A program made the position numbers and the translations under genes. Of a stretch of DNA of 64,000 nt, positions 1 to 64,000 are shown one piece after another. Below the pieces are notes generated by a model. It made no database searches and had not been told where the DNA came from. It was given only the letters and a program-made list of their open reading frames with translations. The DNA comes from Acinetobacter sp. ANC 4558 (lineage in GTDB: Bacteria > Pseudomonadota > Gammaproteobacteria > Pseudomonadales > Moraxellaceae). Numbering within the stretch: position 1 is the first letter of the stretch; each line of letters opens with the position of its first letter. The DNA lies in the NCBI RefSeq assembly GCF_002135375.1, contig NZ_NEGH01000003.1:186001-250000 (forward strand), read 5' to 3'.

Positions 1-280
1 AATTGATCTAAAAAATATTAAACAATCTGGTATTGAACTCTATACATTAGATCAAGTTATTACAGCAGCCAAAGCAAGTATGGGTTTTGCAGTCGTTGAT
101 CAACGTATGATTTTACAAGAATTGAAAGATGGCTCATTACTCCAATTTCACCCGCATCACACTGAAAGTGACTATGGGTATTGGTTAGATGTACATCCAG
201 AAAAAGTAGGTCTATCAAAGTTAATTGATCTGACAAAATGGTTAAAAGAAATTAATATTGTTAAGCCACATGAGTCATAA
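1..280 (+). CDS. LysR-family regulator, C-terminal fragment (cut by window edge)
   Basis: The reading frame is open from base 2 to the TAA at 278-280, so only about the last 92 residues are present. The stretch GFAVVDQRMILQELKDGSLL, near residues 28-47 of the fragment, has the pattern seen in the C-terminal half of LysR effector-binding domains: a short hydrophobic strand, then an acidic residue, then a helix ending in a GxL turn. The DNA-binding domain lies outside the window. It is convergent with the porin gene downstream. The internal ATG at 80 is not a real start because the frame stays open and conserved upstream. Target unknown. Confidence 0.6.
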   Translation, partial: IDLKNIKQSGIELYTLDQVITAAKASMGFAVVDQRMILQELKDGSLLQFHPHHTESDYGYWLDVHPEKVGLSKLIDLTKWLKEINIVKPHES

Positions 281-350
281 ATACATCAATGCTGTTTATA
301 CTTAGTGTAAACATATTTTGATTAATATTTGTTTTGTGTTTATATTAAAC

Positions 351-388
351 ATATAGCGTCACCAGATGATTCTGTTATGACGCTATAT
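351..388. terminator. Hairpin between convergent genes, probable bidirectional terminator
   Basis: ATATAGCGTCA (351-361) pairs perfectly with TGACGCTATAT (378-388). The loop contains a nested CAGA/TCTG pairing. It lies between the LysR fragment and the convergent porin gene. There is no strong T-run on either side, so the terminator role is inferred from position and stem length. Confidence 0.5.
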
Positions 389-428
389 ATTTGACCACGA
401 TATTTCTAATAATCGTTGTGATTGTTAG

Positions 429-1601
429 TTAAAAATTATAAATGAAGGTTAAATTCAGCATTTTATGCCATTTATTTGTATCACCTACCGCCAATGAGTC
501 GAAATTTCCTCCAATAAATGGATCATTTTTACTCATGATATACTCTGTATAAAAAGAGATATTTTTATAATCCCAAGCTACACCTGCAATATGACGTTCG
601 GAGTTATGATCATCGTGATTACGTTTATCATAGGCACTATATACTACATATGGTGAAATATTTAAACCATTGTCCATCGTTTGAAACTTATAAGAGGCAT
701 CTAAAGTATAAAAATTTCCCTTATTTGCCAAATCATATTCTGTGTCAAATGCACCTATCGTTGAACTATGTGAATGTTGAGGATCTTTATTATCAATTGA
801 TAATTTACCCCCCGTTAAGGTAAATGCAGCCTTTTGATAATTGATATGACTAAATAACGCCCAAGCTTTACGTGAACCTTTTTGATGATTCGTATTATTT
901 TCAATTTCAGAATGCCAATAGCTCGCTCCAACTGACGCATTAAAATCATCAGAAGATAAAAAACCAAGATCTTGGTTCACGCGCATTAGCCACATATTTT
1001 TTTCTTTCAAATTGGTTTTGTCTGGGTCATCGGTCCGAACAAAATTTGCAGTATATCGCGCTGCATCACCATTTCCTTTATAGCGTCCACCATCTCGGGC
1101 AAAATAGGCTAAATCGACTTTGGTTTGTTCCGAAAATTCAACATGATAATTGATGCCTAAATTTAAAACATCTTGTAAACCAGCTGTGTTATTAATTCCT
1201 GCGTAAAAACTGCTATCCCAAAATCGCCCTGGACCAAATGGAATGGCTTGTAAACCGACTGTTAATCGATCAGTTTCATTCAATTTATAGCCAGCATAAG
1301 CATAAACTAATGTAGAAAAATCACATAATTTATCATATTGATAACATCGATATTCAACATTAGCTAGCCAACGTTGAGAGTCGTAGCCAAGACGAAAAAT
1401 TGCTGCATCAAACTTAATTTTCCGATTATTTGATGCAGGTTCACCAAAATGCTTATCATGGTAATTTGCGCGTAAAGCACCAGAAAATGTTACTTCGCCT
1501 AAAGTGCTTTTCGCATCACCTAGATGAATTTCAGCAAATGCTGAATATGACAATGTCGCAATGGACATTCCTAGACATGCTTTTAAATACATCATTTTCA
1601 T
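429..1601 (-). CDS. Outer-membrane porin (beta-barrel), substrate unknown
   Basis: 390 residues with a clear Sec signal peptide (basic MKMMYLK, hydrophobic core, cleavage after AFA near residue 23). The mature protein alternates short amphipathic strands rich in aromatics with Asp/Asn/Gly turns and ends in the aromatic sequence FIYNF, the usual C-terminal signal of an outer-membrane barrel. Length fits a 16-18 strand porin. Two cysteines close together (YRCYQYDKLC, near residues 85-94) may form a surface or periplasmic disulfide. It resembles porins of Moraxellaceae loosely assigned to carbohydrate or organic-acid uptake, but no substrate can be read from the sequence. Monocistronic, convergent with the LysR fragment. 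Confidence 0.65.
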   Translation of the reverse strand: MKMMYLKACLGMSIATLSYSAFAEIHLGDAKSTLGEVTFSGALRANYHDKHFGEPASNNRKIKFDAAIFRLGYDSQRWLANVEYRCYQYDKLCDFSTLVYAYAGYKLNETDRLTVGLQAIPFGPGRFWDSSFYAGINNTAGLQDVLNLGINYHVEFSEQTKVDLAYFARDGGRYKGNGDAARYTANFVRTDDPDKTNLKEKNMWLMRVNQDLGFLSSDDFNASVGASYWHSEIENNTNHQKGSRKAWALFSHINYQKAAFTLTGGKLSIDNKDPQHSHSSTIGAFDTEYDLANKGNFYTLDASYKFQTMDNGLNISPYVVYSAYDKRNHDDHNSERHIAGVAWDYKNISFYTEYIMSKNDPFIGGNFDSLAVGDTNKWHKMLNLTFIYNF

Positions 1602-2130
1602 TTTATATCCCTAGCAAAATAATTTATAGCAAATCACCTACTATTTACTTAGTCTGTAACCGCTAATTTCATTATTTGCTTTTGCTTTAGATCCCAATCA
1701 AGTGATCTTTCAATCCATTTCTTTTATTTCAAATTGTTTATCTTTACAGATATTCTCGGGCAGAATCTCATATATATTTCTGGAATAGAAGGGAAATAAA
1801 ATACCAACCCAATGACTTTTTCTCATCAATTCAAGACACTGGCGATTTAATTCCCCTATATTCATTTAACAAGATAAAGATAATCTATTTTCTATAAATG
1901 CTCTCTTCTCTGCTTAGAACAAAGAAAAATAAAGAAATAGTGATTTTAGCATTTTCTTTTTATATTTAATTTTAACTTTAAATATGACTTTAGGAATCAT
2001 AAAAATGCACTAATTATCATCAGTTATTATGCACCACTTCATGTTCTTTGAGTTTAAATCTCCAAGCATTATGCTGCATTTAAGTAAACTCAGTGTATAT
2101 TACTGGCATCGTTAAATATTTAACCCACAT
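1602..2130. other. Intergenic region between divergent porin and DUF1826 genes
   Basis: 529 bp, strongly AT-rich, holding the promoters of the divergent porin (minus) and DUF1826 (plus) genes. No convincing ORF or RNA gene was seen. The one distinct element is a 14-bp palindrome next to the DUF1826 start, listed separately. Confidence 0.5.
2111..2124. promoter_or_regulatory. Perfect 14-bp palindrome, candidate operator
   Basis: GTTAAATATTTAAC is its own reverse complement and ends 6 bases before the ATG at 2131. A repressor bound here would cover the start site. It resembles, but does not match, the GTTATAnTATAAC core of Zur boxes. Confidence 0.35.
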
Positions 2131-2829
2131 ATGACACATTCTTTTTCTGATAATGAACAAATTAACGTTGTATCCACTTTTTTAGCGCTTGTGAATAGCA
2201 GTTTTCAAGGAAACTGTAATGCCATGTGTTGGCATAGAAACTTGCTCGGTGATTTTGAAGAGATTACTCATAAACTTCAGTTAAAAGAAAATATTACCGA
2301 AATTTCAGTTGAAGATCTTTTTGCACTTAGATTGACCCCAAATGGAAACTTAGCAAGAGAAACCATCTTAAAAGATATACAATTACTCACTGATTTTGGT
2401 GCATCTCCTTCACTTAATTTACTTAAAAATTATGAAAGAGATGATGAATTGGATTTTATTTCCACCGATGTATATTCTTATCATGTTGATCGTTCACCGA
2501 TTGAAACGGATACTTTTTTATGTACTTATTTTGGTCCTGCAAGCGATATCCTTCCCCAAAATCAGGTTCAACAAAAAATTTTAATTCCAGAAATTAGAGC
2601 GAAACTAAAACAGCTATATCATGGTCCAGAGGCTGAATTTGAAGCATTTCTCGTAGAGAATTTTTTTGATTTACATTATTTAGCCAAGACTAATGCGCAA
2701 TCAGTGAATTTAGGTTCAGGACATCTTTGGCGTTTAGCAGTAGATCATCCAACACAGCAAGTTTCCCCTTGTGTTCATAGAGCTCCTTTAGAAAAAAATG
2801 GGGAATATAGACTACTATTGATTTGTTAA
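2131..2829 (+). CDS. DUF1826 domain protein
   Basis: 232 residues, no signal peptide or membrane segment. It fits the DUF1826 family: an N-terminal alpha-helical part with the motif CWHRNL near residue 33, a central FLCTYFGPASDILP segment near residues 128-141, and a C-terminal CVHRAP motif near residue 210 preceded by LWRLAVDHP. Spaced Cys and His residues could bind metal, but this is inference. No biochemical function is established. I recall family members near zinc-homeostasis genes in other proteobacteria, which cannot be tested here. The ATG at 2131 has no visible Shine-Dalgarno and sits just after a palindrome. The next Met is inside the conserved region, so this start is kept. Confidence 0.6.
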   Translation: MTHSFSDNEQINVVSTFLALVNSSFQGNCNAMCWHRNLLGDFEEITHKLQLKENITEISVEDLFALRLTPNGNLARETILKDIQLLTDFGASPSLNLLKNYERDDELDFISTDVYSYHVDRSPIETDTFLCTYFGPASDILPQNQVQQKILIPEIRAKLKQLYHGPEAEFEAFLVENFFDLHYLAKTNAQSVNLGSGHLWRLAVDHPTQQVSPCVHRAPLEKNGEYRLLLIC

Positions 2830-3161
2830 ATAGTACTTTAATGAAGTAATAAACTGACTGATTTACTTTAATTATTTGATGAATTTATAAAAACACATTA
2901 AGACAATATATTTGTGATCCTTTCCAATCACATTCATATGTATAACTCAATATTTTTAGCCAAAGCTTAAATCTACCAAGAACAATACCGCACTTTAAAA
3001 AACTATAAATTAAAATTTAACAGAAGTTTCTTTTTAACCAAAAGAACTAGATTGATATTAGCCAAATGCTTTATATCTCTTGCCAATTTGATGAATTTAA
3101 TCATTTTTCATAATCCCCTAACCTAGTCATAGAAATCTGACATTAAGTCAGGGAAACACTT
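2830..3161. other. Intergenic leader upstream of narK1
   Basis: 332 bp, AT-rich, presumably carrying the promoter of the nar transcription unit. A Shine-Dalgarno-like AGGGAA precedes the narK1 ATG. One FNR-like site (3052-3065) is listed separately. No ORF or RNA gene seen. Confidence 0.5.
3052..3065 (+). promoter_or_regulatory. Possible FNR/Anr site upstream of narK1
   Basis: TTGATATTAGCCAA matches the FNR consensus TTGAT-N4-ATCAA at 8 of 10 positions: left half perfect, right half GCCAA. Its centre is about 103 bp before the narK1 ATG, compatible with an activator site about 40 bp upstream of a start near 3100. Anaerobic control by FNR and NarL is usual for nar operons. Matches of this quality also arise by chance in AT-rich DNA. 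Confidence 0.3.
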
Positions 3162-4403
3162 ATGAAAACTCATCGTTATAAAGCAAATAGTATACTAATT
3201 TCGAGTACAGTAGCATTTACGATTTGTTTCATGATTTGGATGATTTTTGCCGTTCTCGGTATTCCAATCAAAGAACAACTCGGGTTAACAGAAACTCAAT
3301 TTGGATTATTGGCTGCAATGCCAGTGCTTTCTGGTTCTCTTATTCGGGTGCCATTAGGTATTTGGACAGATCGCTATGGTGGTCGCATTGTTTTCTTTAT
3401 TCTCATGCTTATTTGTATTCCTCCCATTTTTCTTCTGCAATATGCACAGCAATATTGGCAATTTTTGTTACTCAGTTTGTGGATGGGACTTATTGGCGGC
3501 TCTTTCTCCATAGGCACACCCTATGTAGCGAAATGGTTTGATCGTAAACATCAAGGTCTGACTATGGGTATATTTGGTGCTGGTAATGCAGGAAGTGCCC
3601 TAAATAAACTCATCGCACCAACATTAATTATTTTATATGGTTGGACATTTATTCCCACGCTATATTCTGTGATTTTGTTTTTATGTGCGTTGATGTTTTG
3701 GTTTACGACGTATAGTGACTCTAAACATCGAGTTGCTCCTTCTGTAAATTTTATTGACCAGCTTAGGCTAATTAAAAACCCAGCAGTTTTACGTTATAGC
3801 CAATATTACTCAGTTGTTTTTGGAGGTTATGTTGGGTTAGCACTTTGGATGGTGAGTTACTATGTCCAAGAATATCACTTTAGTTTGACTCAGGCTGCTT
3901 TCTTAGCTGCTTGTTTTTCCTTACCAGGTGGTGCACTACGGGCATTAGGTGGTTGGTTATCAGATAAATACGGCGCCTATAAAGTAACTTGGTTGGTCAT
4001 GTGGGTGTGTTGGGTTGCATTCTTCATTTTATCCTATCCATCGACTGACATGTCTATTCAAACTGTGAATGGTTCATCTCAATTTCATATTGGCATTAAT
4101 GCCACTGTCTTTACCATTCTTCTCTTCGTTATCGCAATTGCGATGGCAATTGGCAAAGCATCTATTTTTAAATTTATTGCAGATGATTTCCCTGAAGACA
4201 TGGGAACAGTCTCTGGTGTTGTGGGTTTAGCAGGCGGTATAGGCGGCTTCTTATTGCCCATTATGTTTGGACTGCTCGTTGATTTTACTGGAATTCGATC
4301 TAGTTCATTTATGTTGCTCTATGGCTGCGTCTGTATCAGTTTAGTTTGGATGCATTTTTCATTTAAACCATTGCAAAAGAAAGAAATTTTAAAACAAAAT
4401 TAA
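3162..4403 (+). CDS. narK1: Nitrate/nitrite transporter, NarK1 type
   Basis: 413 residues, about 12 hydrophobic segments, major facilitator superfamily. The loop after TM2 reads RVPLGIWTDRYGGR (near residues 62-75), the NarK-family version of the MFS motif with the conserved TM2 arginine. Glycine-rich nitrate-signature-like helices occur near 140-150 (GIFGAGNAGSA) and near 350-365 (GVVGLAGGIGGFLLP). NarK1-type members are usually assigned proton-nitrate symport. It is followed 10 bp later by a NarK2-type gene. In Paracoccus-like bacteria the two are fused in one protein. It lies at the head of the nar cluster and probably supplies nitrate to cytoplasm-facing NarG. Confidence 0.88.
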   Translation: MKTHRYKANSILISSTVAFTICFMIWMIFAVLGIPIKEQLGLTETQFGLLAAMPVLSGSLIRVPLGIWTDRYGGRIVFFILMLICIPPIFLLQYAQQYWQFLLLSLWMGLIGGSFSIGTPYVAKWFDRKHQGLTMGIFGAGNAGSALNKLIAPTLIILYGWTFIPTLYSVILFLCALMFWFTTYSDSKHRVAPSVNFIDQLRLIKNPAVLRYSQYYSVVFGGYVGLALWMVSYYVQEYHFSLTQAAFLAACFSLPGGALRALGGWLSDKYGAYKVTWLVMWVCWVAFFILSYPSTDMSIQTVNGSSQFHIGINATVFTILLFVIAIAMAIGKASIFKFIADDFPEDMGTVSGVVGLAGGIGGFLLPIMFGLLVDFTGIRSSSFMLLYGCVCISLVWMHFSFKPLQKKEILKQN

Positions 4404-4413
4404 AGGTATTCTC

Positions 4414-5796
4414 ATGGCTAAGAACTTATCAGTTTGGCAACCAGAAGATCCAGATTTTTGGAATAAAACGGGTCAAAAAATTGCCAAAAGAAATTTATGG
4501 ATTTCTGTTCCTGCACTACTTCTCGCCTTTGCTATCTGGCAAGTATGGAGCGTAGCAGTTGTGCAGTTGCCAGCAATTGGATTTAACTATACTAAAAATC
4601 AATTATTCTGGTTAGCTGCATTACCTGCATTGTCTGGTGCAACATTACGTATTTTTTATTCTTTCGTCGTCCCTATATTTGGCGGACGTCGCTGGACAGC
4701 AATATCAACAGTGAGCTTACTCATTCCTGCAATTGGTTTAGGTTTTGCAGTACAAGACCCAAACACCAGTTATCTAACAATGGTTATTCTTGCCCTATTA
4801 TGTGGTTTTGGAGGTGCAAACTTTAGTTCATCAATGTCAAATATTAGCTTCTTTTTTCCAAAATCTGAAAAAGGGAGCGCAATGGGAATTAATGCGGGTT
4901 TAGGTAATCTAGGTGTTTCAACCGTCCAATTTATTGTACCACTGGTGATCACATTTTCGTTATTTGGCGTGCTTGGTGGACAAGCTCAAATAATGACCAG
5001 ACCTGATGGTTCAAGTCATCAAATATGGTTACAAAATGCAGGTTTTGTTTGGGTTCCTTTTATTATTCTTTCCACTATTTCCGCATGGTTTGGAATGAAT
5101 GATATTGATTCAGCCAAAGCATCTTTTAAAGAACAAGCTGTCATTTTTAAACGAAAACATAATTGGTTAATGTGCTGGCTATATATTGGTACTTTTGGTT
5201 CATTTATTGGTTTCTCGGCAGGTTTTGCACTACTGACCAAGCAAGTTTTTCCAACAGTAGATCCTATCAAATATGTTTTTTTAGGACCTTTAGTTGGCGC
5301 ATTAATGCGTGTTGTTGGTGGTTGGTTGTCAGATAAATTTGCAGCATCTAAAGTAACGCAAACAAGTTTTGTACTGATGGTTTTAGCCGTGGTGGGAGTT
5401 ATTATTAGTTTACCCAATGCTACCTCGCAAGGGACATTTTTAGGTTTCTTTATTGGTTTCATGGTCTTATTTGCAGCGACGGGTATTGGTAATGCATCTA
5501 CTTTTGCGCAAGCACCTCGAATTTTTTCAACACTTTATCGTCGAAATGCGAAAAAACTCGGATTAAATGAACAACAAGCCGACGCTGAGGCAGCAAAAGA
5601 GTCTGCTGCAATTGTTGGATTTATGGGGGCAATTGGTGCTTATGGCGGCTTCTTCATTCCTAAAAGCTTTGGTACCTCTTTAGATATGACTGGCAGCCCT
5701 GTCCCTGCACTCATCGGGTTTATCATATTTTATTTAATTTGTATTTTAATTAACTGGTGGTTCTATGCCAGTGATAAAGCAGAAGTAAAATGCTAA
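4414..5796 (+). CDS. narK2: Nitrate/nitrite antiporter, NarK2 type
   Basis: 460 residues, about 12 transmembrane segments. The N-terminal extension WQPEDPDFWNKTGQKIAKRN before TM1 is typical of NarK2-type and E. coli NarK proteins, which start with a PEDxxFWxxxGxxIAxRN motif. TM2 carries the conserved arginine (SGATLRIFYSF). Glycine-rich nitrate signatures occur near 154-165 (GINAGLGNLG) and near 400-415 (GFMGAIGAYGGFFIP). Nitrate import coupled to nitrite export is the expected role and matters here because no nitrite reductase is present in the window. Ribosome site AAAGG sits upstream. A terminator hairpin follows at 5848. Confidence 0.9.
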   Translation: MAKNLSVWQPEDPDFWNKTGQKIAKRNLWISVPALLLAFAIWQVWSVAVVQLPAIGFNYTKNQLFWLAALPALSGATLRIFYSFVVPIFGGRRWTAISTVSLLIPAIGLGFAVQDPNTSYLTMVILALLCGFGGANFSSSMSNISFFFPKSEKGSAMGINAGLGNLGVSTVQFIVPLVITFSLFGVLGGQAQIMTRPDGSSHQIWLQNAGFVWVPFIILSTISAWFGMNDIDSAKASFKEQAVIFKRKHNWLMCWLYIGTFGSFIGFSAGFALLTKQVFPTVDPIKYVFLGPLVGALMRVVGGWLSDKFAASKVTQTSFVLMVLAVVGVIISLPNATSQGTFLGFFIGFMVLFAATGIGNASTFAQAPRIFSTLYRRNAKKLGLNEQQADAEAAKESAAIVGFMGAIGAYGGFFIPKSFGTSLDMTGSPVPALIGFIIFYLICILINWWFYASDKAEVKC

Positions 5797-5819
5797 ATTC
5801 ATTTTACAAATATTAATTT

Positions 5820-5833
5820 TTGATCATGTTTAA
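5820..5833 (+). promoter_or_regulatory. Weak FNR-like sequence after narK2
   Basis: TTGATCATGTTTAA matches TTGAT-N4-ATCAA at 8 of 10 positions. It lies upstream of the narK2 terminator and about 220 bp before narG, far for direct activation. Kept as a weak candidate only. Confidence 0.15.
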
Positions 5834-5847
5834 ACTTTTTTCAACAT

Positions 5848-5881
5848 ATCCCTTTTTCTAAATGATTAAGGGATTTTTTTT
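5848..5881 (+). terminator. Rho-independent terminator after narK2
   Basis: ATCCCTT (5848-5854) pairs with AAGGGAT (5868-5874) around a 13-base loop, followed at once by a run of eight T. It separates narK1-narK2 from narG, implying that narG has its own promoter in 5882-6046. In that interval TACCTCT at 5962-5968 fits the NarL heptamer consensus TACYYMT. Confidence 0.7.
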
Positions 5882-6046
5882 AAAGAAATAGACGTACTTT
5901 TAGATCTAAATTAATTAATTTAATCCCCCCCAAAAGGATTAGTCCAATTCAAGATATTCAGTACCTCTGACCAATAGTGACCATTCTCTTCAATTTGTAA
6001 AATCAAGATCAGTATTATTACATAGCCGTGTTAGACGGAGATCTTT

Positions 6047-9000
6047 ATGAGTCATTTTTTAGATCGGTTAAATTTTTTAAACCGAACCACTGAAACTTAT
6101 TCAAATCACCATGGAAGTGTTACTAATGAAAGTCGTGATTGGGAAAATGCTTATCGAAGTCGTTGGAGTCATGACAAAGTTGTTCGCTCTACACATGGTG
6201 TGAACTGTACAGGATCATGTAGTTGGAAAGTTTTTGTTAAGAATGGTTTAATCACTTGGGAATTACAACAAACCGATTACCCCCGAACACGCCCAGATTT
6301 GCCAAATCATGAACCGCGTGGTTGCCCACGTGGCGCTTCTTATAGTTGGTATGTTTATTCAGCACAGCGCGTAAAATATCCAATGTTACGTGGTCATTTG
6401 GCTAAAGTTTGGCGTGACCTCCGTAAAACAAAAAATCCGATAGAAGCATGGCAATACATTACAAATACACCAGAAATTGCCAAGTCTTATAAATCCAAGC
6501 GCGGTCTTGGTGGTTTTGTTCGAAGCAACTGGAATGAAGCCTATGAAATTATTGCGGCAGCAAATGCCTATACAATTAAAAATTATGGTCCAGATCGAAT
6601 TTTAGGTTTTTCTCCCATTCCCGCAATGTCAATGGTAAGTTATGCTGCTGGTGCACGCTATTTAAGTTTAATTGGTGGTGCTTCTTTATCTTTTTATGAT
6701 TGGTATTGTGACCTCCCTCCTTCTAGCCCACAAATTTGGGGAGAACAAACAGACGTTGCTGAATCTGCAGATTGGTATAACTCGACCTTTTTAATGGTTT
6801 GGGGCTCAAACGTTCCAATGACACGTACACCAGATGCACATTTTTATACAGAAGTGCGTTATAAGGGAACTAAAACTGTTGCTATTTCTGCAGATTACGG
6901 CGAAATGGTTAAGTTCTCAGATATATGGCTTGCACCAAAGCAAGGTACAGATGCTGCTTTAGCAATGGCTATGGGACATGTCATCTTAAAAGAGTTTCAT
7001 TTAGAAAAACCATCAGATTACTTCCAAGACTACTGTCGTCGTTTAACGGATCTTCCTGTACTGGTGACTATAAAAGAAAAAGAGGGTCAATACACACCAA
7101 GTTATTATTTACGCGCTAGCCAACTCAATGATCAATTTAATGAACAAAATAATCCTGAATGGAAAACTTTAATTATCGATGAAAAAACTGGCGAACTCGC
7201 TGCACCGAAAGGTTCTGTAGGTTTCCGTTGGGGTGAACACGGTAAGTGGAACTTAAAAGCTGAAAATAGTACAAGCCAAGCAGTAAAAGCTCAACTCAGT
7301 TTGATAGAACATCATGATGAAGTTATTGATATCGCATTTGACTATTTTGGTGGTCAAGATGCAAATGATGTCATGTTACGTAAAGTTCCTGTTAAGAAAA
7401 TTCAACTTGCTGATGGATCAACGTGTTATATCGCAACAGTTTTTGATTTATCTGTTGCTAACTATGGTATTGATCGTGGTTTGGGCGGTGAAAATGTTGC
7501 TGCACGTTATGAAGATGATGTGCCCTACACTCCAAAATGGCAAGAAAAACATACGGGTGTTCCTGCCGATAAAGTCATTCAAGTCGCTCGTGAATTTGCA
7601 CAAAATGCACATGATTCACATGGTAAATCTATGGTGATTGTTGGTGCTGGATTGAATCACTGGTACCACATGGACATGTCATATCGTGGCATTATTAATA
7701 TGCTGATGATGTGTGGATGTATTGGGCAATCTGGCGGTGGTTGGTGTCATTATGTCGGACAAGAAAAGTTACGTCCACAAACTGGATGGGCACCACTTGC
7801 CTTTGCACTTGATTGGCAACGCCCATCTCGCCAAATGAATGGAACATCATTCTTTTATGCACATACAAGTCAATGGCGTCATGAAAAATTGGGAATGGAT
7901 GAAATATTGGCTCCAACTCAAGGTCATGAATTAAGCAACATGTCGATGATTGATTATAATACAAAAGCTGAGCGCATGGGATGGTTACCTTCTGCGCCAG
8001 AGCTTTCTGTTAATCCACTCCAGATTACGCAAAATGCGAAAACACTTGGGCAAAATCCCATCGAATATACAGTCAATGGTCTGAAAAATGGCACCATTGA
8101 TATGGCATGTAATGATCCAGACAATCCTGCAAATTTCCCACGTAACTTATTCGTCTGGCGATCTAATATTTTAGGCTCATCAGGTAAAGGTCATGAATAT
8201 TTCTTAAAATATTTACTGGGTACACAAAATGCTGTAATGAGCGATGAAAATGAATGTATCAAACCAAAAGAAATTAAAGTTCGCCCTGCCGTTGAAGGTA
8301 AATTAGATTTACTTACTGTTCTCGATTTCCGTATGTCTACAACATGTTTATATGCAGATATCGTTTTACCAACCGCAACTTGGTATGAAAAAGATGATTT
8401 AAATACTTCAGATATGCATCCATTCATTCATCCCCTAAGTGAAGCTGTACAACCACTGTGGGAAAGTAAAACGGACTGGGAAATTTATAAAGGCTTAGCG
8501 AAAAAATTCTCTGAAATGAGCAAACATTATCTTGGGACTCAACAAGATATTGTATTAACACCTTTAATGCATGACAGCCCACAAGAACTTGGTCAACCTT
8601 TTGATGCCAAAGATTGGAAAAAAGGTGAATGTGATCCAATACCAGGCAAAACAATGCCAGCGATGACGCTAGTTGAACGTAATTATGGTGAAATTTATCA
8701 GAAATTTACGTCAGTGGGACCATTGCTTGAAAAGTTAGGAAATGGGGGGAAAGGAATCAGCTGGGATACAAAACATGAAATTGAAATTTTAAGAGGCATT
8801 AACCAAGTCCATAAAGAAGGAATTGCTCAAGGGCAACCTAAACTGAATACTGCAATTGATGCTGCGGAAATGATTTTAACATTAGCGCCAGAAACCAATG
8901 GTCATGTTGCAGTTAAAGCATGGGGTGCCTTATCAAAAAATACGGGGATTGATCATACCTATTTAGCAACGCCACGTGAACATGATTCGATTCGTTTTCG

Positions 9001-9736
9001 TGATGTACAAGCGCAGCCACGTAAAATTATATCTTCACCAACTTGGTCTGGTTTAGAAAGTGAAGAAGTGAGTTATAACGCAGGTTATACCAACGTTCAT
9101 GAGCTTATACCTTGGAGAACATTAACTGGTCGTCAGCAATTCTATCAAGATCATCAATGGATGAGAGCTTTTGGTGAAGGTTTCTGCGTTTACAAACCAG
9201 CAGTTGATTTAAAAACGACGGCGAAAATGCTAGGTGAACACGCAAATGGTGAAACTGAAATAGTTTTGAACTTTATTACCCCACATCAGAAATGGGGAAT
9301 CCATAGTACCTATTCTGACAATTTAAGAATGCTCAGTTTATCACGTGGTGGACCACATGTTTGGATCTCTGAAGTAGATGCCCAAAAAGCGGGTCTTATC
9401 GATAATGATTGGGTTGAAGTCTTTAACGTCAATGGAACACTCACTGCTCGTGTTGTGGTCAGCCAACGTGTTCCTGAAACGATGATTCTGATGTATCACG
9501 CACAAGAAAAGATTATTAATGTTCCTGGTGCAGAAGTTTCTAAAAAGCGTGGTGGTATTCATAACTCAGTGACCAAAACCGTATTAAAACCAACGCATAT
9601 GATTGGTGGTTATGCACAATTATCTTGGGGTTTTAACTACTACGGTACCGTTGGAACAAACCGCGATGAATTTGTAATTGTACGCAAAATGAAACATGTA
9701 GATTGGCTAGATACACCCGCTGAACAAGTGAAATAA
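6047..9736 (+). CDS. narG: Respiratory nitrate reductase alpha subunit NarG
   Basis: 1229 residues, close to the 1247 of E. coli NarG and collinear with it. This catalytic subunit reduces nitrate to nitrite on the cytoplasmic face using bis-MGD molybdenum. The N-terminal FS0 iron-sulfur motif is intact: His50, Cys54, Cys58 in THGVNCTGSCSW and Cys93 in RGCPRGASYSW. The molybdenum-ligand aspartate lies in SFYDWYCDLPP near residue 223. Other hallmarks are IGGASLSFYDW, NHWYHMDMSYRG, GQSGGGW and the C-terminal YGTVGTNRDEF. It starts with MSHFLDR like E. coli MSKFLDR and has no twin-arginine signal. GGAG ribosome site 8 bases upstream. First gene of narGHJI. Confidence 0.98.
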   Translation: MSHFLDRLNFLNRTTETYSNHHGSVTNESRDWENAYRSRWSHDKVVRSTHGVNCTGSCSWKVFVKNGLITWELQQTDYPRTRPDLPNHEPRGCPRGASYSWYVYSAQRVKYPMLRGHLAKVWRDLRKTKNPIEAWQYITNTPEIAKSYKSKRGLGGFVRSNWNEAYEIIAAANAYTIKNYGPDRILGFSPIPAMSMVSYAAGARYLSLIGGASLSFYDWYCDLPPSSPQIWGEQTDVAESADWYNSTFLMVWGSNVPMTRTPDAHFYTEVRYKGTKTVAISADYGEMVKFSDIWLAPKQGTDAALAMAMGHVILKEFHLEKPSDYFQDYCRRLTDLPVLVTIKEKEGQYTPSYYLRASQLNDQFNEQNNPEWKTLIIDEKTGELAAPKGSVGFRWGEHGKWNLKAENSTSQAVKAQLSLIEHHDEVIDIAFDYFGGQDANDVMLRKVPVKKIQLADGSTCYIATVFDLSVANYGIDRGLGGENVAARYEDDVPYTPKWQEKHTGVPADKVIQVAREFAQNAHDSHGKSMVIVGAGLNHWYHMDMSYRGIINMLMMCGCIGQSGGGWCHYVGQEKLRPQTGWAPLAFALDWQRPSRQMNGTSFFYAHTSQWRHEKLGMDEILAPTQGHELSNMSMIDYNTKAERMGWLPSAPELSVNPLQITQNAKTLGQNPIEYTVNGLKNGTIDMACNDPDNPANFPRNLFVWRSNILGSSGKGHEYFLKYLLGTQNAVMSDENECIKPKEIKVRPAVEGKLDLLTVLDFRMSTTCLYADIVLPTATWYEKDDLNTSDMHPFIHPLSEAVQPLWESKTDWEIYKGLAKKFSEMSKHYLGTQQDIVLTPLMHDSPQELGQPFDAKDWKKGECDPIPGKTMPAMTLVERNYGEIYQKFTSVGPLLEKLGNGGKGISWDTKHEIEILRGINQVHKEGIAQGQPKLNTAIDAAEMILTLAPETNGHVAVKAWGALSKNTGIDHTYLATPREHDSIRFRDVQAQPRKIISSPTWSGLESEEVSYNAGYTNVHELIPWRTLTGRQQFYQDHQWMRAFGEGFCVYKPAVDLKTTAKMLGEHANGETEIVLNFITPHQKWGIHSTYSDNLRMLSLSRGGPHVWISEVDAQKAGLIDNDWVEVFNVNGTLTARVVVSQRVPETMILMYHAQEKIINVPGAEVSKKRGGIHNSVTKTVLKPTHMIGGYAQLSWGFNYYGTVGTNRDEFVIVRKMKHVDWLDTPAEQVK

Positions 9737-9761
9737 ATGGCGAAGGTATAAGGAAAATAAG

Positions 9762-11306
9762 ATGAAAATTAGAGCACAAATTGGTATGGTGCTAAACCTT
9801 GATAAATGTATTGGTTGCCATACTTGTTCAATTACATGTAAAAACGTTTGGACCAGTCGCGATGGTATTGAATATGCTTGGTTCAATAACGTAGAAACTA
9901 AACCAGGTATTGGTTACCCCAAACAATGGGAAAATCAAAATATTCATAAAGGAGGATGGGTTCGTAAAAAAAATGGTAAGTTGGAATTAAAACAAGGCAG
10001 TAAACTAAAAATATTATCAAATATATTTTCGAACCCAAACTTACCAAGTATTGACCAATACTACGAACCTTTTACTTATGATTATGAGCATTTACAAAAT
10101 GCTCCCGAAATGAAAACACCGCCAACAGCAAGACCTGTCTCTGTATTAACAGGGAAAAAAATGGATAAAATCCATTGGGGACCAAACTGGGAAGATGATT
10201 TAGGGGGTGAGTTTCATCAGCGTTCTAAAGACCAGCTCTTTGAAGGTATTCAAAAAGAAATGTATTCTACTTTTGAAAATACCTTCATGATGTATCTACC
10301 TCGTTTATGTGAGCATTGTTTAAATCCTGCGTGTGTTGCATCTTGTCCTTCAGGTTCAATTTATAAGCGTGAAGAAGATGGTGTTGTTTTGATTGATCAA
10401 GATAAATGCCGCGGATGGAGAATGTGTATTTCAGGTTGTCCATACAAAAAAATTTACTATAACTGGACCAGTGGTAAAGCTGAAAAATGCATTTTTTGCT
10501 ATCCACGCATAGAGGCAGGACAACCGACAGTTTGTTCAGAAAGCTGTGTAGGGCGAATTCGTTACTTAGGTGTCTTGTTATATGATGCCGATAAAATTGA
10601 ACAGGCTGCTTCAGTTTCAAATGAACAAGATTTATATCAGTCACAACTCGATTTATTCTTAGATCCAAACGATCCAATTGTTCAAGCAGAAGCACTCAAA
10701 CAAGGTATTCCTCAAGCATGGATTGATGCTGCGAAAAATTCACCTATTTATCGCATGGCAATTGAATGGAAAGTAGCATTTCCATTACATCCAGAATATC
10801 GAACTTTACCAATGGTTTGGTATATTCCACCTCTATCCCCGATTCAATCTGCAATTGAAAGTGGTGTCATTGGAAAACATGGACTTATTCCAGAAGTTAA
10901 AGATTTACGAATCCCATTACAATATCTTGCGAACTTACTCACAGCGGGTAAAGAAGAACCTGTATTACAAGCACTTGAAACAATGCTCACAATGCGCCGT
11001 TATATGCGTCAAAAACATGTTCCGCAAACAAATATTAGCATGACTGAAATATTACAAAGCACGCATTTATCCAGTCAGCAAATTGAAGAAATGTATCAAA
11101 TTATGGCCATTGCTAACTATGAAGATCGCTTTGTAATTCCAAGCTCTCATAAAGAATATGCCGAAGATACTTTTATGGATAAAGGCGCTTGTGGCTTTAG
11201 TTTTGGTAATGGCTGCTCAGATGGAACATCTTCTGCCAGTTTATTTGGACAACGTAAAGCATCACCCACAGTGTTCTTTAGCACACGTGGAGGAGGAAAA
11301 TCATGA
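9762..11306 (+). CDS. narH: Respiratory nitrate reductase beta subunit NarH
   Basis: 514 residues, similar to E. coli NarH (512). It carries one [3Fe-4S] and three [4Fe-4S] clusters that pass electrons from NarI heme to NarG. Four cysteine groups are visible: KCIGCHTCSITCKNVW near residues 15-30, CEHCLNPACVASCP near 184-197, CRGWRMCISGCP near 217-228 (Trp in place of the second Cys, as expected for the [3Fe-4S] site), and KCIFCYPRIEAG with CSESCVG near 244-268. It follows narG by 25 bp with an AAGGAAAA ribosome site and overlaps narJ by 4 bp (ATGA). Confidence 0.98.
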   Translation: MKIRAQIGMVLNLDKCIGCHTCSITCKNVWTSRDGIEYAWFNNVETKPGIGYPKQWENQNIHKGGWVRKKNGKLELKQGSKLKILSNIFSNPNLPSIDQYYEPFTYDYEHLQNAPEMKTPPTARPVSVLTGKKMDKIHWGPNWEDDLGGEFHQRSKDQLFEGIQKEMYSTFENTFMMYLPRLCEHCLNPACVASCPSGSIYKREEDGVVLIDQDKCRGWRMCISGCPYKKIYYNWTSGKAEKCIFCYPRIEAGQPTVCSESCVGRIRYLGVLLYDADKIEQAASVSNEQDLYQSQLDLFLDPNDPIVQAEALKQGIPQAWIDAAKNSPIYRMAIEWKVAFPLHPEYRTLPMVWYIPPLSPIQSAIESGVIGKHGLIPEVKDLRIPLQYLANLLTAGKEEPVLQALETMLTMRRYMRQKHVPQTNISMTEILQSTHLSSQQIEEMYQIMAIANYEDRFVIPSSHKEYAEDTFMDKGACGFSFGNGCSDGTSSASLFGQRKASPTVFFSTRGGGKS

Positions 11307-11953
11307 ATCCATTTAAACTTTCTTCTGCATTACTGAGCTATCCGAGTGTAGATTTACAAGATGCTATTATTACAGATATTAATAAAGAACTAAAAAAATG
11401 GCCAAAATGGTTTGATCTTTTATCCTCTTTATTACAACACTTGTGCGCAACAGATTTAATCACACTACAAGAAAATTATGTTGCAACATTTGATCGAACT
11501 CCAAACCATTCTTTACATTTATTCGAACATTTACACGGCGAAAATCGTGATCGTGGTGAAGCGATGGTAAATCTACTCCATGAATATCAAGCACAAGGTT
11601 TCGAACCACAAGGTTTCGAATTACCAGATTATTTACCATTATTTTTAGAGTTTTTATCACTACAAACTGAGCAACAAGCAAGCCAACTTCTAGCTGAAGC
11701 GATTCATGTGATCGCATACATTGGTGAAAATTTAAGTAAAAATGATTCATTATATTCCAGTGTTATTGACCTACTGATTCATTTGTCACCAATAGAACCA
11801 CAAGAGTTAAAAGTAGCACCAATTCGAGATATGGATGAAGCCTTAGAAACATTTGGCCCACTAATGGATGGAACAGAACCTCTCTTAAATAAAAAACCAA
11901 GTGATATACAAATTATCCAAATTCAACCTCGTTCAAAGCAATTGAATGTATAG
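11303..11953 (+). CDS. narJ: Nitrate reductase assembly chaperone NarJ
   Basis: 216 residues, all-helical and acidic. NarJ/TorD-family chaperones bind the NarG N-terminus and allow cofactor insertion before NarGH docks on NarI. Family features are visible: FDRTPNHSLHLFEHLHGENRDRGEAM near residues 54-79 and a following ELPDYLPLFLEFLS segment near 109-122. GGAGG ribosome site inside the end of narH. Just before the ELPDYLP motif, a 12-base sequence is repeated at 15-base spacing, giving the peptide QGFEPQGFE, which looks like a small in-frame duplication. Confidence 0.92.
   Translation: MNPFKLSSALLSYPSVDLQDAIITDINKELKKWPKWFDLLSSLLQHLCATDLITLQENYVATFDRTPNHSLHLFEHLHGENRDRGEAMVNLLHEYQAQGFEPQGFELPDYLPLFLEFLSLQTEQQASQLLAEAIHVIAYIGENLSKNDSLYSSVIDLLIHLSPIEPQELKVAPIRDMDEALETFGPLMDGTEPLLNKKPSDIQIIQIQPRSKQLNV
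11594..11620 (+). repeat. In-frame 15-bp tandem duplication inside narJ
   Basis: CAAGGTTTCGAA occurs at 11594-11605 and again, identical, at 11609-11620. It adds five residues without breaking the frame. Confidence 0.8.
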
Positions 11954-11963
11954 GAGCAATATG

Positions 11964-12647
11964 ATGAGTTATTTAAATCAATTTATTTTTGGTATTTATC
12001 CTTATATTGCGTTGTCGATTTTCTTTCTTGGAAGTTTTATTCGCTTTGATCGCGAGCAATATAGCTGGAAAACTGAATCTAGCCAATTACTCCACAGAGG
12101 ACAACTTCGCTTAGGAAATATTTTATTTCATATCGGTATTCTTGGGTTATTCTTTGGACATTTAGTCGGTTTACTTACACCAATTGCATTTTGGGATTAT
12201 ATCGGCGTAACACATAGTCAAAAACAAATATTTGCCATGATTGCTGGTGGGGTTATGGGACTTATATGTTTATGTGGTTTATTCATTCTGATCATTCGCC
12301 GCTTAAGCTCAGATCGTTTGAGTGCAAATACAACTTGGCGTGATAAGTTAGTCTTAATCTGGATATTAATTACGCTGTTACTCGGATTATCGACCATTAG
12401 TATATCTGCACAGCATACAGATGGTGAGGAAATGGTTGCACTGATGACTTGGGTACAACACATTGTGACATTTAAAGGTGATGCAGCAAGCTATATTCTA
12501 CCTGCGAACTGGCTGTTTAAGATTCATGTATTTATGGGAATGACCTTATTTGTAATTTTCCCATTCACTCGATTGGTTCATATTTGGAGTGGATTTGGTA
12601 TTTTGAGTTACTTACGCCGTACGCCACAATTAGTCCGTCGTCGTTAA
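11964..12647 (+). CDS. narI: Respiratory nitrate reductase gamma subunit NarI
   Basis: 227 residues from this start, five transmembrane helices, diheme cytochrome b anchor that oxidises quinol at the periplasmic side. Heme-ligand histidines fit FHIGILGLFFGHLVG (two His ten residues apart) and FKIHVFMGMTLF with FTRLVHIWS near the end. An in-frame ATG exists at 11946, inside narJ. The AGGAG at 11952-11956 favours ATG 11961 or 11964, and MSYLNQFIFGIYPYI aligns with the start of E. coli NarI (MQFLNMFFFDIYPYI), so 11964 is chosen. The charged RRTPQLVRRR tail resembles other NarI proteins. Confidence 0.95.
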   Translation: MSYLNQFIFGIYPYIALSIFFLGSFIRFDREQYSWKTESSQLLHRGQLRLGNILFHIGILGLFFGHLVGLLTPIAFWDYIGVTHSQKQIFAMIAGGVMGLICLCGLFILIIRRLSSDRLSANTTWRDKLVLIWILITLLLGLSTISISAQHTDGEEMVALMTWVQHIVTFKGDAASYILPANWLFKIHVFMGMTLFVIFPFTRLVHIWSGFGILSYLRRTPQLVRRR

Positions 12648-12657
12648 TTTAACAACC

Positions 12658-12709
12658 CAATGGGCATCTATCTTATAAATAGATTAAATATAATGATAGG
12701 AACCCATTG
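12658..12709 (+). other. Potential RNA structure and promoter between narI and moeB
   Basis: CAATGGG (12658-12664) can pair with CCCATTG (12703-12709), enclosing a hairpin ATCTAT (12666-12671)/ATAGAT (12679-12684) with a 7-base loop. A perfect -10 box TATAAT lies at 12689-12694 inside the structure, with no good -35. There is no T-run, so a simple terminator is unlikely. It does not fit the Moco riboswitch as I know it. Confidence 0.3.
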
Positions 12710-12744
12710 TCGTCTTCATCAAAATAACTACAGTATCTTGCCTT

Positions 12745-13491
12745 ATGAATGAAAATGAATTACTCCGTTATAGTCGACATATTTTTCTAGATGAAATCGA
12801 CTTAGAAGGTCAAGAAAAACTACAACACGCGACTGTGATGGTAATTGGATGTGGTGGTTTAGGGAATGCATGCATTCCTATTTTAGCTGGTGCAGGCATT
12901 GGACATTTAATTCTTTGTGATCATGATATGATCGATTATAGTAATTTACAAAGGCAATTTACATTTACTGCAAAAGATGTTCAACAATCTAAAGTTGATG
13001 TTTTAACGCATTATTTATTACAACGGAATGAAAATATCAAAATTACTGCAATCAATTCTTGTATTGATACGAATTTGCTGGCTCAATATGCGCCACAAAG
13101 CGATGTCATTGTTGACTGTACAGACAATTCAAAAACCAGACATTTAATTAATGCTGCAGCAGTTCAATATCATATTCCGTTAGTCAGTGCATCAGTCATT
13201 CAATTTAGTGGTCAATTGGCCGTCTTTGACCATAATCAGCCCCATTCTCCTTGTTATGCCTGTATGTTTCCACAGTTAGAAACTGAAGATAAAAGCTGTT
13301 CACAAAATGGGGTCTTTTCTGCACTTGTACATCAAATTGGCGCCGCTCAAGCAGCGGAAGTTATGAAGCTTATTATCGGATTTGGCTTCTCTTCCATAGG
13401 AAAATTCGTACAATTTGAGGGGCTTAATTTCTCAACCTATGATTTAGTATTAGAGAAAAATCCTAACTGTCCTGTTTGTCGTCTTCACTAA
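12745..13491 (+). CDS. moeB: MoeB/ThiF-family adenylyltransferase
   Basis: 248 residues. E1-like enzyme that adenylates the C-terminal Gly-Gly of MoaD before sulfur transfer. Visible features: ATP-binding GCGGLGNACIP near residues 35-45, RQFTF (usual arginine-finger motif) near 70, CTDNSKTR near 127-134, CYACMFP near 172-178 and CPVC at the C-terminus, the paired zinc-binding CxxC motifs. It ends without a rhodanese domain, as in MoeB proper. A dedicated copy inside the nar/moa island points to molybdopterin rather than thiamine, although ThiF cannot be excluded. No clear ribosome site precedes the ATG. Confidence 0.85.
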   Translation: MNENELLRYSRHIFLDEIDLEGQEKLQHATVMVIGCGGLGNACIPILAGAGIGHLILCDHDMIDYSNLQRQFTFTAKDVQQSKVDVLTHYLLQRNENIKITAINSCIDTNLLAQYAPQSDVIVDCTDNSKTRHLINAAAVQYHIPLVSASVIQFSGQLAVFDHNQPHSPCYACMFPQLETEDKSCSQNGVFSALVHQIGAAQAAEVMKLIIGFGFSSIGKFVQFEGLNFSTYDLVLEKNPNCPVCRLH

Positions 13492-13605
13492 TTACTCAAT
13501 TAATATCTAAGCCTTTATAACTAGATAAATCCTCCTTTTGATGAAAAGAATTTGAACGATACAAAACGTATAATTTTTATAAAATTCCTAAAATAGAGGC
13601 AAGTT

Positions 13606-14580
13606 ATGCTACAAGATACTTATGGACGCACCGTAGATTATTTACGTATTTCCATTACTGATCGTTGTGACTTACGTTGTACGTATTGTATCCCTAAAGG
13701 ATTTACAGAGTTTGAAAAACCTTCACACTGGTTGAATTTTGACGAAATTGAACGTATTGTTCGACAATTTGCATTGCTGGGAACACGCCGTTTTCGACTT
13801 ACTGGCGGTGAACCTTTGTTACGTAAAAATATCGTCCAACTAGTACAACGTTTAAAATCAATTTATGGAGTTGAAGATTTATCTTTAAGTACAAATGCAA
13901 CACAATTAGAAAATTATGCAGATGACTTAAGACAAGCTGGTTTAGATCGTTTAAACATTAGCTTAGATTCTCTTTCACAAGATAATTTATATAAAATAGT
14001 GGGAACAGATGTTCAAGCAAAAATAATGAAAGGTCTAAAAGCAGCGAAAAATGCAGGTTTTGAAAAAACAAAAATTAATATGGTGGTATTGACTGGGATC
14101 AATGAACATGAAATTGAAAAAATGGTCGCATTCTGTATTCAAAATGAATTTATACTTCGCTTAATTGAACTTATGCCAATGGGAGCTACTGCCCAAAATC
14201 ATCAATATTTCAATTTACAGCCTGTAATTGAAAGATTAAGTAAAACTTTTCAATTACAACCCACTGAAAAAAAATATGGTGGTGGGCCAGCACGATATTG
14301 GCAAAATCAAGAAGGTACATTTTTAATGGGATATATCACGCCATTATCTCAGCATTTTTGCCAAAGCTGTAATCGCGTTCGTATGTCGGTTGATGGTACT
14401 TTATATATGTGTCTAGGTCATGAACACCAATATTCTCTCGCCCCATTGCTTAAAAATAATGTCAATGATCTTGAATTACAACGCGCAATTCAACATGCTG
14501 TCCAATTAAAACCATTCCAACATGAATTTATAGAAAAACCTAAAAAACTTATTCGAGTCATGTCCATGACAGGAGGATAA
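13606..14580 (+). CDS. moaA: GTP 3',8-cyclase MoaA
   Basis: 324 residues, radical SAM enzyme for the first step of molybdenum cofactor synthesis, working with MoaC to make cPMP. The SAM cluster motif CDLRCTYCIP lies near residues 22-31, the second cluster CQSCNRVRMSVDGTLYMC near 250-270, and the SAM-binding GGEP near 73-76. The C-terminal Gly-Gly (MTGG), needed for catalysis in MoaA, is present. AGAGG ribosome site 6 bases before ATG. A TATAAT at 13569-13574 may be a -10 box, suggesting partly independent transcription from moeB. Convergent with modC. Confidence 0.95.
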   Translation: MLQDTYGRTVDYLRISITDRCDLRCTYCIPKGFTEFEKPSHWLNFDEIERIVRQFALLGTRRFRLTGGEPLLRKNIVQLVQRLKSIYGVEDLSLSTNATQLENYADDLRQAGLDRLNISLDSLSQDNLYKIVGTDVQAKIMKGLKAAKNAGFEKTKINMVVLTGINEHEIEKMVAFCIQNEFILRLIELMPMGATAQNHQYFNLQPVIERLSKTFQLQPTEKKYGGGPARYWQNQEGTFLMGYITPLSQHFCQSCNRVRMSVDGTLYMCLGHEHQYSLAPLLKNNVNDLELQRAIQHAVQLKPFQHEFIEKPKKLIRVMSMTGG

Positions 14581-14614
14581 TCTATTTTTCTAATTGATTT
14601 ATTCTTATCGGGTT

Positions 14615-15319
14615 TTATTTGCTTAAAACGCCCTGCTGCATTGTCCACAATTCATCTGCAAAATAATCAGCGTCATCAATATCATGTGTCACTAAAATCA
14701 TGGGAATATTATGCTGTTCGACAATCCATTTGACCCATTGTCTCATTTCAGCACGTAAATGTTGATCTAAAGCAGAAAATGGCTCATCTAATAATAAAAG
14801 ATTAGGTTCCGCAGCTAAAGCCCTCGCCAACCCTACACGCTGTTTTTGACCACCGGATAATTGCTGTGGATAGCTTAATGAAAAATTAGATAAATCAACT
14901 AAATCCAACCATTTTTCAGCAATTTTTACCGCTTTATTTTTTCTTAGACTAAAAATTGATCTTGTGCTTGCTAAAGCAATATTTTGTGCAACGGTTAAAT
15001 GGGGAAATAAAGCAAACTCCTGAAATAAATATGATATTTTTCTACTTTTTATCGGCATATTAATCTTGTTTTGTATATCTAAAAATGTTTGATCCTGAAA
15101 ATGAATGTATCCTTCATCAATTGAGAGTAATCCAGCTAAGCTTTTTAAAAATAATGTTTTTCCTGAACCTGATGCTCCCATAATCACAATTGACTTCGCA
15201 TTCGATATCAATTGGCAATTCAATAAATCAAGAGGTTGTGACGATCTTTTACGTAACGCAATTTGATAAAGATATTCGAACTCAACTGACATATTGATGA
15301 TCTTTGGTGATTTATTCAT
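14615..15319 (-). CDS. modC: Molybdate ABC transporter ATPase ModC (short form)
   Basis: 234 residues. Walker A GASGSGKT near residues 48-55, Q-loop LFQEFALFPHLTV near 99-111, ABC signature LSGGQKQRVGLARALAAEP near 142-160, Walker B LLLLDEPFSALD, H-loop THD. It ends soon after the nucleotide-binding domain and so lacks the C-terminal TOBE/molbindin domain found in E. coli ModC (352 residues). Start ATG is one base after the modB stop. Last gene of the moaD-to-modC operon. Energises molybdate uptake with ModB and ModA. Confidence 0.9.
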   Translation of the reverse strand: MNKSPKIINMSVEFEYLYQIALRKRSSQPLDLLNCQLISNAKSIVIMGASGSGKTLFLKSLAGLLSIDEGYIHFQDQTFLDIQNKINMPIKSRKISYLFQEFALFPHLTVAQNIALASTRSIFSLRKNKAVKIAEKWLDLVDLSNFSLSYPQQLSGGQKQRVGLARALAAEPNLLLLDEPFSALDQHLRAEMRQWVKWIVEQHNIPMILVTHDIDDADYFADELWTMQQGVLSK

Positions 15320-15320
15320 T

Positions 15321-16004
15321 TTATTGTTTCCAATGGCGTTGATTGAGTATTTTTACTAACCATAGAATCGCGATACAAACGATCGAAATAATGACGACTA
15401 AAGCAATCGCCAGTTGATCATCTCCTGCCTGTACAGCTTCCCAAATACTAATAGAAATCGTTTGAGTTTTACCTGGAATATTTCCTGCAATCATTAATGT
15501 CGCACCAAACTCACCTAGACTACGTGCAAATCCTAATAATAATCCCGCAAGTACAGACTCCCATGCCATAGGTGAAATAATAATCACTAAGCGTTGCCAC
15601 TCACTTAAACCAATGACTTTTGATGAATCTAAAATAACTTGAGGAATTTGTTCAAATGAAGCTTGAATAGGTTTCAATACCAATGGAAATGTCACGACAG
15701 CAGCCGCAATAATTGCACCTTTTAAGGTAAAAATCAGTTGAATGCCTAAAGAAGATAGCCAATCTCCAAAAACACTTTGACTACCAAAACAAACCAATAA
15801 ATAATAGCCAAGTACCGTTGGTGGTAAAACCATAGGTAAAGTTAAAAAACTCTCAAATAAACTGGTCCATCGATTTTTAAATTTAAATAAAAATGCAGCA
15901 CATAACACAGCACAGATAAAATTAATCAATGTCGCAAAAAATGCAACTTGTAATGAAAGCCACAGTGCTATTGCGATGGGTTGTATTTGATCAATCCACA
16001 TCAT
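15321..16004 (-). CDS. modB: Molybdate ABC transporter permease ModB
   Basis: 227 residues with five to six hydrophobic helices. The cytoplasmic coupling motif that contacts ModC is seen as ARSLGEFGATLMIAGNIPGK near residues 159-178, characteristic of ModB/CysT-type permeases. TLPMVLPPTVLGYYLL near 55-70 is also a family hallmark. Six bases separate it from modA and one from modC. Confidence 0.93.
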   Translation of the reverse strand: MMWIDQIQPIAIALWLSLQVAFFATLINFICAVLCAAFLFKFKNRWTSLFESFLTLPMVLPPTVLGYYLLVCFGSQSVFGDWLSSLGIQLIFTLKGAIIAAAVVTFPLVLKPIQASFEQIPQVILDSSKVIGLSEWQRLVIIISPMAWESVLAGLLLGFARSLGEFGATLMIAGNIPGKTQTISISIWEAVQAGDDQLAIALVVIISIVCIAILWLVKILNQRHWKQ

Positions 16005-16010
16005 AATAAT

Positions 16011-16754
16011 TTAAAATCTAAAACCATAGTGTTGTAGAACGTTCTGTCCTGCTTCACTTTTCACGTATTGAATAAAATAATTAGATTCAGGAATATGCTG
16101 TGTTTTAGTCGTCGCTGCAATTGGATATTGAATCGGTTGTAAAGTTGGAATATTCATTACAATTTTTACTTTATTTATCTGGTTCAGCACATCTGAAGAA
16201 AAAACAAATCCAACCTGTGCCTCACCACGTGCAACATAATCTAAAGCATGACGCACATTTTGAGTCTTAATTAATTTCTTTTGAATTGTAGCCCATAAAT
16301 TTTGTTGTTTTAATACGGCTTGTGCATAACGTCCAGCAGGCGTATACGCAGGATTCCCTATTGCAATATGTTTCACTTGTTCTTGCTTTAAAATCCTCAA
16401 GTCATTTATTTGAATTTTACTATTCTTTGGTGCAATCAGGACCAATTGGTTGGATGTAAAATTAATTCGAGTTTTAGTTTGAATTAAGCCAAATGTATGT
16501 GCTTCATTCATGGTTTGCTGATCTGCTGTAGCCAAAACATCAATAGGCGCACCATGCCGTAATTGTTGCAATAAGGTTCCTGATGAAGCAAATGTTAAAT
16601 TTACTTTAGTTTTTGGATATTTCTTTTCAAAATCTTGCGCAATAACCTTAAAAGCATCAGTTAAACTTGATGCGGCTGCAACCGTAATTTCTGCCGAAAA
16701 AACCGATGTTTGCCAAAATAGAAAAGCCCACACTAATATTATTTTTTTATACAT
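16011..16754 (-). CDS. modA: Molybdate-binding periplasmic protein ModA
   Basis: 247 residues. Signal peptide with hydrophobic core ILVWAFLFWQ and cleavage after VFSA near residue 21, no lipobox cysteine. The mature N-terminus EITVAAASSLTDAF holds the oxyanion-binding Ser pair typical of ModA, followed by FASSGTLLQQLRHGAPIDVLATAD near 55-78. Feeds ModB/ModC. It sits between mog and modB, joining molybdate uptake to cofactor synthesis. Confidence 0.94.
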   Translation of the reverse strand: MYKKIILVWAFLFWQTSVFSAEITVAAASSLTDAFKVIAQDFEKKYPKTKVNLTFASSGTLLQQLRHGAPIDVLATADQQTMNEAHTFGLIQTKTRINFTSNQLVLIAPKNSKIQINDLRILKQEQVKHIAIGNPAYTPAGRYAQAVLKQQNLWATIQKKLIKTQNVRHALDYVARGEAQVGFVFSSDVLNQINKVKIVMNIPTLQPIQYPIAATTKTQHIPESNYFIQYVKSEAGQNVLQHYGFRF

Positions 16755-16771
16755 CGCGGTGCTCCATAAAA

Positions 16772-17344
16772 TTAATCAAAATTCTTTGGCCTAAATGTTT
16801 CAGAAATTTGATGATTTGTTTCAATATATGGTCCACCAATTGCATCAATACACAGAGGAACTGCTGCAAAAATACCATGAACTTTAATCTGTCCATCTTC
16901 GGTTTTGACACCAGATAAAGTTTCCGCAATAGCTTTAGGTCGCCCAGGCAAATTTAAAATCAAACTATTACCTCGAATGACCCCAACCTGACGAGACAAA
17001 ATCGCGGTAGGTACAAAATGTAAGCTCACTTGACGCATTTGCTCACCAAACCCTGAAATAATACGATCAGCAATATTTAATGTTGCATCTGGAGTAACAT
17101 CCCTTGGATAGGGTCCTGTGCCACCAGTGGTTAAAATTAAATCACACTTTTGAATATCAACTAAATCAATTAAAACTTGCTCAATTAATTCTTGCTCATC
17201 TGGAATTAATTTTTCTATACAATGAAATGGATTTTTTAAAGCCATCGTTAACCATTCTCTGAGTGCAGGAATTCCTTGATCTTGATATATGCCATTGAAT
17301 GCACGATCGCTTACAGACACTAAACCAATTTTTACTGTTTCCAT
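16772..17344 (-). CDS. mog: Molybdopterin adenylyltransferase Mog
   Basis: 190 residues. Adenylates molybdopterin before MoeA inserts molybdate. MoCF-domain motifs: KIGLVSVSDRA at the N-terminus, LTTGGTGPYPRDVTPDAT near residues 71-88 (the GGTG MPT-binding loop and catalytic Asp region) and LILNLPGRPKAI near 129-140. RDVTPDAT and the length favour Mog over MoaB. AGAGG-type ribosome site before the ATG. Nine bases downstream of moeA. Confidence 0.92.
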   Translation of the reverse strand: METVKIGLVSVSDRAFNGIYQDQGIPALREWLTMALKNPFHCIEKLIPDEQELIEQVLIDLVDIQKCDLILTTGGTGPYPRDVTPDATLNIADRIISGFGEQMRQVSLHFVPTAILSRQVGVIRGNSLILNLPGRPKAIAETLSGVKTEDGQIKVHGIFAAVPLCIDAIGGPYIETNHQISETFRPKNFD

Positions 17345-17353
17345 TACAACCTC

Positions 17354-18562
17354 TTAAATTAAATCTAAATAGATCACTTGAATATTTTGACCATATTCGA
17401 TTACTTCATTTGCAGGAACTATCGCTAATACATTGCTATTCACACAATTGACAAGCATCGAACTACTTTGGAGTGGATGAATTTTTACGTGCAACTGACA
17501 TTCTTCTATTATTAAATTTCCACGTAAGAACTGCAGTCGACTTTGAACTTTCTGAATTTCAAACGCTGCTTTTGCTTGTATACGCTTCGGTATCGCATAC
17601 GCTTGATTAATACCTGCTAAAATTTTTAATGCAGGTAAAACTAGAACAAAATAAGTCACCCAGCAAGCAACTGGATTTCCAGGTAGTACAAAAACTTTTG
17701 TATTATTAATTTTTCCCCATGCAAAGGGTTTTCCCGGTTTAATTGCTATTTTCCAATGATGTATTTCACCTAATTCTTCAAGAACTTTCTTGGTATAGTC
17801 TTTATCTCCAACAGATGCACCACCAGAGATTAAAACAACATCACTGGTTTTTTCAGCATTCATCAATTGATCCTGAATTGTGTTTTCATCATCTGGTAAT
17901 ATTCCCCCATCGCTATATTGAATAAAGGGATTATTTTTTAATAAGCTTAACAACATTGCACGATTACTATCATAAATTTGATTTTCTTGTAATTCTTGAT
18001 CTAATGTTTGAAGTTCATTACCACTGGAATAAACAGTCACTTTTAATTGTTGATAACATAATATTTTGGTTATCCCTTGACTTGCAATTACACCAATCTG
18101 CGTTGCACTAATACATTGATTTTTATTTATTAAAACTTCATTTTTAGCATATTCTTCAGCCTGAAATCGAATATGTTGATTTGCCTTAATCGACGCTAAG
18201 CAAATTATTGTATTATTAACAATATTAACATTTTCTTGCGCAATTACCGCTTCTGTACCCACTGGGATCGCGGCTCCTGTAAAAACTCTCACTGCTTCGC
18301 CAGCCTTCATTTGTATATGCTGAGTTGAGTCACCTGCTGCAACATAATCAGTGAGTGTCCAATGCTGTTCATTGAGTCCACAAATTGCATAACCATCCAT
18401 TGCACTATTGTCAAAAATTGGAGAATTAAATTGTGCAATAATTGGTTGGGCTAAAACCCTTCCTAACACCTGTTCAATAGGAACAAGCTCTGTTTTTTGG
18501 GTTGCGCTGAGTTGTTGAATTAATTTATCAAATGCATGTTCATAGGAAATTAATGTCATCAT
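17354..18562 (-). CDS. moeA: Molybdopterin molybdenumtransferase MoeA
   Basis: 402 residues, near E. coli MoeA (411). Inserts molybdate into adenylated molybdopterin. NSAMDGYAI near residues 48-56, VFTGAAIPVGTEAVI near 92-106, LISGGASVGDKDY near 243-255 (with the conserved Asp) and LPGNPVACWVTY near 291-302 are the family motifs. ATG follows the mobA stop TGA at once, so translation is probably coupled. Confidence 0.95.
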   Translation of the reverse strand: MMTLISYEHAFDKLIQQLSATQKTELVPIEQVLGRVLAQPIIAQFNSPIFDNSAMDGYAICGLNEQHWTLTDYVAAGDSTQHIQMKAGEAVRVFTGAAIPVGTEAVIAQENVNIVNNTIICLASIKANQHIRFQAEEYAKNEVLINKNQCISATQIGVIASQGITKILCYQQLKVTVYSSGNELQTLDQELQENQIYDSNRAMLLSLLKNNPFIQYSDGGILPDDENTIQDQLMNAEKTSDVVLISGGASVGDKDYTKKVLEELGEIHHWKIAIKPGKPFAWGKINNTKVFVLPGNPVACWVTYFVLVLPALKILAGINQAYAIPKRIQAKAAFEIQKVQSRLQFLRGNLIIEECQLHVKIHPLQSSSMLVNCVNSNVLAIVPANEVIEYGQNIQVIYLDLI

Positions 18563-19171
18563 TCATCTCTTATTTTTCATATATTGATTTAGTGTATTAA
18601 GGTCATTTATATTGATAAAATTTTCATTTTCTTCAAAATTTACTGCAATTGCATCAATTTCAATGAGCCACTGCCGAATACTACGTTTATTTGATGCAAT
18701 TAAATATTCAGATAACTGCAACAATGCAGAACGTTTAAATTGAAAAATAACGGGATAAATTTGTGATTCAGTTTTTGCATAAACAGCTAAGGCATGAGTT
18801 GTTAGAAGCTTTTGAGTTAAACGTTGAATAATCGTTGAATTTAAAAACGGAGAATCACAAGGAACAACTTGTATATATTCAATATGTTCAGGGAAATGAA
18901 GAACACTGCTACATACACCAGCCAACGGCCCTAAACCTTTCCAAGGTATTTGATCTATCCACACATCAACATTTTTTTTGGTATATTGCTCAACATCTTG
19001 ATTTGCACTTATTGCAACATAAACACACTGTTTTTTTAAAACAGAAAGAATTGGATCAATTAAATGATCTGTACCAAATCGAACTAAACCTTTATTTTTA
19101 TACCCCATTCGACTGCCTAAACCTCCAGCGAGAATTAAAGCACCTAAATGAGCATTGATTAATTGACCCAT
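18563..19171 (-). CDS. mobA: Molybdenum cofactor guanylyltransferase MobA
   Basis: 202 residues. Attaches GMP to Mo-molybdopterin to form the guanine dinucleotide cofactor required by NarG. The nucleotide-binding signature LILAGGLGSRMGYKNKGLV lies near residues 12-30, and VVPCDSPFLN near 102-111 holds the Mg-binding Asp. Overlaps the moaE end by 13 bp. No mobB is visible in the window. Confidence 0.93.
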   Translation of the reverse strand: MGQLINAHLGALILAGGLGSRMGYKNKGLVRFGTDHLIDPILSVLKKQCVYVAISANQDVEQYTKKNVDVWIDQIPWKGLGPLAGVCSSVLHFPEHIEYIQVVPCDSPFLNSTIIQRLTQKLLTTHALAVYAKTESQIYPVIFQFKRSALLQLSEYLIASNKRSIRQWLIEIDAIAVNFEENENFININDLNTLNQYMKNKR

Positions 19172-19620
19172 TTTTTAAATTTCTCTTGATCATAATCTTT
19201 TGCATTAACCCAACATTCATGTCCATTTTGAAAGGACTCTTTTTTCCAAAATGGTGCTGATACTTTTAAATAATCCATGATAAATTCATTCGCAGCATAG
19301 GCATCTAATCGGTGTTTACTTTGTGTCATCACCCAAACAATAGGTTCCCCAACTGCTATATTTCCAACACGATGTGCAACAACAACTGCTTCTAATAGCC
19401 ATTGTTGCTGTGCCCGTTGAACAATATTTTTAATTTCTTGCTCAGTCACTTGTGGATAATGTTCAATGTATAAGTACGTAATTGATTCTGCATAATCATG
19501 CTTACGAACATAGCCCGTAAATGTTACTTGTGCGCCATAATCATGATTCAATGAATTTATAAATTTTTGATATTGTTTAATATTCAAAGTATCATTTTCA
19601 ATTTGAATAAGCAGGTTCAT
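19159..19620 (-). CDS. moaE: Molybdopterin synthase catalytic subunit MoaE
   Basis: 153 residues, similar to E. coli MoaE (150). Works with MoaD to add dithiolene sulfur to cPMP. Motifs: GAQVTFTGYVR near residues 29-39, YIEHYPQVTEQEI near 51-63, VAHRVGNIAVGEP near 80-92 and KVSAPFWKKE with conserved lysine near 119-128. Follows moaD by three bases. Confidence 0.94.
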   Translation of the reverse strand: MNLLIQIENDTLNIKQYQKFINSLNHDYGAQVTFTGYVRKHDYAESITYLYIEHYPQVTEQEIKNIVQRAQQQWLLEAVVVAHRVGNIAVGEPIVWVMTQSKHRLDAYAANEFIMDYLKVSAPFWKKESFQNGHECWVNAKDYDQEKFKKWVN

Positions 19621-19623
19621 GGA

Positions 19624-19875
19624 TTAGCCTCCAGTTACAGGAGGTAAAATTGCAACTTCTGCGCCATCTAAAATTTCAACAACATCATGGCAAATTTTTT
19701 TTTCTACAACTATTTTGAAAATCTTTTCTGCAGCAAGTGCATTTTTCCAACGTGAATTTCTTGATCTGAGTAACTCTAATAAAGTCTCTGTTGTCCCACC
19801 ATTATTCCAAGGAAGTGTTTCAGTTCGAATTCCAAGTTCAGATGCTAATGGTCCAAAATATTGAATATAAATCAT
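19624..19875 (-). CDS. moaD: Molybdopterin synthase sulfur-carrier subunit MoaD
   Basis: 83 residues, ubiquitin-like fold, ending in ILPPVTGG. The terminal Gly-Gly is thiocarboxylated after adenylation by MoeB. Opens with IYIQYFGPLASELG, the typical MoaD first strand. First gene of the minus-strand operon moaD-moaE-mobA-moeA-mog-modA-modB-modC. Confidence 0.93.
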   Translation of the reverse strand: MIYIQYFGPLASELGIRTETLPWNNGGTTETLLELLRSRNSRWKNALAAEKIFKIVVEKKICHDVVEILDGAEVAILPPVTGG

Positions 19876-20004
19876 ACAATTTATCTCATACCAAGTATTT
19901 ATTTTATAGTCTAGATCGTTAAAATAAGATCAACAATAATCACTTTGACCGATATTGCCCCCCTCTTAAGAAGAGTAAAATAATTAAAAACAAAAGGAAT
20001 ATAT
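19876..20004. promoter_or_regulatory. Divergent promoter region moaD / moaC
   Basis: 129 bp between the divergent moaD and moaC starts. It must hold promoters for both units. A short inverted repeat CTCTT-AAG-AAGAG lies near 19962-19974. AAAAGGA is the moaC ribosome site. No convincing ModE, FNR or NarL site could be assigned. Confidence 0.4.
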
Positions 20005-20490
20005 ATGTCATTCAATCAACAGTTGTCACATTTTGACCAGCATGGGCAAGCTCATATGGTCAATATCGGAGAAAAAAAATTAACGAAACGTAGTGCAATT
20101 GCTGAAGGAAGTATTTTTCTTTCTGAGGCTGCTTTTGCATGTATTTTAGATGGTAATAATAAAAAGGGAGATGTACTTGGAATTGCCCGTATAGCTGCTA
20201 TTCAGGCAAGTAAACAAACGTCTTTTTTAATTCCGTTATGTCATCCAATTTCGCTTACACATGTCTCTGTAGCGTTTAAATTATTTCCTAATGAGCATCG
20301 AATTATCATTCAAGTTACAACTGAGAGTGTCGGCCAAACTGGTGTAGAAATGGAAGCATTATGTGCAACTAATATTGGTTTGTTAACCATATATGACATG
20401 CTTAAAGCGATTGATAAAGAAATGAAAATTTCAAATATTCAGCTCATTTACAAAACGGGTGGTCGCTCTGGTGAATGGAGTAAAAAATAA
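20005..20490 (+). CDS. moaC: Cyclic pyranopterin monophosphate synthase MoaC
   Basis: 161 residues, matching E. coli MoaC length. Converts the MoaA product to cPMP. Hallmarks: MVNIGEKKLTKRSAIAEG near residues 18-35, IPLCHPISLTHV near 78-89 and TGVEMEALCA near 113-122 with catalytic residues, ending GGRSGEW. Starts 17 bp upstream of the narX ATG, so moaC-narX-narL is probably one transcript. Confidence 0.96.
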   Translation: MSFNQQLSHFDQHGQAHMVNIGEKKLTKRSAIAEGSIFLSEAAFACILDGNNKKGDVLGIARIAAIQASKQTSFLIPLCHPISLTHVSVAFKLFPNEHRIIIQVTTESVGQTGVEMEALCATNIGLLTIYDMLKAIDKEMKISNIQLIYKTGGRSGEWSKK

Positions 20491-20507
20491 AGTTGTTAAA
20501 CATTAAA

Positions 20508-22394
20508 ATGAACTTATTTAAACTGAATACTTTATCTCATAAACTTTTTTTCGCCATTAGTTTATGGCTTATTGGTGCGTTATTTTTTGTTGGTCTTACT
20601 TTGAATATTACGTGGAAATTAGAAGATCGAGGTATTGCAATTAATGAAGCTGGAAGTTTACGTAAGCAAGTTTATTATTTGGTCATTTTAGCTCAATCAC
20701 AACAAAACACTCAACTTCATCATGAAATTAATGTTTTTGAAGAAAAAATTAAATTTCTCTCTATTTTAAATAACACACCAACAGTTTGGAACCCTTTCGA
20801 ACAAGCACCATATACTAAACAAATAGAACGAATTAATCGAGAATTTAAAAAAATTAAACCGCAATTTATTGAGGCACAGAATAACCCTCAATTGCAGCAT
20901 CAACTCATTCTTGAAACACCTTATTTTATAGAACAAATCAATCAGTTAGTTAAAAATATTGAATCACAAAATACACATAATATTTATGTGATGCGAATTG
21001 CTCAAATCTTATTGATGTTTATGGCTTTCGTATCTGCACTGCTATCTCTTCACTTATTAAATCGGTTAGTCATTCGCCCCTTATCAAGTATTAATGAGGG
21101 ATTGCAGAAAATTACACAAGGTGATCTTAATGTCCGATTGAACTTACAAACACATGATGAATTCCATCAGGTTTCTGTTGGGTTTAATCAAATGGCAAAT
21201 AGTTTAGAAAATTCATATCAAAATTTAGAACATAAAGTTCAACAGAAAACACAAGATTTAGAAAAAACCAATCATGAATTAGCAACCTTATATAGCATTA
21301 CAGATCATTTACATAAAATGCCATTTGATCATCAGATGTTAGATATGTTTTTACAAAAAATGATGGATTTATCATTTGCTAAAGCTGGAAGTATTCGCCT
21401 TCTGAATCAACAAGGTTTGCAGATGTGGACTGCACATCATATAAATTTACCGCACGAATTAATCAAAAATAAAGCATGTAATGAAACAAAGTCTTGTCTT
21501 TGTGGCACTGCGCTCTGTTCAAAAAGCATTCATATTAATATCGATCTTCAAAATAAAGAATCTACAGAATTCCTATGCCGCAAATTTGGTTTGAATCATT
21601 TAATCGTATATAAAATTCATTTAAGAGAGCAAACTTTAGGACTAATGACCTTATATTTTGAAAAAAGTTCACCCGAAGCTTACTCTAATCAATCGTTAAT
21701 TCAGCTTTTATGTGGTCAATTTGCAACAACCATTGAAAATAATAGATTAGTTCTAAAAGAAAAACAACTTGCTGTTTTAGAAGAAAGAAATATGATTTCA
21801 CAAGGTTTGCATGACAGTATTGCACAATCATTATCATTTATGAATATGCAATTGCAAATGCTCAATCAAGCCATAAAAAAACAAGATCAGGCTCGCGTTG
21901 AAAAGCATTTAGATTTTTTAAATACAGGAATTAAACAATGCTATGACGATGTACGAGAGTTGCTGAATAATTTTCGATTAAAATTAAATCAACAATCTTT
22001 TGAAGAGGTTTTGTATTCCATTTTTGAACGTTTTAAAAAACAAACCAATATCGAAATTGAATTAAAATATCAATCTTCTAATGTCGACCTTACCCCACAG
22101 CAACATATACAATTTATTTTTATTATCCAAGAAGCACTCTCAAACGTACGAAAACATTCACATGCAAAAAAAGTTACTATTCACTTTAATAATAATACTG
22201 AAATAATTGTTTTAAGTATTCAAGATAATGGCATCGGCTTTAATTACAATAGTAAAAAACCTGAGCACGGTCATCATATTGGATTAAATATTATGCAAGA
22301 ACGCATTAAACAAGTGAACGGTTCTTTTCACATAGAATCGACAATAAATCAAGGCACTTGTATTCATGTTTCTATCCAACGTCAACAGCTTTAA
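20508..22394 (+). CDS. narX: Nitrate/nitrite sensor histidine kinase NarX
   Basis: 628 residues from the ATG at 20508; a TTG at 20493 is less likely, and neither has a clear ribosome site. Order: TM1 near residues 15-40, periplasmic ligand domain beginning with the P-box GIAINEAGSLRKQVY near 43-57, TM2 near 160-180, HAMP near 180-235, a coiled coil, a central module with clustered cysteines (CNETKSCLCGTALC near 324-337), a HisKA_3 dimerisation segment ERNMISQGLHDSIAQSLS with the phosphorylated His, and an HATPase domain (SNVRKHSHAKK, DNGIGF). This is the NarX/NarQ architecture. Partner NarL follows 11 bp later. Confidence 0.94.
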   Translation: MNLFKLNTLSHKLFFAISLWLIGALFFVGLTLNITWKLEDRGIAINEAGSLRKQVYYLVILAQSQQNTQLHHEINVFEEKIKFLSILNNTPTVWNPFEQAPYTKQIERINREFKKIKPQFIEAQNNPQLQHQLILETPYFIEQINQLVKNIESQNTHNIYVMRIAQILLMFMAFVSALLSLHLLNRLVIRPLSSINEGLQKITQGDLNVRLNLQTHDEFHQVSVGFNQMANSLENSYQNLEHKVQQKTQDLEKTNHELATLYSITDHLHKMPFDHQMLDMFLQKMMDLSFAKAGSIRLLNQQGLQMWTAHHINLPHELIKNKACNETKSCLCGTALCSKSIHINIDLQNKESTEFLCRKFGLNHLIVYKIHLREQTLGLMTLYFEKSSPEAYSNQSLIQLLCGQFATTIENNRLVLKEKQLAVLEERNMISQGLHDSIAQSLSFMNMQLQMLNQAIKKQDQARVEKHLDFLNTGIKQCYDDVRELLNNFRLKLNQQSFEEVLYSIFERFKKQTNIEIELKYQSSNVDLTPQQHIQFIFIIQEALSNVRKHSHAKKVTIHFNNNTEIIVLSIQDNGIGFNYNSKKPEHGHHIGLNIMQERIKQVNGSFHIESTINQGTCIHVSIQRQQL

Positions 22395-22405
22395 AGGACA
22401 CGAAA

Positions 22406-23062
22406 ATGACTATTATAAATATATTGCTCATCGATGATCACACCCTTTTTCGTACAGGATTACGCTTTTTATTAGAGCAAGAAGAAAATTTTAATGTTGT
22501 TGGTGAAGCAACCGATGGTTTAGCTGGAATAAAACTTGCTGAACAACTACGCCCTGATTTGGTTTTACTTGATCTCGATATGCCGACTATGAACGGTCGA
22601 GAAGCACTACCACAATTATTAAATAGTTACCCTAATCTTATCGTCATTCTTTTAACGGTTTCAGAAGATGCCCAAGATTTAACAGAATGTATGCGTTTAG
22701 GTGCTCGAGGCTATTTATTAAAGAATATAGAAACAAATTTTCTACTTGAAAGTATTCATAAAGCCTTGGATGGTGATAGTATTTTATCACCAGAAATGAC
22801 TACAAAATTAATCTTACAATTACGTGATCCAGTAGCAGAAAAAAAAGAAGATCTTTTATCTATATTAACTTTACGTGAAAAAGAAACTTTATACTGGTTG
22901 TCCAAAGGTGCAAGCAATAAAGTGATCGCACGAAAAATGAATGTTGCAGAATCCACCGTTAAAGTGCATGTACAAAATATTTTAAGAAAGTTGGAGTTAA
23001 ATAGTCGCGTACAAGCCGCTGTTTTTGCTGTTGAAAACTCATTAGATACATTTTTAAACTAG
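22406..23062 (+). CDS. narL: Nitrate response regulator NarL
   Basis: 218 residues. Receiver domain with LLIDDHTLFRTGL near residues 7-19, phosphoacceptor Asp in LVLLDLDMPTMNG near 54-66, and conserved Thr and Lys (LLTVSED, GYLLKN). C-terminal LuxR-type helix-turn-helix LTLREKETLYWLSKGASNKV near 153-172, then ESTVKVHVQNILRKL. A longer frame opens at 22358 inside narX, but AAAGGA seven bases before ATG 22406 and the family N-terminus fix this start. Expected to activate narK and narG promoters with NarX as sensor. Confidence 0.94.
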   Translation: MTIINILLIDDHTLFRTGLRFLLEQEENFNVVGEATDGLAGIKLAEQLRPDLVLLDLDMPTMNGREALPQLLNSYPNLIVILLTVSEDAQDLTECMRLGARGYLLKNIETNFLLESIHKALDGDSILSPEMTTKLILQLRDPVAEKKEDLLSILTLREKETLYWLSKGASNKVIARKMNVAESTVKVHVQNILRKLELNSRVQAAVFAVENSLDTFLN

Positions 23063-23089
23063 TTTTCATTATGATCTCAACGTTCATCA

Positions 23090-23120
23090 AAAAACCTCAA
23101 CCTTTATCGTTGAGGTTTTT
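23090..23120. terminator. Bidirectional terminator after narL
   Basis: AAAAACCTCAA (23090-23100) pairs perfectly with TTGAGGTTTTT (23110-23120) around a 9-base loop, with A-run and T-run ends suited to both strands. Separates narL from the convergent receptor gene. Confidence 0.85.
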
Positions 23121-23150
23121 ATTTAAATACTACATTTCAAAAATGAATCA

Positions 23151-25373
23151 TTAAAACTTATAGTCTACGCTAAATGTAACGTTACGTGGCGCTCCCCACG
23201 CCATAGCACTAGCACCAATTCCATCATAATATTTTTTATCAAAAATATTGTTAATATTTAATTGTGTACTAATATTCTGATCAAACTTATAACCAATCAT
23301 TGCATTCGCCAAGTATAAATTGCCTCGTTCAATTTTAACGTTCTCTACAGGTGTATAAATTTTGCTATAGTAATTGAGACCTGTTCCTGTAAACCAATGA
23401 TCCTCTTGGTATTTAATAAAGAAATCTGCAGTGGTTCTTGAGTTTGTTGGATTTACATCTTTCTTAAAAGCATCCTTAGCACTGAAGTTTGCAACACCTA
23501 AATTGACACTCCAATTGTCATTAATTGCACCACTTATACTGAATTCCACGCCTTTACTGACTACACCCTTTGTTCCGTAATACGCATTCTCAGTCAATCC
23601 ATCTACCTTAACATTTTCACCTTTCTCATTTAAAAGTAGTTGTGCCGCATTGTCTTGTTCTATTCTAAAGATCGCTAAACTTGCATTTAGGCGGTTGTCA
23701 AAAAATGCACCTTTAATCCCTGTTTCATAACTTTTTCCATCTACTGGATCAAGGAAGTTTCCATTTTTTTCTTTTCTGTTTTGTGGCTTAAAAATACTGG
23801 TATAACTGGCATACCATGAATAATCTTGAGATATGTCATAAATAATGCCCATATATGGTGTTAGTTGATTTTTAAATTCGCGATTACCAATTTTATTTTC
23901 AGATTCATATTTCCAATTTGAAATACGCAACCCTGCAATAATTCGTAACGGATCTAAAATATGAAATTTTCCAGATATATAGGCAGCAGTTTGAGTCGTT
24001 TCATTCAATGGATTTACTTTATCCATTGCTAAGTTTCCTCTAAGCCGAGTATTCATATGATTAAAATCAATGACATCCTGCCCCAATAAATCAATTAAGT
24101 TCTGTTTAGTTTTTGCAGGATCATTTGAAACAAATGTTTGTCCATACGTATTCTTTTTAAGTTCACTTTTATTCCATGAACCACCTAGAATAATTTCTTG
24201 ATCCAAACCTGCAACAGTAAATGGCGCAGAAAAATAAATATCAATATTATTTTCATCTGTCCGTTTTTTATCTCTATAAACCGATGCATTTTGAATTGGT
24301 ATGGTATTGGTTAATTTATCAACACGTCCAGTCGTATAATACAGAAAACTATCGGTATCATCTCTCCGATAAGCATAAGCGACATTTAAATTCACATCAT
24401 TAAACAAATTATGTTTTAAATTCGCAAACAACGCTGTAGATTTGACATCCCAAAATGTCCAATCTGAACTCACTGTCAATGATCGAGCAAAATCTGTTCT
24501 TGTTCCATCTGTATAAAAGGCAGGTAGTCCGCCCCATCTCACCCCATCTCGGTTTAATTCTTGATATGAAGCTGCAAATGATAGAGATGTTTTATCTGAC
24601 ACATCATAGTCTACTGCACCATAAAAAACATTACGTTCTTTTGAGTAAAAGTCCATAAATGACTTTTCATCAGAATGTTTTACAAAAATACGACCACGTA
24701 AGGATGCATCATGATTCAATGGTGCAGATAAATCTACAGCACTTGAATAACTATCCCATGAACCTGCAGATGCTTGTATTTTTCCTGAAAATTCTTTTGA
24801 AATCGCTCGTTTTCGAATCATATTCAATCCCATTGCAGGGCTGCCCGCACCAACCATTAAACCATTGGCACCTTTTACAACTTCTACTCTGTCATAGATA
24901 CTTAAATCTGGATCACCTGTTCCTAACGTTAGTGTACTGGGCATACCATCGATTAGATAATAATCTACCTCAAAGCCACGGGCATATGCAGATTGTCGTT
25001 CATCTGTTCGGTTGGTAGAGACTCCCGTAATATTACTCAGCAGATCTTGAAATGAATCGATATTTCGATCATCTAAATACTCACGTGTATATACCTCAAC
25101 CGTTTGAGGGGTATGTCGTAAAGATAAATTTAATTTTGTGGCTGTATTTGAGTTATTGATTGTATAACTATCGGTACTCTCTGAAATTGTATTATTTTCT
25201 GCTGTTAATGTAATGGTTGGTAATTCAGAAGGTTGATCATTATTTTCAACCTGTGTAAATTTTGTTTCTTCAGCTTTTGCCTGCGACAAAGACAACATAC
25301 CCAGTGATGAAATTAAAATAGCTTGGATCGCTAAATATAACGGTTTCTGTTGTTTTCTAGAGAAATAGGACAT
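23151..25373 (-). CDS. TonB-dependent siderophore receptor (FhuE/FpvA-like)
   Basis: 740 residues. Signal peptide to about residue 34 (cleavage after QAKA). Plug domain from about 75 to 190, with TPQTVEVYTREYLDDRNIDS, ITGVSTNRTDERQSAYARGF and VEVVKGANGLMVGAGSPAMG typical of ferric-siderophore receptors, then a 22-strand barrel ending in VTFSVDYKF. Sequence style matches FhuE/FpvA receptors for coprogen, ferrioxamine or pyoverdine-type siderophores; the ligand cannot be decided. A Fur-like box lies upstream at 25562-25576. Monocistronic; no siderophore synthesis genes nearby, so it may take up foreign siderophores. Confidence 0.88.
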   Translation of the reverse strand: MSYFSRKQQKPLYLAIQAILISSLGMLSLSQAKAEETKFTQVENNDQPSELPTITLTAENNTISESTDSYTINNSNTATKLNLSLRHTPQTVEVYTREYLDDRNIDSFQDLLSNITGVSTNRTDERQSAYARGFEVDYYLIDGMPSTLTLGTGDPDLSIYDRVEVVKGANGLMVGAGSPAMGLNMIRKRAISKEFSGKIQASAGSWDSYSSAVDLSAPLNHDASLRGRIFVKHSDEKSFMDFYSKERNVFYGAVDYDVSDKTSLSFAASYQELNRDGVRWGGLPAFYTDGTRTDFARSLTVSSDWTFWDVKSTALFANLKHNLFNDVNLNVAYAYRRDDTDSFLYYTTGRVDKLTNTIPIQNASVYRDKKRTDENNIDIYFSAPFTVAGLDQEIILGGSWNKSELKKNTYGQTFVSNDPAKTKQNLIDLLGQDVIDFNHMNTRLRGNLAMDKVNPLNETTQTAAYISGKFHILDPLRIIAGLRISNWKYESENKIGNREFKNQLTPYMGIIYDISQDYSWYASYTSIFKPQNRKEKNGNFLDPVDGKSYETGIKGAFFDNRLNASLAIFRIEQDNAAQLLLNEKGENVKVDGLTENAYYGTKGVVSKGVEFSISGAINDNWSVNLGVANFSAKDAFKKDVNPTNSRTTADFFIKYQEDHWFTGTGLNYYSKIYTPVENVKIERGNLYLANAMIGYKFDQNISTQLNINNIFDKKYYDGIGASAMAWGAPRNVTFSVDYKF

Positions 25374-25886
25374 AAGCAGAGATCTAAAATATGTTAAAAA
25401 GTGGAGGAATCACTCTATCTATTCAAATAACCTCAATCTTTTTGCCATTATTCATTTTAAAAGCAATCATATTCAATTGCATATTTAAAAATTTAAGCAC
25501 CAAGTTATTTGATTAATAGAGAAAACTCATGCAATAAGTTTATCACCAATAGTAATAAAAACAATAATCACTATCATTTATATAATTATTAAATTTAATT
25601 GATGGGTATTTTTTATATTTTTGTCTTATTCACAGATATAGCACATAAGCTTCTATGATTATCTTAGTTTACTGTAATGATAAATGCTGCGGGAAGTACT
25701 GGGTAATTTTTTCATTTAAGTTGCTAATTTTATTAATTTATAATTAATTAGTTCATTTTTTTATTTTAAAATTCAATCTATTGTAAGATTTCATTTTATA
25801 TCACCCCAAATCAGTAAAATACTGGTTATGAATTTATATTTCTAATAAAGCTGATATAAATCATTTAACACTGCGAAATGTAAAAC
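25374..25886. other. Intergenic region upstream of the siderophore receptor
   Basis: 513 bp, very AT-rich, between the receptor start and the end of the SemiSWEET gene, both on the minus strand. Contains the Fur-like box and presumably the receptor promoter. No ORF with coding character was recognised. Confidence 0.45.
25562..25576 (-). promoter_or_regulatory. Fur-like box
   Basis: Read on the minus strand, TGATAGTGATTATTG matches the 7-1-7 Fur consensus TGATAAT-N-ATTATCA at 12 of 14 positions. It is about 190 bp before the receptor ATG, somewhat far, which would imply a long leader. Confidence 0.5.
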
Positions 25887-26150
25887 TTAAAATGCCGTCA
25901 CTGTCGCAATGGCGCCAAAAATAATTCCAGGGCTATTGGCTGCAACTAATGGATAATCTTTACGTTTTAAACCATATATTACCCATAATGAACAATTAAT
26001 TGCAGCCGCAAAAGGTTGGACTGGATTTCCTTTATAACCTGCTAAATTGTCTATGATTTGAGGAATATAAGAGACGTACATGCAAACTGAGGTAAAAGTT
26101 GCTATCCATCCAATAATGGTAATTAATCTTTCATCTTTTGCTCTTGTCAT
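25887..26150 (-). CDS. SemiSWEET-type sugar transporter
   Basis: 87 residues from this start, three transmembrane helices, half-size relative of SWEET transporters that works as a dimer. Diagnostic residues: the PQ motif in YVSYIPQIIDNLAGYKG, then NPVQPFAAAINCSLWVIYGL with the conserved Asn and Trp, and AANSPGIIFG in TM3. A longer frame begins at ATG 26168, but AGGA eight bases before ATG 26150 (MTRAKDERL) favours the shorter form. Standalone gene; no sugar-metabolism genes adjacent. Confidence 0.82.
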   Translation of the reverse strand: MTRAKDERLITIIGWIATFTSVCMYVSYIPQIIDNLAGYKGNPVQPFAAAINCSLWVIYGLKRKDYPLVAANSPGIIFGAIATVTAF

Positions 26151-26383
26151 AATTATTATCCTATTCACATAAAAATTAACTATAACGTATCATGAATGAT
26201 AAAATCTAATTTACAATGGTCTTATTTGATATGCTTTTTGTGAAATATATATTGATAAAATTACCAAAAACTCATTACCAGACACCGATATTTACAAATT
26301 ATATATTTAAATTTAATGTGGAACTTTCATCTATTTGACATGTTCACTCACTACCCTAAGCATTTTCATTAAAATCATCTAAA

Positions 26384-27985
26384 ATGACTGCAAAATTTTT
26401 ACTTTCTCTAGGATTAATCTCATCTGCAATGCTATTAGTAGCATGTGATAATGACGATACCAGTATAACTAAAGATTCAAATAAACCAACCACCCCATTA
26501 CCTGAATCCAGCTATTTACAAACAAAAGTTGCCTATCAACCTCAACAAAAATTAGAGAGCTATGAAGCTTCCCCTAAAGGTTATAATCCCGTTTTTACCG
26601 AACTTGTAGCAAGACATGGTTCACGTGGTTTATCAAGTATTAAATATGATTTAGCACTCTACAATTTATGGAAAAAAGCAAAAGAGGAAAATGCATTAAC
26701 TCCTTTGGGAGAACAATTGGGCATAGATTTAGAAGCGATGATGAAAGCCAATATTTTACTTGGTTTTGGAGTCGAAGGCATTCGTCAGTATGGTTATGGA
26801 AATGAAACATCCATTGGCATTAAGGAACACCGTGGTATTGCAAATCGATTGCTACAACGCTTACCTCAATTATTTGAAAATGCGCAATTACAAGGAAAAT
26901 CAATACAAATTCAAAGTTCTGGCGTAGATCGTGCTGTAGATAGTGCTAAGTTCTTTAGTCATGAACTTTTAACAAAGCAGCCTAATCTTAAAAAACTCAT
27001 GACCCCAACCAGTTACACAAGCCTAAATAGCAATAGTGTACCGAGCATTGCAGATGGTGGTGTTAATCGATTTACACTTTATTTTCATCGTTTAAATAAT
27101 AAAGATGATTTAACCCAGATTCAAACAGCCTTAGAAAAAAAAGTATATGATGCAAGTCTTGATTACCAGAATTTTGAAGAAAATAATGCAGATTTAGCCC
27201 AAAAGCTCAAAGAAATCTCAATAGACACGACTGCTCAAACTATAGCAAATGAAGTCTTAAGTCCATTATTTAAAGCTGATTTTATCCAAAAAATTGGACT
27301 AAATAATTATACTTTTAGCAATGTTGGCTCTTTTACCGTGACAGCACCAGATGGAACGCAAGTCACCGAAAAAGGGAAAGGTAAAAATACCATCAGTAAT
27401 GCAGTTGATGCTGCTGCATATTTATATGAATTATATTCAATTACTGAAGGGATGAAAGATGAATTAGGTGCAACAGATTTCAAAAAATATATGCCTAAGC
27501 ATGCTGCAAAGTTTTATGCAGAATATAATGATGCAAATGACTTTTATAGCAAAGGTCCAAGCTTTACCGCAGGAAAAGCAGTTACCTCAAATATAGCAGA
27601 AGCATTAAAGCAAGATTTATTTCAACAAATTGACCAAGTCATTTCATCAAAACAAAAAAATGCCGCTATTTTACGTTTTGCTCATGCTGAAATTATTATC
27701 CCACTCGCAACAAGTTTAGAATTGCAAGGAATGATGCAACCCTTACCACTCAATCAAACGTTCAGTTATAAAACAAGCACTTGGCGTGGTGAAGAGATTT
27801 CGCCCATGGCCGCAAATTTACAATGGGATATTTATCAAAATAATCAGGGACATACTTTAGTTAAAATGCTCTATAACGAAAAGGAAACAAGCTTTAAAGT
27901 CGATTGTAATTATGCACGTTACAAAACAAATAGTTTTTATTATGATTATTTAAAATTGAAGCAGTGCTATAACATCCAATCGTAA
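26384..27985 (+). CDS. Histidine-type acid phosphatase lipoprotein, MINPP-like
   Basis: 533 residues. Lipoprotein signal with lipobox LLVAC, Cys near residue 21. The catalytic ELVARHGSRGLSS near residues 61-73 gives the RHGxR motif of histidine phosphatases (branch 2), and FAHAEIIIPLA near 435-445 supplies the second His as HAE. HAE rather than the HD of AppA-type phytases is typical of multiple-inositol-polyphosphate phosphatase relatives, so phytate or a similar phosphomonoester is a possible substrate. Predicted membrane-anchored in the periplasm or at the surface. No clear ribosome site. The hairpin at 27995-28028 follows. Confidence 0.75.
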   Translation: MTAKFLLSLGLISSAMLLVACDNDDTSITKDSNKPTTPLPESSYLQTKVAYQPQQKLESYEASPKGYNPVFTELVARHGSRGLSSIKYDLALYNLWKKAKEENALTPLGEQLGIDLEAMMKANILLGFGVEGIRQYGYGNETSIGIKEHRGIANRLLQRLPQLFENAQLQGKSIQIQSSGVDRAVDSAKFFSHELLTKQPNLKKLMTPTSYTSLNSNSVPSIADGGVNRFTLYFHRLNNKDDLTQIQTALEKKVYDASLDYQNFEENNADLAQKLKEISIDTTAQTIANEVLSPLFKADFIQKIGLNNYTFSNVGSFTVTAPDGTQVTEKGKGKNTISNAVDAAAYLYELYSITEGMKDELGATDFKKYMPKHAAKFYAEYNDANDFYSKGPSFTAGKAVTSNIAEALKQDLFQQIDQVISSKQKNAAILRFAHAEIIIPLATSLELQGMMQPLPLNQTFSYKTSTWRGEEISPMAANLQWDIYQNNQGHTLVKMLYNEKETSFKVDCNYARYKTNSFYYDYLKLKQCYNIQS

Positions 27986-27994
27986 ATGATAAGA

Positions 27995-28028
27995 ATATAC
28001 CTCATAAATTCTTCTTTATGAGGTATAT
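27995..28028. terminator. Hairpin between convergent phosphatase and pqiC
   Basis: ATATACCTCATAAA (27995-28008) pairs perfectly with TTTATGAGGTATAT (28015-28028) around a 6-base loop. A 14-bp stem between convergent genes; no T-run. Confidence 0.55.
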
Positions 28029-28053
28029 ATAAGTTTAGTGAAGTAAATAATGG

Positions 28054-28812
28054 TTAAGAACACATCACGCCTTCAATTTTAGGTATTTTTCTCTCATCGA
28101 CTGCTATGGTAGATGTCGCAATAGCATCTATGATTTTATTAAGTGATTTCTGATAAGTACTCACAATATTCAAAAAGTTACGCTCTTGTCCGATCACTTT
28201 ATTTTTAAAACTCATACGACAATTTAATTGTGCATATTCCTTCTGCTCCTTCTCTCCAGTATTCTGTCGATTTAATTTATTTGACTCATTACGCTTAATG
28301 ACCCATGCTGCCATGACTTCAACTTCTGTTTTATCAATGTGTTCTACAATATCAAAACGTGAAAATTCCGTAGCAATGGTATAAGACGCTTTGCCTCCTG
28401 TCAGTCCTGTATTATAAACATCAATTGCCCCTAACTTTTGCTGTAGCCCAGCAGATAAACCACTTTGTAATTCATTACTCAAACTTGATGTCCAACGTTG
28501 ATTATCCAACATATAAGATTGACCATTTGAATTCTGTAATACCAATAATGGGGTATTCAAACGTTCAGGTAAACTAACAGGTACAACTTCAATTAATTTA
28601 ACATTTGAACTAACCAGAGGGGTAATTTTAGGTGTCAGTGTATAAAAATTAGGAGCAACTGATCGATAACATCCAGTGAAACCAACACCTACCCCCAAAG
28701 CAAGCAGGAAAATTCCACATTGATGTAGTTTCAAATTGGTAAAACGGGTCGCAACAGAATCTATGCTCATTTTATTTAAATTCATTCTTGTAAAATTAAT
28801 TTTATTTCGCAT
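28054..28812 (-). CDS. pqiC: PqiC-like outer-membrane lipoprotein
   Basis: 252 residues from ATG 28812. An in-frame ATG at 28836 lies deeper inside pqiB, but AGAGGCG just upstream of 28812 and the short overlap with the pqiB stop favour this start. Lipobox VGFTGC preceded by hydrophobic GIFLLALGVGV, then PNFYTLTP, the usual start of the ABC-type transport auxiliary/YmbA (PqiC) domain, with LLVLQNSNGQSYMLDNQRW typical of it. PqiC is thought to receive the PqiB tunnel at the outer membrane. The N-terminal stretch before the signal core is unusually long (about 30 residues). Confidence 0.85.
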   Translation of the reverse strand: MRNKINFTRMNLNKMSIDSVATRFTNLKLHQCGIFLLALGVGVGFTGCYRSVAPNFYTLTPKITPLVSSNVKLIEVVPVSLPERLNTPLLVLQNSNGQSYMLDNQRWTSSLSNELQSGLSAGLQQKLGAIDVYNTGLTGGKASYTIATEFSRFDIVEHIDKTEVEVMAAWVIKRNESNKLNRQNTGEKEQKEYAQLNCRMSFKNKVIGQERNFLNIVSTYQKSLNKIIDAIATSTIAVDERKIPKIEGVMCS

Positions 28813-30499
28813 TTTTCGCCTCTGGTTTTTTCCCACGAATTAACGATTCAGGATGCTGTTCAATATAATCTGCCATAAGTTGTATAGAAGCAGCAGCACG
28901 TGTCATTTGTTGAACTGCACGACGTATATCTTGTTGCATCGGTGAATCACTCGATAAAATTGAATCAGCAGATTGCACAGTTTTACGAACTTCATCTAAC
29001 GTTGTTTGCATTTCAGGTGCAAGTTGTCCATCAAGCTGTTTAATTAATTTATCTGTAGAATTAATTGCAGTGTTCATATTGTTTAAGGTTGTGCGAACAT
29101 CACCACCAATCTCTGTCAGTGGGAACTTGCTCAGTTTATCTGCAATTACAGATACTTGTGCTTGCAAACTACTTAACTCAGGCGGCACAGTTGGTACAAC
29201 GATCATGCCATTTGTAAGCGTTTTTAATGATGCTGCTTTAGCTTTAGGGAATCGATCAAAGGCAATATAATTTTGCCCTGTTATGAGGTTTCCTGTACGC
29301 ATTTGCGCACGTAAACCATTTTGAATAAAGTTTTTGAAGATAGTACCATTAGGATCCATTTCAGAGCCATCTGCGATTCGTGATGGATAAATAATTGCTT
29401 CAGCCCGCATATGCATTTGAGTATGATTATCACTAAACTCTGCATTAATTGAGGTTACTTCACCAATATCAATGCCCATATAATCAATAGGCGCTCCCAC
29501 AGCTAAACCACGTAATGATTGATCAAAATACATGACAATTGGATACGCTTTACCATCAGGATTTTTCAATGCATCTGCTTGTGATCCCCAAAGCACAAAA
29601 TTACTTTTATCTGCGGCAGCCTCTGCTTTTTTCGCATGCTCAGGATAACCAAATGCAATTCCACCCGCGACAATGCTTGCCAGAGATTGTGTTTTAAGAT
29701 TAAAGCCTGAAGCATTTAGACTTACATCAATACCACTTGCCTGCCAAAAACGAGCATTTGTTGTTACGAATTTATCATAAGGTGCGCGAACAAAAACTTG
29801 TAGTTCAACGGAAGTTCCATCATTTGCAAGTTTATAAGCTGTAATTTGCCCTACGTTAATTCGACGATAATACAGAGGTGAACCAATATCAAGTGAACCT
29901 AAATCACTCGCTTTTAAGAGAAATGATTTTCCAGGAACGTCAGAAGAAACAACGGGAGGAAACTCCAGACCAATAAAGTCCTTTTTCTTCTCAGCAGCCT
30001 TTCCACCCTCAACTTCAATATAAGATCCTGACAATAAGGTGTCAATTCCAGAAATCCCACTTGTACCAATACGAGGACGAACAACCCAAAACTTTGAATC
30101 GGTGGAAGCAAAATTACTCGCGTCTCTAGTCAATTCAATTTGTACAATCACGTGAGATAAATCATCTGAAAGCTTTATTTGACGAACTAAACCAATATTC
30201 ACTTGTCTAAATTGAACCGCCGTTTTTCCCTCAACCAATCCTTCTGCGGTTCTAAAAGATACACTAATCGTTGGCCCTACACTGAGAAAGGCTTTAACAG
30301 CAAGTGAAATTGCAATTAAAAGTGCAATGATTGGAATTAACCAAATGATGGACAATTTCCACTTCCCTGTTTTCTTTTTAGGCTCAGGCAACGTTTGACT
30401 GTTAATTTGCTTCACCTCATGTTCATTCACTTGTATTGTGACTGTTTTTTTAGGTTCTGGACTTTCATTCGTCGGGGTATTTTCAGACATATCCATCAT
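28802..30499 (-). CDS. pqiB: PqiB-like MCE protein (three MCE domains)
   Basis: 565 residues. Proline- and lysine-rich cytoplasmic start, one membrane anchor LSIIWLIPIIALLIAISLAV near residues 49-68, then three MCE/MlaD domains beginning near 75 (ISVSFRTAEGLVEGKTAVQF), 190 (SFLLKASDLGSLDIGSPLYY) and 318 (IVMYFDQSLRGLAVGAPIDY), then a helical tail near 440-550. This is the PqiB layout, forming a syringe-like tunnel across the periplasm for lipid transport. Start could be any of three Met codons at 30499, 30496 or 30490. Between pqiA and pqiC in one operon. Confidence 0.93.
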   Translation of the reverse strand: MMDMSENTPTNESPEPKKTVTIQVNEHEVKQINSQTLPEPKKKTGKWKLSIIWLIPIIALLIAISLAVKAFLSVGPTISVSFRTAEGLVEGKTAVQFRQVNIGLVRQIKLSDDLSHVIVQIELTRDASNFASTDSKFWVVRPRIGTSGISGIDTLLSGSYIEVEGGKAAEKKKDFIGLEFPPVVSSDVPGKSFLLKASDLGSLDIGSPLYYRRINVGQITAYKLANDGTSVELQVFVRAPYDKFVTTNARFWQASGIDVSLNASGFNLKTQSLASIVAGGIAFGYPEHAKKAEAAADKSNFVLWGSQADALKNPDGKAYPIVMYFDQSLRGLAVGAPIDYMGIDIGEVTSINAEFSDNHTQMHMRAEAIIYPSRIADGSEMDPNGTIFKNFIQNGLRAQMRTGNLITGQNYIAFDRFPKAKAASLKTLTNGMIVVPTVPPELSSLQAQVSVIADKLSKFPLTEIGGDVRTTLNNMNTAINSTDKLIKQLDGQLAPEMQTTLDEVRKTVQSADSILSSDSPMQQDIRRAVQQMTRAAASIQLMADYIEQHPESLIRGKKPEAKNAK

Positions 30500-30501
30500 T
30501 C

Positions 30502-31317
30502 TTATTGGTTAGCGTTTGAGGAATTATTAAAAAGTATAGGATCTTCTTTAATAATCGTTAAATTTTCAGATAACTTGTCTTGTTTTAAATCCCGATCAAG
30601 TGCAATGAAGTAATTATCCCATATTATTCTAGGATCGAAGCTTAAAGATGCAAATAAGGTCAATACAACAACTGCAGCAAAAGCAACAGCTCCTGGCCCT
30701 GCAAAAATGGTTGCTAGTGATTGTATTTGAATTAATGCGGTGAGTAATGAGACCACAAATACATCAATCATCGACCATCGACCGACCATTTCAACAATAC
30801 GGTATAACTTTGCACATGTTGATGGTGAAAATTCTACACGTTGTGTAGATTGAAAATGGACAGCAATTAATAAAAAAAATAAAATAATGAGTTTTAATAA
30901 TGGAATAAAGATACTTGCACAAAATATAATCGTTGCAACCAAATAATCGCCACTTTGCCAAAAATAGATAACCCCAGTTAATATGGTATCTTTTTGGCTT
31001 CCAAATAAAGAATCGGTAATAGTCATCGGGAGTAAATTTGCTGGAATATATAAAATACTCGCTGCAAGTACTAATGCAAAAGTTCGAGATAAACTATTTT
31101 GTTTACGATAACGTAATTTGGTACTACATCGCGTACATTTAGTAGTCATATTTTTCTGATTATCTAAATTCGGCTCATATGTATTTAATAAGCCACAGCA
31201 CTGACAAATCATGAGTGACAAATCTTGCGCACGTATATATCTAGGATGATTTTTTAAGGCATCATCTTTATTCTTATGCTGTGTCGTGAATTGTTTGAAA
31301 ATGTCTTGTATTTTCAT
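30502..31317 (-). CDS. PqiA-like inner-membrane protein, second half
   Basis: 271 residues. Rubredoxin-like zinc motifs CQCC and CTRC near residues 39-80, then four transmembrane helices with IPANLLPMTITDSLFG near 92-107 and MVGRWSMIDVFVVSLL near 182-197, the PqiA domain. One PqiA domain only, while E. coli PqiA/YebS (about 420 residues) holds two; this corresponds to the C-terminal half. ATG 31317 overlaps the upstream TGA as ATGA. Partner of PqiB in membrane lipid transport. Confidence 0.85.
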   Translation of the reverse strand: MKIQDIFKQFTTQHKNKDDALKNHPRYIRAQDLSLMICQCCGLLNTYEPNLDNQKNMTTKCTRCSTKLRYRKQNSLSRTFALVLAASILYIPANLLPMTITDSLFGSQKDTILTGVIYFWQSGDYLVATIIFCASIFIPLLKLIILFFLLIAVHFQSTQRVEFSPSTCAKLYRIVEMVGRWSMIDVFVVSLLTALIQIQSLATIFAGPGAVAFAAVVVLTLFASLSFDPRIIWDNYFIALDRDLKQDKLSENLTIIKEDPILFNNSSNANQ

Positions 31318-31976
31318 GACATACACCGATCAATTTCATTCCAAATATTCTGCAATTGTACCGATGCAATGGCAACCATTAAAATGCTCAATATTGCAAA
31401 TGCCCATAAAGCAATACCTGGAATAACCACCACCATTCCCACTAATTTCACGAGTGTAACGAGCACCCCCACTAAAAAAACCTCAACCATCGCCCAAGTA
31501 CGAAATGCCGATAACAAACGCAATGCTGGAATTAAAAATTTTGGACGAATTTTTCGTATTTCTACAGAGCTTAAAACATAAAGCAACAACAAAATATTAA
31601 TCAATGGCACAATAAATGTGGTGATCAATATCAGTGTACCAACAAAAGCGCGGTCAATCTTAAACATGGCCATTGCAGCACCAATTAAAGTCGTTTCTGA
31701 ACTATTTCCTTGTAATTCAACAATAACGATGGGATAACTGTTTGCTAACACAAATACTATCAGTGCCGTCACAACCAAAGCTAAAAGATTCATTAAGGAT
31801 TTTGGGGGTTGATAAAGCTCACCACCACAACACGCACAAAAAGCACGCTCACCAGATGCCAGTGTTACTTTTCTAGATATCGTGTCACATTCCTCACACC
31901 CAACTAATGCTGTTGTTGATATTCTATTTTCTTTGGCGGAAGGCTGTAAATTCACACGATTTGAATCATCGCTCAT
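31314..31976 (-). CDS. PqiA-like inner-membrane protein, first half
   Basis: 220 residues. N-terminal CEEC and CACC zinc pairs near residues 27-53, then ANSYPIVIVELQGNSSETTL near 79-98 and FRTWAMVEVFLVGVLVTLVK near 157-176, the PqiA domain with four helices. First gene of the operon pqiA1-pqiA2-pqiB-pqiC. Together with the next gene it makes a split version of the two-domain PqiA. Both genes keep their zinc motifs and membrane cores, so this is a stable split, not a recent frameshift. Confidence 0.85.
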   Translation of the reverse strand: MSDDSNRVNLQPSAKENRISTTALVGCEECDTISRKVTLASGERAFCACCGGELYQPPKSLMNLLALVVTALIVFVLANSYPIVIVELQGNSSETTLIGAAMAMFKIDRAFVGTLILITTFIVPLINILLLLYVLSSVEIRKIRPKFLIPALRLLSAFRTWAMVEVFLVGVLVTLVKLVGMVVVIPGIALWAFAILSILMVAIASVQLQNIWNEIDRCMS

Positions 31977-32191
31977 CGATCATAATACCTTTATTTATAT
32001 TTAGTATAGATATTAAGAGGCTCAACTAACATCTAAACTGTATAATAATGCAATATTAAAGACTTATGCTAGATCATAGCACTTTAACTTATCATTATTT
32101 TATTGATTAATTGTATTTTTTTTATACATTTTTAATAAAAAATACTATATTGATGATTAAAATATAAAAGAACATTCTTAATACACTACCA

Positions 32192-32228
32192 ATTATTCAA
32201 GAACATGAATCTCACATTCTTGAATAAT
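32192..32228 (-). terminator. Hairpin after the short-chain dehydrogenase pair
   Basis: ATTATTCAAGAA (32192-32203) pairs perfectly with TTCTTGAATAAT (32217-32228). It lies 17 bp past the stop of the minus-strand dehydrogenase. Loop of 13 bases; the following T content on the minus strand is weak. Confidence 0.5.
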
Positions 32229-32244
32229 CATAATGAATAGCATA

Positions 32245-33099
32245 TTAGTTTGGAAATTCTACATTTTCTGAACCAAAGTCAGCAGCTAATGTTACATTTT
32301 TCCAATGTTTTAAATCGTTATCACGAACTTGTTCAGCAGCGCTTACATATTGCAATGCATCTGAACCAAGTAATAAGCGGTTTGGAAGTTGCGACTGTGC
32401 TGCAAGACCAATGATGATTTTCGAGATCCGTTCAGGATCTCCGACTTCCTGACCAGCATAGGTGTCAATAAAAGACTTAAATGTTGCTAAGCTCTCTTGA
32501 TAATCATCAGGTAATTTGTCGATTGTTGAACGCGCATGATGTCCCCAATCTGTACGCATTCCACCTGGTTCTAAAGTACAAACTCGGATACCAAAAGGTG
32601 CGACTTCTAATGCCACAACATCACTAAAGCCCCCAACAGCCCATTTTGCAGCCTGATATGCAGATAATCCAGGACTACTTAAACGACCGCCTGCCGAAGA
32701 TATTTGCAAAATTGTGCCATAACCTTGCTTGCGCATAGGTGTAATGGCTGCTCGAGTCATATTCACAACACCAAACAAATTTGTTTCAACTTGTGCTCTA
32801 AAGTCTACCGAGGATACGTGTTCAAAGGGTTGAATTTCGCCATACCCCGCATTATTTACCAATACATCAAAACGACCAAAATGCTGAAGAGTATAATTTA
32901 CAGCATCTTGTGCTTGTTGTTCATTCGTCACATCTAATTCGAAACTTGTAAAATGTTCTGGGTATTGTTCTTTAAGTTCAGAAAATACAGATGTATTTCT
33001 AGCTGTTGCAACAACATAATCACCATTATTTAAAACCGCATTAACAATAGAATAACCTAATCCACGTGCAGCACCAGTTATTAACCAAACTTTTGACAT
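32245..33099 (-). CDS. Short-chain dehydrogenase/reductase
   Basis: 284 residues, classical SDR of the retinol-dehydrogenase-like group. NAD(P)-binding TGAARGLGYSI near residues 7-17, NNAG near 85-88, catalytic Ser in QISSAGG near 138, YQAAKWA with Tyr and Lys near 153-159, then PGGMRTDW. Acidic LDVTN near 55 marks the cofactor domain. AAGAAGG ribosome site. Lies 110 bp after the related gene at 33209-34048, downstream of a TetR regulator. Substrate unknown. Confidence 0.8.
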   Translation of the reverse strand: MSKVWLITGAARGLGYSIVNAVLNNGDYVVATARNTSVFSELKEQYPEHFTSFELDVTNEQQAQDAVNYTLQHFGRFDVLVNNAGYGEIQPFEHVSSVDFRAQVETNLFGVVNMTRAAITPMRKQGYGTILQISSAGGRLSSPGLSAYQAAKWAVGGFSDVVALEVAPFGIRVCTLEPGGMRTDWGHHARSTIDKLPDDYQESLATFKSFIDTYAGQEVGDPERISKIIIGLAAQSQLPNRLLLGSDALQYVSAAEQVRDNDLKHWKNVTLAADFGSENVEFPN

Positions 33100-33208
33100 T
33101 TTTTTACCTTCTTAAATTGCCTGTATCTCATGTTTTTTGAGTGTATTCAGTTGAAATATGACATCGATTCATATCATTCTTTTACACATATCATCACGTG
33201 ATATTTAA

Positions 33209-34048
33209 CTAACTTGGGATAAAACCCATTTTTCCTTCAAATGCAACAGACTCAGCTAACTCTTTTTGTGATTGCAAGATCGACAAACTATTTTGATATG
33301 CTTTTTCTAACGTGCTATAAGCATCAATACCTAGGGTTGTCCGTAATGGTGGATGTTCCAACTGACTTAAATTAAAAATAACATTTGCCATTTTTTTAGG
33401 ATCTCCAGATGTTGTTTCCTCACCATTTTCTTGAATCCAATGGCGTAAATGACCGACTGTACTATTCTTATAAAAATCTGATTCATTCGTCCATTGAATA
33501 TTAGCAACAAAGCCTGTCTTAATTGAACCAGGTTCTATGATGAGTGTTTTTATTCCAAATTCAGAAACTTCTTGGCTTACTGATTCTGCAAAACCTTCTA
33601 AACCAAATTTAGCAGCATGATATAAAGAGCCTGCTGCAAAACTCACTCTCCCCCCAATACTGGTAATATGAATAAATGTTCCTGAGCTTTTGGCCCGAAA
33701 TGTAGGTAAAAAAGCCCGTGTTATATGAATTGGAGCAAGCAAATTTAATGAAATTTGTTGTTGAATATCTTGCTCTGTCAACTCTTCCATAGCCCCAATA
33801 ATTGCTCCACCCGCATTATTTACCACAACATCAACATCTGGATGTCTTAATGCTACGCGTTTAATTTGTGCTGTCTCGGTAACATCAAGTGATTCAACTA
33901 TTAATGTTTGTGGGTATTCTTGTCGTAATTCCTCAAGAATATTTGTACGGCGTACAGCTGCGACAACAGTATGCCCTTCAACCAGTAATTTTTTAGTCAG
34001 TTCTAAACCTAGTCCGCTAGAAGCACCTGTAATAAACCATTTTGCCAT
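33209..34048 (-). CDS. Short-chain dehydrogenase/reductase
   Basis: 279 residues, classical SDR. TGASSGLGLEL near residues 7-17, ESLDVTET near 53-60, NNAGGAIIGAMEEL near 77-90, catalytic ITSIGGRVS, YHAAKFGLEGF (Tyr, Lys) and EPGSIKTGF. AAAGG ribosome site. The interval between tetR and this gene contains a TGAGTGATTA-type operator, so it is probably the main target of the TetR regulator. Similar in size and motifs to the gene at 32245 but clearly diverged, so an old duplication or separate recruitment. Substrate unknown. Confidence 0.82.
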   Translation of the reverse strand: MAKWFITGASSGLGLELTKKLLVEGHTVVAAVRRTNILEELRQEYPQTLIVESLDVTETAQIKRVALRHPDVDVVVNNAGGAIIGAMEELTEQDIQQQISLNLLAPIHITRAFLPTFRAKSSGTFIHITSIGGRVSFAAGSLYHAAKFGLEGFAESVSQEVSEFGIKTLIIEPGSIKTGFVANIQWTNESDFYKNSTVGHLRHWIQENGEETTSGDPKKMANVIFNLSQLEHPPLRTTLGIDAYSTLEKAYQNSLSILQSQKELAESVAFEGKMGFIPS

Positions 34049-34064
34049 TGTATTTACCTTTTAG

Positions 34065-34082
34065 TGAGTGATTAATCAATCA
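34065..34082. promoter_or_regulatory. Candidate TetR operator upstream of the SDR gene
   Basis: TGAGTGATTAATCAATCA contains the perfect palindrome TGATTAATCA (34069-34078) and shares TGAGTGATTA with the site in front of the tetR gene read on the other strand. Located 17 bp before the dehydrogenase ATG. Confidence 0.5.
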
Positions 34083-34099
34083 TTTAATATTTAAAAAAA

Positions 34100-34669
34100 T
34101 TAATATCGAATTGCTTTCCAAACAATTTCGAAGCCTAAAGACATATAGTAATCTGTCTCTTTTTCATTGTTTGTCATTGAGTTAATGGTGGTATTCGCAA
34201 TATCTTCAATAATGGAAGTCATAAATGAAATTGGAGCTTCCATTAAAATTTTTTGAATAACAGCATCTTCAAACATATGATAAACATCTAAGAATGGTTC
34301 GGACGCAACTGCAATAGAATCTTCTGAAATAAGTCCTGAAACCATTAATTGTGTCAGTGCACGGCGACCTTCAGGATTTCGCAATCCCCAACGCACATAA
34401 CCTTGGAACAAATATTGTAATTGAACCTGATGTTTTTCATGATGTGGATAATTTGGCATCATAGAATCAGACAATGTTTTTTTTAAATACAGATATAATT
34501 CCTGAAATAACTTGTCCTTATTTTCAAAATAGGTAAACAAGGTTCCTTCAGCAACACCCGCTTTTTTTGCAATTATAGAGGTCGTCGCTAATACGCCTTG
34601 CTCTGCAATTGCTTGCATTGCTGACATCAGAAGTGCTTGATGTTTTTCTGGGCTGAGCGGACGAGCCAT
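34100..34669 (-). CDS. TetR-family repressor
   Basis: 189 residues from ATG 34669 (MARPLSPEKHQ); a longer frame from 34699 would run through the operator. N-terminal TetR helix-turn-helix: ALLMSAMQAIAEQGVLATTS, then IAKKAGVAEGTLFTYFENKDKLF, near residues 10-55. The C-terminal half is a ligand-binding domain without diagnostic motif. Autoregulation is likely because a TGAGT...ACTCA site lies 20-33 bp before its ATG, with a related site before the next gene. Effector unknown, perhaps an aldehyde, ketone or toxic organic given the SDR targets. Confidence 0.85.
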   Translation of the reverse strand: MARPLSPEKHQALLMSAMQAIAEQGVLATTSIIAKKAGVAEGTLFTYFENKDKLFQELYLYLKKTLSDSMMPNYPHHEKHQVQLQYLFQGYVRWGLRNPEGRRALTQLMVSGLISEDSIAVASEPFLDVYHMFEDAVIQKILMEAPISFMTSIIEDIANTTINSMTNNEKETDYYMSLGFEIVWKAIRY

Positions 34670-34688
34670 AATATATAAAAACTTAAAA

Positions 34689-34702
34689 TGAGTAATCACT
34701 CA
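34689..34702. promoter_or_regulatory. Candidate TetR autoregulatory operator
   Basis: TGAGTAATCACTCA has perfect TGAGT/ACTCA half-sites around a 4-base centre. On the minus strand it reads TGAGTGATTACTCA, sharing TGAGTGATTA with the site at 34065. Confidence 0.55.
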
Positions 34703-35094
34703 ATTATATAAAAAAACAATCTGAATACAAGTTCTATTCATCAAAAAACTTAAAAATATGAATATTTATTTTACCCAATTATTTTTATATCTATAAATAC
34801 AATTACTTATGAAAAACACAATATATTAAAGTATATATTTCTCTTCATCTGCAAGTTTTCTTCAAATTTTTTAGACTTATATTTTGAATCGTTAAATAAA
34901 TGATATTCATTTCCGTCTATTGATCATCCGCTATCTATTTTAAATTAAGTGTTAAAAAAGCTTTTACATATCAGTCATGAATTACTATTAATGCTCATTT
35001 TTCCGATATGTAACGTTTCTCTTTTCAGTCTCAAAATAACCTTTTACTCATTCATTAGGATTTATATCATTCATCAAATAATAGATTGAAAATA
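34703..35094. other. Intergenic region between tetR and mdlB
   Basis: 392 bp, AT-rich, between the tetR promoter and the end of mdlB. No ORF with coding character, RNA gene or clear terminator. It should contain the tetR upstream region and the 3' end of the mdl transcript. Confidence 0.4.
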
Positions 35095-36222
35095 TTAAAT
35101 TTTCACCAAGTACTCAGCACTTAATTTTTTGATCGAACTACAGCCTAATTGCGCTAATGTACGGTCAATATCTTGCTTAAGTAAATGAATCACATCATCC
35201 ACACCTTGCTCTCCTTTTGCTGCTAGACCATATAACGTCGCGCGTCCTAAGCAAACCATGTCTGCCCCTAAGCATAAAGCTTTAACAATATCAGAGCCTC
35301 GTCTAAAACCACTATCAATTAAGACAGCACCTTGCATATTTTGAGCAACTGTATTCAGTGTTTCCATAGGTGAAATGCTGCAATCTAACTGTCGACCACC
35401 ATGATTAGATAGAATAACTCCATCTGCACCACATTCAATACTACGTTGTGCATCTTCAAGACGAACAATACCTTTAACCAATAATGTATGTGGCCAAATT
35501 TCTCGAATTCTTTTTAAACTCTCCAGATCAAAACTTGCATCCATTTGTCTGCTCATAAGTGCCGCTTGAACTTCTAAACTATTTGCCTCGGAAGTCACAA
35601 AGTTTGCTAATTCAGGCATACCACTACGTAAAAATCTTAAAGACCATGCAGGATGTAATAAACTATCCATCACTAAACTCGGTGATAAACGTAAAGGTAA
35701 ACTAAATTCATTTCTAATATCTCGTTCTCTATACCCATTTACACCAACATCAAGTGTAATAATTAAGGTTGTATATCCTGCTTTTAAAGCCCGATTGACC
35801 ATTTGTATAGCGAGCTCTTGATGTACAACATAGAGCTGAAACCATTTTTCGCCATCACATGCTTGTGCAACGTCTTCTATCGACATATTTGATGCCGTTG
35901 AAAGCATGAATGGAATATTTGCTTTGGCTGCGCTTTTTGCTAATAGGCTATCAGCCTTAGGCCATAATGAACCATTCAAACCCGTCGGTGCGATGGCAAA
36001 TGGAGCATCCCATTTTTTATTAAATAATTCACAAGAAATATCTCTACGGCTAATATCAATTAAGCGGTGAGGTTTAAACCGCCATTGATCAAATACCGCT
36101 CTATTCTGCTGTAATCCTTTTTCATCTTCAGCACCCCCATCCAAATAATCAAAAATGATCCGAGGTAAGGTTGCTTTCGCTTGCAGGCGATAATCTTCTA
36201 CATTAATTAATTTACGAGACAA
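35095..36222 (-). CDS. mdlB: L-mandelate (S-mandelate) dehydrogenase MdlB, FMN-dependent
   Basis: 375 residues from TTG 36222. Oxidises L-mandelate to benzoylformate, passing electrons to quinone. Closely follows Pseudomonas putida MdlB: NVEDYR at the N-terminus, APTGLNG (glycine where lactate oxidases have Ala) near residue 75, LSTASNMSIEDVA near 102-114, QLYVVH, VNGYRERD near 166-173, an internal membrane-binding segment near 175-210 (LHPAWSLRFLRSGMPELANF), and the catalytic LSNHGGRQLDCSISPME. A longer frame reaches 36261, but AGGAAG just before TTG 36222 and the match MSRKLINVEDYR to P. putida MSQNLFNVEDYR fix the TTG start. Third gene after mdlC and dld. Confidence 0.9.
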   Translation of the reverse strand: MSRKLINVEDYRLQAKATLPRIIFDYLDGGAEDEKGLQQNRAVFDQWRFKPHRLIDISRRDISCELFNKKWDAPFAIAPTGLNGSLWPKADSLLAKSAAKANIPFMLSTASNMSIEDVAQACDGEKWFQLYVVHQELAIQMVNRALKAGYTTLIITLDVGVNGYRERDIRNEFSLPLRLSPSLVMDSLLHPAWSLRFLRSGMPELANFVTSEANSLEVQAALMSRQMDASFDLESLKRIREIWPHTLLVKGIVRLEDAQRSIECGADGVILSNHGGRQLDCSISPMETLNTVAQNMQGAVLIDSGFRRGSDIVKALCLGADMVCLGRATLYGLAAKGEQGVDDVIHLLKQDIDRTLAQLGCSSIKKLSAEYLVKI

Positions 36223-36247
36223 AGTGACTTCCTTTATTTCATTTAAA

Positions 36248-37954
36248 CTAGATTTTTCCAATTGGATTCCAATACTTGTATTTGCTGGTTTTGCCGATAC
36301 CAGGATTAAAACTATTTGTTGGGTCTAGTTGTTTTAAATGTGCTTGATAATCTGCGGATGCACTGTATAAATGTCCTACATTATGTTCTGCAGGATATTT
36401 AGCTCCACGAGATTCTAGATAAGTAAGAACTTCATTTTTAAACTGTTTTATATCTACACCATCTTTTAATAAATAATCTTGATGAGAAACAAAACAGAAA
36501 AAATGCCCACAGCAACTTTCCATTAAAACCTGATTCTGTAAGTGTTCTGGTAATTGAATTAACCATTGCTGGTCTGTTCTACAAAATGCCACATCAAATG
36601 AAACCAAGCGCTGATTTGGATCAATTTCATGGCTTTCACAATAGTAAATAATGCACCCACCGACAGCAAAACGAATGAGAAAAATATTTTTTTCTTCTTT
36701 TGCTGTACATTGGAAAAACTGTATTGGTTTTTCAGATGAAAAATGAGTCAATAACTGCTGTAATTCATGCCTTTGTTGTGCATCTATTTTAAGCATCAGC
36801 AAGTGGGGATATTGCTGATGAAAGTTTAATATTCTCGGTTCAATCCAAGAGGGAGTCATGCGATTAAAGAGTTGAATGAAACGATCAGCCATATTTTTTG
36901 GAAAAAATGGCGCTTTTTGAAAAAAACGGTCAATTTTGAATTTTAAATTGAATAGTTCAGGAATTTTTTCAGCACCCCAAATATCAATGGCTTTATACAT
37001 ATGTTTTGCATAACGCTGTGTTAATTGAAATGCGTGTTGATGAATATACTCTGCTTGACTTGGCAACACCGACAAATGCTTTAATAAATATTGACGTAAT
37101 TGAATTAGTGCTAATTCATCATGGCTTCCAATCAAAAAGGTCACAGAATCTGTAGCTTGTTCAAAAGTCGGTAATCTCACTGCAAAGACTGCGAGTTTTC
37201 CTGAACATCCAGCAGCTTCATATAAGTATGTAGGATTACCGTTATATCGGGTTGGTGTTGGGGTATGTATATCCCGTAAATTCTCTGCATAATTTTCTGC
37301 CCAAATTCGACCATCCCACAAATCATTTTGTTCAATTTGATAATTTTTCTGTTCTAAATTTTGAAAAATTTCCTCAGGTGTACTACCTAATTCTATGCCT
37401 AAATGATTCACTAAGATTAATGCTCCATTTTCATCAATCTGCGCAAATAATGCTTTTTCTGTATAAGCAGGACCTCGATGAATTAAGGAGCCACCTGAAT
37501 TATTACAAACACCCCCGATTACAGAAGCACCAATACATGAAGAACCAATAACGGAATGTGGTTCTCTTCCATAAGGCTTCAGTGCATTTTCTAACTCTGT
37601 TAATGAGGTTCCAGGAAAGGCAAGGACTTGATTCACTTGTTCTAATAAATGTAAACCTTTTAATTTTTTGGTGCTGACCACCACAACATTTCGGTCATAA
37701 TCGTCCGCGTCAGGCGTAGAACCACCTGTAACTCCTGTGTTTGCTGCTTGTAAAATCATCACAACATCGTGTGTGACACAGCACACTAAGATATTCCATA
37801 ATTCAAGTAAAGTATGGGGAATAACAACAGCAATTGCATCTCCTTTTCCAACTCTAAATCCTTTCAAATAAGGTGACATAATCGGCTTTTCAATCAATAT
37901 TTGAGTTGGCTTTAAAATTTTTTGAAATGCTTGAATAATTGGATCATTTTGCAC
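36248..37954 (-). CDS. Dld-family FAD D-2-hydroxyacid dehydrogenase, probable D-mandelate dehydrogenase
   Basis: 568 residues, close to E. coli quinone-dependent D-lactate dehydrogenase Dld (571). FAD-binding region with QAANTGVTGGSTP near residues 74-86, REPHSVIGSSCIGASVIGG and CNNSGGSLIHRGPAYTE near 135-175; the C-terminal part ends DPTNSFNPGIGKTSKYKYW, as in Dld. GTG start at 37954, preceded by AGGAGT; the GTG at 37972 would bury that ribosome site. It sits between benzoylformate decarboxylase and L-mandelate dehydrogenase. Acinetobacter calcoaceticus is known for separate membrane D- and L-mandelate dehydrogenases, the D enzyme resembling D-lactate dehydrogenase, so D-mandelate is the likeliest substrate; D-lactate is the alternative. 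Confidence 0.8.
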   Translation of the reverse strand: MQNDPIIQAFQKILKPTQILIEKPIMSPYLKGFRVGKGDAIAVVIPHTLLELWNILVCCVTHDVVMILQAANTGVTGGSTPDADDYDRNVVVVSTKKLKGLHLLEQVNQVLAFPGTSLTELENALKPYGREPHSVIGSSCIGASVIGGVCNNSGGSLIHRGPAYTEKALFAQIDENGALILVNHLGIELGSTPEEIFQNLEQKNYQIEQNDLWDGRIWAENYAENLRDIHTPTPTRYNGNPTYLYEAAGCSGKLAVFAVRLPTFEQATDSVTFLIGSHDELALIQLRQYLLKHLSVLPSQAEYIHQHAFQLTQRYAKHMYKAIDIWGAEKIPELFNLKFKIDRFFQKAPFFPKNMADRFIQLFNRMTPSWIEPRILNFHQQYPHLLMLKIDAQQRHELQQLLTHFSSEKPIQFFQCTAKEEKNIFLIRFAVGGCIIYYCESHEIDPNQRLVSFDVAFCRTDQQWLIQLPEHLQNQVLMESCCGHFFCFVSHQDYLLKDGVDIKQFKNEVLTYLESRGAKYPAEHNVGHLYSASADYQAHLKQLDPTNSFNPGIGKTSKYKYWNPIGKI

Positions 37955-38002
37955 GTTGCTACTCCTTTGCACCCTGCTACCTTACCCTTTGGATTTCATC
38001 AT

Positions 38003-39586
38003 TTACTGATGATTTGCTGTTAAAACCTCAATCAATGTTGGCTTATCTGAATTTAATGCCTGCTGAAAAGTGTAAATAAATTCTTCATCTTGACAAACAC
38101 TATAAGCATTTACGCCATAACCTTGAGCAATTTGGCTAAAATTGATATCTGGGACATCCATTCCAGGTACATTTTTAGCATTCAAAACATCTGCAAACCA
38201 ACGTAATGCACCATATGTTCCATTTTTAAGAATAATAAAAATAACAGGAATTTTATACTGAGCAGCAGTCCATAACGCAGTAATACTATAATTCGCAGAA
38301 CCATCGCCAATAATTGCAACAACTTTTCGCTGTGACTGTGCCAATTGAATTCCAACCGCTGCTGGCATTGCAAATCCAAGACCACCTGCGGCTGCAAAAT
38401 AATAACTGCCTTGTCCTGTTAAGCTTAAACGCTCCCAAAGTATATTGGTGGTAGAGGTTGATTCATTGGTATAAATTGTGTGCTCAGGACTGAACTGATT
38501 AATCAAATCGAATAAACGTTCAGGTTGAATAAACTGATGTTGACTTGACTCCGCTAATTCAACTGTTGGGCGCAATGGGACATTCGTCGTTTTTGTCTCT
38601 ACAATTTCACTTAATCGAGTTAAACAATCCTCTAGATCGCAAATATAATTCGTTCCCATTGCAGCTCTGGCCGCTTCATGAATATCACACGAAAATGCAA
38701 TGAGTTTGGTTTGTGCTGCTAAATATTCACCTGGTTCATATTGGTGATAACGAAATACAGGTGCACCAAAAACAAGTACAAGATCATATTGCTCAAATAT
38801 GCTTGAAATACCTGCAATACTGGCAGGTAAAATTCCCTGAAAATGGGGATGCGTTGTTGGAAATGGGCAACGAGGAGAGGATGGTGCAACCCAGACAGGA
38901 GCATTTAAATTTTCAGCAAATTTAATGGCACTTTCATTTGCATATTGTCGATCAATATCTGTTCCAAAAACAATGGCAACATTTGTAGCTTGATTAATTT
39001 TTCCAGCAATTATATTTAAATAATGATGAGACAAACATTGTGAATCAACAACTTTCTTCGTCAGTAAATGATCATTTTGCTCGTCTACTTCAACATCCCA
39101 ATCACTATAAGGAATAGAGACATACACAGGCCCCGCAGCTTCAGCACCTGCAATATCAATTGCACGTTTAATTGCATGTGGAACTTCTTCTGCACTTGCT
39201 GGTTCGTGACTCCACTTTACTAATGGCTTAGGTAATTGTGCTGCCTCTAAGTTTGTCAGTAAGGCCTCAACACCCATCATTGCACGAGTTTGCTGTCCCG
39301 ATGTAATCACTAAAGGCGTATGAGAATTCCAAGCATTGCTTAAAGCGCCCATCGCATTCCCTGTCCCTGCTGCTGAATGTAGATTAACAAATGCAGGGCG
39401 TCCAGTTGCTTGGGCATATCCATCTGCCATCCCAACCACAGCACCTTCATGTAAGCCTAAAATATACTGAAAATCTACAGGGAAATCCTTTAAAAAAGGA
39501 AGTTCATTTGAACCTGGATTTCCAAATATTGTCGTTATTTCATTATTTCTTAAAATTTCATAAGTATAGTGATGAACTGTCTTCAC
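38003..39586 (-). CDS. mdlC: Benzoylformate (phenylglyoxylate) decarboxylase MdlC
   Basis: 527 residues, one less than P. putida benzoylformate decarboxylase (528) and collinear with it. ThDP enzyme: benzoylformate to benzaldehyde plus CO2. Active-site residues are at the same numbers: Ser26 (NPGSNELPF), Glu47, His70 (NLHSAAGTGNAMG), and the later His in FRYHQYEPG corresponding to His281. ThDP/Mg motif GDGSANYSITALWTAAQY near 426-443. GTG start at 39586 with AGGG upstream. First gene of mdlC-dld-mdlB; gaps of 48 and 25 bp suggest one transcript. Confidence 0.95.
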   Translation of the reverse strand: MKTVHHYTYEILRNNEITTIFGNPGSNELPFLKDFPVDFQYILGLHEGAVVGMADGYAQATGRPAFVNLHSAAGTGNAMGALSNAWNSHTPLVITSGQQTRAMMGVEALLTNLEAAQLPKPLVKWSHEPASAEEVPHAIKRAIDIAGAEAAGPVYVSIPYSDWDVEVDEQNDHLLTKKVVDSQCLSHHYLNIIAGKINQATNVAIVFGTDIDRQYANESAIKFAENLNAPVWVAPSSPRCPFPTTHPHFQGILPASIAGISSIFEQYDLVLVFGAPVFRYHQYEPGEYLAAQTKLIAFSCDIHEAARAAMGTNYICDLEDCLTRLSEIVETKTTNVPLRPTVELAESSQHQFIQPERLFDLINQFSPEHTIYTNESTSTTNILWERLSLTGQGSYYFAAAGGLGFAMPAAVGIQLAQSQRKVVAIIGDGSANYSITALWTAAQYKIPVIFIILKNGTYGALRWFADVLNAKNVPGMDVPDINFSQIAQGYGVNAYSVCQDEEFIYTFQQALNSDKPTLIEVLTANHQ

Positions 39587-39633
39587 AATAATTCCCTGAT
39601 TGTGGTGTTATACACAAATCATAGGAGGATTAA

Positions 39634-39688
39634 AAATATAGATCAAATGAATAATAAATATTATTAATTATAGTTTAAATCTATATTT
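39634..39688. promoter_or_regulatory. Inverted repeat upstream of mdlC, possible regulator site
   Basis: AAATATAGAT (39634-39643) and ATCTATATTT (39679-39688) form a perfect 10-bp inverted repeat 35 bp apart in the mdlC promoter region, just after the LysR gene. It could be a pair of LysR-type half-sites or coincidence in AT-rich DNA. Confidence 0.25.
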
Positions 39689-39759
39689 ATAATTTTTTTG
39701 CTTCTATTTCACCTGAATACAAAGTATGAGTAAAATGTTGTTTTTGCATGAATACTCAA

Positions 39760-40644
39760 TCATGAAAGTGTATCTTGTAAAAAATTAATAAACCATTTTT
39801 GTGCAATGACATCTCCTGCTTTTTTATACCAATGTAAGGTGACATCAAACTCTGGTAATTGAAATGGTGGCTCATAAATATTAATGTTTTCATTCGCTTC
39901 AAAATATGCCCCGATTCTCGAAGGCACTGTCACTATTAAATTATGTTTTTCAATTAATTCATTCAGAATACTAAACTGTGGAACGCGCAATTTTATTTTT
40001 CTTCTTAGACCTTTTTGATTCAAATAACTTTCAACTAAATTATGACCCGTAGATGCTGAAACAACTGCATGATTTTCTTTAAGAAACGTATCTAAATCCA
40101 ACTTGTTGTTGATAAGCTTTATATTTCGGCTAACTAAACACACATATTTTTCTTGAAATAATCTAAGCGTATTTAAGTTTCTTTCTTCGAGATTTTTATT
40201 ACAAATTGCTGCATCAATTTTCCCAGTAATGAGCCAGTCTGATAATTTATTCATATCGACAGTTACCACTTCCAAAGAGATATTTGGTGCAATTTTTTCT
40301 AAATCTTCATAAATTTTAGGTAAAAAATACATTCCACCAATATCTGTTAAGGCAATTTTAAAACAACGCTCACTATTTTTAATATCAAAATTTGTCACTT
40401 CACCAATGGTGTTTTCAATATCAATTAAGGGTTGATTCAAAGATTCATATAATTGGACGGAATACGCCGTTGGAATCATACCTTCTTTTGTTCTTGTAAA
40501 TAATTGATCTTTAAATATATGTCTTAATCTAGATAAATTATGACTCACTGAAGGCTGAGTAATATTTAAACGTTCAGCCGCAATACTAACACTACGCGTA
40601 TCGTAAATTGTAATAAATACTTTGACTAAGTTGAGGTCGATCAT
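39760..40644 (-). CDS. LysR-family regulator, probable mdl regulator
   Basis: 294 residues. N-terminal helix-turn-helix DLNLVKVFITIYDTRSVSIA with LNITQPSVSHNLSRLRHIF near residues 3-45, then an effector domain (IALTDIGGMYFLPKIYEDL near 95-113). The short DLN start and SVSHNLSRLR resemble the NodD/NahR/LeuO-type branch that often controls aromatic pathways. It lies 173 bp upstream of mdlC in the same direction and after the transporter terminator, so control of mdlC-dld-mdlB with mandelate or benzoylformate as effector is a reasonable inference. Confidence 0.82.
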   Translation of the reverse strand: MIDLNLVKVFITIYDTRSVSIAAERLNITQPSVSHNLSRLRHIFKDQLFTRTKEGMIPTAYSVQLYESLNQPLIDIENTIGEVTNFDIKNSERCFKIALTDIGGMYFLPKIYEDLEKIAPNISLEVVTVDMNKLSDWLITGKIDAAICNKNLEERNLNTLRLFQEKYVCLVSRNIKLINNKLDLDTFLKENHAVVSASTGHNLVESYLNQKGLRRKIKLRVPQFSILNELIEKHNLIVTVPSRIGAYFEANENINIYEPPFQLPEFDVTLHWYKKAGDVIAQKWFINFLQDTLS

Positions 40645-40855
40645 AATAGATGGAGCTAATAATAGCCTGAATGTAAATTAAATTTATACTATAAGAAAAG
40701 TACATTTAATATAAAGACATTTAATTTTATTTTTTATCGCGTTATGACAATGAAAGTTACATGCCTTCAATTTAATATCATCGCTAAAATCTAATTTTTA
40801 ACTTTATATTATGTCTTTTAAAGAAGAAATATATTTTAATTCTTCGCTTTTTTAT

Positions 40856-40886
40856 AAAGAAAGCTCACAATGCGTGAGCTTTCTTT
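40856..40886 (-). terminator. Terminator of the ADH-transporter operon
   Basis: AAAGAAAGCTCAC (40856-40868) pairs perfectly with GTGAGCTTTCTTT (40874-40886) around a 5-base loop, 8 bp beyond the transporter stop on the minus strand. Confidence 0.75.
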
Positions 40887-40893
40887 ATTCGTA

Positions 40894-42564
40894 CTACTTG
40901 TTAATATCTACATTTTTTGTTTCTTTAAAGAAGATCAAACAAACGAATAAAGATAAAACAATCCAACACACGGGATACCATAAACCAAAGTATATATTTC
41001 CTGTTTGGATTGAAATGGCAAATGCAATTGTTGGTAAAAGTCCACCAACCCATCCACTTGCAAAATGATAAGGGAATGACATTGATGTATAACGAATTTT
41101 AGCAGGAAACATTTCAAGCAATGCTGGTGCAACAGGCGTTAAGGTAAATAAACCGCACCATACCAGTACAATAAGTAATGCAATGACAGGTCCTTTTCGA
41201 AACTCATCTGCATTTGCTTCTGTTGGAATGTTATTGGCTGCTAAATTCTCTTTTAAATTGGTCGTAATCTTAGCAATCGTTTCTTTATATCCTTCTTCCC
41301 CTACTTGAAAGTTTTCAATATGAGTATTGCCAACCGTAATAGATACATTCGAGATATTCGCGTCTTGTACTGTTGTATAACTTAACCCACTATTTGCTAA
41401 TGCTTGTTTTGCTAAATCACACGGTTTAGTAAATTGTCGAGTTCCCGTCGGATTAAACATAAAGGAGCATTTTTCTTCTGTGGGTAAGTTTAAATAAATA
41501 GGTGTTTTTTCCAAACTTGCGACCATACTTGGGTTTGCAAAATATGCAACGCCTTTAAATATAGGAAAAATCACCAAAGCAGTTAATGTAAAACCGATTA
41601 AAAGTGTTTTTTTACGACCGATTCTATCTGACAACCACCCTGAAAAGAGAAACATTGGTATCCCAGCGATCAATGATATTGTGACAACAGAATTTGCTAT
41701 TTGGGGATCAACTTTTAAAATTTGCGTTAAAAAGAAAGTCGGATAAAGTACTGCAATATAGTAAGCACATGTCATTCCCCCACAAATTCCAAAGAATGCA
41801 ATTAATAATCTTTTAATATTTGTTGGGTCTAAAAATGTATCTCTTAATGGCGATTTAGATAATGTTTTTTCTTTCTGCATTTTTTTAAATGCAGGTGACT
41901 CATCCATACCTTTACGAATTTTTATTGAAAAAAGTAACAGTAATAACGAAAATAAGAATGGAATACGCCATCCCCATTCATTAAACTCATCTCCAGTCAG
42001 CCAGCGTGAAATCATAATGACTGCAAATGCCAATAATAATCCAAGTGTTCCAGTTGCTGAAATCCAAGAAGTATTGAGCCCTCTATTTTTAGAAGTTGAG
42101 TGTTCTGCAACATACGTTGCTGCCCCACCGTATTCACCACCTAGCGCCAATCCCTGAATCATTCGCATTGTAATCAACAATAAGGGGGCCCAAATGCCAA
42201 TCTGATTATATGTTGGAAGTAAACCGACAATCACGGTACTAATTCCCATAATAATCACTGTAATCATAAAGGTCTTTTTTCGGCCAAGTTTATCGCCTAT
42301 CCGACCGAATACAACTGCACCAACAGGCCGCATAATAAAACCGACCGCGAAAATTAATAATGCAAAGATAAATCCTGTAGATGGGTCTAAACCCGAAAAA
42401 AAGTTTAATGCAATCACAGCTGCAAGTGCACCATAAAGAGTGAACTCATACCACTCAAATACGGTTCCGACAGATGCAGCAAAGATGACTTTTTTTGTTG
42501 CTTGATCTGGAACTTCCATGTGTTCAGCAGGTTGCCCTGCTATGGAATTTATTTCCTTTTCCAT
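40894..42564 (-). CDS. MHS-family MFS transporter with large periplasmic insert
   Basis: 556 residues. Metabolite:proton symporter type: SVGTVFEWYEFTLYGALAAV near residues 29-48, GRIGDKLGRKKTF near 88-100, GLALGGEYGGAATYVAEH near 141-158, and second-half GWLSDRIGRKKTLL near 310-323. These carry organic acids such as alpha-ketoglutarate, proline or aromatic acids. An unusual hydrophilic stretch near residues 350-450, between two late helices, contains paired Cys (KCSF, KPCD) and is absent from short MHS members such as E. coli ProP. Start chosen at 42564 because AGGAA lies six bases before it. Co-transcribed with the dehydrogenase 21 bp upstream. Substrate may be mandelate or another aromatic or branched acid. 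Confidence 0.83.
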   Translation of the reverse strand: MEKEINSIAGQPAEHMEVPDQATKKVIFAASVGTVFEWYEFTLYGALAAVIALNFFSGLDPSTGFIFALLIFAVGFIMRPVGAVVFGRIGDKLGRKKTFMITVIIMGISTVIVGLLPTYNQIGIWAPLLLITMRMIQGLALGGEYGGAATYVAEHSTSKNRGLNTSWISATGTLGLLLAFAVIMISRWLTGDEFNEWGWRIPFLFSLLLLLFSIKIRKGMDESPAFKKMQKEKTLSKSPLRDTFLDPTNIKRLLIAFFGICGGMTCAYYIAVLYPTFFLTQILKVDPQIANSVVTISLIAGIPMFLFSGWLSDRIGRKKTLLIGFTLTALVIFPIFKGVAYFANPSMVASLEKTPIYLNLPTEEKCSFMFNPTGTRQFTKPCDLAKQALANSGLSYTTVQDANISNVSITVGNTHIENFQVGEEGYKETIAKITTNLKENLAANNIPTEANADEFRKGPVIALLIVLVWCGLFTLTPVAPALLEMFPAKIRYTSMSFPYHFASGWVGGLLPTIAFAISIQTGNIYFGLWYPVCWIVLSLFVCLIFFKETKNVDINK

Positions 42565-42585
42565 ATTCATTTCCTATACGTTTAC

Positions 42586-43710
42586 TTAAAACATAATAAT
42601 TTGACGAATCGCTTCACCTGACTTTAGACGGTCCATACTTTCGTTAATTTCTTCTAATTTCAATTTATGCGTAATTAATCGATCTACAGGTAATTTTCCT
42701 TTTAAAAATAAATCGATATAATTTGGAATATCACGGCGCGGTACGCTTGAACCCATATAACATCCTGAGATTTTTTTTTCATCTGTGACTAAATTGGTTA
42801 AGGGAAGCTGAAATGTTGCATTGGGTTTGGCTAAACTCGCACTGACAATTTCTCCGCCTCTTTTTGTTATTTTCCATGCAAATTCAATCGCACTTGGATG
42901 ACCTGCAAACTCCAACACAATATCGACTCCTCCATGCGTCAATTCTTTAATTTTATGATCTGCCTCAGGATCATTTGAATTAATACAAAGATCTGCACCC
43001 AATTCCTTACAAAATTCGAGCTTTTTATCATTTACATCAATTGCAATAATTTCCTTAGCACCCGCAGCAATACAGCCCAGTAAAGCAGACATTCCAACTC
43101 CACCCATACCAATAATGGCAACAGTAGAACCCATTTTTAAACTAGATGAATTTAATGCTGCACCGACACCCGTTAATACTGCACAGCCAAATAAAGCTGA
43201 ATATTCATAAGGAATATCTTGTTTTATTTTCACTAAAGAGTGCTTTGATACCACTGCATATTCAGAGAAAGCTGAAATACCTGAGTGATGGAAAAAGAAT
43301 TCTGTATCTTTTTTAATTTTTTGAGCGCCTGAAAAAAGCGTGCCTTTAGCCCCTGAAATTGCACCTGGTTCACATAAAGATGGTTTGCCAATCGAACATG
43401 GTAAACATTCTCCACATGAAGGTACAAAGCTACAAACAACATGGTCTCCAATCGCAAAATTTTTGACATTACTTCCAACTTCAACAATTTCCCCTGAAGC
43501 TTCATGCCCAATAACCATCGGCAGTGGTCGTGGACGCACACCTTCTATAATCGATAAATCTGAATGGCAAATGCCGGCAGCCTTTATTTTTAATAGAACC
43601 TCATCAGGACCAGGAGGCAAAAGCTCAATTTCCTCAATGATTAAAGGGCGGCTTTGTGCATAAGGAAACTTACAATTCATATTTCTTAAAACAGCTGCTT
43701 TGGTATTCAC
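42586..43710 (-). CDS. Zinc-dependent alcohol dehydrogenase (MDR family)
   Basis: 374 residues. Catalytic zinc site AAGICHSDLS near residues 44-53, GHEASGEI near 73-80 and a later Cys in FGCAVLTGVGAAL near 178-190; structural zinc CGECLPCSIGKPSLC near 99-113; Rossmann motif GMGGVGMSALLG near 205-216, then IDVNDKK indicating NAD. Length and loops fit the class III/aryl-alcohol branch. GTG start at 43710 with AAGGGA upstream. The promoter contains TTGTATTACAA, shared with the adjacent gntR and the HIBADH-like operon. Benzyl alcohol or a similar primary alcohol is a plausible but unproven substrate. Confidence 0.85.
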   Translation of the reverse strand: MNTKAAVLRNMNCKFPYAQSRPLIIEEIELLPPGPDEVLLKIKAAGICHSDLSIIEGVRPRPLPMVIGHEASGEIVEVGSNVKNFAIGDHVVCSFVPSCGECLPCSIGKPSLCEPGAISGAKGTLFSGAQKIKKDTEFFFHHSGISAFSEYAVVSKHSLVKIKQDIPYEYSALFGCAVLTGVGAALNSSSLKMGSTVAIIGMGGVGMSALLGCIAAGAKEIIAIDVNDKKLEFCKELGADLCINSNDPEADHKIKELTHGGVDIVLEFAGHPSAIEFAWKITKRGGEIVSASLAKPNATFQLPLTNLVTDEKKISGCYMGSSVPRRDIPNYIDLFLKGKLPVDRLITHKLKLEEINESMDRLKSGEAIRQIIMF

Positions 43711-43731
43711 TTTAATTCCCTTAAGTAAATT

Positions 43732-43742
43732 TTGTATTACAA
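43732..43742. promoter_or_regulatory. GntR operator, copy 1 (ADH promoter)
   Basis: TTGTATTACAA, an 11-bp palindrome with one central base, 21 bp before the alcohol dehydrogenase start. Identical to the copies at 43801 and 47329. Flanking bases TAATA after it are shared with copy 3 read on the other strand. Confidence 0.75.
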
Positions 43743-43800
43743 TAATACGTTATTATAATTTTTTCAATCTATTTTACCTAAATCTTTAAAAATATACATA

Positions 43801-43811
43801 TTGTATTACAA
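43801..43811. promoter_or_regulatory. GntR operator, copy 2 (gntR promoter)
   Basis: TTGTATTACAA, 51 bp before the GntR ATG and 58 bp from copy 1 in the same divergent interval. Flanks CATA on the left and TCATA on the right resemble copy 3. Confidence 0.75.
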
Positions 43812-43862
43812 TCATATATCTTATATGATCGATATCATTTCATTCGAATTTTTCAACAGCAT

Positions 43863-44552
43863 ATGAATAGTCAAGATCAGTTATTAATCCAACCCGAAAC
43901 ATTAAGAGGGCAAGTGGAAAATAAATTGAGAGAGTGTATTCTTACTGGATATTTCCACCCAAATCAGAAGTTAGTCGAACGAGAACTTTGTGAAATGTTG
44001 GGTGTGAGCCGAACATCAATAAGAGAAGCATTGAGGAAACTTGAAGCTGAAAAATTAATTATTATTATTCCTCACAAAGGTCCAATTGTGACTTTGATTT
44101 CGATCCAAGAGGCAAAAGATATCTATGCCCTAAGAAAAGTCATGGAAGGTTATGCTTTTAAATTATTTTCACAAAATTCGACACTTGAACAAATTGAATT
44201 ATTAGCAAATGCAGTCAATGATTTAGAAAAAGATTTAGAAAGCAAAGAAAAAATATCTATTATTCATTCTAAAAATAAAATTTACGAAATATTATTCCAA
44301 CATTGTGGTAACACCTTAATTCAAGATGTCATTAATAGCATTAATTCAAGAGTCAATATTTTACGTAAAACCTCTCTACTTGATGAACAACGACTACAAG
44401 AAAGTATATTTGAAATTAAAGAAATTCTTGATGCGATTCGGGCTAGAAACCACGATCTAACTGAAAAACTATCAAATAAACATGTTGAAAATGCAGAAAA
44501 AACAGCTTTAAAGATTCTTGAGAAAATACATCAAGAATATGCTACAAAATAA
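43863..44552 (+). CDS. GntR-family regulator, FCD/FadR subfamily
   Basis: 229 residues. Winged helix with LRGQVENKLRECILTGYFHP, then LVERELCEMLGVSRTSIREALRKLEAEKLI near residues 37-66, the GntR signature. The C-terminal FCD domain is all-helical, with the metal-ligand region KDIYALRKVMEG near 89-100 and later histidines (HSKNKIYEILFQH). FCD regulators usually answer to small organic acids. Divergent from the dehydrogenase-transporter operon and convergent with the CMD-ALDH-HIBADH operon. Three identical TTGTATTACAA sites flank all these units, so it very likely controls them and itself. Confidence 0.88.
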   Translation: MNSQDQLLIQPETLRGQVENKLRECILTGYFHPNQKLVERELCEMLGVSRTSIREALRKLEAEKLIIIIPHKGPIVTLISIQEAKDIYALRKVMEGYAFKLFSQNSTLEQIELLANAVNDLEKDLESKEKISIIHSKNKIYEILFQHCGNTLIQDVINSINSRVNILRKTSLLDEQRLQESIFEIKEILDAIRARNHDLTEKLSNKHVENAEKTALKILEKIHQEYATK

Positions 44553-44565
44553 ATATTAAAGTCAT

Positions 44566-44584
44566 GAGGGGTAAATTACCCCTC
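44566..44584. terminator. Hairpin between convergent gntR and CMD genes
   Basis: GAGGGGTAA (44566-44574) and TTACCCCTC (44576-44584) are perfect complements around a single base. GC-rich relative to the region, located 13 bp after the gntR stop and 6 bp after the CMD gene. No T-run. Confidence 0.5.
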
Positions 44585-44590
44585 AAAGAT

Positions 44591-44962
44591 TCAAACTGAC
44601 TTGATCACATCTGAAGCAACTCTCATTGCTGCTAAACCACACGGTACTCCTCCATAAACAGCAGCTTGCCGAATAATTGCTGCAATTTCTTCATGTGAAA
44701 CACCATTGGTAATCGCACCTCGAACATGTACGCTCAGTTCATGATGTTGGCTTAAAACGGTCAACATTGCGATATTCAACATACTTCTAGTTTTGTAGTC
44801 TAAAGTCTCATCTCCCCAGACAGCACCCCAACAATATTCTGTGACTAACTCTTGCATGGGTTTATTCAGCTCATCCGCATTTTCCCAAGATTTTTCAACA
44901 TGTACTGCACCTAAAACCTGTTTTCTGTTTTTAAATCCTTGATCAAAATTTGAATTTGTCAT
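44591..44962 (-). CDS. Carboxymuconolactone-decarboxylase-like protein
   Basis: 123 residues, one CMD domain. EYCWGAVWGDETLDYKTRSM near residues 43-62 and LSVHVRGAITNGVSHEEIAA near 77-96 are typical of the PcaC/YurZ group; no CxxC, so not an AhpD-type peroxidase. PcaC itself decarboxylates 4-carboxymuconolactone in the protocatechuate pathway, but many relatives sit in unrelated catabolic operons with unknown roles, as here with aldehyde and hydroxyacid dehydrogenases. ATG overlaps the ALDH stop as TAATG. Last gene of its operon. Confidence 0.82.
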   Translation of the reverse strand: MTNSNFDQGFKNRKQVLGAVHVEKSWENADELNKPMQELVTEYCWGAVWGDETLDYKTRSMLNIAMLTVLSQHHELSVHVRGAITNGVSHEEIAAIIRQAAVYGGVPCGLAAMRVASDVIKSV

Positions 44963-46395
44963 TATTTACATACTCCATTACGTTTAATCACTGCTTTAAT
45001 TTCTAAATATTCATGTAATCCATACTCGCCCCATTCACGACCATTGCCAGACTGTTTATAACCGCCAAAAGGTGCATTAAAATCTGGAGGTGGATAGTTA
45101 ATTTGTACGTTACCTGCACGTATTCTTTTGGCAATTTCAAATGCCCTATTTTCATCATTCGATTGAATATAAGATGCCAGCCCATATGGGCTATCGTTTG
45201 CAATATCAATCGCCTCAGATTCAGAAAAATATGGAAGTATGACCAGTACAGGACCAAAAATTTCTTCTTGAGCAATGATCATTTTCGAGTGCACATCAGA
45301 AAAAATAGTTGGTTTTACAAAATATCCTTTCTCTAACCCTTCTGGTTTACCTAGACCACCATGAATTAATGTTGCACCTTCATTAATTGCAGTCTGAATC
45401 AAAGACTGAACTCGTTCATACTGTTTTAAATTAACCAAAGGCCCTAGTGTCGTTAATTCATTTGATGTATCACCTACGACATAAGACTGTGCGGCTTTAA
45501 TTGCAATTGTTTCGACATGCTTTAACTGACTTTGAGGGACTAATAATCTCGTCGGAATTGAACAAGATTGCCCTGAATTCGTGAAGCAAGCAGCAACTGC
45601 TAGAGTAATTACCGTATCAAAGTCAACATCATCCAAGACAATATTTGGTGACTTTCCACCTAGCTCTTGTGCAACACGTTTTACGGTAAGAGCTGCATTT
45701 TGAGCAACTTTAATTCCTGCTTGCGTCGAGCCAGTAAAAGAAATCATATCAATATCGGGATGCAATGAAATGGCTTCACCGACTTCATAATCACCATAAA
45801 CCAAGTTAAATACCCCATGAGGTACACCAGCTTCATGTAAAACTTGTGCAAACAATTGTGTACTTAAAGATGAATATTCACTTGGCTTAAGTACAACAGT
45901 ACAGCCCGTCGCTAAAGCAGGAGCTACTTTCACCATAATTTGATTAATCGGCCAGTTCCAAGGTGTAATCAAACCACAAACACCAATTGGTTCATGCAAA
46001 ATAAAACCTGTATTTGTACACTTCTGAAAATTAAAATTTTTCAAAGCCAATATTGCTGCTTCTAAATGAACCACACCACGTAAAGCTTGAGCATTTTTAG
46101 AAAAAGTAATGGGAGATCCCATTTCTATACGAATTAATTCTGCAAATTCATCCATTTTTTCTTTATAAATGTTCAGAATATTTTCTAAAAGGTTAATTCG
46201 ATATTCTACGGTACTATTCGAATAGCTTAAAAATGCATTTCGTGCTGCTTTAACGGCCTCATTCACATCTTCTTGATTACCCAAAGATAACACCCCAACC
46301 ACGTCTTCATTAGATGGGTTAATGAGTTCTAATACATTTGTTCCATGTGGTTGAGTCCATTGTCCATTAATATAAAACTGATCAATTTTCATCAT
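44962..46395 (-). CDS. NAD(P)-dependent aldehyde dehydrogenase
   Basis: 477 residues from the chosen ATG (alternatives at 46404 and 46392). Classical ALDH: GLITPWNWPINQIMVKVAPAL near residues 137-157, ISFTGSTQAG near 215-224, general-base Glu in QELGGKSPNIVLDD near 247-260, and catalytic Cys in FTNSGQSCSIPTRLLV near 274-289. EEIFGPVLVI near 380-389 also fits. Substrate not deducible, but it is the only aldehyde dehydrogenase near mdlC, whose product is benzaldehyde, and the operon also encodes a CMD protein and a hydroxyacid dehydrogenase. Overlaps or abuts the HIBADH-like stop. Confidence 0.88.
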   Translation of the reverse strand: MMKIDQFYINGQWTQPHGTNVLELINPSNEDVVGVLSLGNQEDVNEAVKAARNAFLSYSNSTVEYRINLLENILNIYKEKMDEFAELIRIEMGSPITFSKNAQALRGVVHLEAAILALKNFNFQKCTNTGFILHEPIGVCGLITPWNWPINQIMVKVAPALATGCTVVLKPSEYSSLSTQLFAQVLHEAGVPHGVFNLVYGDYEVGEAISLHPDIDMISFTGSTQAGIKVAQNAALTVKRVAQELGGKSPNIVLDDVDFDTVITLAVAACFTNSGQSCSIPTRLLVPQSQLKHVETIAIKAAQSYVVGDTSNELTTLGPLVNLKQYERVQSLIQTAINEGATLIHGGLGKPEGLEKGYFVKPTIFSDVHSKMIIAQEEIFGPVLVILPYFSESEAIDIANDSPYGLASYIQSNDENRAFEIAKRIRAGNVQINYPPPDFNAPFGGYKQSGNGREWGEYGLHEYLEIKAVIKRNGVCK

Positions 46396-46396
46396 G

Positions 46397-47290
46397 TTAT
46401 CCATCTAGATTACCAATTTTTTTATAAATTTCCGTATGATCTACATTAGCCTGACATTCTTTTGCCGATGTGTTCCAAAACTTAAAAACGGCATCACTCA
46501 AAGGCAAATTAAATTGCAAATTTTCTGTTAAATTTTTAGCAATATTTAAATCCTTATTCATTAAAATAAGTGAGAAACCTGAAGCATATGTTTCATTTAA
46601 AACAAATTGTTTAATTTTATTTTCAGATGCATTGGTTTTACCTGATGATGAGTTCAAGACATCTGTCATAATGTCTGGATCGATACCAAATTTTTCAGCA
46701 ACTTTTAAAGCCTCTATTGTTGCTGTCATCGCAGCTGCCGACACATAATTATTTAATGCTTTTGCTGCATGACCTGAACCACTCGTACCGACATAAATAA
46801 TTTTACTTCCCATACTCTTGAGCAATGCAATGTGTTCATTAAATAATTGGCGAGGTCCGCCAACCATGATAGTGATCTCACCAGAGACCGCTTTTTTTAC
46901 TCCTCCTGAAACAGGCGCATCTAAATATTGAAAGCCCTTTAAAGATAAAGTCTTTGCTAATGCTCTTGAGCGTAACGGCTCAGAGGAGCTCATATCAATA
47001 ATGACTGTATTTTCTCTTAACTGGGCGCAAACTCCGTCCCTGTCTTCGTCTCCGAGTAATGCTTTTTCTACAATATTTGAATTTGGCAACATGGTAATCA
47101 AAATATCTATCTGATGAAGCCTATTTAAATCCAATTGCTCAATACCATCAAAACTTAATGCTTTATCTACTTTTGCATGATCAAGATCTGAAACATATAT
47201 TTTATATCCGTGCTTATTGATTTGTTGAACCATAGGTAAACCCATCATTCCCAAACCAATAAAACCGATGACTTCACTTTTAAGTGACAT
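46397..47290 (-). CDS. 3-hydroxyisobutyrate-dehydrogenase-like beta-hydroxyacid dehydrogenase
   Basis: 297 residues. N-terminal cofactor motif GFIGLGMMGLPMVQQINKHG near residues 9-28, substrate-binding DAPVSGGVKKAVSGEITIMVGG near 118-139, catalytic lysine in GSGHAAKALNNYVSAAAM near 165-182. These define the HIBADH/tartronate-semialdehyde-reductase family. A start at 47296 is possible, but AAGGA is correctly spaced for ATG 47290. First gene of the operon with ALDH and CMD; TTGTAATACAA (the GntR site read on the opposite strand) lies 39-49 bp upstream. Exact substrate unknown. Confidence 0.86.
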   Translation of the reverse strand: MSLKSEVIGFIGLGMMGLPMVQQINKHGYKIYVSDLDHAKVDKALSFDGIEQLDLNRLHQIDILITMLPNSNIVEKALLGDEDRDGVCAQLRENTVIIDMSSSEPLRSRALAKTLSLKGFQYLDAPVSGGVKKAVSGEITIMVGGPRQLFNEHIALLKSMGSKIIYVGTSGSGHAAKALNNYVSAAAMTATIEALKVAEKFGIDPDIMTDVLNSSSGKTNASENKIKQFVLNETYASGFSLILMNKDLNIAKNLTENLQFNLPLSDAVFKFWNTSAKECQANVDHTEIYKKIGNLDG

Positions 47291-47328
47291 ACGCATTCCT
47301 TTGTCTCGTTAATATTTTTATTATATTA

Positions 47329-47339
47329 TTGTAATACAA
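47329..47339. promoter_or_regulatory. GntR operator, copy 3 (HIBADH-like operon promoter)
   Basis: TTGTAATACAA, which is TTGTATTACAA on the minus strand, the direction of the operon. Minus-strand context CATATTGTATTACAATAATA matches copy 2 on the left and copy 1 on the right. Confidence 0.75.
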
Positions 47340-47366
47340 TATGTCAACTTAAAATTTAATATTATT

Positions 47367-47383
47367 GTTTTGAAATTCAAAAC
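47367..47383. promoter_or_regulatory. 17-bp palindrome upstream of the SDR gene
   Basis: GTTTTGAA-A-TTCAAAAC is a perfect 8-1-8 inverted repeat, 78 bp before the ATG at 47462 and 77 bp from the divergent HIBADH-like start. Different from the GntR site, so it implies a second regulator in this divergent promoter. Confidence 0.45.
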
Positions 47384-47461
47384 AGTTCATGCATATATTT
47401 CGGATTAACAAATTAATCATTTTTCGCTAGGATTTTAACAACAGATCATGAGGAATATTCA

Positions 47462-48283
47462 ATGTCAAATACGGTTTTAATCACAGGTTGTTCATCAGGT
47501 GTTGGCGAAGCAACTGCGAAATTATTTGCAGCAAAAGGTTTTAGTGTGATTGCAACAATGCGATCACCTGAAGCTAATACAAGCTTAGATGGAATTAAAA
47601 ACTTAATTAAAGTCAGATTAGATGTCGAAGATATTTCAAGCATTCAACATGCAATAACAGAAGGTATTAAAATATTCGGACAAATCAATTTCGTCATTAA
47701 TAATGCAGGCTTTGGACAATATGGCATTTTTGAAGGAATGCCTATGGATAAAGTGCGGAAAAATTTTGATGTCAATGTATTTGGAGTAATGAATGTTATT
47801 CAACAAATGACCCCTATTTTTCGCCAACAAGGTGGTGGAGTGATTTTAAATGTCAGCTCTTGTGGTGGAATTGTGGGGCTCCCTCTCATTTCAATTTATG
47901 CATCAACTAAATTTGCTTTAGAAGGGTTTATAGAATCGATCTCTTATGAATTAGCATCACAAAATATTATCACCAAAATTTATGAACCAGGTGGCATTAT
48001 AAGCCCATTTCATCAACGTGCAGCAGAAGAAAATACAGGAAATAGTGATATTACAAGCTACGATAGTTTCATTGAAAATGTAAATAATGCAATGGGAAAA
48101 ATGGCAATTGGCGCAGCTTCGGTAGAACAAGTCGCACAAGATATTTTTGATGCAACCACAGATTCCACAGATAAGCTACGTTATTGTTCACCTTATGGTG
48201 TTGAACAATTGGTTCGTGCGCGACGTGAATTCAGTGATGAAAATTACGAAAAATTTGCACGTACACAATTGCCAAGAAAATAA
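47462..48283 (+). CDS. Short-chain dehydrogenase/reductase
   Basis: 273 residues. TGCSSGVGEATA near residues 7-18, RLDVED near 53-58, NNAGFGQYGIFE near 78-89, catalytic Ser in NVSSCGGIVG near 130, YASTKFALEGF with Tyr and Lys, then EPGGIISPF. The LDVED motif and GCSSGVG suggest NADP-type specificity weakly. Divergent from the HIBADH-like operon and followed 19 bp later by a RibD-like reductase, with which it probably forms a small operon. Substrate unknown. Confidence 0.82.
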   Translation: MSNTVLITGCSSGVGEATAKLFAAKGFSVIATMRSPEANTSLDGIKNLIKVRLDVEDISSIQHAITEGIKIFGQINFVINNAGFGQYGIFEGMPMDKVRKNFDVNVFGVMNVIQQMTPIFRQQGGGVILNVSSCGGIVGLPLISIYASTKFALEGFIESISYELASQNIITKIYEPGGIISPFHQRAAEENTGNSDITSYDSFIENVNNAMGKMAIGAASVEQVAQDIFDATTDSTDKLRYCSPYGVEQLVRARREFSDENYEKFARTQLPRK

Positions 48284-48302
48284 GTTATCTTAGAGAAATA
48301 CA

Positions 48303-49016
48303 ATGAAAAGACCCTATATTATTTGTCATATGTTGACTTCTTTAGATGGGAAAACATCTGGTGATTTCTTAGCCTCCCCAGAGATTATTCCTGCAACAAC
48401 TGCATATGAAAGAATTAATCATACATTTCATGCAACTGCTTGGCTCAGTGGTCGTATTTCGATGGAAGAGAGTTTTACTTTTTTCAAACAGCCCATGTTT
48501 GAAATAGATGCACCGATATATCCTAAAGAAGATTATATCGCAGAACCCCATGCTCAAATTTATATGGTGGTGATTGATACCACTGGAAAAGTTGCGTGGG
48601 AAAGTAATACGCTACATTATCAAGATCGACCCGCTGCCCATATTGTTGAAGTATTAACACATCAGGTGAAAGATGAATATGTTTCATACTTAAAACAACG
48701 GAAAATTTCATATATTTTTGCTGGAGAAAATCAATTAGATTTAGGCTTAGCCTTAGAAAAGTTATCTAATTTATTTGGAATAAAAACCTTAATTGTTTCT
48801 GGTGGCGGACGTACTAATGGTTATTTTTTAAAAGAAAATTATATCGATGAAATTAGCTTAATTATTTCTCCAGTCATTTCTGGCGATGATCACGCGATAA
48901 CACTCTTTCATGGTACAAATGAATTAAATAATGCGGTATCGACAGCTTATCAGCTCATACATACAGAAGCATTAGATGCAGGGGGTATTTGGCTACGATA
49001 TCGGCATATCACCTAA
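48303..49016 (+). CDS. RibD C-terminal / dihydrofolate-reductase-like reductase
   Basis: 237 residues. RPYIICHMLTSLDGKTSGDF near residues 3-22 is the N-terminal strand and loop of the RibD_C/DHFR-like fold; TLIVSGGGRTNGYFLKEN near 161-178 and EISLIISPVISG near 183-194 complete the NADPH-binding pattern. It lacks the deaminase half of RibD and lies far from other riboflavin genes, so a stand-alone NADPH reductase of unknown substrate is the best description. AGAGAAA ribosome site. Confidence 0.8.
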   Translation: MKRPYIICHMLTSLDGKTSGDFLASPEIIPATTAYERINHTFHATAWLSGRISMEESFTFFKQPMFEIDAPIYPKEDYIAEPHAQIYMVVIDTTGKVAWESNTLHYQDRPAAHIVEVLTHQVKDEYVSYLKQRKISYIFAGENQLDLGLALEKLSNLFGIKTLIVSGGGRTNGYFLKENYIDEISLIISPVISGDDHAITLFHGTNELNNAVSTAYQLIHTEALDAGGIWLRYRHIT

Positions 49017-49059
49017 AATACGCTTTAAATCCCTAAATATTCTATCCTAAGATGAAACA

Positions 49060-49971
49060 ATGATGAAATTTGCTAAAACAACTTTATTTGACCTACAAGC
49101 TGTGATTGCGATAGAAAAACATCGTAATTTTCGTAAAGCAGCACAGTCTCTCGGTGTATCTGCATCGACACTTAGCAATGCAATTTCATCATTAGAAGCA
49201 GACATGGGGATTCGTCTATTTAACCGAACAACTCGCAGTGTATTCTTATCTGATGCTGGACAAGCATTTTTACAACGCCTGAGTCCCGCGCTTGCTGAAT
49301 TAGAAAGTGTTTTAGATGATGTTACTGAATTTCGAAATACCCCCAAAGGCGTTTTAAAAATCAGCACTGCTGAAGTAGCAGCTAGAATTCTTTTTCCATC
49401 AATACTCAATAAATTTTCAAAATTATATCCTGAGCTTACATTGGAACTTATTGTCCAAGAACATTTAGTCGATATTGTAAAAGAAGGTATGGATGCAGGG
49501 ATTCGTCTTAAGAGTCTAGTACCTAAAGATATGATTTGTATTCCTGTTGGACCTGAATATTTCCGTCCGCTGGTGGTTGCCTCTCCTGAATATTTTGAAA
49601 AATATGGTGTGCCGTCCTCTCCGCATGATCTCAGTCAACACAATTGTATTGCTTTTCGTTTTACGTCTGGAAAAATTTACCATTGGGAGTTCACGGATAA
49701 TGGCATATTTATCGACATAAAACCCAAAGGAAATCTGATTGTAAATAATCAAAATATTGCAATTGATGCCGCTAAAGATGGATCAGGTATTGCTTATATT
49801 AATGATTGGAGTATTCGAGAGGAACTTGCAAGAGGTGAGTTAGTTCCTATCTTAAAAGACTATGAAATTACCTATGAAGGTATGGCTTTATATTTCCCAG
49901 GTCATCGTTTAATTCCTGCAGGATTACGTGCATTAATTGATACGCTACGTGATGACGCCACTTTCAAATAA
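49060..49971 (+). CDS. LysR-family regulator
   Basis: 303 residues. Helix-turn-helix LQAVIAIEKHRNFRKAAQSL with VSASTLSNAISSLEADMGIRLF near residues 10-55, then RTTRSVFLSDAG and an effector domain of the AaeR/DsdC-type group (GMDAGIRL, GSGIAYINDWSIREELARGEL). Start at ATG 49060 or the adjacent ATG 49063. Lies 43 bp after the RibD-like gene and 57 bp before the MBL-fold hydrolase, all on the plus strand; either neighbour could be its target. Confidence 0.85.
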   Translation: MMKFAKTTLFDLQAVIAIEKHRNFRKAAQSLGVSASTLSNAISSLEADMGIRLFNRTTRSVFLSDAGQAFLQRLSPALAELESVLDDVTEFRNTPKGVLKISTAEVAARILFPSILNKFSKLYPELTLELIVQEHLVDIVKEGMDAGIRLKSLVPKDMICIPVGPEYFRPLVVASPEYFEKYGVPSSPHDLSQHNCIAFRFTSGKIYHWEFTDNGIFIDIKPKGNLIVNNQNIAIDAAKDGSGIAYINDWSIREELARGELVPILKDYEITYEGMALYFPGHRLIPAGLRALIDTLRDDATFK

Positions 49972-49974
49972 GAA

Positions 49975-49989
49975 TAACGTTTAACGTTA
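49975..49989. promoter_or_regulatory. 15-bp palindrome before the MBL-fold gene
   Basis: TAACGTT-T-AACGTTA is a perfect 7-1-7 inverted repeat, 39 bp before the hydrolase ATG at 50029. Candidate operator. Confidence 0.4.
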
Positions 49990-50028
49990 CTCACTGAATA
50001 TATACTCATTTTTAATGTTGATTCACAC

Positions 50029-51105
50029 ATGAAAAAAAGAATTTGGATTCCTACGTTTCTCCTCATAACCCCACTAAGTTATCTCTCTGCTATGCCACAA
50101 AATTTAAACTTACCCCAGAGTGATCATTATAATGTCACTCAACAACAATTTGTAAATCGCCATCCTATTGAAGAACCGATTTCCTTTTCAGTCGCCGTTC
50201 GTACACTTTGGGATATGTTCTACAATGAAAAAAAACGTGCCCCAGCACACACGCTCCCTATGCAAAAACCAGATTGGAATGTATTTTTGAGTAACCCTCA
50301 AGACAATCAATTTATTTGGTTTGGGCACTCGAACCTACTTATGCGTGTCAGTGGGAAAACCATTGCCGTTGATCCTGTTTTTGGTAAATCGGTTGTCCCT
50401 TTGGGTTTTATGATGCATCGTTTTCAAGATGCTCCCGCACAGATTCATGAGTTTCCATTCATCGATCTAGTGATTATTTCTCATAATCACTATGACCACC
50501 TAGAAAAAAAGACCATTCAATATTTAGTTAAGCATTCTCCTGAAACACAGTATGTAGTTCCTTTAGGTCTAGACAAAACATTAGAAAAATGGGGGGTCGC
50601 GAGTCAAAACATTATTGCACTGGATTGGTGGCAAGATTATCAACTGGATCAAGTGAAAATTACAGCAACAGAAGCACATCACGCATCAGGCCGAGGTCTA
50701 CGTGATACAAATCAATCTTTATGGGCGGGATGGATTATTCAAGATACTCAACAGACCATTTTTTATAGCGGTGATAATGGTTATGGTATCCATTATGCAG
50801 AGGTTGGACGGCGCTTTCCCGCTATTGATCTCGCCTTTTTGGAAAATGGACAATATGATGAAAAGTGGTCTGCAATACATATGAGTCCTGCACAAACAGC
50901 GCAAGCAGCAAAAGATATTGGTGCAAAGGCTGTAGTTCCAGTACATTGGGGAGCTTATAGTATGGCATTACATCATTGGAATGAGTCCGTCATTCAGAGT
51001 GTTCCATTGATGCAATCTTATGGCATTCATACCCTTACCCCTGAAATGGGGCAAATTTTCACGACTGAAACTCAAACCACACAGTGGTATAAAACCATAC
51101 CGTAA
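50029..51105 (+). CDS. Exported metallo-beta-lactamase-fold hydrolase (NAPE-PLD/UlaG-like)
   Basis: 358 residues. N-terminal signal peptide MKKRIWIPTFLLITPLSYLS. Metal site: WFGHSNLLMRVSGKTIAVDP near residues 98-117, then SHNHYDHLEK near 151-160 (HxHxDH), a His in ATEAHHASGRG near 211, YSGDNGYG near 242-249, and VPVHWGAYS near 303-311. The WFGHS and HNHYDH pattern is the NAPE-hydrolysing phospholipase D-like group. It may act on a phospholipid or lactone in the periplasm. Followed by a terminator-like hairpin, convergent with an SDR. Confidence 0.78.
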   Translation: MKKRIWIPTFLLITPLSYLSAMPQNLNLPQSDHYNVTQQQFVNRHPIEEPISFSVAVRTLWDMFYNEKKRAPAHTLPMQKPDWNVFLSNPQDNQFIWFGHSNLLMRVSGKTIAVDPVFGKSVVPLGFMMHRFQDAPAQIHEFPFIDLVIISHNHYDHLEKKTIQYLVKHSPETQYVVPLGLDKTLEKWGVASQNIIALDWWQDYQLDQVKITATEAHHASGRGLRDTNQSLWAGWIIQDTQQTIFYSGDNGYGIHYAEVGRRFPAIDLAFLENGQYDEKWSAIHMSPAQTAQAAKDIGAKAVVPVHWGAYSMALHHWNESVIQSVPLMQSYGIHTLTPEMGQIFTTETQTTQWYKTIP

Positions 51106-51113
51106 AAATAACT

Positions 51114-51143
51114 ATCAAGAACAAAAAATGTTTTGTTCTTGAT
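51114..51143. terminator. Hairpin between convergent MBL and SDR genes
   Basis: ATCAAGAACAAAA (51114-51126) pairs perfectly with TTTTGTTCTTGAT (51131-51143) around a 4-base loop. Serves both strands. Confidence 0.65.
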
Positions 51144-51169
51144 TCACGTCAATGAGTCATACACAATGC

Positions 51170-51922
51170 TTAGATAATTCCACCGTTTACACGTAATGTT
51201 TGTCCATTCACCCAATTACTTCCGTCATTGACCGCAAAATCTAAAACAGCTGCAATATCCTCCACAGTACCTAAGCGTTCTAAAGGCGCTGCTAAACTGA
51301 GTTTAGAAATTAGCTCTTCACTTTTACCATTTAGAAAAAGCTCAGTCGCTGTTGGTCCAGGGGCAATCGCATTTACCGTAATATTTCGCCCTCTTAATTC
51401 CTTTGCTAAAATAACTGTTAGAGATTCAATTGCAGCTTTTGAGGCAGTATAGACCCCATATCCCTCTAAATTCATACCAACAACACTGCTTGATAAATTA
51501 ATAATTTTTCCACCTTGTTCAAGTCGTTGGGCAGCTTCTCGCATGGTATAAATTGCACCTTTGACATTAATTGCAAAAACTTCATCAATGCTGTCATCAT
51601 CTAATTGTTCAATTTTATTTAAACGTAAGATTCCAGCATTATTAATCAATACATCTAATTTTCCATACGTCTGTATTACATAATCAAATAAATTTTTAAC
51701 TTCATTTGCATACTGAATATTGGCTTTAAATGCAGATGCAGAACCACCAGCCGTTTGAATCTTATCTACAATACGATTTGCTTCTTGATCATTATGTGCA
51801 TAATTAATAATAACCTGATGACCTTGGCTTGCCAGTAAACAAGCCGTATATGCACCAATCCCTCTTGAAGCACCTGTAATTAATATCACTTTTTTTTGCT
51901 TAGAATCATTTCTTGCCGTCAT
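51170..51922 (-). CDS. Short-chain dehydrogenase, FabG-like
   Basis: 250 residues. TGASRGIGAYTA near residues 16-27, NNAGILRLNKIEQL near 90-103, catalytic NLSSSVVGMNLEGYGVYTAS with YxxxK (YTASKAAIE) near 157, APGPTATELF near 188-197 and a C-terminal VNGQTLRVNGGII. The VNGQTLRVNGG ending is typical of 3-oxoacyl reductase/glucose-1-dehydrogenase-type SDRs. Divergent from the LysR gene at 52039, which is a likely regulator by arrangement. Confidence 0.85.
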   Translation of the reverse strand: MTARNDSKQKKVILITGASRGIGAYTACLLASQGHQVIINYAHNDQEANRIVDKIQTAGGSASAFKANIQYANEVKNLFDYVIQTYGKLDVLINNAGILRLNKIEQLDDDSIDEVFAINVKGAIYTMREAAQRLEQGGKIINLSSSVVGMNLEGYGVYTASKAAIESLTVILAKELRGRNITVNAIAPGPTATELFLNGKSEELISKLSLAAPLERLGTVEDIAAVLDFAVNDGSNWVNGQTLRVNGGII

Positions 51923-52038
51923 TTCATGATGCCTTTATCGATCAACTGCTGCTATGATACTGTTCATTAAAAGCAAGATAATCTAGTATAAACTGACATC
52001 TTTATCCGAATAACCCGAACAATGTGAGCATAAAAAAG

Positions 52039-52935
52039 ATGGATAAATTAAATGCGATGTCTGCATTTATACACGTTGTAGAACAACAAAGTTTTACCAA
52101 AGCTGCGCACATATTAGGGATACCACGCTCTACGCTCACAGATGTCATTAAGCAGCTCGAATCACAATTAAATACGCGTTTATTATTTAGAACGACACGA
52201 CAAGTAAAACCAACGCATGAAGGTCATATTTATTATGAACGTTGTAAATATATATTAAGTTATATTCACGAATCTGATCATGATTTTTTGCATGCAAAAC
52301 CACAAGGTATATTAAGAATTGAAGTACATGGTATTTTTGCATCTCATTTTATTCTTCCACATATACACCAATTTCTAAAAGAATTTCCACAAATACAATT
52401 ACAACTTTCAGAAAGTGATCGCTATGTTAATGTGATTAAAGAAGGAATTGATTGTGTTATTCGTGTTGGTCAATTAAATAATAGCGACCTCATTGTGCGA
52501 CATCTTGGACAAATTAAACAAGTGACTTTAGCCAGTCCACAATATTTACAAGAATATGGAACACCAAGCAATGTAGATCAACTCAATGCGCACTTTATGG
52601 TGGGATTTTACTCGACAGCTCGACAAAAAAATCTTCCACTTGAATTTTTACACAATCATGAAGTAGAAGCTTATGATTTACCGATTAAAATTCAAGTGAA
52701 TGGTGCTCATACTTACACAGCTGCAGCAAAGCAAAGTCTGGGAATCATTCAGGTTCCACACTATGCCCTTGCCTCAGAGATTCAAAATGGCAGTTTATGC
52801 GAAATTTTGACGAATATCCCAGCGCCATCATTACCCGTCTCTTTACTTTACCCTTCGAAAACACTTGTTTCACCACGACAACAAGTGTTCATCGCTTGGA
52901 TTTTACAACTCTTCAAGGATCATCCACTGTATTAA
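52039..52935 (+). CDS. LysR-family regulator
   Basis: 298 residues from ATG 52039. A GTG at 52024 is in frame, but MDKLNAMSAFIHVVEQQSFT is the normal LysR N-terminus. Helix-turn-helix AAHILGIPRSTLTDVIKQLE near residues 22-41; RTTRQVKPTHEG near 53-64. The effector domain has the CrgA/AaeR-like pattern (GIDCVIRVGQL near 148-158, SPQYLQEYGTP). Divergent from the FabG-like SDR, which is its probable target. Confidence 0.85.
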   Translation: MDKLNAMSAFIHVVEQQSFTKAAHILGIPRSTLTDVIKQLESQLNTRLLFRTTRQVKPTHEGHIYYERCKYILSYIHESDHDFLHAKPQGILRIEVHGIFASHFILPHIHQFLKEFPQIQLQLSESDRYVNVIKEGIDCVIRVGQLNNSDLIVRHLGQIKQVTLASPQYLQEYGTPSNVDQLNAHFMVGFYSTARQKNLPLEFLHNHEVEAYDLPIKIQVNGAHTYTAAAKQSLGIIQVPHYALASEIQNGSLCEILTNIPAPSLPVSLLYPSKTLVSPRQQVFIAWILQLFKDHPLY

Positions 52936-52947
52936 GTAAAAAGAATA

Positions 52948-53574
52948 TTAGTTAAACTCTTTGAAGTCTTGAATACAAATATAATTTTTCTGAGAATGAC
53001 CAACGACAATCAGTTGACCACCTGCAGCTTCAGCAGCCAATATGCCAGCTGATGAGTCTTCAAAAATTAGGCAATGTTGAATGCTTACTTGCAACATTTC
53101 TGCTGCCAATAAATAACCTTCAGGATGAGGTTTTCCTTGTTGAATCATTTCTGCTGAAACGACAGACTGAGGCTTTGGAAATCCTGCAGCTGACATACGT
53201 GAATGAATTAGCGCATTTTCTGAAGAGCTGACAATCGCCCAAGGGATATTCTGTGCATTTAATAATTGAATAAATGCAATCGCCCCCTTTATGGCTTGAG
53301 TTTGATGTGCTGCCTCCAAAAATTTTTGGGTTAATGCCTCATAATGAATTGAATGACATTCATCTTCAATAAAATGCACCACAATATCTTGTGTACGTTT
53401 TCCATGACTATAATCAATGACTTGAATTGGATCCAACTGTTGCTCAATCGCCCATGCTCGTAAAATATCTGAAATGAGTGATGTGGATTGAACAAGTGTG
53501 CCATCTAAGTCGAATAGCACCGCTTGACAATTTAAAGTAATCCCAGTTGCATGATGTGAAAGTTGATACTGCAT
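52948..53574 (-). CDS. HAD-superfamily sugar-phosphatase-like hydrolase
   Basis: 208 residues. HAD motif I VLFDLDGTLVQS near residues 19-30 with nucleophile and acid Asp, motif II IVSSSEN near 114-120, motif III Lys in QQGKPHPEGY near 146-155, and motif IV IFEDSSAG near 171-178. Closest in pattern to 2-deoxyglucose-6-phosphatase/YfbT sugar phosphatases. ATG overlaps the monooxygenase stop (TAATG), so it is translationally coupled as the last gene of the thiM operon. Confidence 0.82.
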   Translation of the reverse strand: MQYQLSHHATGITLNCQAVLFDLDGTLVQSTSLISDILRAWAIEQQLDPIQVIDYSHGKRTQDIVVHFIEDECHSIHYEALTQKFLEAAHQTQAIKGAIAFIQLLNAQNIPWAIVSSSENALIHSRMSAAGFPKPQSVVSAEMIQQGKPHPEGYLLAAEMLQVSIQHCLIFEDSSAGILAAEAAGGQLIVVGHSQKNYICIQDFKEFN

Positions 53575-54686
53575 TACTCACCAATTTCCTTTAATAAAGG
53601 AAGTAATAACTCAGATGTTATTTGCGCTTCTTCAATTAAAGGCCAGCCCGACATAATCAATGCGCTCAAACCTGTTTCTTTATGGTATTGCTCAACCTGT
53701 GCTGCAATATTTTCCGGACTACCAACCAAATAGGCCGCAGAGGATGCATAACCAAAAATATCAAGTGAAGACCAAGCACTCATACCCGCATATAAATTAT
53801 TTTCTAAACGCAATGATTCCAAAGGAGGTAATTTCCCTTGACGAATGTAATCCACCCATTCTTGACGCTGAGCATCAGGTGCTTGAAACGTATTGATATT
53901 TTCATCTCCTCCAGTTTTACGCTGAATAGAGACATCTAATTTCTGCTTAAGTAAATCTACACCAGTCTTCTCAAAAATTTGATAGAAATGTTTTTCAGCA
54001 TCATGTTGATTTTTTCGTACTGTGACACTGGTTAATGCACCTAAGTCGTCATAACGTCGGCCATTCTGTTGAGCTGCCTCCACAGCCCGTGAAAATTGAT
54101 CTTTCACTCGATCTAATTCACGAAGCATCAATAAATAAACATTAACAACTTGCCCAGCATGTTGAACGCCTGCTGTAGAATCTCCAGTTCCCCAGAGTGG
54201 AATCCCTTTTTCTGAGGTTGGCTCAATGGTAAAATCAGTATTTGGAAATAAAGAACGATAGCCTTTTTGATAATGTTCTTGAAATTCTTCCCAGTAACTT
54301 TGCCCTAAAGCATAACGTTTTTCAGCTTCTAAGCTAATGCCGTACGTTGAAATTCGTTGTGGTGTTCCATTAATATGATTAAATAGCAAACGACTACCAT
54401 GAAATTTTTCAAATGTTAGCGCTTGTTCCGCAAGTAACTTTGCAGGCGTTAATCCAGCATATTCAGCCACTAAAAATTTCATTTTCTGCGTAAAACCCGC
54501 AACTGACGCAGCTGAAGTCAATGGATCATTTGGCCAAGTTGCAACTAAAGCACCAAAAAATCCACCTTGATCAATCGTTTGAGCAAGTTTTTTATAGCGC
54601 TCAAAATCTACGGGGAAGAAACCTTCAGGTATCCATGGATAATGTCCATCTGCGGTACTTAAATACCATAATGCTTTAATCGCCAT
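53574..54686 (-). CDS. LLM-class flavin monooxygenase, SsuD-like
   Basis: 370 residues. Begins ALWYLSTADGHYPWIPEG, the first strand of bacterial luciferase-like monooxygenases; GLTPAKLLAEQALTFEKFHG near residues 78-97, NHINGTPQRISTYGI near 103-117, LWGTGDSTAGVQHAGQVVNV near 163-182 and YLVGSPENIAAQVEQYHKETG near 326-346 follow the alkanesulfonate-monooxygenase SsuD layout. Such enzymes use reduced FMN and O2 to release sulfite from organosulfur compounds. The operon also has a sulfurtransferase and ThiM. No reductase SsuE is present. Confidence 0.83.
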   Translation of the reverse strand: MAIKALWYLSTADGHYPWIPEGFFPVDFERYKKLAQTIDQGGFFGALVATWPNDPLTSAASVAGFTQKMKFLVAEYAGLTPAKLLAEQALTFEKFHGSRLLFNHINGTPQRISTYGISLEAEKRYALGQSYWEEFQEHYQKGYRSLFPNTDFTIEPTSEKGIPLWGTGDSTAGVQHAGQVVNVYLLMLRELDRVKDQFSRAVEAAQQNGRRYDDLGALTSVTVRKNQHDAEKHFYQIFEKTGVDLLKQKLDVSIQRKTGGDENINTFQAPDAQRQEWVDYIRQGKLPPLESLRLENNLYAGMSAWSSLDIFGYASSAAYLVGSPENIAAQVEQYHKETGLSALIMSGWPLIEEAQITSELLLPLLKEIGE

Positions 54687-54703
54687 ACTTTATTCCTCTT
54701 ACA

Positions 54704-55543
54704 TCAGTTTATTATTTTCAGTGGCAGTTCTGAATGTTCACTCCATTCAGACATTGATCCATCATAAATTTTGACAGATTTTGCTCGCGCCTGTAGAAGT
54801 GCCAATGCAGCACCGCTTGCAGTCACGCCGCTACCACAGTAAATAATAATTTCTCGGTTTAAATCGAGCTCAAAATGAGCAAATACATCTAAAATTGGTT
54901 CTATAAATTGACCATTTTCATCTAAGAAAAATGAAAACGGGATATTAATACTTCTGGGAATATGTCCTGCTCGTGCGTAACGTAGCTCATCACCACGAAA
55001 AACAACTTCACGAAGAACATTCAATAATTGAACAGGTGAATCATGTTCTATAATATTTTTGACATCATTTAAATTTGCAAAATAATCGGTATTCAGTTTC
55101 GGATAAATGTACTTTGATAACGGAGTTACAATCTGACTTTGACCTTGATGGATCTCATAACCTAAGGTTTTCCAAGTATGTAACCCGCCATTTAATAATC
55201 GAACATCAGGATGTCCATACGCAGTTAAAACCCAGAATAGTCGTGCTGCCCAAATATGATTTTCTCGATCGTATATAACAACAGGTTTATGCCAATCAAT
55301 ATTAAATTTCTGAATCGACACATGCATTTCAATTTCAGTTGGACACTGATACTGTAAATGTGTATTTAAATTGCAAAAATCTTGATGTAAGTCTACATAT
55401 TGCGCTAATGGAATATGCGCATTTAAAAACTCCTGATATGCAATTTGTGCAGCATCTAAATTTGCTGTTTTTGCACCCACCTCGAAAAGCTGTACTTTAC
55501 TGAGTTGCTGCACCAACTCAGGAGCTTGGATTAAATAACTCAT
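54704..55543 (-). CDS. Thiosulfate/3-mercaptopyruvate sulfurtransferase
   Basis: 279 residues, two rhodanese domains. The first, near residues 15-130, is inactive: no Cys loop, but WAARLFWVLTAYGHPDVRLL is present. The second, near 150-275, has the active-site loop IIYCGSGVTASGAALAL near 235-251, the CG(S/T)GVTA signature of SseA-type enzymes. Transfers sulfane sulfur to thiols or cyanide. ATG overlaps thiM stop by 4 bp (ATGA) and the monooxygenase starts 17 bp later. Confidence 0.87.
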   Translation of the reverse strand: MSYLIQAPELVQQLSKVQLFEVGAKTANLDAAQIAYQEFLNAHIPLAQYVDLHQDFCNLNTHLQYQCPTEIEMHVSIQKFNIDWHKPVVIYDRENHIWAARLFWVLTAYGHPDVRLLNGGLHTWKTLGYEIHQGQSQIVTPLSKYIYPKLNTDYFANLNDVKNIIEHDSPVQLLNVLREVVFRGDELRYARAGHIPRSINIPFSFFLDENGQFIEPILDVFAHFELDLNREIIIYCGSGVTASGAALALLQARAKSVKIYDGSMSEWSEHSELPLKIIN

Positions 55544-56391
55544 ACAAGAATTAATTCTTCAATTTGAAAATTTAAGTAAATTTCAAAATCTTCAGCAGAT
55601 ACTCTGTACAATTCATTAATAAATTCGCGTTGAAAATCTCCAGGAGCATCCGCTTTTAAATGGGCTTTTTGACCTGCAACTGCAAAATGTGCATGTGCGC
55701 TCACCACTGCATTAAAGGGATCAGTTACAGCACTATAAGCAGCGACCAATGCACCTAATGAACAACCTGAAGCGGTAACAAGTGGAAAGAAATAGCTCCC
55801 CCCTTTAATTTTAGCAACCCAATATTGTTCTTTCTGATCAATGTAGGTTTTTGCCACAATATGATCGACCTCACCAGATGCAGAAACTGCTGAGGTATAC
55901 TCAAGTAGTGCTTTTGCCGCTTGTACAGAATGTGCAGGATCATTTGAACTATCAAACCCTTTACGATTTGAACCCAAGCCTGCCAATCCAATAATTTCAG
56001 ATGCATTTCCACGAATAATGGTTGGTTTAAACTGTAAAAAATCGGCTGCTAACTGTCCACGCCATGACAAAGCTCCTGCCGCAATTGGATCTAAAATCCA
56101 AGGCTTATTGATTTTATGTGCTTCAGTAATCGCGAGTTTCATAGACTCAACTAGTGCGGAAGTTGGTGTGCCTAAATTTACCACTACTGCCTGAGCAAAA
56201 TGTACAAATTCAGCAGCCTCTTCAGGATTATCCACCATAGCAGGAGATGCACCCGCACTTAGTAATACATTTGCCATAAAATTAACAGATACACTATTCG
56301 TAAGACATTGCACCAAAGGTTTTTGTTGTTTCAAATAGGTATGTGCTTGGATAATAGATTGCACCGTTGGGAGTTGGGTCGAAATAGTCAT
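55540..56391 (-). CDS. thiM: Hydroxyethylthiazole kinase ThiM
   Basis: 283 residues from ATG 56391 (a TTG at 56409 is less likely). PLVQCLTNSVSVNFMANVLL near residues 26-45, SPAMVDNPEEAAEF near 50-63, KPWILDPIAAGA near 96-107, FKPTIIRGNASEI near 121-133 and VTASGCSLGALVAA near 207-220 (catalytic Cys) are ThiM motifs. Phosphorylates the thiazole alcohol of thiamine. The usual neighbours ThiD and ThiE are absent, and no TPP riboswitch is visible upstream. Instead it heads an operon with a sulfurtransferase, an SsuD-like monooxygenase and an HAD phosphatase. Confidence 0.85.
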   Translation of the reverse strand: MTISTQLPTVQSIIQAHTYLKQQKPLVQCLTNSVSVNFMANVLLSAGASPAMVDNPEEAAEFVHFAQAVVVNLGTPTSALVESMKLAITEAHKINKPWILDPIAAGALSWRGQLAADFLQFKPTIIRGNASEIIGLAGLGSNRKGFDSSNDPAHSVQAAKALLEYTSAVSASGEVDHIVAKTYIDQKEQYWVAKIKGGSYFFPLVTASGCSLGALVAAYSAVTDPFNAVVSAHAHFAVAGQKAHLKADAPGDFQREFINELYRVSAEDFEIYLNFQIEELILV

Positions 56392-56841
56392 AAGATTAAA
56401 TTTGAACAAGATTCAGGTTTGATAATATGAATTATTAGCAAAGATATTTTGTTATATAAATACTAAAATTAAAAATGCTTATCTTTTTATTTCATTTGAA
56501 AAATATGCATAACGTTATGCGTATAATTTATAAGAAATAAAAAAGCACTATATTGGTGCTGAATTTGATTATTAATTATCCAAATTTATTTTTTTTAATG
56601 AAATTTAAACTTTTATCTCTCTCCCATATTTCGATTCATTTACACAAAAACCATACAACCAATTGAAAATAAATATTTTTTATATTTTACTGTTAGTTTT
56701 TCACTCTAATTTCAATTTTTGAATATGCTTTTCTATTTATATGTTAATAATAATTCAATATTTCATTATATATTTTTGTTAATTTATTGTTAGATACATA
56801 AGAATAATAATTTTGGTTTTATAGCTACATATATATTGATT
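56392..56841. other. Divergent intergenic region thiM operon / DszC-like gene
   Basis: 450 bp, very AT-rich, holding the promoters of both units. The only distinct element is the 14-bp palindrome at 56507-56520. No CTGAGA or GAT...CTGGATAATGCC-type TPP riboswitch sequence was seen on either strand. Confidence 0.5.
56507..56520. promoter_or_regulatory. Perfect 14-bp palindrome, candidate operator
   Basis: GCATAACGTTATGC is its own reverse complement and has a higher GC content than the surrounding DNA. It lies 116 bp from the thiM start. Likely regulator site for one or both divergent units. Confidence 0.5.
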
Positions 56842-58125
56842 ATGACTTCATTAGTAGAGTTACAACAATCAACTCAATTAAAGCATCGACCAAGTATCGA
56901 TTCACTGATCTATCAAGTCTGGGGTCAAGGACCTTCTGCTCGATATGATGAATTAGCCGCGCAATTTCGCCCTATTTTTGAAAAAATTAAAGCATCGGTC
57001 AATGTTCGAGAAAAAGAACATATTTTACCTTTTGAACAATTACAATGGTTAAAAGATTCAGGTTTTACCCGCCTTCGTATTCCAAAAGAATATAATGGCT
57101 TTGACGCAACAATTCCTGAGTTATTTACTTTATTAGTAGAATTAGCAGAAGCCGATGCAAACTTACCTCAAATATTACGCGTCCATTTTGGTTTTACTGA
57201 AGATGTACTATTAAGTCCAGATTCTGAGTTTAAAACGACGTGGCTGACACGTATTGGTCAAGGCGAAACAGTCGGCAGTGCATGGTCTGAAGGCGGACAG
57301 GAAGCAAGAGATCAGTTTAGCACTCACTTGGTAAAAAAAGACGATGGCACTGTTCATTTGAATGGGAAAAAATATTATACCACTGGCAGCTTATACGCAG
57401 ATTGGATTGATGTCGGCATCAGTGATCTTCAAGGCGAGTCTGCATCCATTTTAGTACCAAGAAATCGTACAGGTGTCACTATTCTGGATGACTGGAATGG
57501 TTTCGGACAAGTGCTCACTGCAAGCGGTACCACTATTTTTGAAAATGTTGAAGTCAATCCGACAGATATCCTACCAGATGATGATCGATTCAAATACTCT
57601 GCAGCATATTATCAATTAATTCAACTTGCAATCATTACAGGTTTAACCCGTAGTGCGACATATGAACTCTCAGAATTGGTTGATAAACGTACACGAAATT
57701 ATAGTCATGCTAATGCCCAACACGTACGTCAAGATCCACAAGTTTTACAAGTCGTAGGAAAGGTTCGTGGAGCAGCTTACACATCCAATGCAATCATTGA
57801 AAAAAATGCACAAGCACTACAACGTGCCTATGAATCAGCATTTAGTCAAAATGAACTTTTAGAAGCCGATCAAAATGCAATTGCTGAACTTGAAATTGCA
57901 CAATCACAAACAATTATTATCGATTTGGCATTAAATGCTTCAAGTATTATTTTTGATGCATTAGGTGCCTCAGCAACCGATAAAAATTTAGCCTTGGATC
58001 GTTATTGGAGAAATATCCGTACGCTCGCATCGCATAATCCTCGCATATTTAAAGACCGCATTGTGGGCGACTTTAGTGTAAATGGAACCTTGCCACCTTA
58101 CCAATGGCGTATTGGAAAAGCATAA
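56842..58125 (+). CDS. Acyl-CoA-dehydrogenase-like flavin monooxygenase (DszC/SfnB-type)
   Basis: 427 residues from ATG 56842. Acyl-CoA dehydrogenase fold: N-terminal helical domain with FEQLQWLKDSGFTRLRIPKE near residues 67-86, middle domain with LNGKKYYTTGSLYADWIDVG near 176-195, and C-terminal four-helix domain ending LASHNPRIFKDRIVGDF. TGSLYADWI and ASHNPRI patterns are those of DszC/SfnB/TdsC-like monooxygenases, which use flavin and oxygen on sulfur or nitrogen compounds rather than oxidising acyl-CoA; a catalytic Glu of true dehydrogenases is not evident. Divergent from the thiM operon, with which it probably shares sulfur-linked regulation. Confidence 0.8.
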   Translation: MTSLVELQQSTQLKHRPSIDSLIYQVWGQGPSARYDELAAQFRPIFEKIKASVNVREKEHILPFEQLQWLKDSGFTRLRIPKEYNGFDATIPELFTLLVELAEADANLPQILRVHFGFTEDVLLSPDSEFKTTWLTRIGQGETVGSAWSEGGQEARDQFSTHLVKKDDGTVHLNGKKYYTTGSLYADWIDVGISDLQGESASILVPRNRTGVTILDDWNGFGQVLTASGTTIFENVEVNPTDILPDDDRFKYSAAYYQLIQLAIITGLTRSATYELSELVDKRTRNYSHANAQHVRQDPQVLQVVGKVRGAAYTSNAIIEKNAQALQRAYESAFSQNELLEADQNAIAELEIAQSQTIIIDLALNASSIIFDALGASATDKNLALDRYWRNIRTLASHNPRIFKDRIVGDFSVNGTLPPYQWRIGKA

Positions 58126-58132
58126 TAGAATG

Positions 58133-58184
58133 TTTAGACTAGTCTAAATAAAACTAAAAAAGGTATTTAGTATGCCTTTTTTAG
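58133..58184. terminator. Tandem hairpins after the DszC-like gene
   Basis: A perfect 16-bp palindrome TTTAGACTAGTCTAAA (58133-58148) is followed by CTAAAAAAGG (58154-58163) pairing with CCTTTTTTAG (58175-58184), the latter with a T-run on both strands. Terminates both the plus-strand gene and the convergent lipoprotein gene. Confidence 0.75.
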
Positions 58185-58202
58185 TAGAAACTAAATATAT
58201 TA

Positions 58203-59087
58203 CTATTTATATTTTTCTAAAATAGATTTTATGAAATAATAAACCAGAACCCCGATGATAATTAATAAATAAAGTGGCCAAATAGCAATTAAAATCACAA
58301 TAAAATCTAATGTCACAATCCATCCACATTGGATTCCACGCCACGCTCTTATCCAAAAACCATCTGTATTTAAATGGGCAATAGTATCAATATCAATATC
58401 TGTTCGTTCACGTACAATTACAGGCTGATTTATATTGATAATGATTGTGCTATAGCAGGCTCGGTCACGAATTTCAAGCTGGCTCAAATGAGAAATATTA
58501 TTAACTTTTTCATTTTTATTTTGTGCTTCATTAACCTCGCCTTCTAATAACTTTAACTCATATCGTTTGGCAGAATATAGTTGCTGATTTAAAAAATGCA
58601 TTAACGGTAAAAGATCATTCACAAAATTAGCTGCTTTTTCATTTGGTATACGAACAATAATATCTGCAACAGGGTTTATTTTTTCAAAAATTTTAATTTT
58701 ACCATCTGCAACTTTTTGTACTTTCACATCAATAATCTGAAAATTTATATTTTTTTGTTCAACATAACCACCAAAATCTATTGTCATTTTATCAATAGCT
58801 AGTGCCGTTTTAATGGTATCTTGCGTTGTAAATTGAATATTTGCTTCACGAACCATCTGATGACGCTGTTCAATTTCATTTATATGAGGCATTAATAAAA
58901 CTTCAGGTCTTTGCTGAACAAGTGGTTGTATGGTCGAAGTATTATTCTGTTCGTCTACGATTGTTGTACCTTCGGCTTGATAGGTAGCATTACTATCTTC
59001 AAAGATGGAACCTTCTTTTTTTGAGCAAGAAATAAGGAATACGCTCACGAATAAAATAACTAAAATTTTAGATTTTGAGATCATCAT
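58203..59087 (-). CDS. DUF4349-like lipoprotein
   Basis: 294 residues from ATG 59087, chosen because AAGG lies seven bases upstream; a frame extension to 59138 has no ribosome site. Lipobox SVFLISC after a hydrophobic core, then a low-complexity linker. The central part (residues 80-210) has REANIQFTTQDTIKTALAID, FGGYVEQKNINF and ADIIVRIPNEKAANFVNDLL, the pattern of DUF4349 proteins, then a basic coiled helix and a strong C-terminal transmembrane helix near 258-285. Function unknown; probably anchored at both ends in the envelope. Confidence 0.7.
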   Translation of the reverse strand: MMISKSKILVILFVSVFLISCSKKEGSIFEDSNATYQAEGTTIVDEQNNTSTIQPLVQQRPEVLLMPHINEIEQRHQMVREANIQFTTQDTIKTALAIDKMTIDFGGYVEQKNINFQIIDVKVQKVADGKIKIFEKINPVADIIVRIPNEKAANFVNDLLPLMHFLNQQLYSAKRYELKLLEGEVNEAQNKNEKVNNISHLSQLEIRDRACYSTIIININQPVIVRERTDIDIDTIAHLNTDGFWIRAWRGIQCGWIVTLDFIVILIAIWPLYLLIIIGVLVYYFIKSILEKYK

Positions 59088-59342
59088 TAAAAGCCTTAAG
59101 GCTTGCCAATATGTGACAATATTAACACAATAAAACATTTTAACTAACGAGTTATCTGTATATTGTATATTTTTGATGTTATTTATTTTTTATATAATAT
59201 AAATAAAATATATCACAATTCAAGCATAATAGTTTCAAAACCAAATTATAGAATTAACTTAATTTAATAATTACTGCACTTTTACCTTTTAAACGCTATT
59301 ATAAAAATAGAAATTAATCACTTGAAATCTAAAAGGTTTACA

Positions 59343-59996
59343 ATGGCTCAATTTGCAGTTATTGGCTTAGGAAGTTTTGGTGCAACCATAGCAACAGAAT
59401 TAGTCAAATTAAAACACGATGTATTGGGTATAGATTCTGAAAAAAAAAATGTAGAAAACATTTCTGAAAACATTACTCATGCTGCAATTGCTGATGCAAC
59501 GGATGAACATGTTTTAAACGAATTAAATATTCAAAATTGTGATGCTGTCGTCGTCGCAATCGGAGAAGATATTGAAGCAAGTATTCTTTGCGTACTGCAC
59601 TTAAAAAATTTAGGCATTAAAAAAATCTGGGCAAAAGCAAAGTCAAAAGCACACCATATGATTTTAACGCATTTAAATGTAGATAAAATTATTCATCCTG
59701 AAGAGGATATGGGAATTCGGATAGCTCAATCGTTAAGCTATCCCATGGTGAGCCGTTATATGGCTTTAAGTGATGATCACTATATTGTAAAGGTTGAAAT
59801 TAAAGAGAATTTACAAGGTCTTCGTTTACATAGCATTATGGATCATGTTCCAGAAGTCAAAACCATCTTACATAAAAGAGAAGTAGAAATATCTTATCAT
59901 CCTGATCCGAATTTAATCTTGCAAAAAGATGACATCATTATTGTAGAAGGGTTACTTGAGCCCCTACGCAGATTATCTAAACATTTTCTACCTTAA
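59343..59996 (+). CDS. ktrA: KtrA-type potassium uptake regulator (RCK)
   Basis: 217 residues from ATG 59343 (AAAGG ribosome site); a frame extension to 59322 is not used. RCK_N Rossmann domain with FAVIGLGSFGATIATELV near residues 4-21 (GxGxxG), acidic IDSEKK near 33, DATDEHVLNEL near 53-63, and an RCK_C domain near 135-217 (VEIKENLQGLRLHSI). Cytoplasmic gating ring for KtrB, nucleotide-regulated. ktrB follows 10 bp later. Confidence 0.9.
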   Translation: MAQFAVIGLGSFGATIATELVKLKHDVLGIDSEKKNVENISENITHAAIADATDEHVLNELNIQNCDAVVVAIGEDIEASILCVLHLKNLGIKKIWAKAKSKAHHMILTHLNVDKIIHPEEDMGIRIAQSLSYPMVSRYMALSDDHYIVKVEIKENLQGLRLHSIMDHVPEVKTILHKREVEISYHPDPNLILQKDDIIIVEGLLEPLRRLSKHFLP

Positions 59997-60006
59997 AGCC
60001 AAGATA

Positions 60007-61359
60007 ATGAAATTTATAAAAACATCGCCTCAGACTTCCAATTCAAGATTTATCAATTTGAGCCCACCTAGTTTATTGGCACTAGGCTTTTTAAGTTTTA
60101 TCATTATCGGCTCACTTTTACTTAAATTACCCTTTGCTCACCGAGGAGATTTAAGCTGGATTAATGCAATTTTTACTGCAACATCAGCTGTTACCATTAC
60201 TGGATTATCGGTCGTGAATGTCGGCGAAGCCTATACCGTGTTTGGTAAAATAATCATCATGATTCTACTGCAATGTGGTGGTTTAGGTTTTATGACCTTT
60301 GCAATTTTAGCGGCATTAAGCCTGTCTGATAAATTAGGCCTAAAGCAACAAGTAATGGCACAGCAAGTTATTGGGCAAACCAGCTTAAGCAAAGTATCTT
60401 TTACGATTAAAGGCGTCTTACTTTATTCTTTGTTTTTTGAAGCAATTGGCACCACTATTTTAACCATTGCTTGGATGAAAGATTATAATTTCTTACAAGC
60501 CTTTTTTTATGCGAGTTTCTATAGTGTATCTGCATTTAATAATGGTGGATTCTCTTTATTTCCCAATAGCTTAATGAGCTTTTCAGGTCAATATCTTATT
60601 ACTTTTACAATTAGTATGCTTTATATTATTGGTGGAATTGGGTTTGTTATTCTAATGGATATCAAGCAAGCCAAACGATGGCAAACACTCTCCCCAAATA
60701 GTAAATTAATTTTAACATCCATCGCCTGTATTAATCTTATTGCTTTTATTGTGATTTGGATTTTAGAAGCTTCCAATCCTTTAACCTTGGCTCCGATGTC
60801 AATCGGCGATCAAGCTGTGAATGCTTGGTTCCAAGCAACTGTACCTAGATCTTCTGGATTTAACAGTCTTAATTTATCTGACATGACAGAAGCTTCAGCC
60901 TTGGTCACTATGCTTTTAATGTTTATTGGTGGTGGTTCATTAAGTACTGCAGGCGGTATTAAAGTAGGTACTTTTGTGATTGTTCTACTTAGTGTCATTA
61001 CTTTCTTACGACGGAGTCCGGAACTACGTATATTTAATCATTCCGTACCTCGCCATACATCATTTAAAGCATTAGCTGTCATTTTTATTACTGTCAGTTT
61101 GATTTTTATAGGTTTATTTTCTCTTCTTATTTTAGAACCTAGGCATAATTTTATCGATTTATTATTCGAAGCAGTTTCAGCAGCATGTACCGTTGGTTTA
61201 TCTCGGGGTATTACAGATGAACTTCGACCTGAAAGTTTATTTATATTAATGCTACTCATGTTTGCAGGTCGATTGGGTCCATTAACCTTGGCATATCTAA
61301 TTGCAACACCGCAAAAATCGAGAATTCATCATCCCAACACCGATATTCAAATTGGATAA
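60007..61359 (+). CDS. ktrB: KtrB-type potassium transporter
   Basis: 450 residues. Eight main helices in four M1-P-M2 repeats, with selectivity-filter turns AVTITGLSVVNVG near 70, SVSAFNNGGFSL near 178-189, TVPRSSGFNSLN near 278-289 and AACTVGLSRGI near 395-405, one glycine per repeat as in TrkH/KtrB proteins. Starts after ktrA at ATG 60007; an upstream in-frame TTG at 59956 lies inside ktrA and is unlikely. Sodium-stimulated K+ uptake is the usual role. Stop at 61357-61359. Confidence 0.92.
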   Translation: MKFIKTSPQTSNSRFINLSPPSLLALGFLSFIIIGSLLLKLPFAHRGDLSWINAIFTATSAVTITGLSVVNVGEAYTVFGKIIIMILLQCGGLGFMTFAILAALSLSDKLGLKQQVMAQQVIGQTSLSKVSFTIKGVLLYSLFFEAIGTTILTIAWMKDYNFLQAFFYASFYSVSAFNNGGFSLFPNSLMSFSGQYLITFTISMLYIIGGIGFVILMDIKQAKRWQTLSPNSKLILTSIACINLIAFIVIWILEASNPLTLAPMSIGDQAVNAWFQATVPRSSGFNSLNLSDMTEASALVTMLLMFIGGGSLSTAGGIKVGTFVIVLLSVITFLRRSPELRIFNHSVPRHTSFKALAVIFITVSLIFIGLFSLLILEPRHNFIDLLFEAVSAACTVGLSRGITDELRPESLFILMLLMFAGRLGPLTLAYLIATPQKSRIHHPNTDIQIG

Positions 61360-61385
61360 AAAAGCCATTCCTAAGGAATGGCTTT
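61355..61385 (-). terminator. Terminator of pldA, possibly bidirectional
   Basis: AAAGCCATTCC (61361-61371) pairs with GGAATGGCTTT (61375-61385) around a 3-base loop. On the minus strand the stem is followed by a run of six T, ending the pldA transcript; on the plus strand the T-run is short. Confidence 0.8.
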
Positions 61386-61413
61386 AACGGAAAAATAAAA
61401 TACATTATTCAAA

Positions 61414-62547
61414 TTAATACCAATCGACCAAAGATACTCCTAAACCGATATAGGTTGCTCTATGGTTATAATCAATTAAACTTTCACCATAACCATCAAA
61501 TAGCTGTAAATACCCTCTTAAATTTCCATTAATTGGAAATGTCCAATCAAATTGTGCAGCCCCATGCGCATTTGAACCTGTTTTCAAATTATGACGAAGC
61601 ATTAACGAAAAATGTTGATCTTTCCATTTGTAAAAAGTCGTGATATCACCTCGACCCATATAATCGATAATATTTGGGTTATCATCATCTTTGCCTGTTT
61701 CAGGAACTCGAAACCAAGGACGAATCATTAAAACAAAATTTTCTCGTTCAAATCCAATATTAAACATCACCCTATTCCAACTTCTTGAAAAAGGATCTGA
61801 ACTCCCATTCGACTGATGATTAAATCCTACGCCCAATAAACGACCATTTAAGCCTAAAATGTTATAATTGGTGCGGAACATCAAACTCGCTTCAGGTTCA
61901 TAATTGGTTGCACGAAATGGTCGTGATTCCTTTGAATTATAGACCTGCCAATGAGATGATTGTGTATAACCTAACCACAAATCACCATTATTTCCAAAAA
62001 TATTTTCAATTGCTTTGGTTTTCATTGAAATCTGGAATTTAGATTCCATTGAGTTTAAGTTTTCTTGATCACTTTTAGGCACAGTATTTCGTGGATTTGG
62101 ACTGGTTGGTAATTCATTTTTACGTGTGGTCCAAAATAGTGGCAGTGCGTAAACAGGTTGAAAGGCACTTAAACGCCAAACTCCTTTTTTAGTTTCTGGT
62201 GTCAATTCCCACCGTTGATCTAATAAAGATATATTTTTGGATGACTTAAACGGATGTAATTGATCTGATTGTTGAGTAATTATATTAGCTGTATTAGATA
62301 AACGCTCTAAGGACTGCGATTCATCTTGCTGAAAAAAAACCGCAGGTGTTTCTATAACATGCTGCCTAAATCTATAGTCATAACATGCTAAACGCTCTGC
62401 ATTAGAAACTAAGGCAGAGCATTGTTCAGGGGTCATATTCTCAAATATACTCCCCGCATTTTGAGCAGAGGTTTTCAAAGGCGCTATCAAGCATACAATC
62501 ATTGTACACAACGCCCTTGTTGTGTACTGATAAGAGTTAGATATCAT
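61414..62547 (-). CDS. pldA: Outer-membrane phospholipase A1 PldA
   Basis: 377 residues. Signal peptide with core CTMIVCLIAPL, cleavage after TSA near residue 28. A mature extension of about 130 residues precedes the barrel, longer than in E. coli PldA (289 residues in total); it contains PEQCSALVSNAERLACYDYR, a two-Cys motif common in Acinetobacter envelope proteins. The catalytic segment FNHQSNGSSDPFSRSWNR near 244-261 carries the His, Ser and Asn of the PldA triad, with YTQSSHWQVY and FRATNYEPE strands nearby. Hydrolyses misplaced phospholipids in the outer leaflet. C-terminus VSLVDWY. Confidence 0.9.
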   Translation of the reverse strand: MISNSYQYTTRALCTMIVCLIAPLKTSAQNAGSIFENMTPEQCSALVSNAERLACYDYRFRQHVIETPAVFFQQDESQSLERLSNTANIITQQSDQLHPFKSSKNISLLDQRWELTPETKKGVWRLSAFQPVYALPLFWTTRKNELPTSPNPRNTVPKSDQENLNSMESKFQISMKTKAIENIFGNNGDLWLGYTQSSHWQVYNSKESRPFRATNYEPEASLMFRTNYNILGLNGRLLGVGFNHQSNGSSDPFSRSWNRVMFNIGFERENFVLMIRPWFRVPETGKDDDNPNIIDYMGRGDITTFYKWKDQHFSLMLRHNLKTGSNAHGAAQFDWTFPINGNLRGYLQLFDGYGESLIDYNHRATYIGLGVSLVDWY

Positions 62548-62568
62548 ACTATTTCCAAGAAATAGTGT

Positions 62569-64000
62569 TTATTTGACCTGTTGAATATTAAAGCCTAAAT
62601 TCACTAATTCTTCACGTTTTGTTATTGGCGCAACTACCGCTTTTTCAGGTGTTTGCTGTTGCAAATACTGATTTGCAACTCGTTTTAAGTCTTCTAAACT
62701 AACAGCCAATAAGCGTTCACGCAATAGATTTCTAAAAGCTGGTGTACGTGCATGCAAATATGCATAACATGCTGTAATTGCCTCGCCCGCAGGAGAGCCA
62801 GGTTTATCCATTCCAGCAATTAATCCTAAAATTGCTTCTTCAAGCTGATGCTCTTGCTGTTCTGTATTAAATAACCATTCAACACTTGCTTCAAAATCTT
62901 TAAACGTTTCTGCTAACCGTGGATCACGATAACTATAAAAACGGAAAGAACATGCATTTCCATCATAGCTTGCTCCACCACCATAAGCCCCACCTTTCTC
63001 ACGAATTGCACTATGCAAGAAACCATTACGTAAGTAAGCAGCAAGAACCATTAATGGTGCAGCATCTGGATGTGAAACTTCAACAGCCTGATAAGCCGAT
63101 GAGCAAAATTGAACATTTGCTTGAATCAACCATGCCTCATTATCAGTTGTATTATTCACAGACACAGGCGTTAAAGTTTGCGTAATCTCAGGAACAGCTA
63201 ATTTGTCCCAAACATTTTGAATTTCTTCAACTAAACGATCAGATTGTGGTTCTTCGCAAACCAATAAAAATTGCTTCGGCGCTTGCAATAACAAAGTATG
63301 AATCGTTTTTAATTCATTGATTAAAGCATCATAAGCTGCATCATCTTTTTCAATTGATGAAACTAAATCTGTTAACCAATTTAAGGCACCCAAACCGGTA
63401 TTGTGATAATCACGTAATGCTAAAGCACTATGATGACGACCTGCTATTTGCATTGCATAGCTATGCCCAGAGCCAGAAATACGTGAAGCCCAACGTGTTT
63501 TACGTTGTTGTAAAAGCTCAATAATTCGATCTTTTTCATCAAATCTTAGCTGTTCAAATGCTAATTTAAGCAATCGAATCGCTTCAAAATTATGCACCAA
63601 TGATTTTGTTGTAAGCGTCAACCATGCACTGATTTCATTTTTATCATCTACTTTTGAGCGCAGCGATGCCCCCATTCCTAAACCACCACTTACAGCGGTT
63701 TGAAGCTGTTGAAGCTCAAGATAATCATATTCTCCAGCACCCACTTCACCCATTAAAATAGATAACAGATTAAAATATGGCGACATGACAATTTCATTTG
63801 GAATTTTAATGATGACCTGCTGATAGTAAATTCCATTCGTGCCAGCATGATATAAGTTTAATGGTGTATCAATTTGATTTGAAATAATTTCACGCAGCTG
63901 GCCTTGTACAATCTGTAAGGCTGCTGGAACATCTTGCAAGCCCACTTTAGGTAACAAACTTAAATCATCTGGCGTATCTTGGCGAATTTTTAATGCTTCA
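62569..64000 (-). CDS. M16 (insulinase/PreP-like) peptidase, C-terminal part, cut by window edge
   Basis: Open frame from 62571 back to the window edge, so at least 476 residues; the TTG at 63957 is internal (frame open and conserved upstream, LSLLPKVGLQDVPAAL). Only the C-terminal half of a long M16C protein is present: the catalytic HxxEH lies outside the window. AIREKGGAYGGGASYDG near fragment residues 328-344 is the M16 C-domain motif with the substrate-binding Arg/Tyr, and DYLELQQLQTAVSGGLGMG matches presequence-protease-type proteins of about 970 residues. Likely degrades oligopeptides. 21 bp downstream is pldA on the same strand. Confidence 0.85.
   Translation of the reverse strand, partial: EALKIRQDTPDDLSLLPKVGLQDVPAALQIVQGQLREIISNQIDTPLNLYHAGTNGIYYQQVIIKIPNEIVMSPYFNLLSILMGEVGAGEYDYLELQQLQTAVSGGLGMGASLRSKVDDKNEISAWLTLTTKSLVHNFEAIRLLKLAFEQLRFDEKDRIIELLQQRKTRWASRISGSGHSYAMQIAGRHHSALALRDYHNTGLGALNWLTDLVSSIEKDDAAYDALINELKTIHTLLLQAPKQFLLVCEEPQSDRLVEEIQNVWDKLAVPEITQTLTPVSVNNTTDNEAWLIQANVQFCSSAYQAVEVSHPDAAPLMVLAAYLRNGFLHSAIREKGGAYGGGASYDGNACSFRFYSYRDPRLAETFKDFEASVEWLFNTEQQEHQLEEAILGLIAGMDKPGSPAGEAITACYAYLHARTPAFRNLLRERLLAVSLEDLKRVANQYLQQQTPEKAVVAPITKREELVNLGFNIQQVK

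Follow-up and report, generated by a model that had tools for sequence, protein, structure and literature searches.

AlkR-alkB2 of Pseudomonas aeruginosa SJTD-1 is one of the closest described systems to the locus studied here. According to the excerpts of PMC12042122 used in this work, AlkR is a GntR repressor of the FCD/VanR group (PDB 9ISW); its target codes for an alkane monooxygenase, and C16/C18-CoA causes its release. Its DNase I footprint is ATTGTCAGACAAT, and R45 or R49 mutants showed much weaker binding (PMC12042122). For the FadR/FCD group, the operator consensus is given as TNGTNNNACNA or TKGT-N3-ACMA in the consulted parts of PMC4494728 and PMC2230225. In the former, TKGT-N3-ACMA is the consensus of the FadR subfamily, whose regulons (PdhR, LldR, GlcC, DgoR) have a TKGT/ACMA palindrome with a 3-nt centre, and the sites of the malonate regulator MdcY have a 2-nt centre (PMC4494728). 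The primers in the available part of the CrgA paper carry ATTGTCTGACAAT.

The window, i.e. the whole analysed stretch of 64,000 bases, contains a gntR gene, two sets of catabolic genes and three putative operators (Table 1). The locus very probably constitutes an autoregulated GntR/FCD repressor regulon of the units ADH-MHS, gntR and HIBADH-ALDH-CMD, because three palindromes lie at catabolic promoters and that of the regulator itself and similar arrangements occur in distant bacteria. The sites are confined to the locus among exact intergenic copies, belong to an operator class found with many related gntR genes and are situated in or on promoter-like elements, all of which supports the regulon. 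As regulation this is standard, operators of this sort being familiar from FCD repressors. We infer operator binding, repression by GntR and the nature of the effector from the sequence.

Table 1. Genes, putative operators and a further palindrome of the locus, with positions in the window.
Feature	Position	Strand	Remarks
MHS (metabolite:H+ symport) MFS transporter	40894-42570	(-)	15 bp 3' of ADH
Zn-dependent alcohol dehydrogenase (ADH)	42586-43710	(-)	374 aa, GTG start listed
Operator 1, TTGTATTACAA	43732-43742	listed (-), exact match (+)	overlaps predicted -10 TATTGT (43744-43739), ADH-MHS promoter
Operator 2	43801-43811, 13-mer ATTGTATTACAAT 43800-43812	(+)	gntR promoter
gntR	43863-44552	(+)	GntR wHTH and FCD domain, 229 aa; proposed repressor
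Palindrome TGAGGGGTAAATTACCCCTCA	44565-44585	.	between the 3' ends of gntR and CMD, which converge
PcaC-like carboxymuconolactone decarboxylase family protein (CMD)	44591-44962	(-)	1-bp overlap with ALDH
Aldehyde dehydrogenase (ALDH)	44962-46404	(-)	8-bp overlap with HIBADH
HIBADH-family beta-hydroxyacid dehydrogenase	46397-47296	(-)	first gene of the operon
Operator 3	47329-47339, 13-mer 47328-47340	(-)	HIBADH-ALDH-CMD operon promoter

The regulator contains an N-terminal GntR winged helix-turn-helix (PF00392, 6.1e-18) and a C-terminal FCD domain (PF07729, 3.8e-21), both above the cut-off, which bears out the FCD-type GntR assignment of the first-pass annotation. Its best NCBIfam match was PhnR_burk (TIGR03338) with 110 bits, below the cut-off of 271.5, and no phosphonate gene is found among the proteins named. 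The AlkR entry 9isw was among the PDB matches of the regulator. Both proteins are FCD-type GntR regulators and both have a helix-3 arginine pair four residues apart, R45/R49 in AlkR and R50/R54 in the window regulator, where it is invariant in 22 relatives. The AlkR footprint has the same 13-bp frame, ATTGT-N3-ACAAT, as the window operators (PMC12042122, in the part consulted), which fit the form of the FadR/FCD subfamily with TTGTATTACAA at three promoters. This operator class is common to other FCD regulators. The couple of gntR next to alkB2 with ATTGTCAGACAAT in its promoter was not found here; no alkane monooxygenase gene lies at the three operators, which would serve ADH, MHS, HIBADH, ALDH and CMD. 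MdcY likewise belongs to the FCD GntR group and has a palindrome of the same half-sites, but its 2-nt operator centre differs from the 3-nt centre of the window. The host genome likely has an MdcY of its own elsewhere, beside MadL-like genes, a name given from its neighbours.

The ligand set of metal-binding FCD regulators consists of an Asp plus three His. The corresponding positions were taken from four alignments to solved FCD chains, two of which we take to be one protein in two structure entries. Three of the four residues are replaced in the window regulator and one is kept, which distinguishes it from the regulators of the FadR-subfamily regulons. At the Asp position, at least 90% of 22 relatives have Lys; one His is replaced by Tyr in all 22 and another by Ile, Leu, Met or Val, with His in none. 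His at 207 is retained in 22/22. As aligned here, an effector domain with only one of the four residues corresponding to the usual metal ligands is new.

Across the 64,000 bases, TTGTATTACAA occurs exactly three times. The first-pass annotation had placed the three copies correctly, including the one on the opposite strand, and its statement that the window holds no further copy is true for the exact motif. It had also described shared flanks; TMATA follows the motif at all three sites, but CATA precedes it at only two of them, as site 1 has AATT. Sites 2 and 3 carry the entire 13-mer ATTGTATTACAAT; site 1 has T at its first position. Outside the cluster, one-mismatch copies were found at five places (7954, 10960, 14471, 31710 and 40194), each inside a listed ORF. 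With up to two mismatches, 66 matches were counted against 63.75 expected. As this is no enrichment, the signal is confined to the exact copies. The host genome (3.66 Mb) contains seven exact copies compared to six of a reversed-pattern control; thus, it is not the motif itself but its placement that is enriched. Its remaining four exact copies lie within ORFs (L001, L005, L006 and L007), which were called mechanically and named by the analyst's reading, and its eight other ATTGTNNNACAAT sites are all inside ORFs as well. Exact sites are therefore not common in intergenic DNA of the genome; such commonness would have spoken against the regulon by the criterion of the first-pass annotation. The 'closed regulon' proposed earlier stands for exact and full ATTGTNNNACAAT sites, the classes covered by the genome-wide survey, and is limited to these. 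Three exact copies within the 317 bp of both intergenic regions correspond to P ~7e-12 at a background rate of four per genome.

The centre of operator 1 lies about 27 bp ahead of the GTG of ADH. Operator 2 overlaps the -10 element of a promoter-like TTTAAA-16-TACAAT (43785-43812), and a perfect TTGACA-16-TATAAT promoter (47347-47320, 12/12) has operator 3 within its 16-nt spacer. The first promoters of HIBADH-containing operons on Sodalis and Paraburkholderia plasmids have the same geometry as window site 3, so that an operator within the -35/-10 spacer is seen in the host genome and on these plasmids (10/12 in Sodalis and 11/12 in Paraburkholderia). At the offset of this geometry (-8), nine of 20 sites scored at least 9/12 compared to 0 to 2 sites at the other five offsets tabulated; the mean score of 6.5 was barely above those of the next offsets (6.2 and 6.1). 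The 20 sites are non-independent (L055-L057 are related, as are L052 and L054), and the Paraburkholderia site L140a is entered one base off in the table, its right score being 11/12. Eight of the 20 are without the spacer geometry and scored 1-3 at -8 (window site 1, L140b, L144b, both L142, L049, L097 and L101). Promoter-like matches in the region (17) were not above those in shuffles (21.9); hence, each is weak alone, save the 12/12 one.

Sites of the type TTGTNNNACAA were found 5' of gntR above shuffled controls in relatives from Burkholderiales, Rhizobiales and Pseudomonas, and several relatives are without them. The footprint was sought between -220 and +30 relative to where the tblastn match begins, in 58 of 73 loci (L048-L104 and L112); 15 more distant or fragmentary ones (L105-L111 and L113-L120) were omitted. 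The full 8/8 motif was present in 9/58 loci, compared to a mean of 0.2 in base shuffles, which preserve base composition alone, and 0.35 at positions drawn at random within these loci. At least 7/8 was reached in 28/58, against means of 4.55 and 3.3, respectively. After addition of four plasmid loci (62) and counting of the first member per 75%-identity cluster alone, 8/8 was seen in 5/22 (0.06 in shuffles, maximum 1) and at least 7/8 in 9/22 (1.78, maximum 6). In the Rhizobium cluster, 7/8 was found in one of 15 loci. The match was 6/8 at gntR in L051, L087, L100, L102-L104, L123 and L124 and at most 5/8 in L050, L094, L098 and L099. The exact 11-mer starts 140 bp 5' of the gntR match in Pseudomonas marginalis. 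On a Rhodococcus qingshengii plasmid, the exact 12-mer TTGTATTACAAT starts 38 bp 5' of CMD-HIBADH-GntR, with a GntR of 36% identity. The Sodalis and Paraburkholderia plasmids keep the window order HIBADH-ALDH-CMD (47-53%, 59-61% and 64-68% identity, respectively) and have in addition a GntR, 47-49% identical where it is complete, as well as a site of the window operator class. Partner enzymes differ in the Rhizobium and Rhodococcus relatives. The recurrent GntR-CMD-HIBADH linkage is new. Literature searches for CMD, GntR and NIPSNAP together and for degradation gene clusters combining CMD, MmgE, GntR and ALDH found no paper.

Within the genus, a GntR orthologue was present in one of 175 genomes (E 1e-45), that of the host, so that neither close-range comparison nor fine footprinting is possible. 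HIBADH was likewise found in 1/173 genus genomes (1e-60) and MHS in 4/173 (1e-120), the three others having 49-50% over ~400 of 558 residues. CMD was found in 1/369 in the class (1e-38). The 13-mer occurs ten times in 149 genus genomes, and its reversed control nine times. Eight of the ten matches are spread over six other genomes, none with the window GntR, and six of these eight are outside closed ORFs (ORFs leaving the 3-kb stretch excluded). In the 3 kb at these eight places, no cluster gene was detected save one ALDH match of 32% (L046). Given these chance-level matches in genomes without the regulator, the sequence alone is no marker of the regulon.

In the proposed mechanism, a dimer of the FCD-subfamily GntR would bind the ATTGTATTACAAT-type palindromes and cover the core promoter, by which RNA polymerase would be blocked at ADH-MHS, at gntR itself and at HIBADH-ALDH-CMD. 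Release of GntR would be caused by a compound of the pathway, and a carboxylic acid that HIBADH or CMD acts on is the most likely candidate. The operator offers a testable regulon, and effector-dependent release of GntR a handle on the substrate of the recurrent CMD-HIBADH pathway.

It is unlikely that another host regulator, i.e. another FCD GntR or a LysR protein (genes at 39760, 49060 or 52024), acts at the sites. TKGT-N3-ACMA is class-wide according to the part of PMC4494728 consulted, the host genome has seven GntR matches including the window gene, and three LysR genes are no more than 10 kb away. However, the match beside the MadL-like genes (C3) has TTGTATACAA with a 2-nt centre in its own promoter, two further ones are without upstream TKGT-N(2-4)-ACMA (three of the six others were read in all), and the site co-occurs with relatives of the window GntR. 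A tblastn search with the three LysR proteins detected none in 16 of the 17 footprint-bearing loci, but it was insensitive and missed a LysR-like ORF ~7 kb from the site in L049. Some GntR proteins activate, e.g. GntR1/2 on ptsG of C. glutamicum (PMC2230225, in excerpts); still, an activator or dual regulator in place of a steric repressor is highly improbable here. Sites 1 and 2 overlap predicted -10 elements, and the perfect promoter has site 3 between its -35 and -10. A protein bound on or in the core promoter would hinder polymerase, and a perfect promoter needs no activator by sequence, although the promoter calls other than that at site 3 are weak. That the palindromes are functionless products of chance in AT-rich DNA is exceedingly improbable. 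The two-mismatch motif in the window, the exact 11-mer in the host genome and the 13-mer in the genus are all at chance level, but this would explain neither three exact copies in 317 bp nor the recurrence of the site 5' of related gntR genes in GC-rich genomes.

Concerning the substrate, none of ADH, ALDH, HIBADH, CMD, MHS and GntR reached an NCBIfam cut-off among the matches listed, in agreement with the 'unknown substrate' of the first-pass annotation. The nearest solved structures of ADH, ALDH, HIBADH and CMD fixed no substrate. CMD is similar to the 4-carboxymuconolactone decarboxylase PcaC (TIGR02425, E 4.8e-37), but its 126.8 bits are below the cut-off of 155.7, and it has ALDH and HIBADH instead of protocatechuate genes as operon partners. 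We tentatively propose a series in which MHS would take up the substrate, HIBADH would oxidise a hydroxy acid to a semialdehyde or keto acid, the PcaC-like CMD would decarboxylate this product, ALDH would oxidise the resulting aldehyde and ADH would feed in an alcohol. A rather speculative extension is that the GntR-CMD-HIBADH module of Pseudomonadota and Actinomycetota may represent an undescribed HIBADH-type hydroxy-acid oxidation followed by PcaC-like CMD decarboxylation. The acid might be sensed without the usual metal-bound carboxylate, and the operator and, in several lineages, the spacer geometry would be kept while peripheral enzymes are exchanged.

Tropate-like 3-hydroxy-2-arylpropanoates are very unlikely to be what the regulon serves alongside the neighbouring mandelate genes. 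HIBADH would yield a semialdehyde, CMD would decarboxylate it and ALDH would form an arylacetate, a chemistry compatible with the enzyme set, and a mandelate-type cluster with benzoylformate decarboxylase adjoins downstream on the same strand. This decarboxylase is, however, present in eight other genus genomes, none with the window GntR, and the exchanged partner enzymes of the Rhizobium and Rhodococcus relatives also argue against this route. A literature search judged by title found no paper tying such genes to tropate, which was rejected as the substrate and kept as a weak rival.

The GC content of the locus gave no clear sign of recent import. The palindrome TGAGGGGTAAATTACCCCTCA folds into a stable stem-loop whichever strand is taken (z about -4) and is absent from the list of the terminator scan; it is possibly a shared terminator of gntR and CMD.

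The reading of three copies of TTGTATTACAA as the operators of a regulon of the FCD-type GntR is well supported by sequence comparison: by the placement of the exact sites, by the recurrence of similar sites at many related gntR genes and by their position in or on predicted core promoters. A search of the window confirmed the three exact 11-mers proposed in the first-pass annotation and found none anywhere else in the 64,000 nt, so that its claim of no further copy holds for exact matches. HIBADH, ALDH and CMD (β-hydroxyacid dehydrogenase family, aldehyde dehydrogenase, PcaC-like carboxymuconolactone decarboxylase family) form a tight operon with overlapping genes.

Operators, genes and neighbouring features in the window
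Feature	Coordinates	Strand	Remark
Operator 1, TTGTATTACAA	43732-43742	+	exact match
Operator 2, TTGTATTACAA	43801-43811	+	exact match
Operator 3, TTGTATTACAA	47329-47339	-	exact match
Alcohol dehydrogenase (ADH)	42586-43710	-	ORF listing, profile match
MHS transporter	40894-42570	-	15 bp downstream of ADH
gntR	43863-44552	+	ORF listing, profile match
HIBADH	46397-47296	-	ORF listing, profile match
ALDH	44962-46404	-	ORF listing, profile match
CMD	44591-44962	-	ORF listing, profile match
Palindrome where gntR and CMD converge	44565-44585		stable fold on both strands
Two flavin-dependent hydroxyacid dehydrogenase-like ORFs	35095-36261, 36248-37972	as MHS	named by reading
Benzoylformate decarboxylase	38003-39586	as MHS	above NCBIfam cut-off
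LysR regulator	39760-40644	as MHS	mandelate-type cluster

Operator 3 is located within the spacer of TTGACA-16-TATAAT (47347-47320, minus strand), which matches 12/12 bases of the -35 and -10 elements. Operator 1 overlaps the -10 of a predicted TTGAAA-17-TATTGT (43767-43739, minus strand) and operator 2 that of a predicted TTTAAA-16-TACAAT (43785-43812, plus strand). These two promoter calls are weak; promoter-like matches across the region were not in excess (17 versus 21.9 in shuffles). All three sites are thereby placed in or on a predicted core promoter, as needed by a steric repressor. A perfect inverted repeat, ATCATATA-N3-TATATGAT (43811-43829), adjoins operator 2 on its downstream side and may be an extra regulatory site or chance. 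The palindrome between gntR and CMD may be a terminator common to both; the terminator scan did not contain it in its output. Two genes that diverge from the HIBADH operon (47462-49016) encode an SDR and a RibD-C reductase. They are probably outside the regulon, since the promoter-like site of SDR (47370-47399) does not overlap operator 3.

The 11-mer is not enriched as such, because the genome (3,661,817 bases, 31 contigs) contains seven exact copies versus six of the reversed control, and with up to two mismatches the count in the window equals expectation. The signal is one of placement and not of abundance. Two intergenic regions of together 317 bp hold three exact copies (Poisson P near 7e-12), while all four copies elsewhere in the genome are inside ORFs; the exact motif is therefore not frequent in intergenic DNA. 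Frequent occurrence there had been named as a finding that would refute the regulon. Ten ATTGTNNNACAAT sites were counted in the genome, and the eight located elsewhere all fall within ORFs of 100 aa or more. The 13-mer ATTGTATTACAAT was at chance level across 149 genomes of the genus, with 10 matches versus 9 for the reversed control. It is present in six other genomes of the genus without this GntR; exact copies outside closed ORFs in such genomes (loci L038, L040, L041, L042, L045 and L046) are either chance or sites of another regulator.

As no further GntR orthologue turned up in the genomes of the genus that were searched (1/175 including its own, E 1e-45), the comparison drew on distant relatives: 58 of 73 loci from genome contigs, together with plasmid records. 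Between -220 and +30 of the gntR match start, full TTGTNNNACAA was found in 9/58 loci, compared to a mean of 0.2 (max 2) in shuffles and 0.35 (max 2) at random places of the same loci. At least 7/8 of its fixed bases were matched in 28/58 (shuffles 4.55, max 10; random places 3.3, max 10). Redundancy is not the source of this signal, since counts also exceeded the shuffles when each 75%-identity cluster was reduced to one representative, with 5/22 versus 0.06 (max 1) for full sites and 9/22 versus 1.78 (max 6) for at least 7/8. The operator upstream of related gntR genes is not universal. Only 1/15 loci of the Rhizobium cluster reached 7/8, the best gntR-upstream match was at most 5/8 in loci L050, L094, L098 and L099, and 6/8 was the maximum at gntR in L051, L087, L100, L102-L104, L123 and L124.

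In several relatives, the -35 starts exactly 8 bases before the operator. At this offset, 9/20 sites, which include relatives not independent of one another, scored at least 9/12, compared to between 0 and 2 sites at each of the five further offsets reported; one further site beyond those nine scored 11/12. The mean of 6.5 was little above the next offsets (6.2 and 6.1) because eight sites scored 1 to 3, and the operator-in-spacer geometry is thus valid for a subset of sites.

In Pseudomonas marginalis, the exact 11-mer starts 140 bp upstream of the gntR match. Sodalis praecaptivus plasmid pHS1 has the order MBL-NIPSNAP-HIBADH-ALDH-CMD-MFS-HIBADH-cupin-CMD-GntR, with TTGTATGACAA inside TTGACG-16-GATAAT approx. 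100 bp upstream of the first gene; its gntR, the last of the row, has no full operator of its own. Paraburkholderia plasmids carry a similar block, in which TTGTATGACAG, inside TTGACG-16-TATAAT, precedes the first MFS gene and ATTGTCGGACAAT precedes CMD. Both large rows (L121 1371-9660, Sodalis; L140 1761-14168, Paraburkholderia) contain an AHL-lactonase-family MBL protein, NIPSNAP, two or three HIBADH-type genes, ALDH, CMD, cupin and MFS. A second CMD-type gene is annotated as such in Sodalis and as hypothetical in Paraburkholderia, whose row adds MmgE/PrpD. A plasmid of Rhodococcus qingshengii carries CMD-HIBADH-GntR, with the start of TTGTATTACAAT 38 bp upstream, and this GntR is 36% identical to that of the window over 204 residues. 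The arrangement is the predicted actinobacterial form of the regulon. Full TTGTNNNACAA occurs on Rhodococcus plasmid L142 upstream of CMD-HIBADH-GntR (7936-7947) and between maleylacetate reductase and P450 genes (11147-11157); on L143 it lies between the same two genes (11275-11285), and a 7/8 site is found upstream of CMD.

A profile search found both the GntR and FCD domains in the regulator. In an alignment of the window GntR with 21 relatives, to which solved FCD chains were related via four printed alignments, three of four Asp/His residues of the solved regulators are missing. Lys takes the place of the Asp in at least 90%, Tyr that of one His in 22/22, a second His position is occupied by Ile, Leu, Met or Val (His 0/22), and the last His is kept in 22/22. 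Given these replacements at positions which we take to be metal-binding in FCD proteins, a metal-held carboxylate is unlikely. All 22 sequences have R50 and R54, which are spaced like R45 and R49 of AlkR from Pseudomonas aeruginosa; mutants of these AlkR residues showed much reduced DNA binding (PMC12042122). According to the same paper, AlkR protects ATTGTCAGACAAT and is released by long-chain acyl-CoA. For the FadR subfamily, PMC4494728 gives TKGT/ACMA as the consensus; the centre measures 3 nt in most groups, and 2 nt in MdcY and others. TNGTNNNACNA is quoted in PMC2230225. The same genome encodes a likely MdcY next to MadL-like genes, and the promoter of this regulator contains the 2-nt form TTGTATACAA (L135 1663-1672), a sign that operator spacing may tell the two regulators apart.

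The system is of a standard kind; no description of its GntR-CMD-HIBADH unit was found in the literature searched. CMD and HIBADH were the commonest gntR partners among those tested (within 5 kb in 41/62 and 24/62 loci; 9/22 and 6/22 dereplicated representatives), while transporters and other enzymes vary. From this linkage, we infer that the effector would be a compound on which CMD or HIBADH acts. None of the regulon's proteins reached an NCBIfam cut-off among the matches listed, and the nearest solved structures are family-level relatives, nothing closer. Our best guess is a hydroxy-acid route, in which a hydroxy acid would be oxidised by HIBADH and decarboxylated by CMD to an aldehyde that ALDH would oxidise. 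The mandelate-type cluster (35095-39586; to 40644 with LysR) is downstream of the MHS gene on the shared strand; benzoylformate decarboxylase was found in 9/173 genomes of the genus, eight of these nine without this GntR. By reading of ORFs, 3162-23062 holds respiratory nitrate reductase-like genes (narGHJI), two NarK-like transporters, molybdenum cofactor and molybdate uptake genes and a NarXL-like two-component pair.
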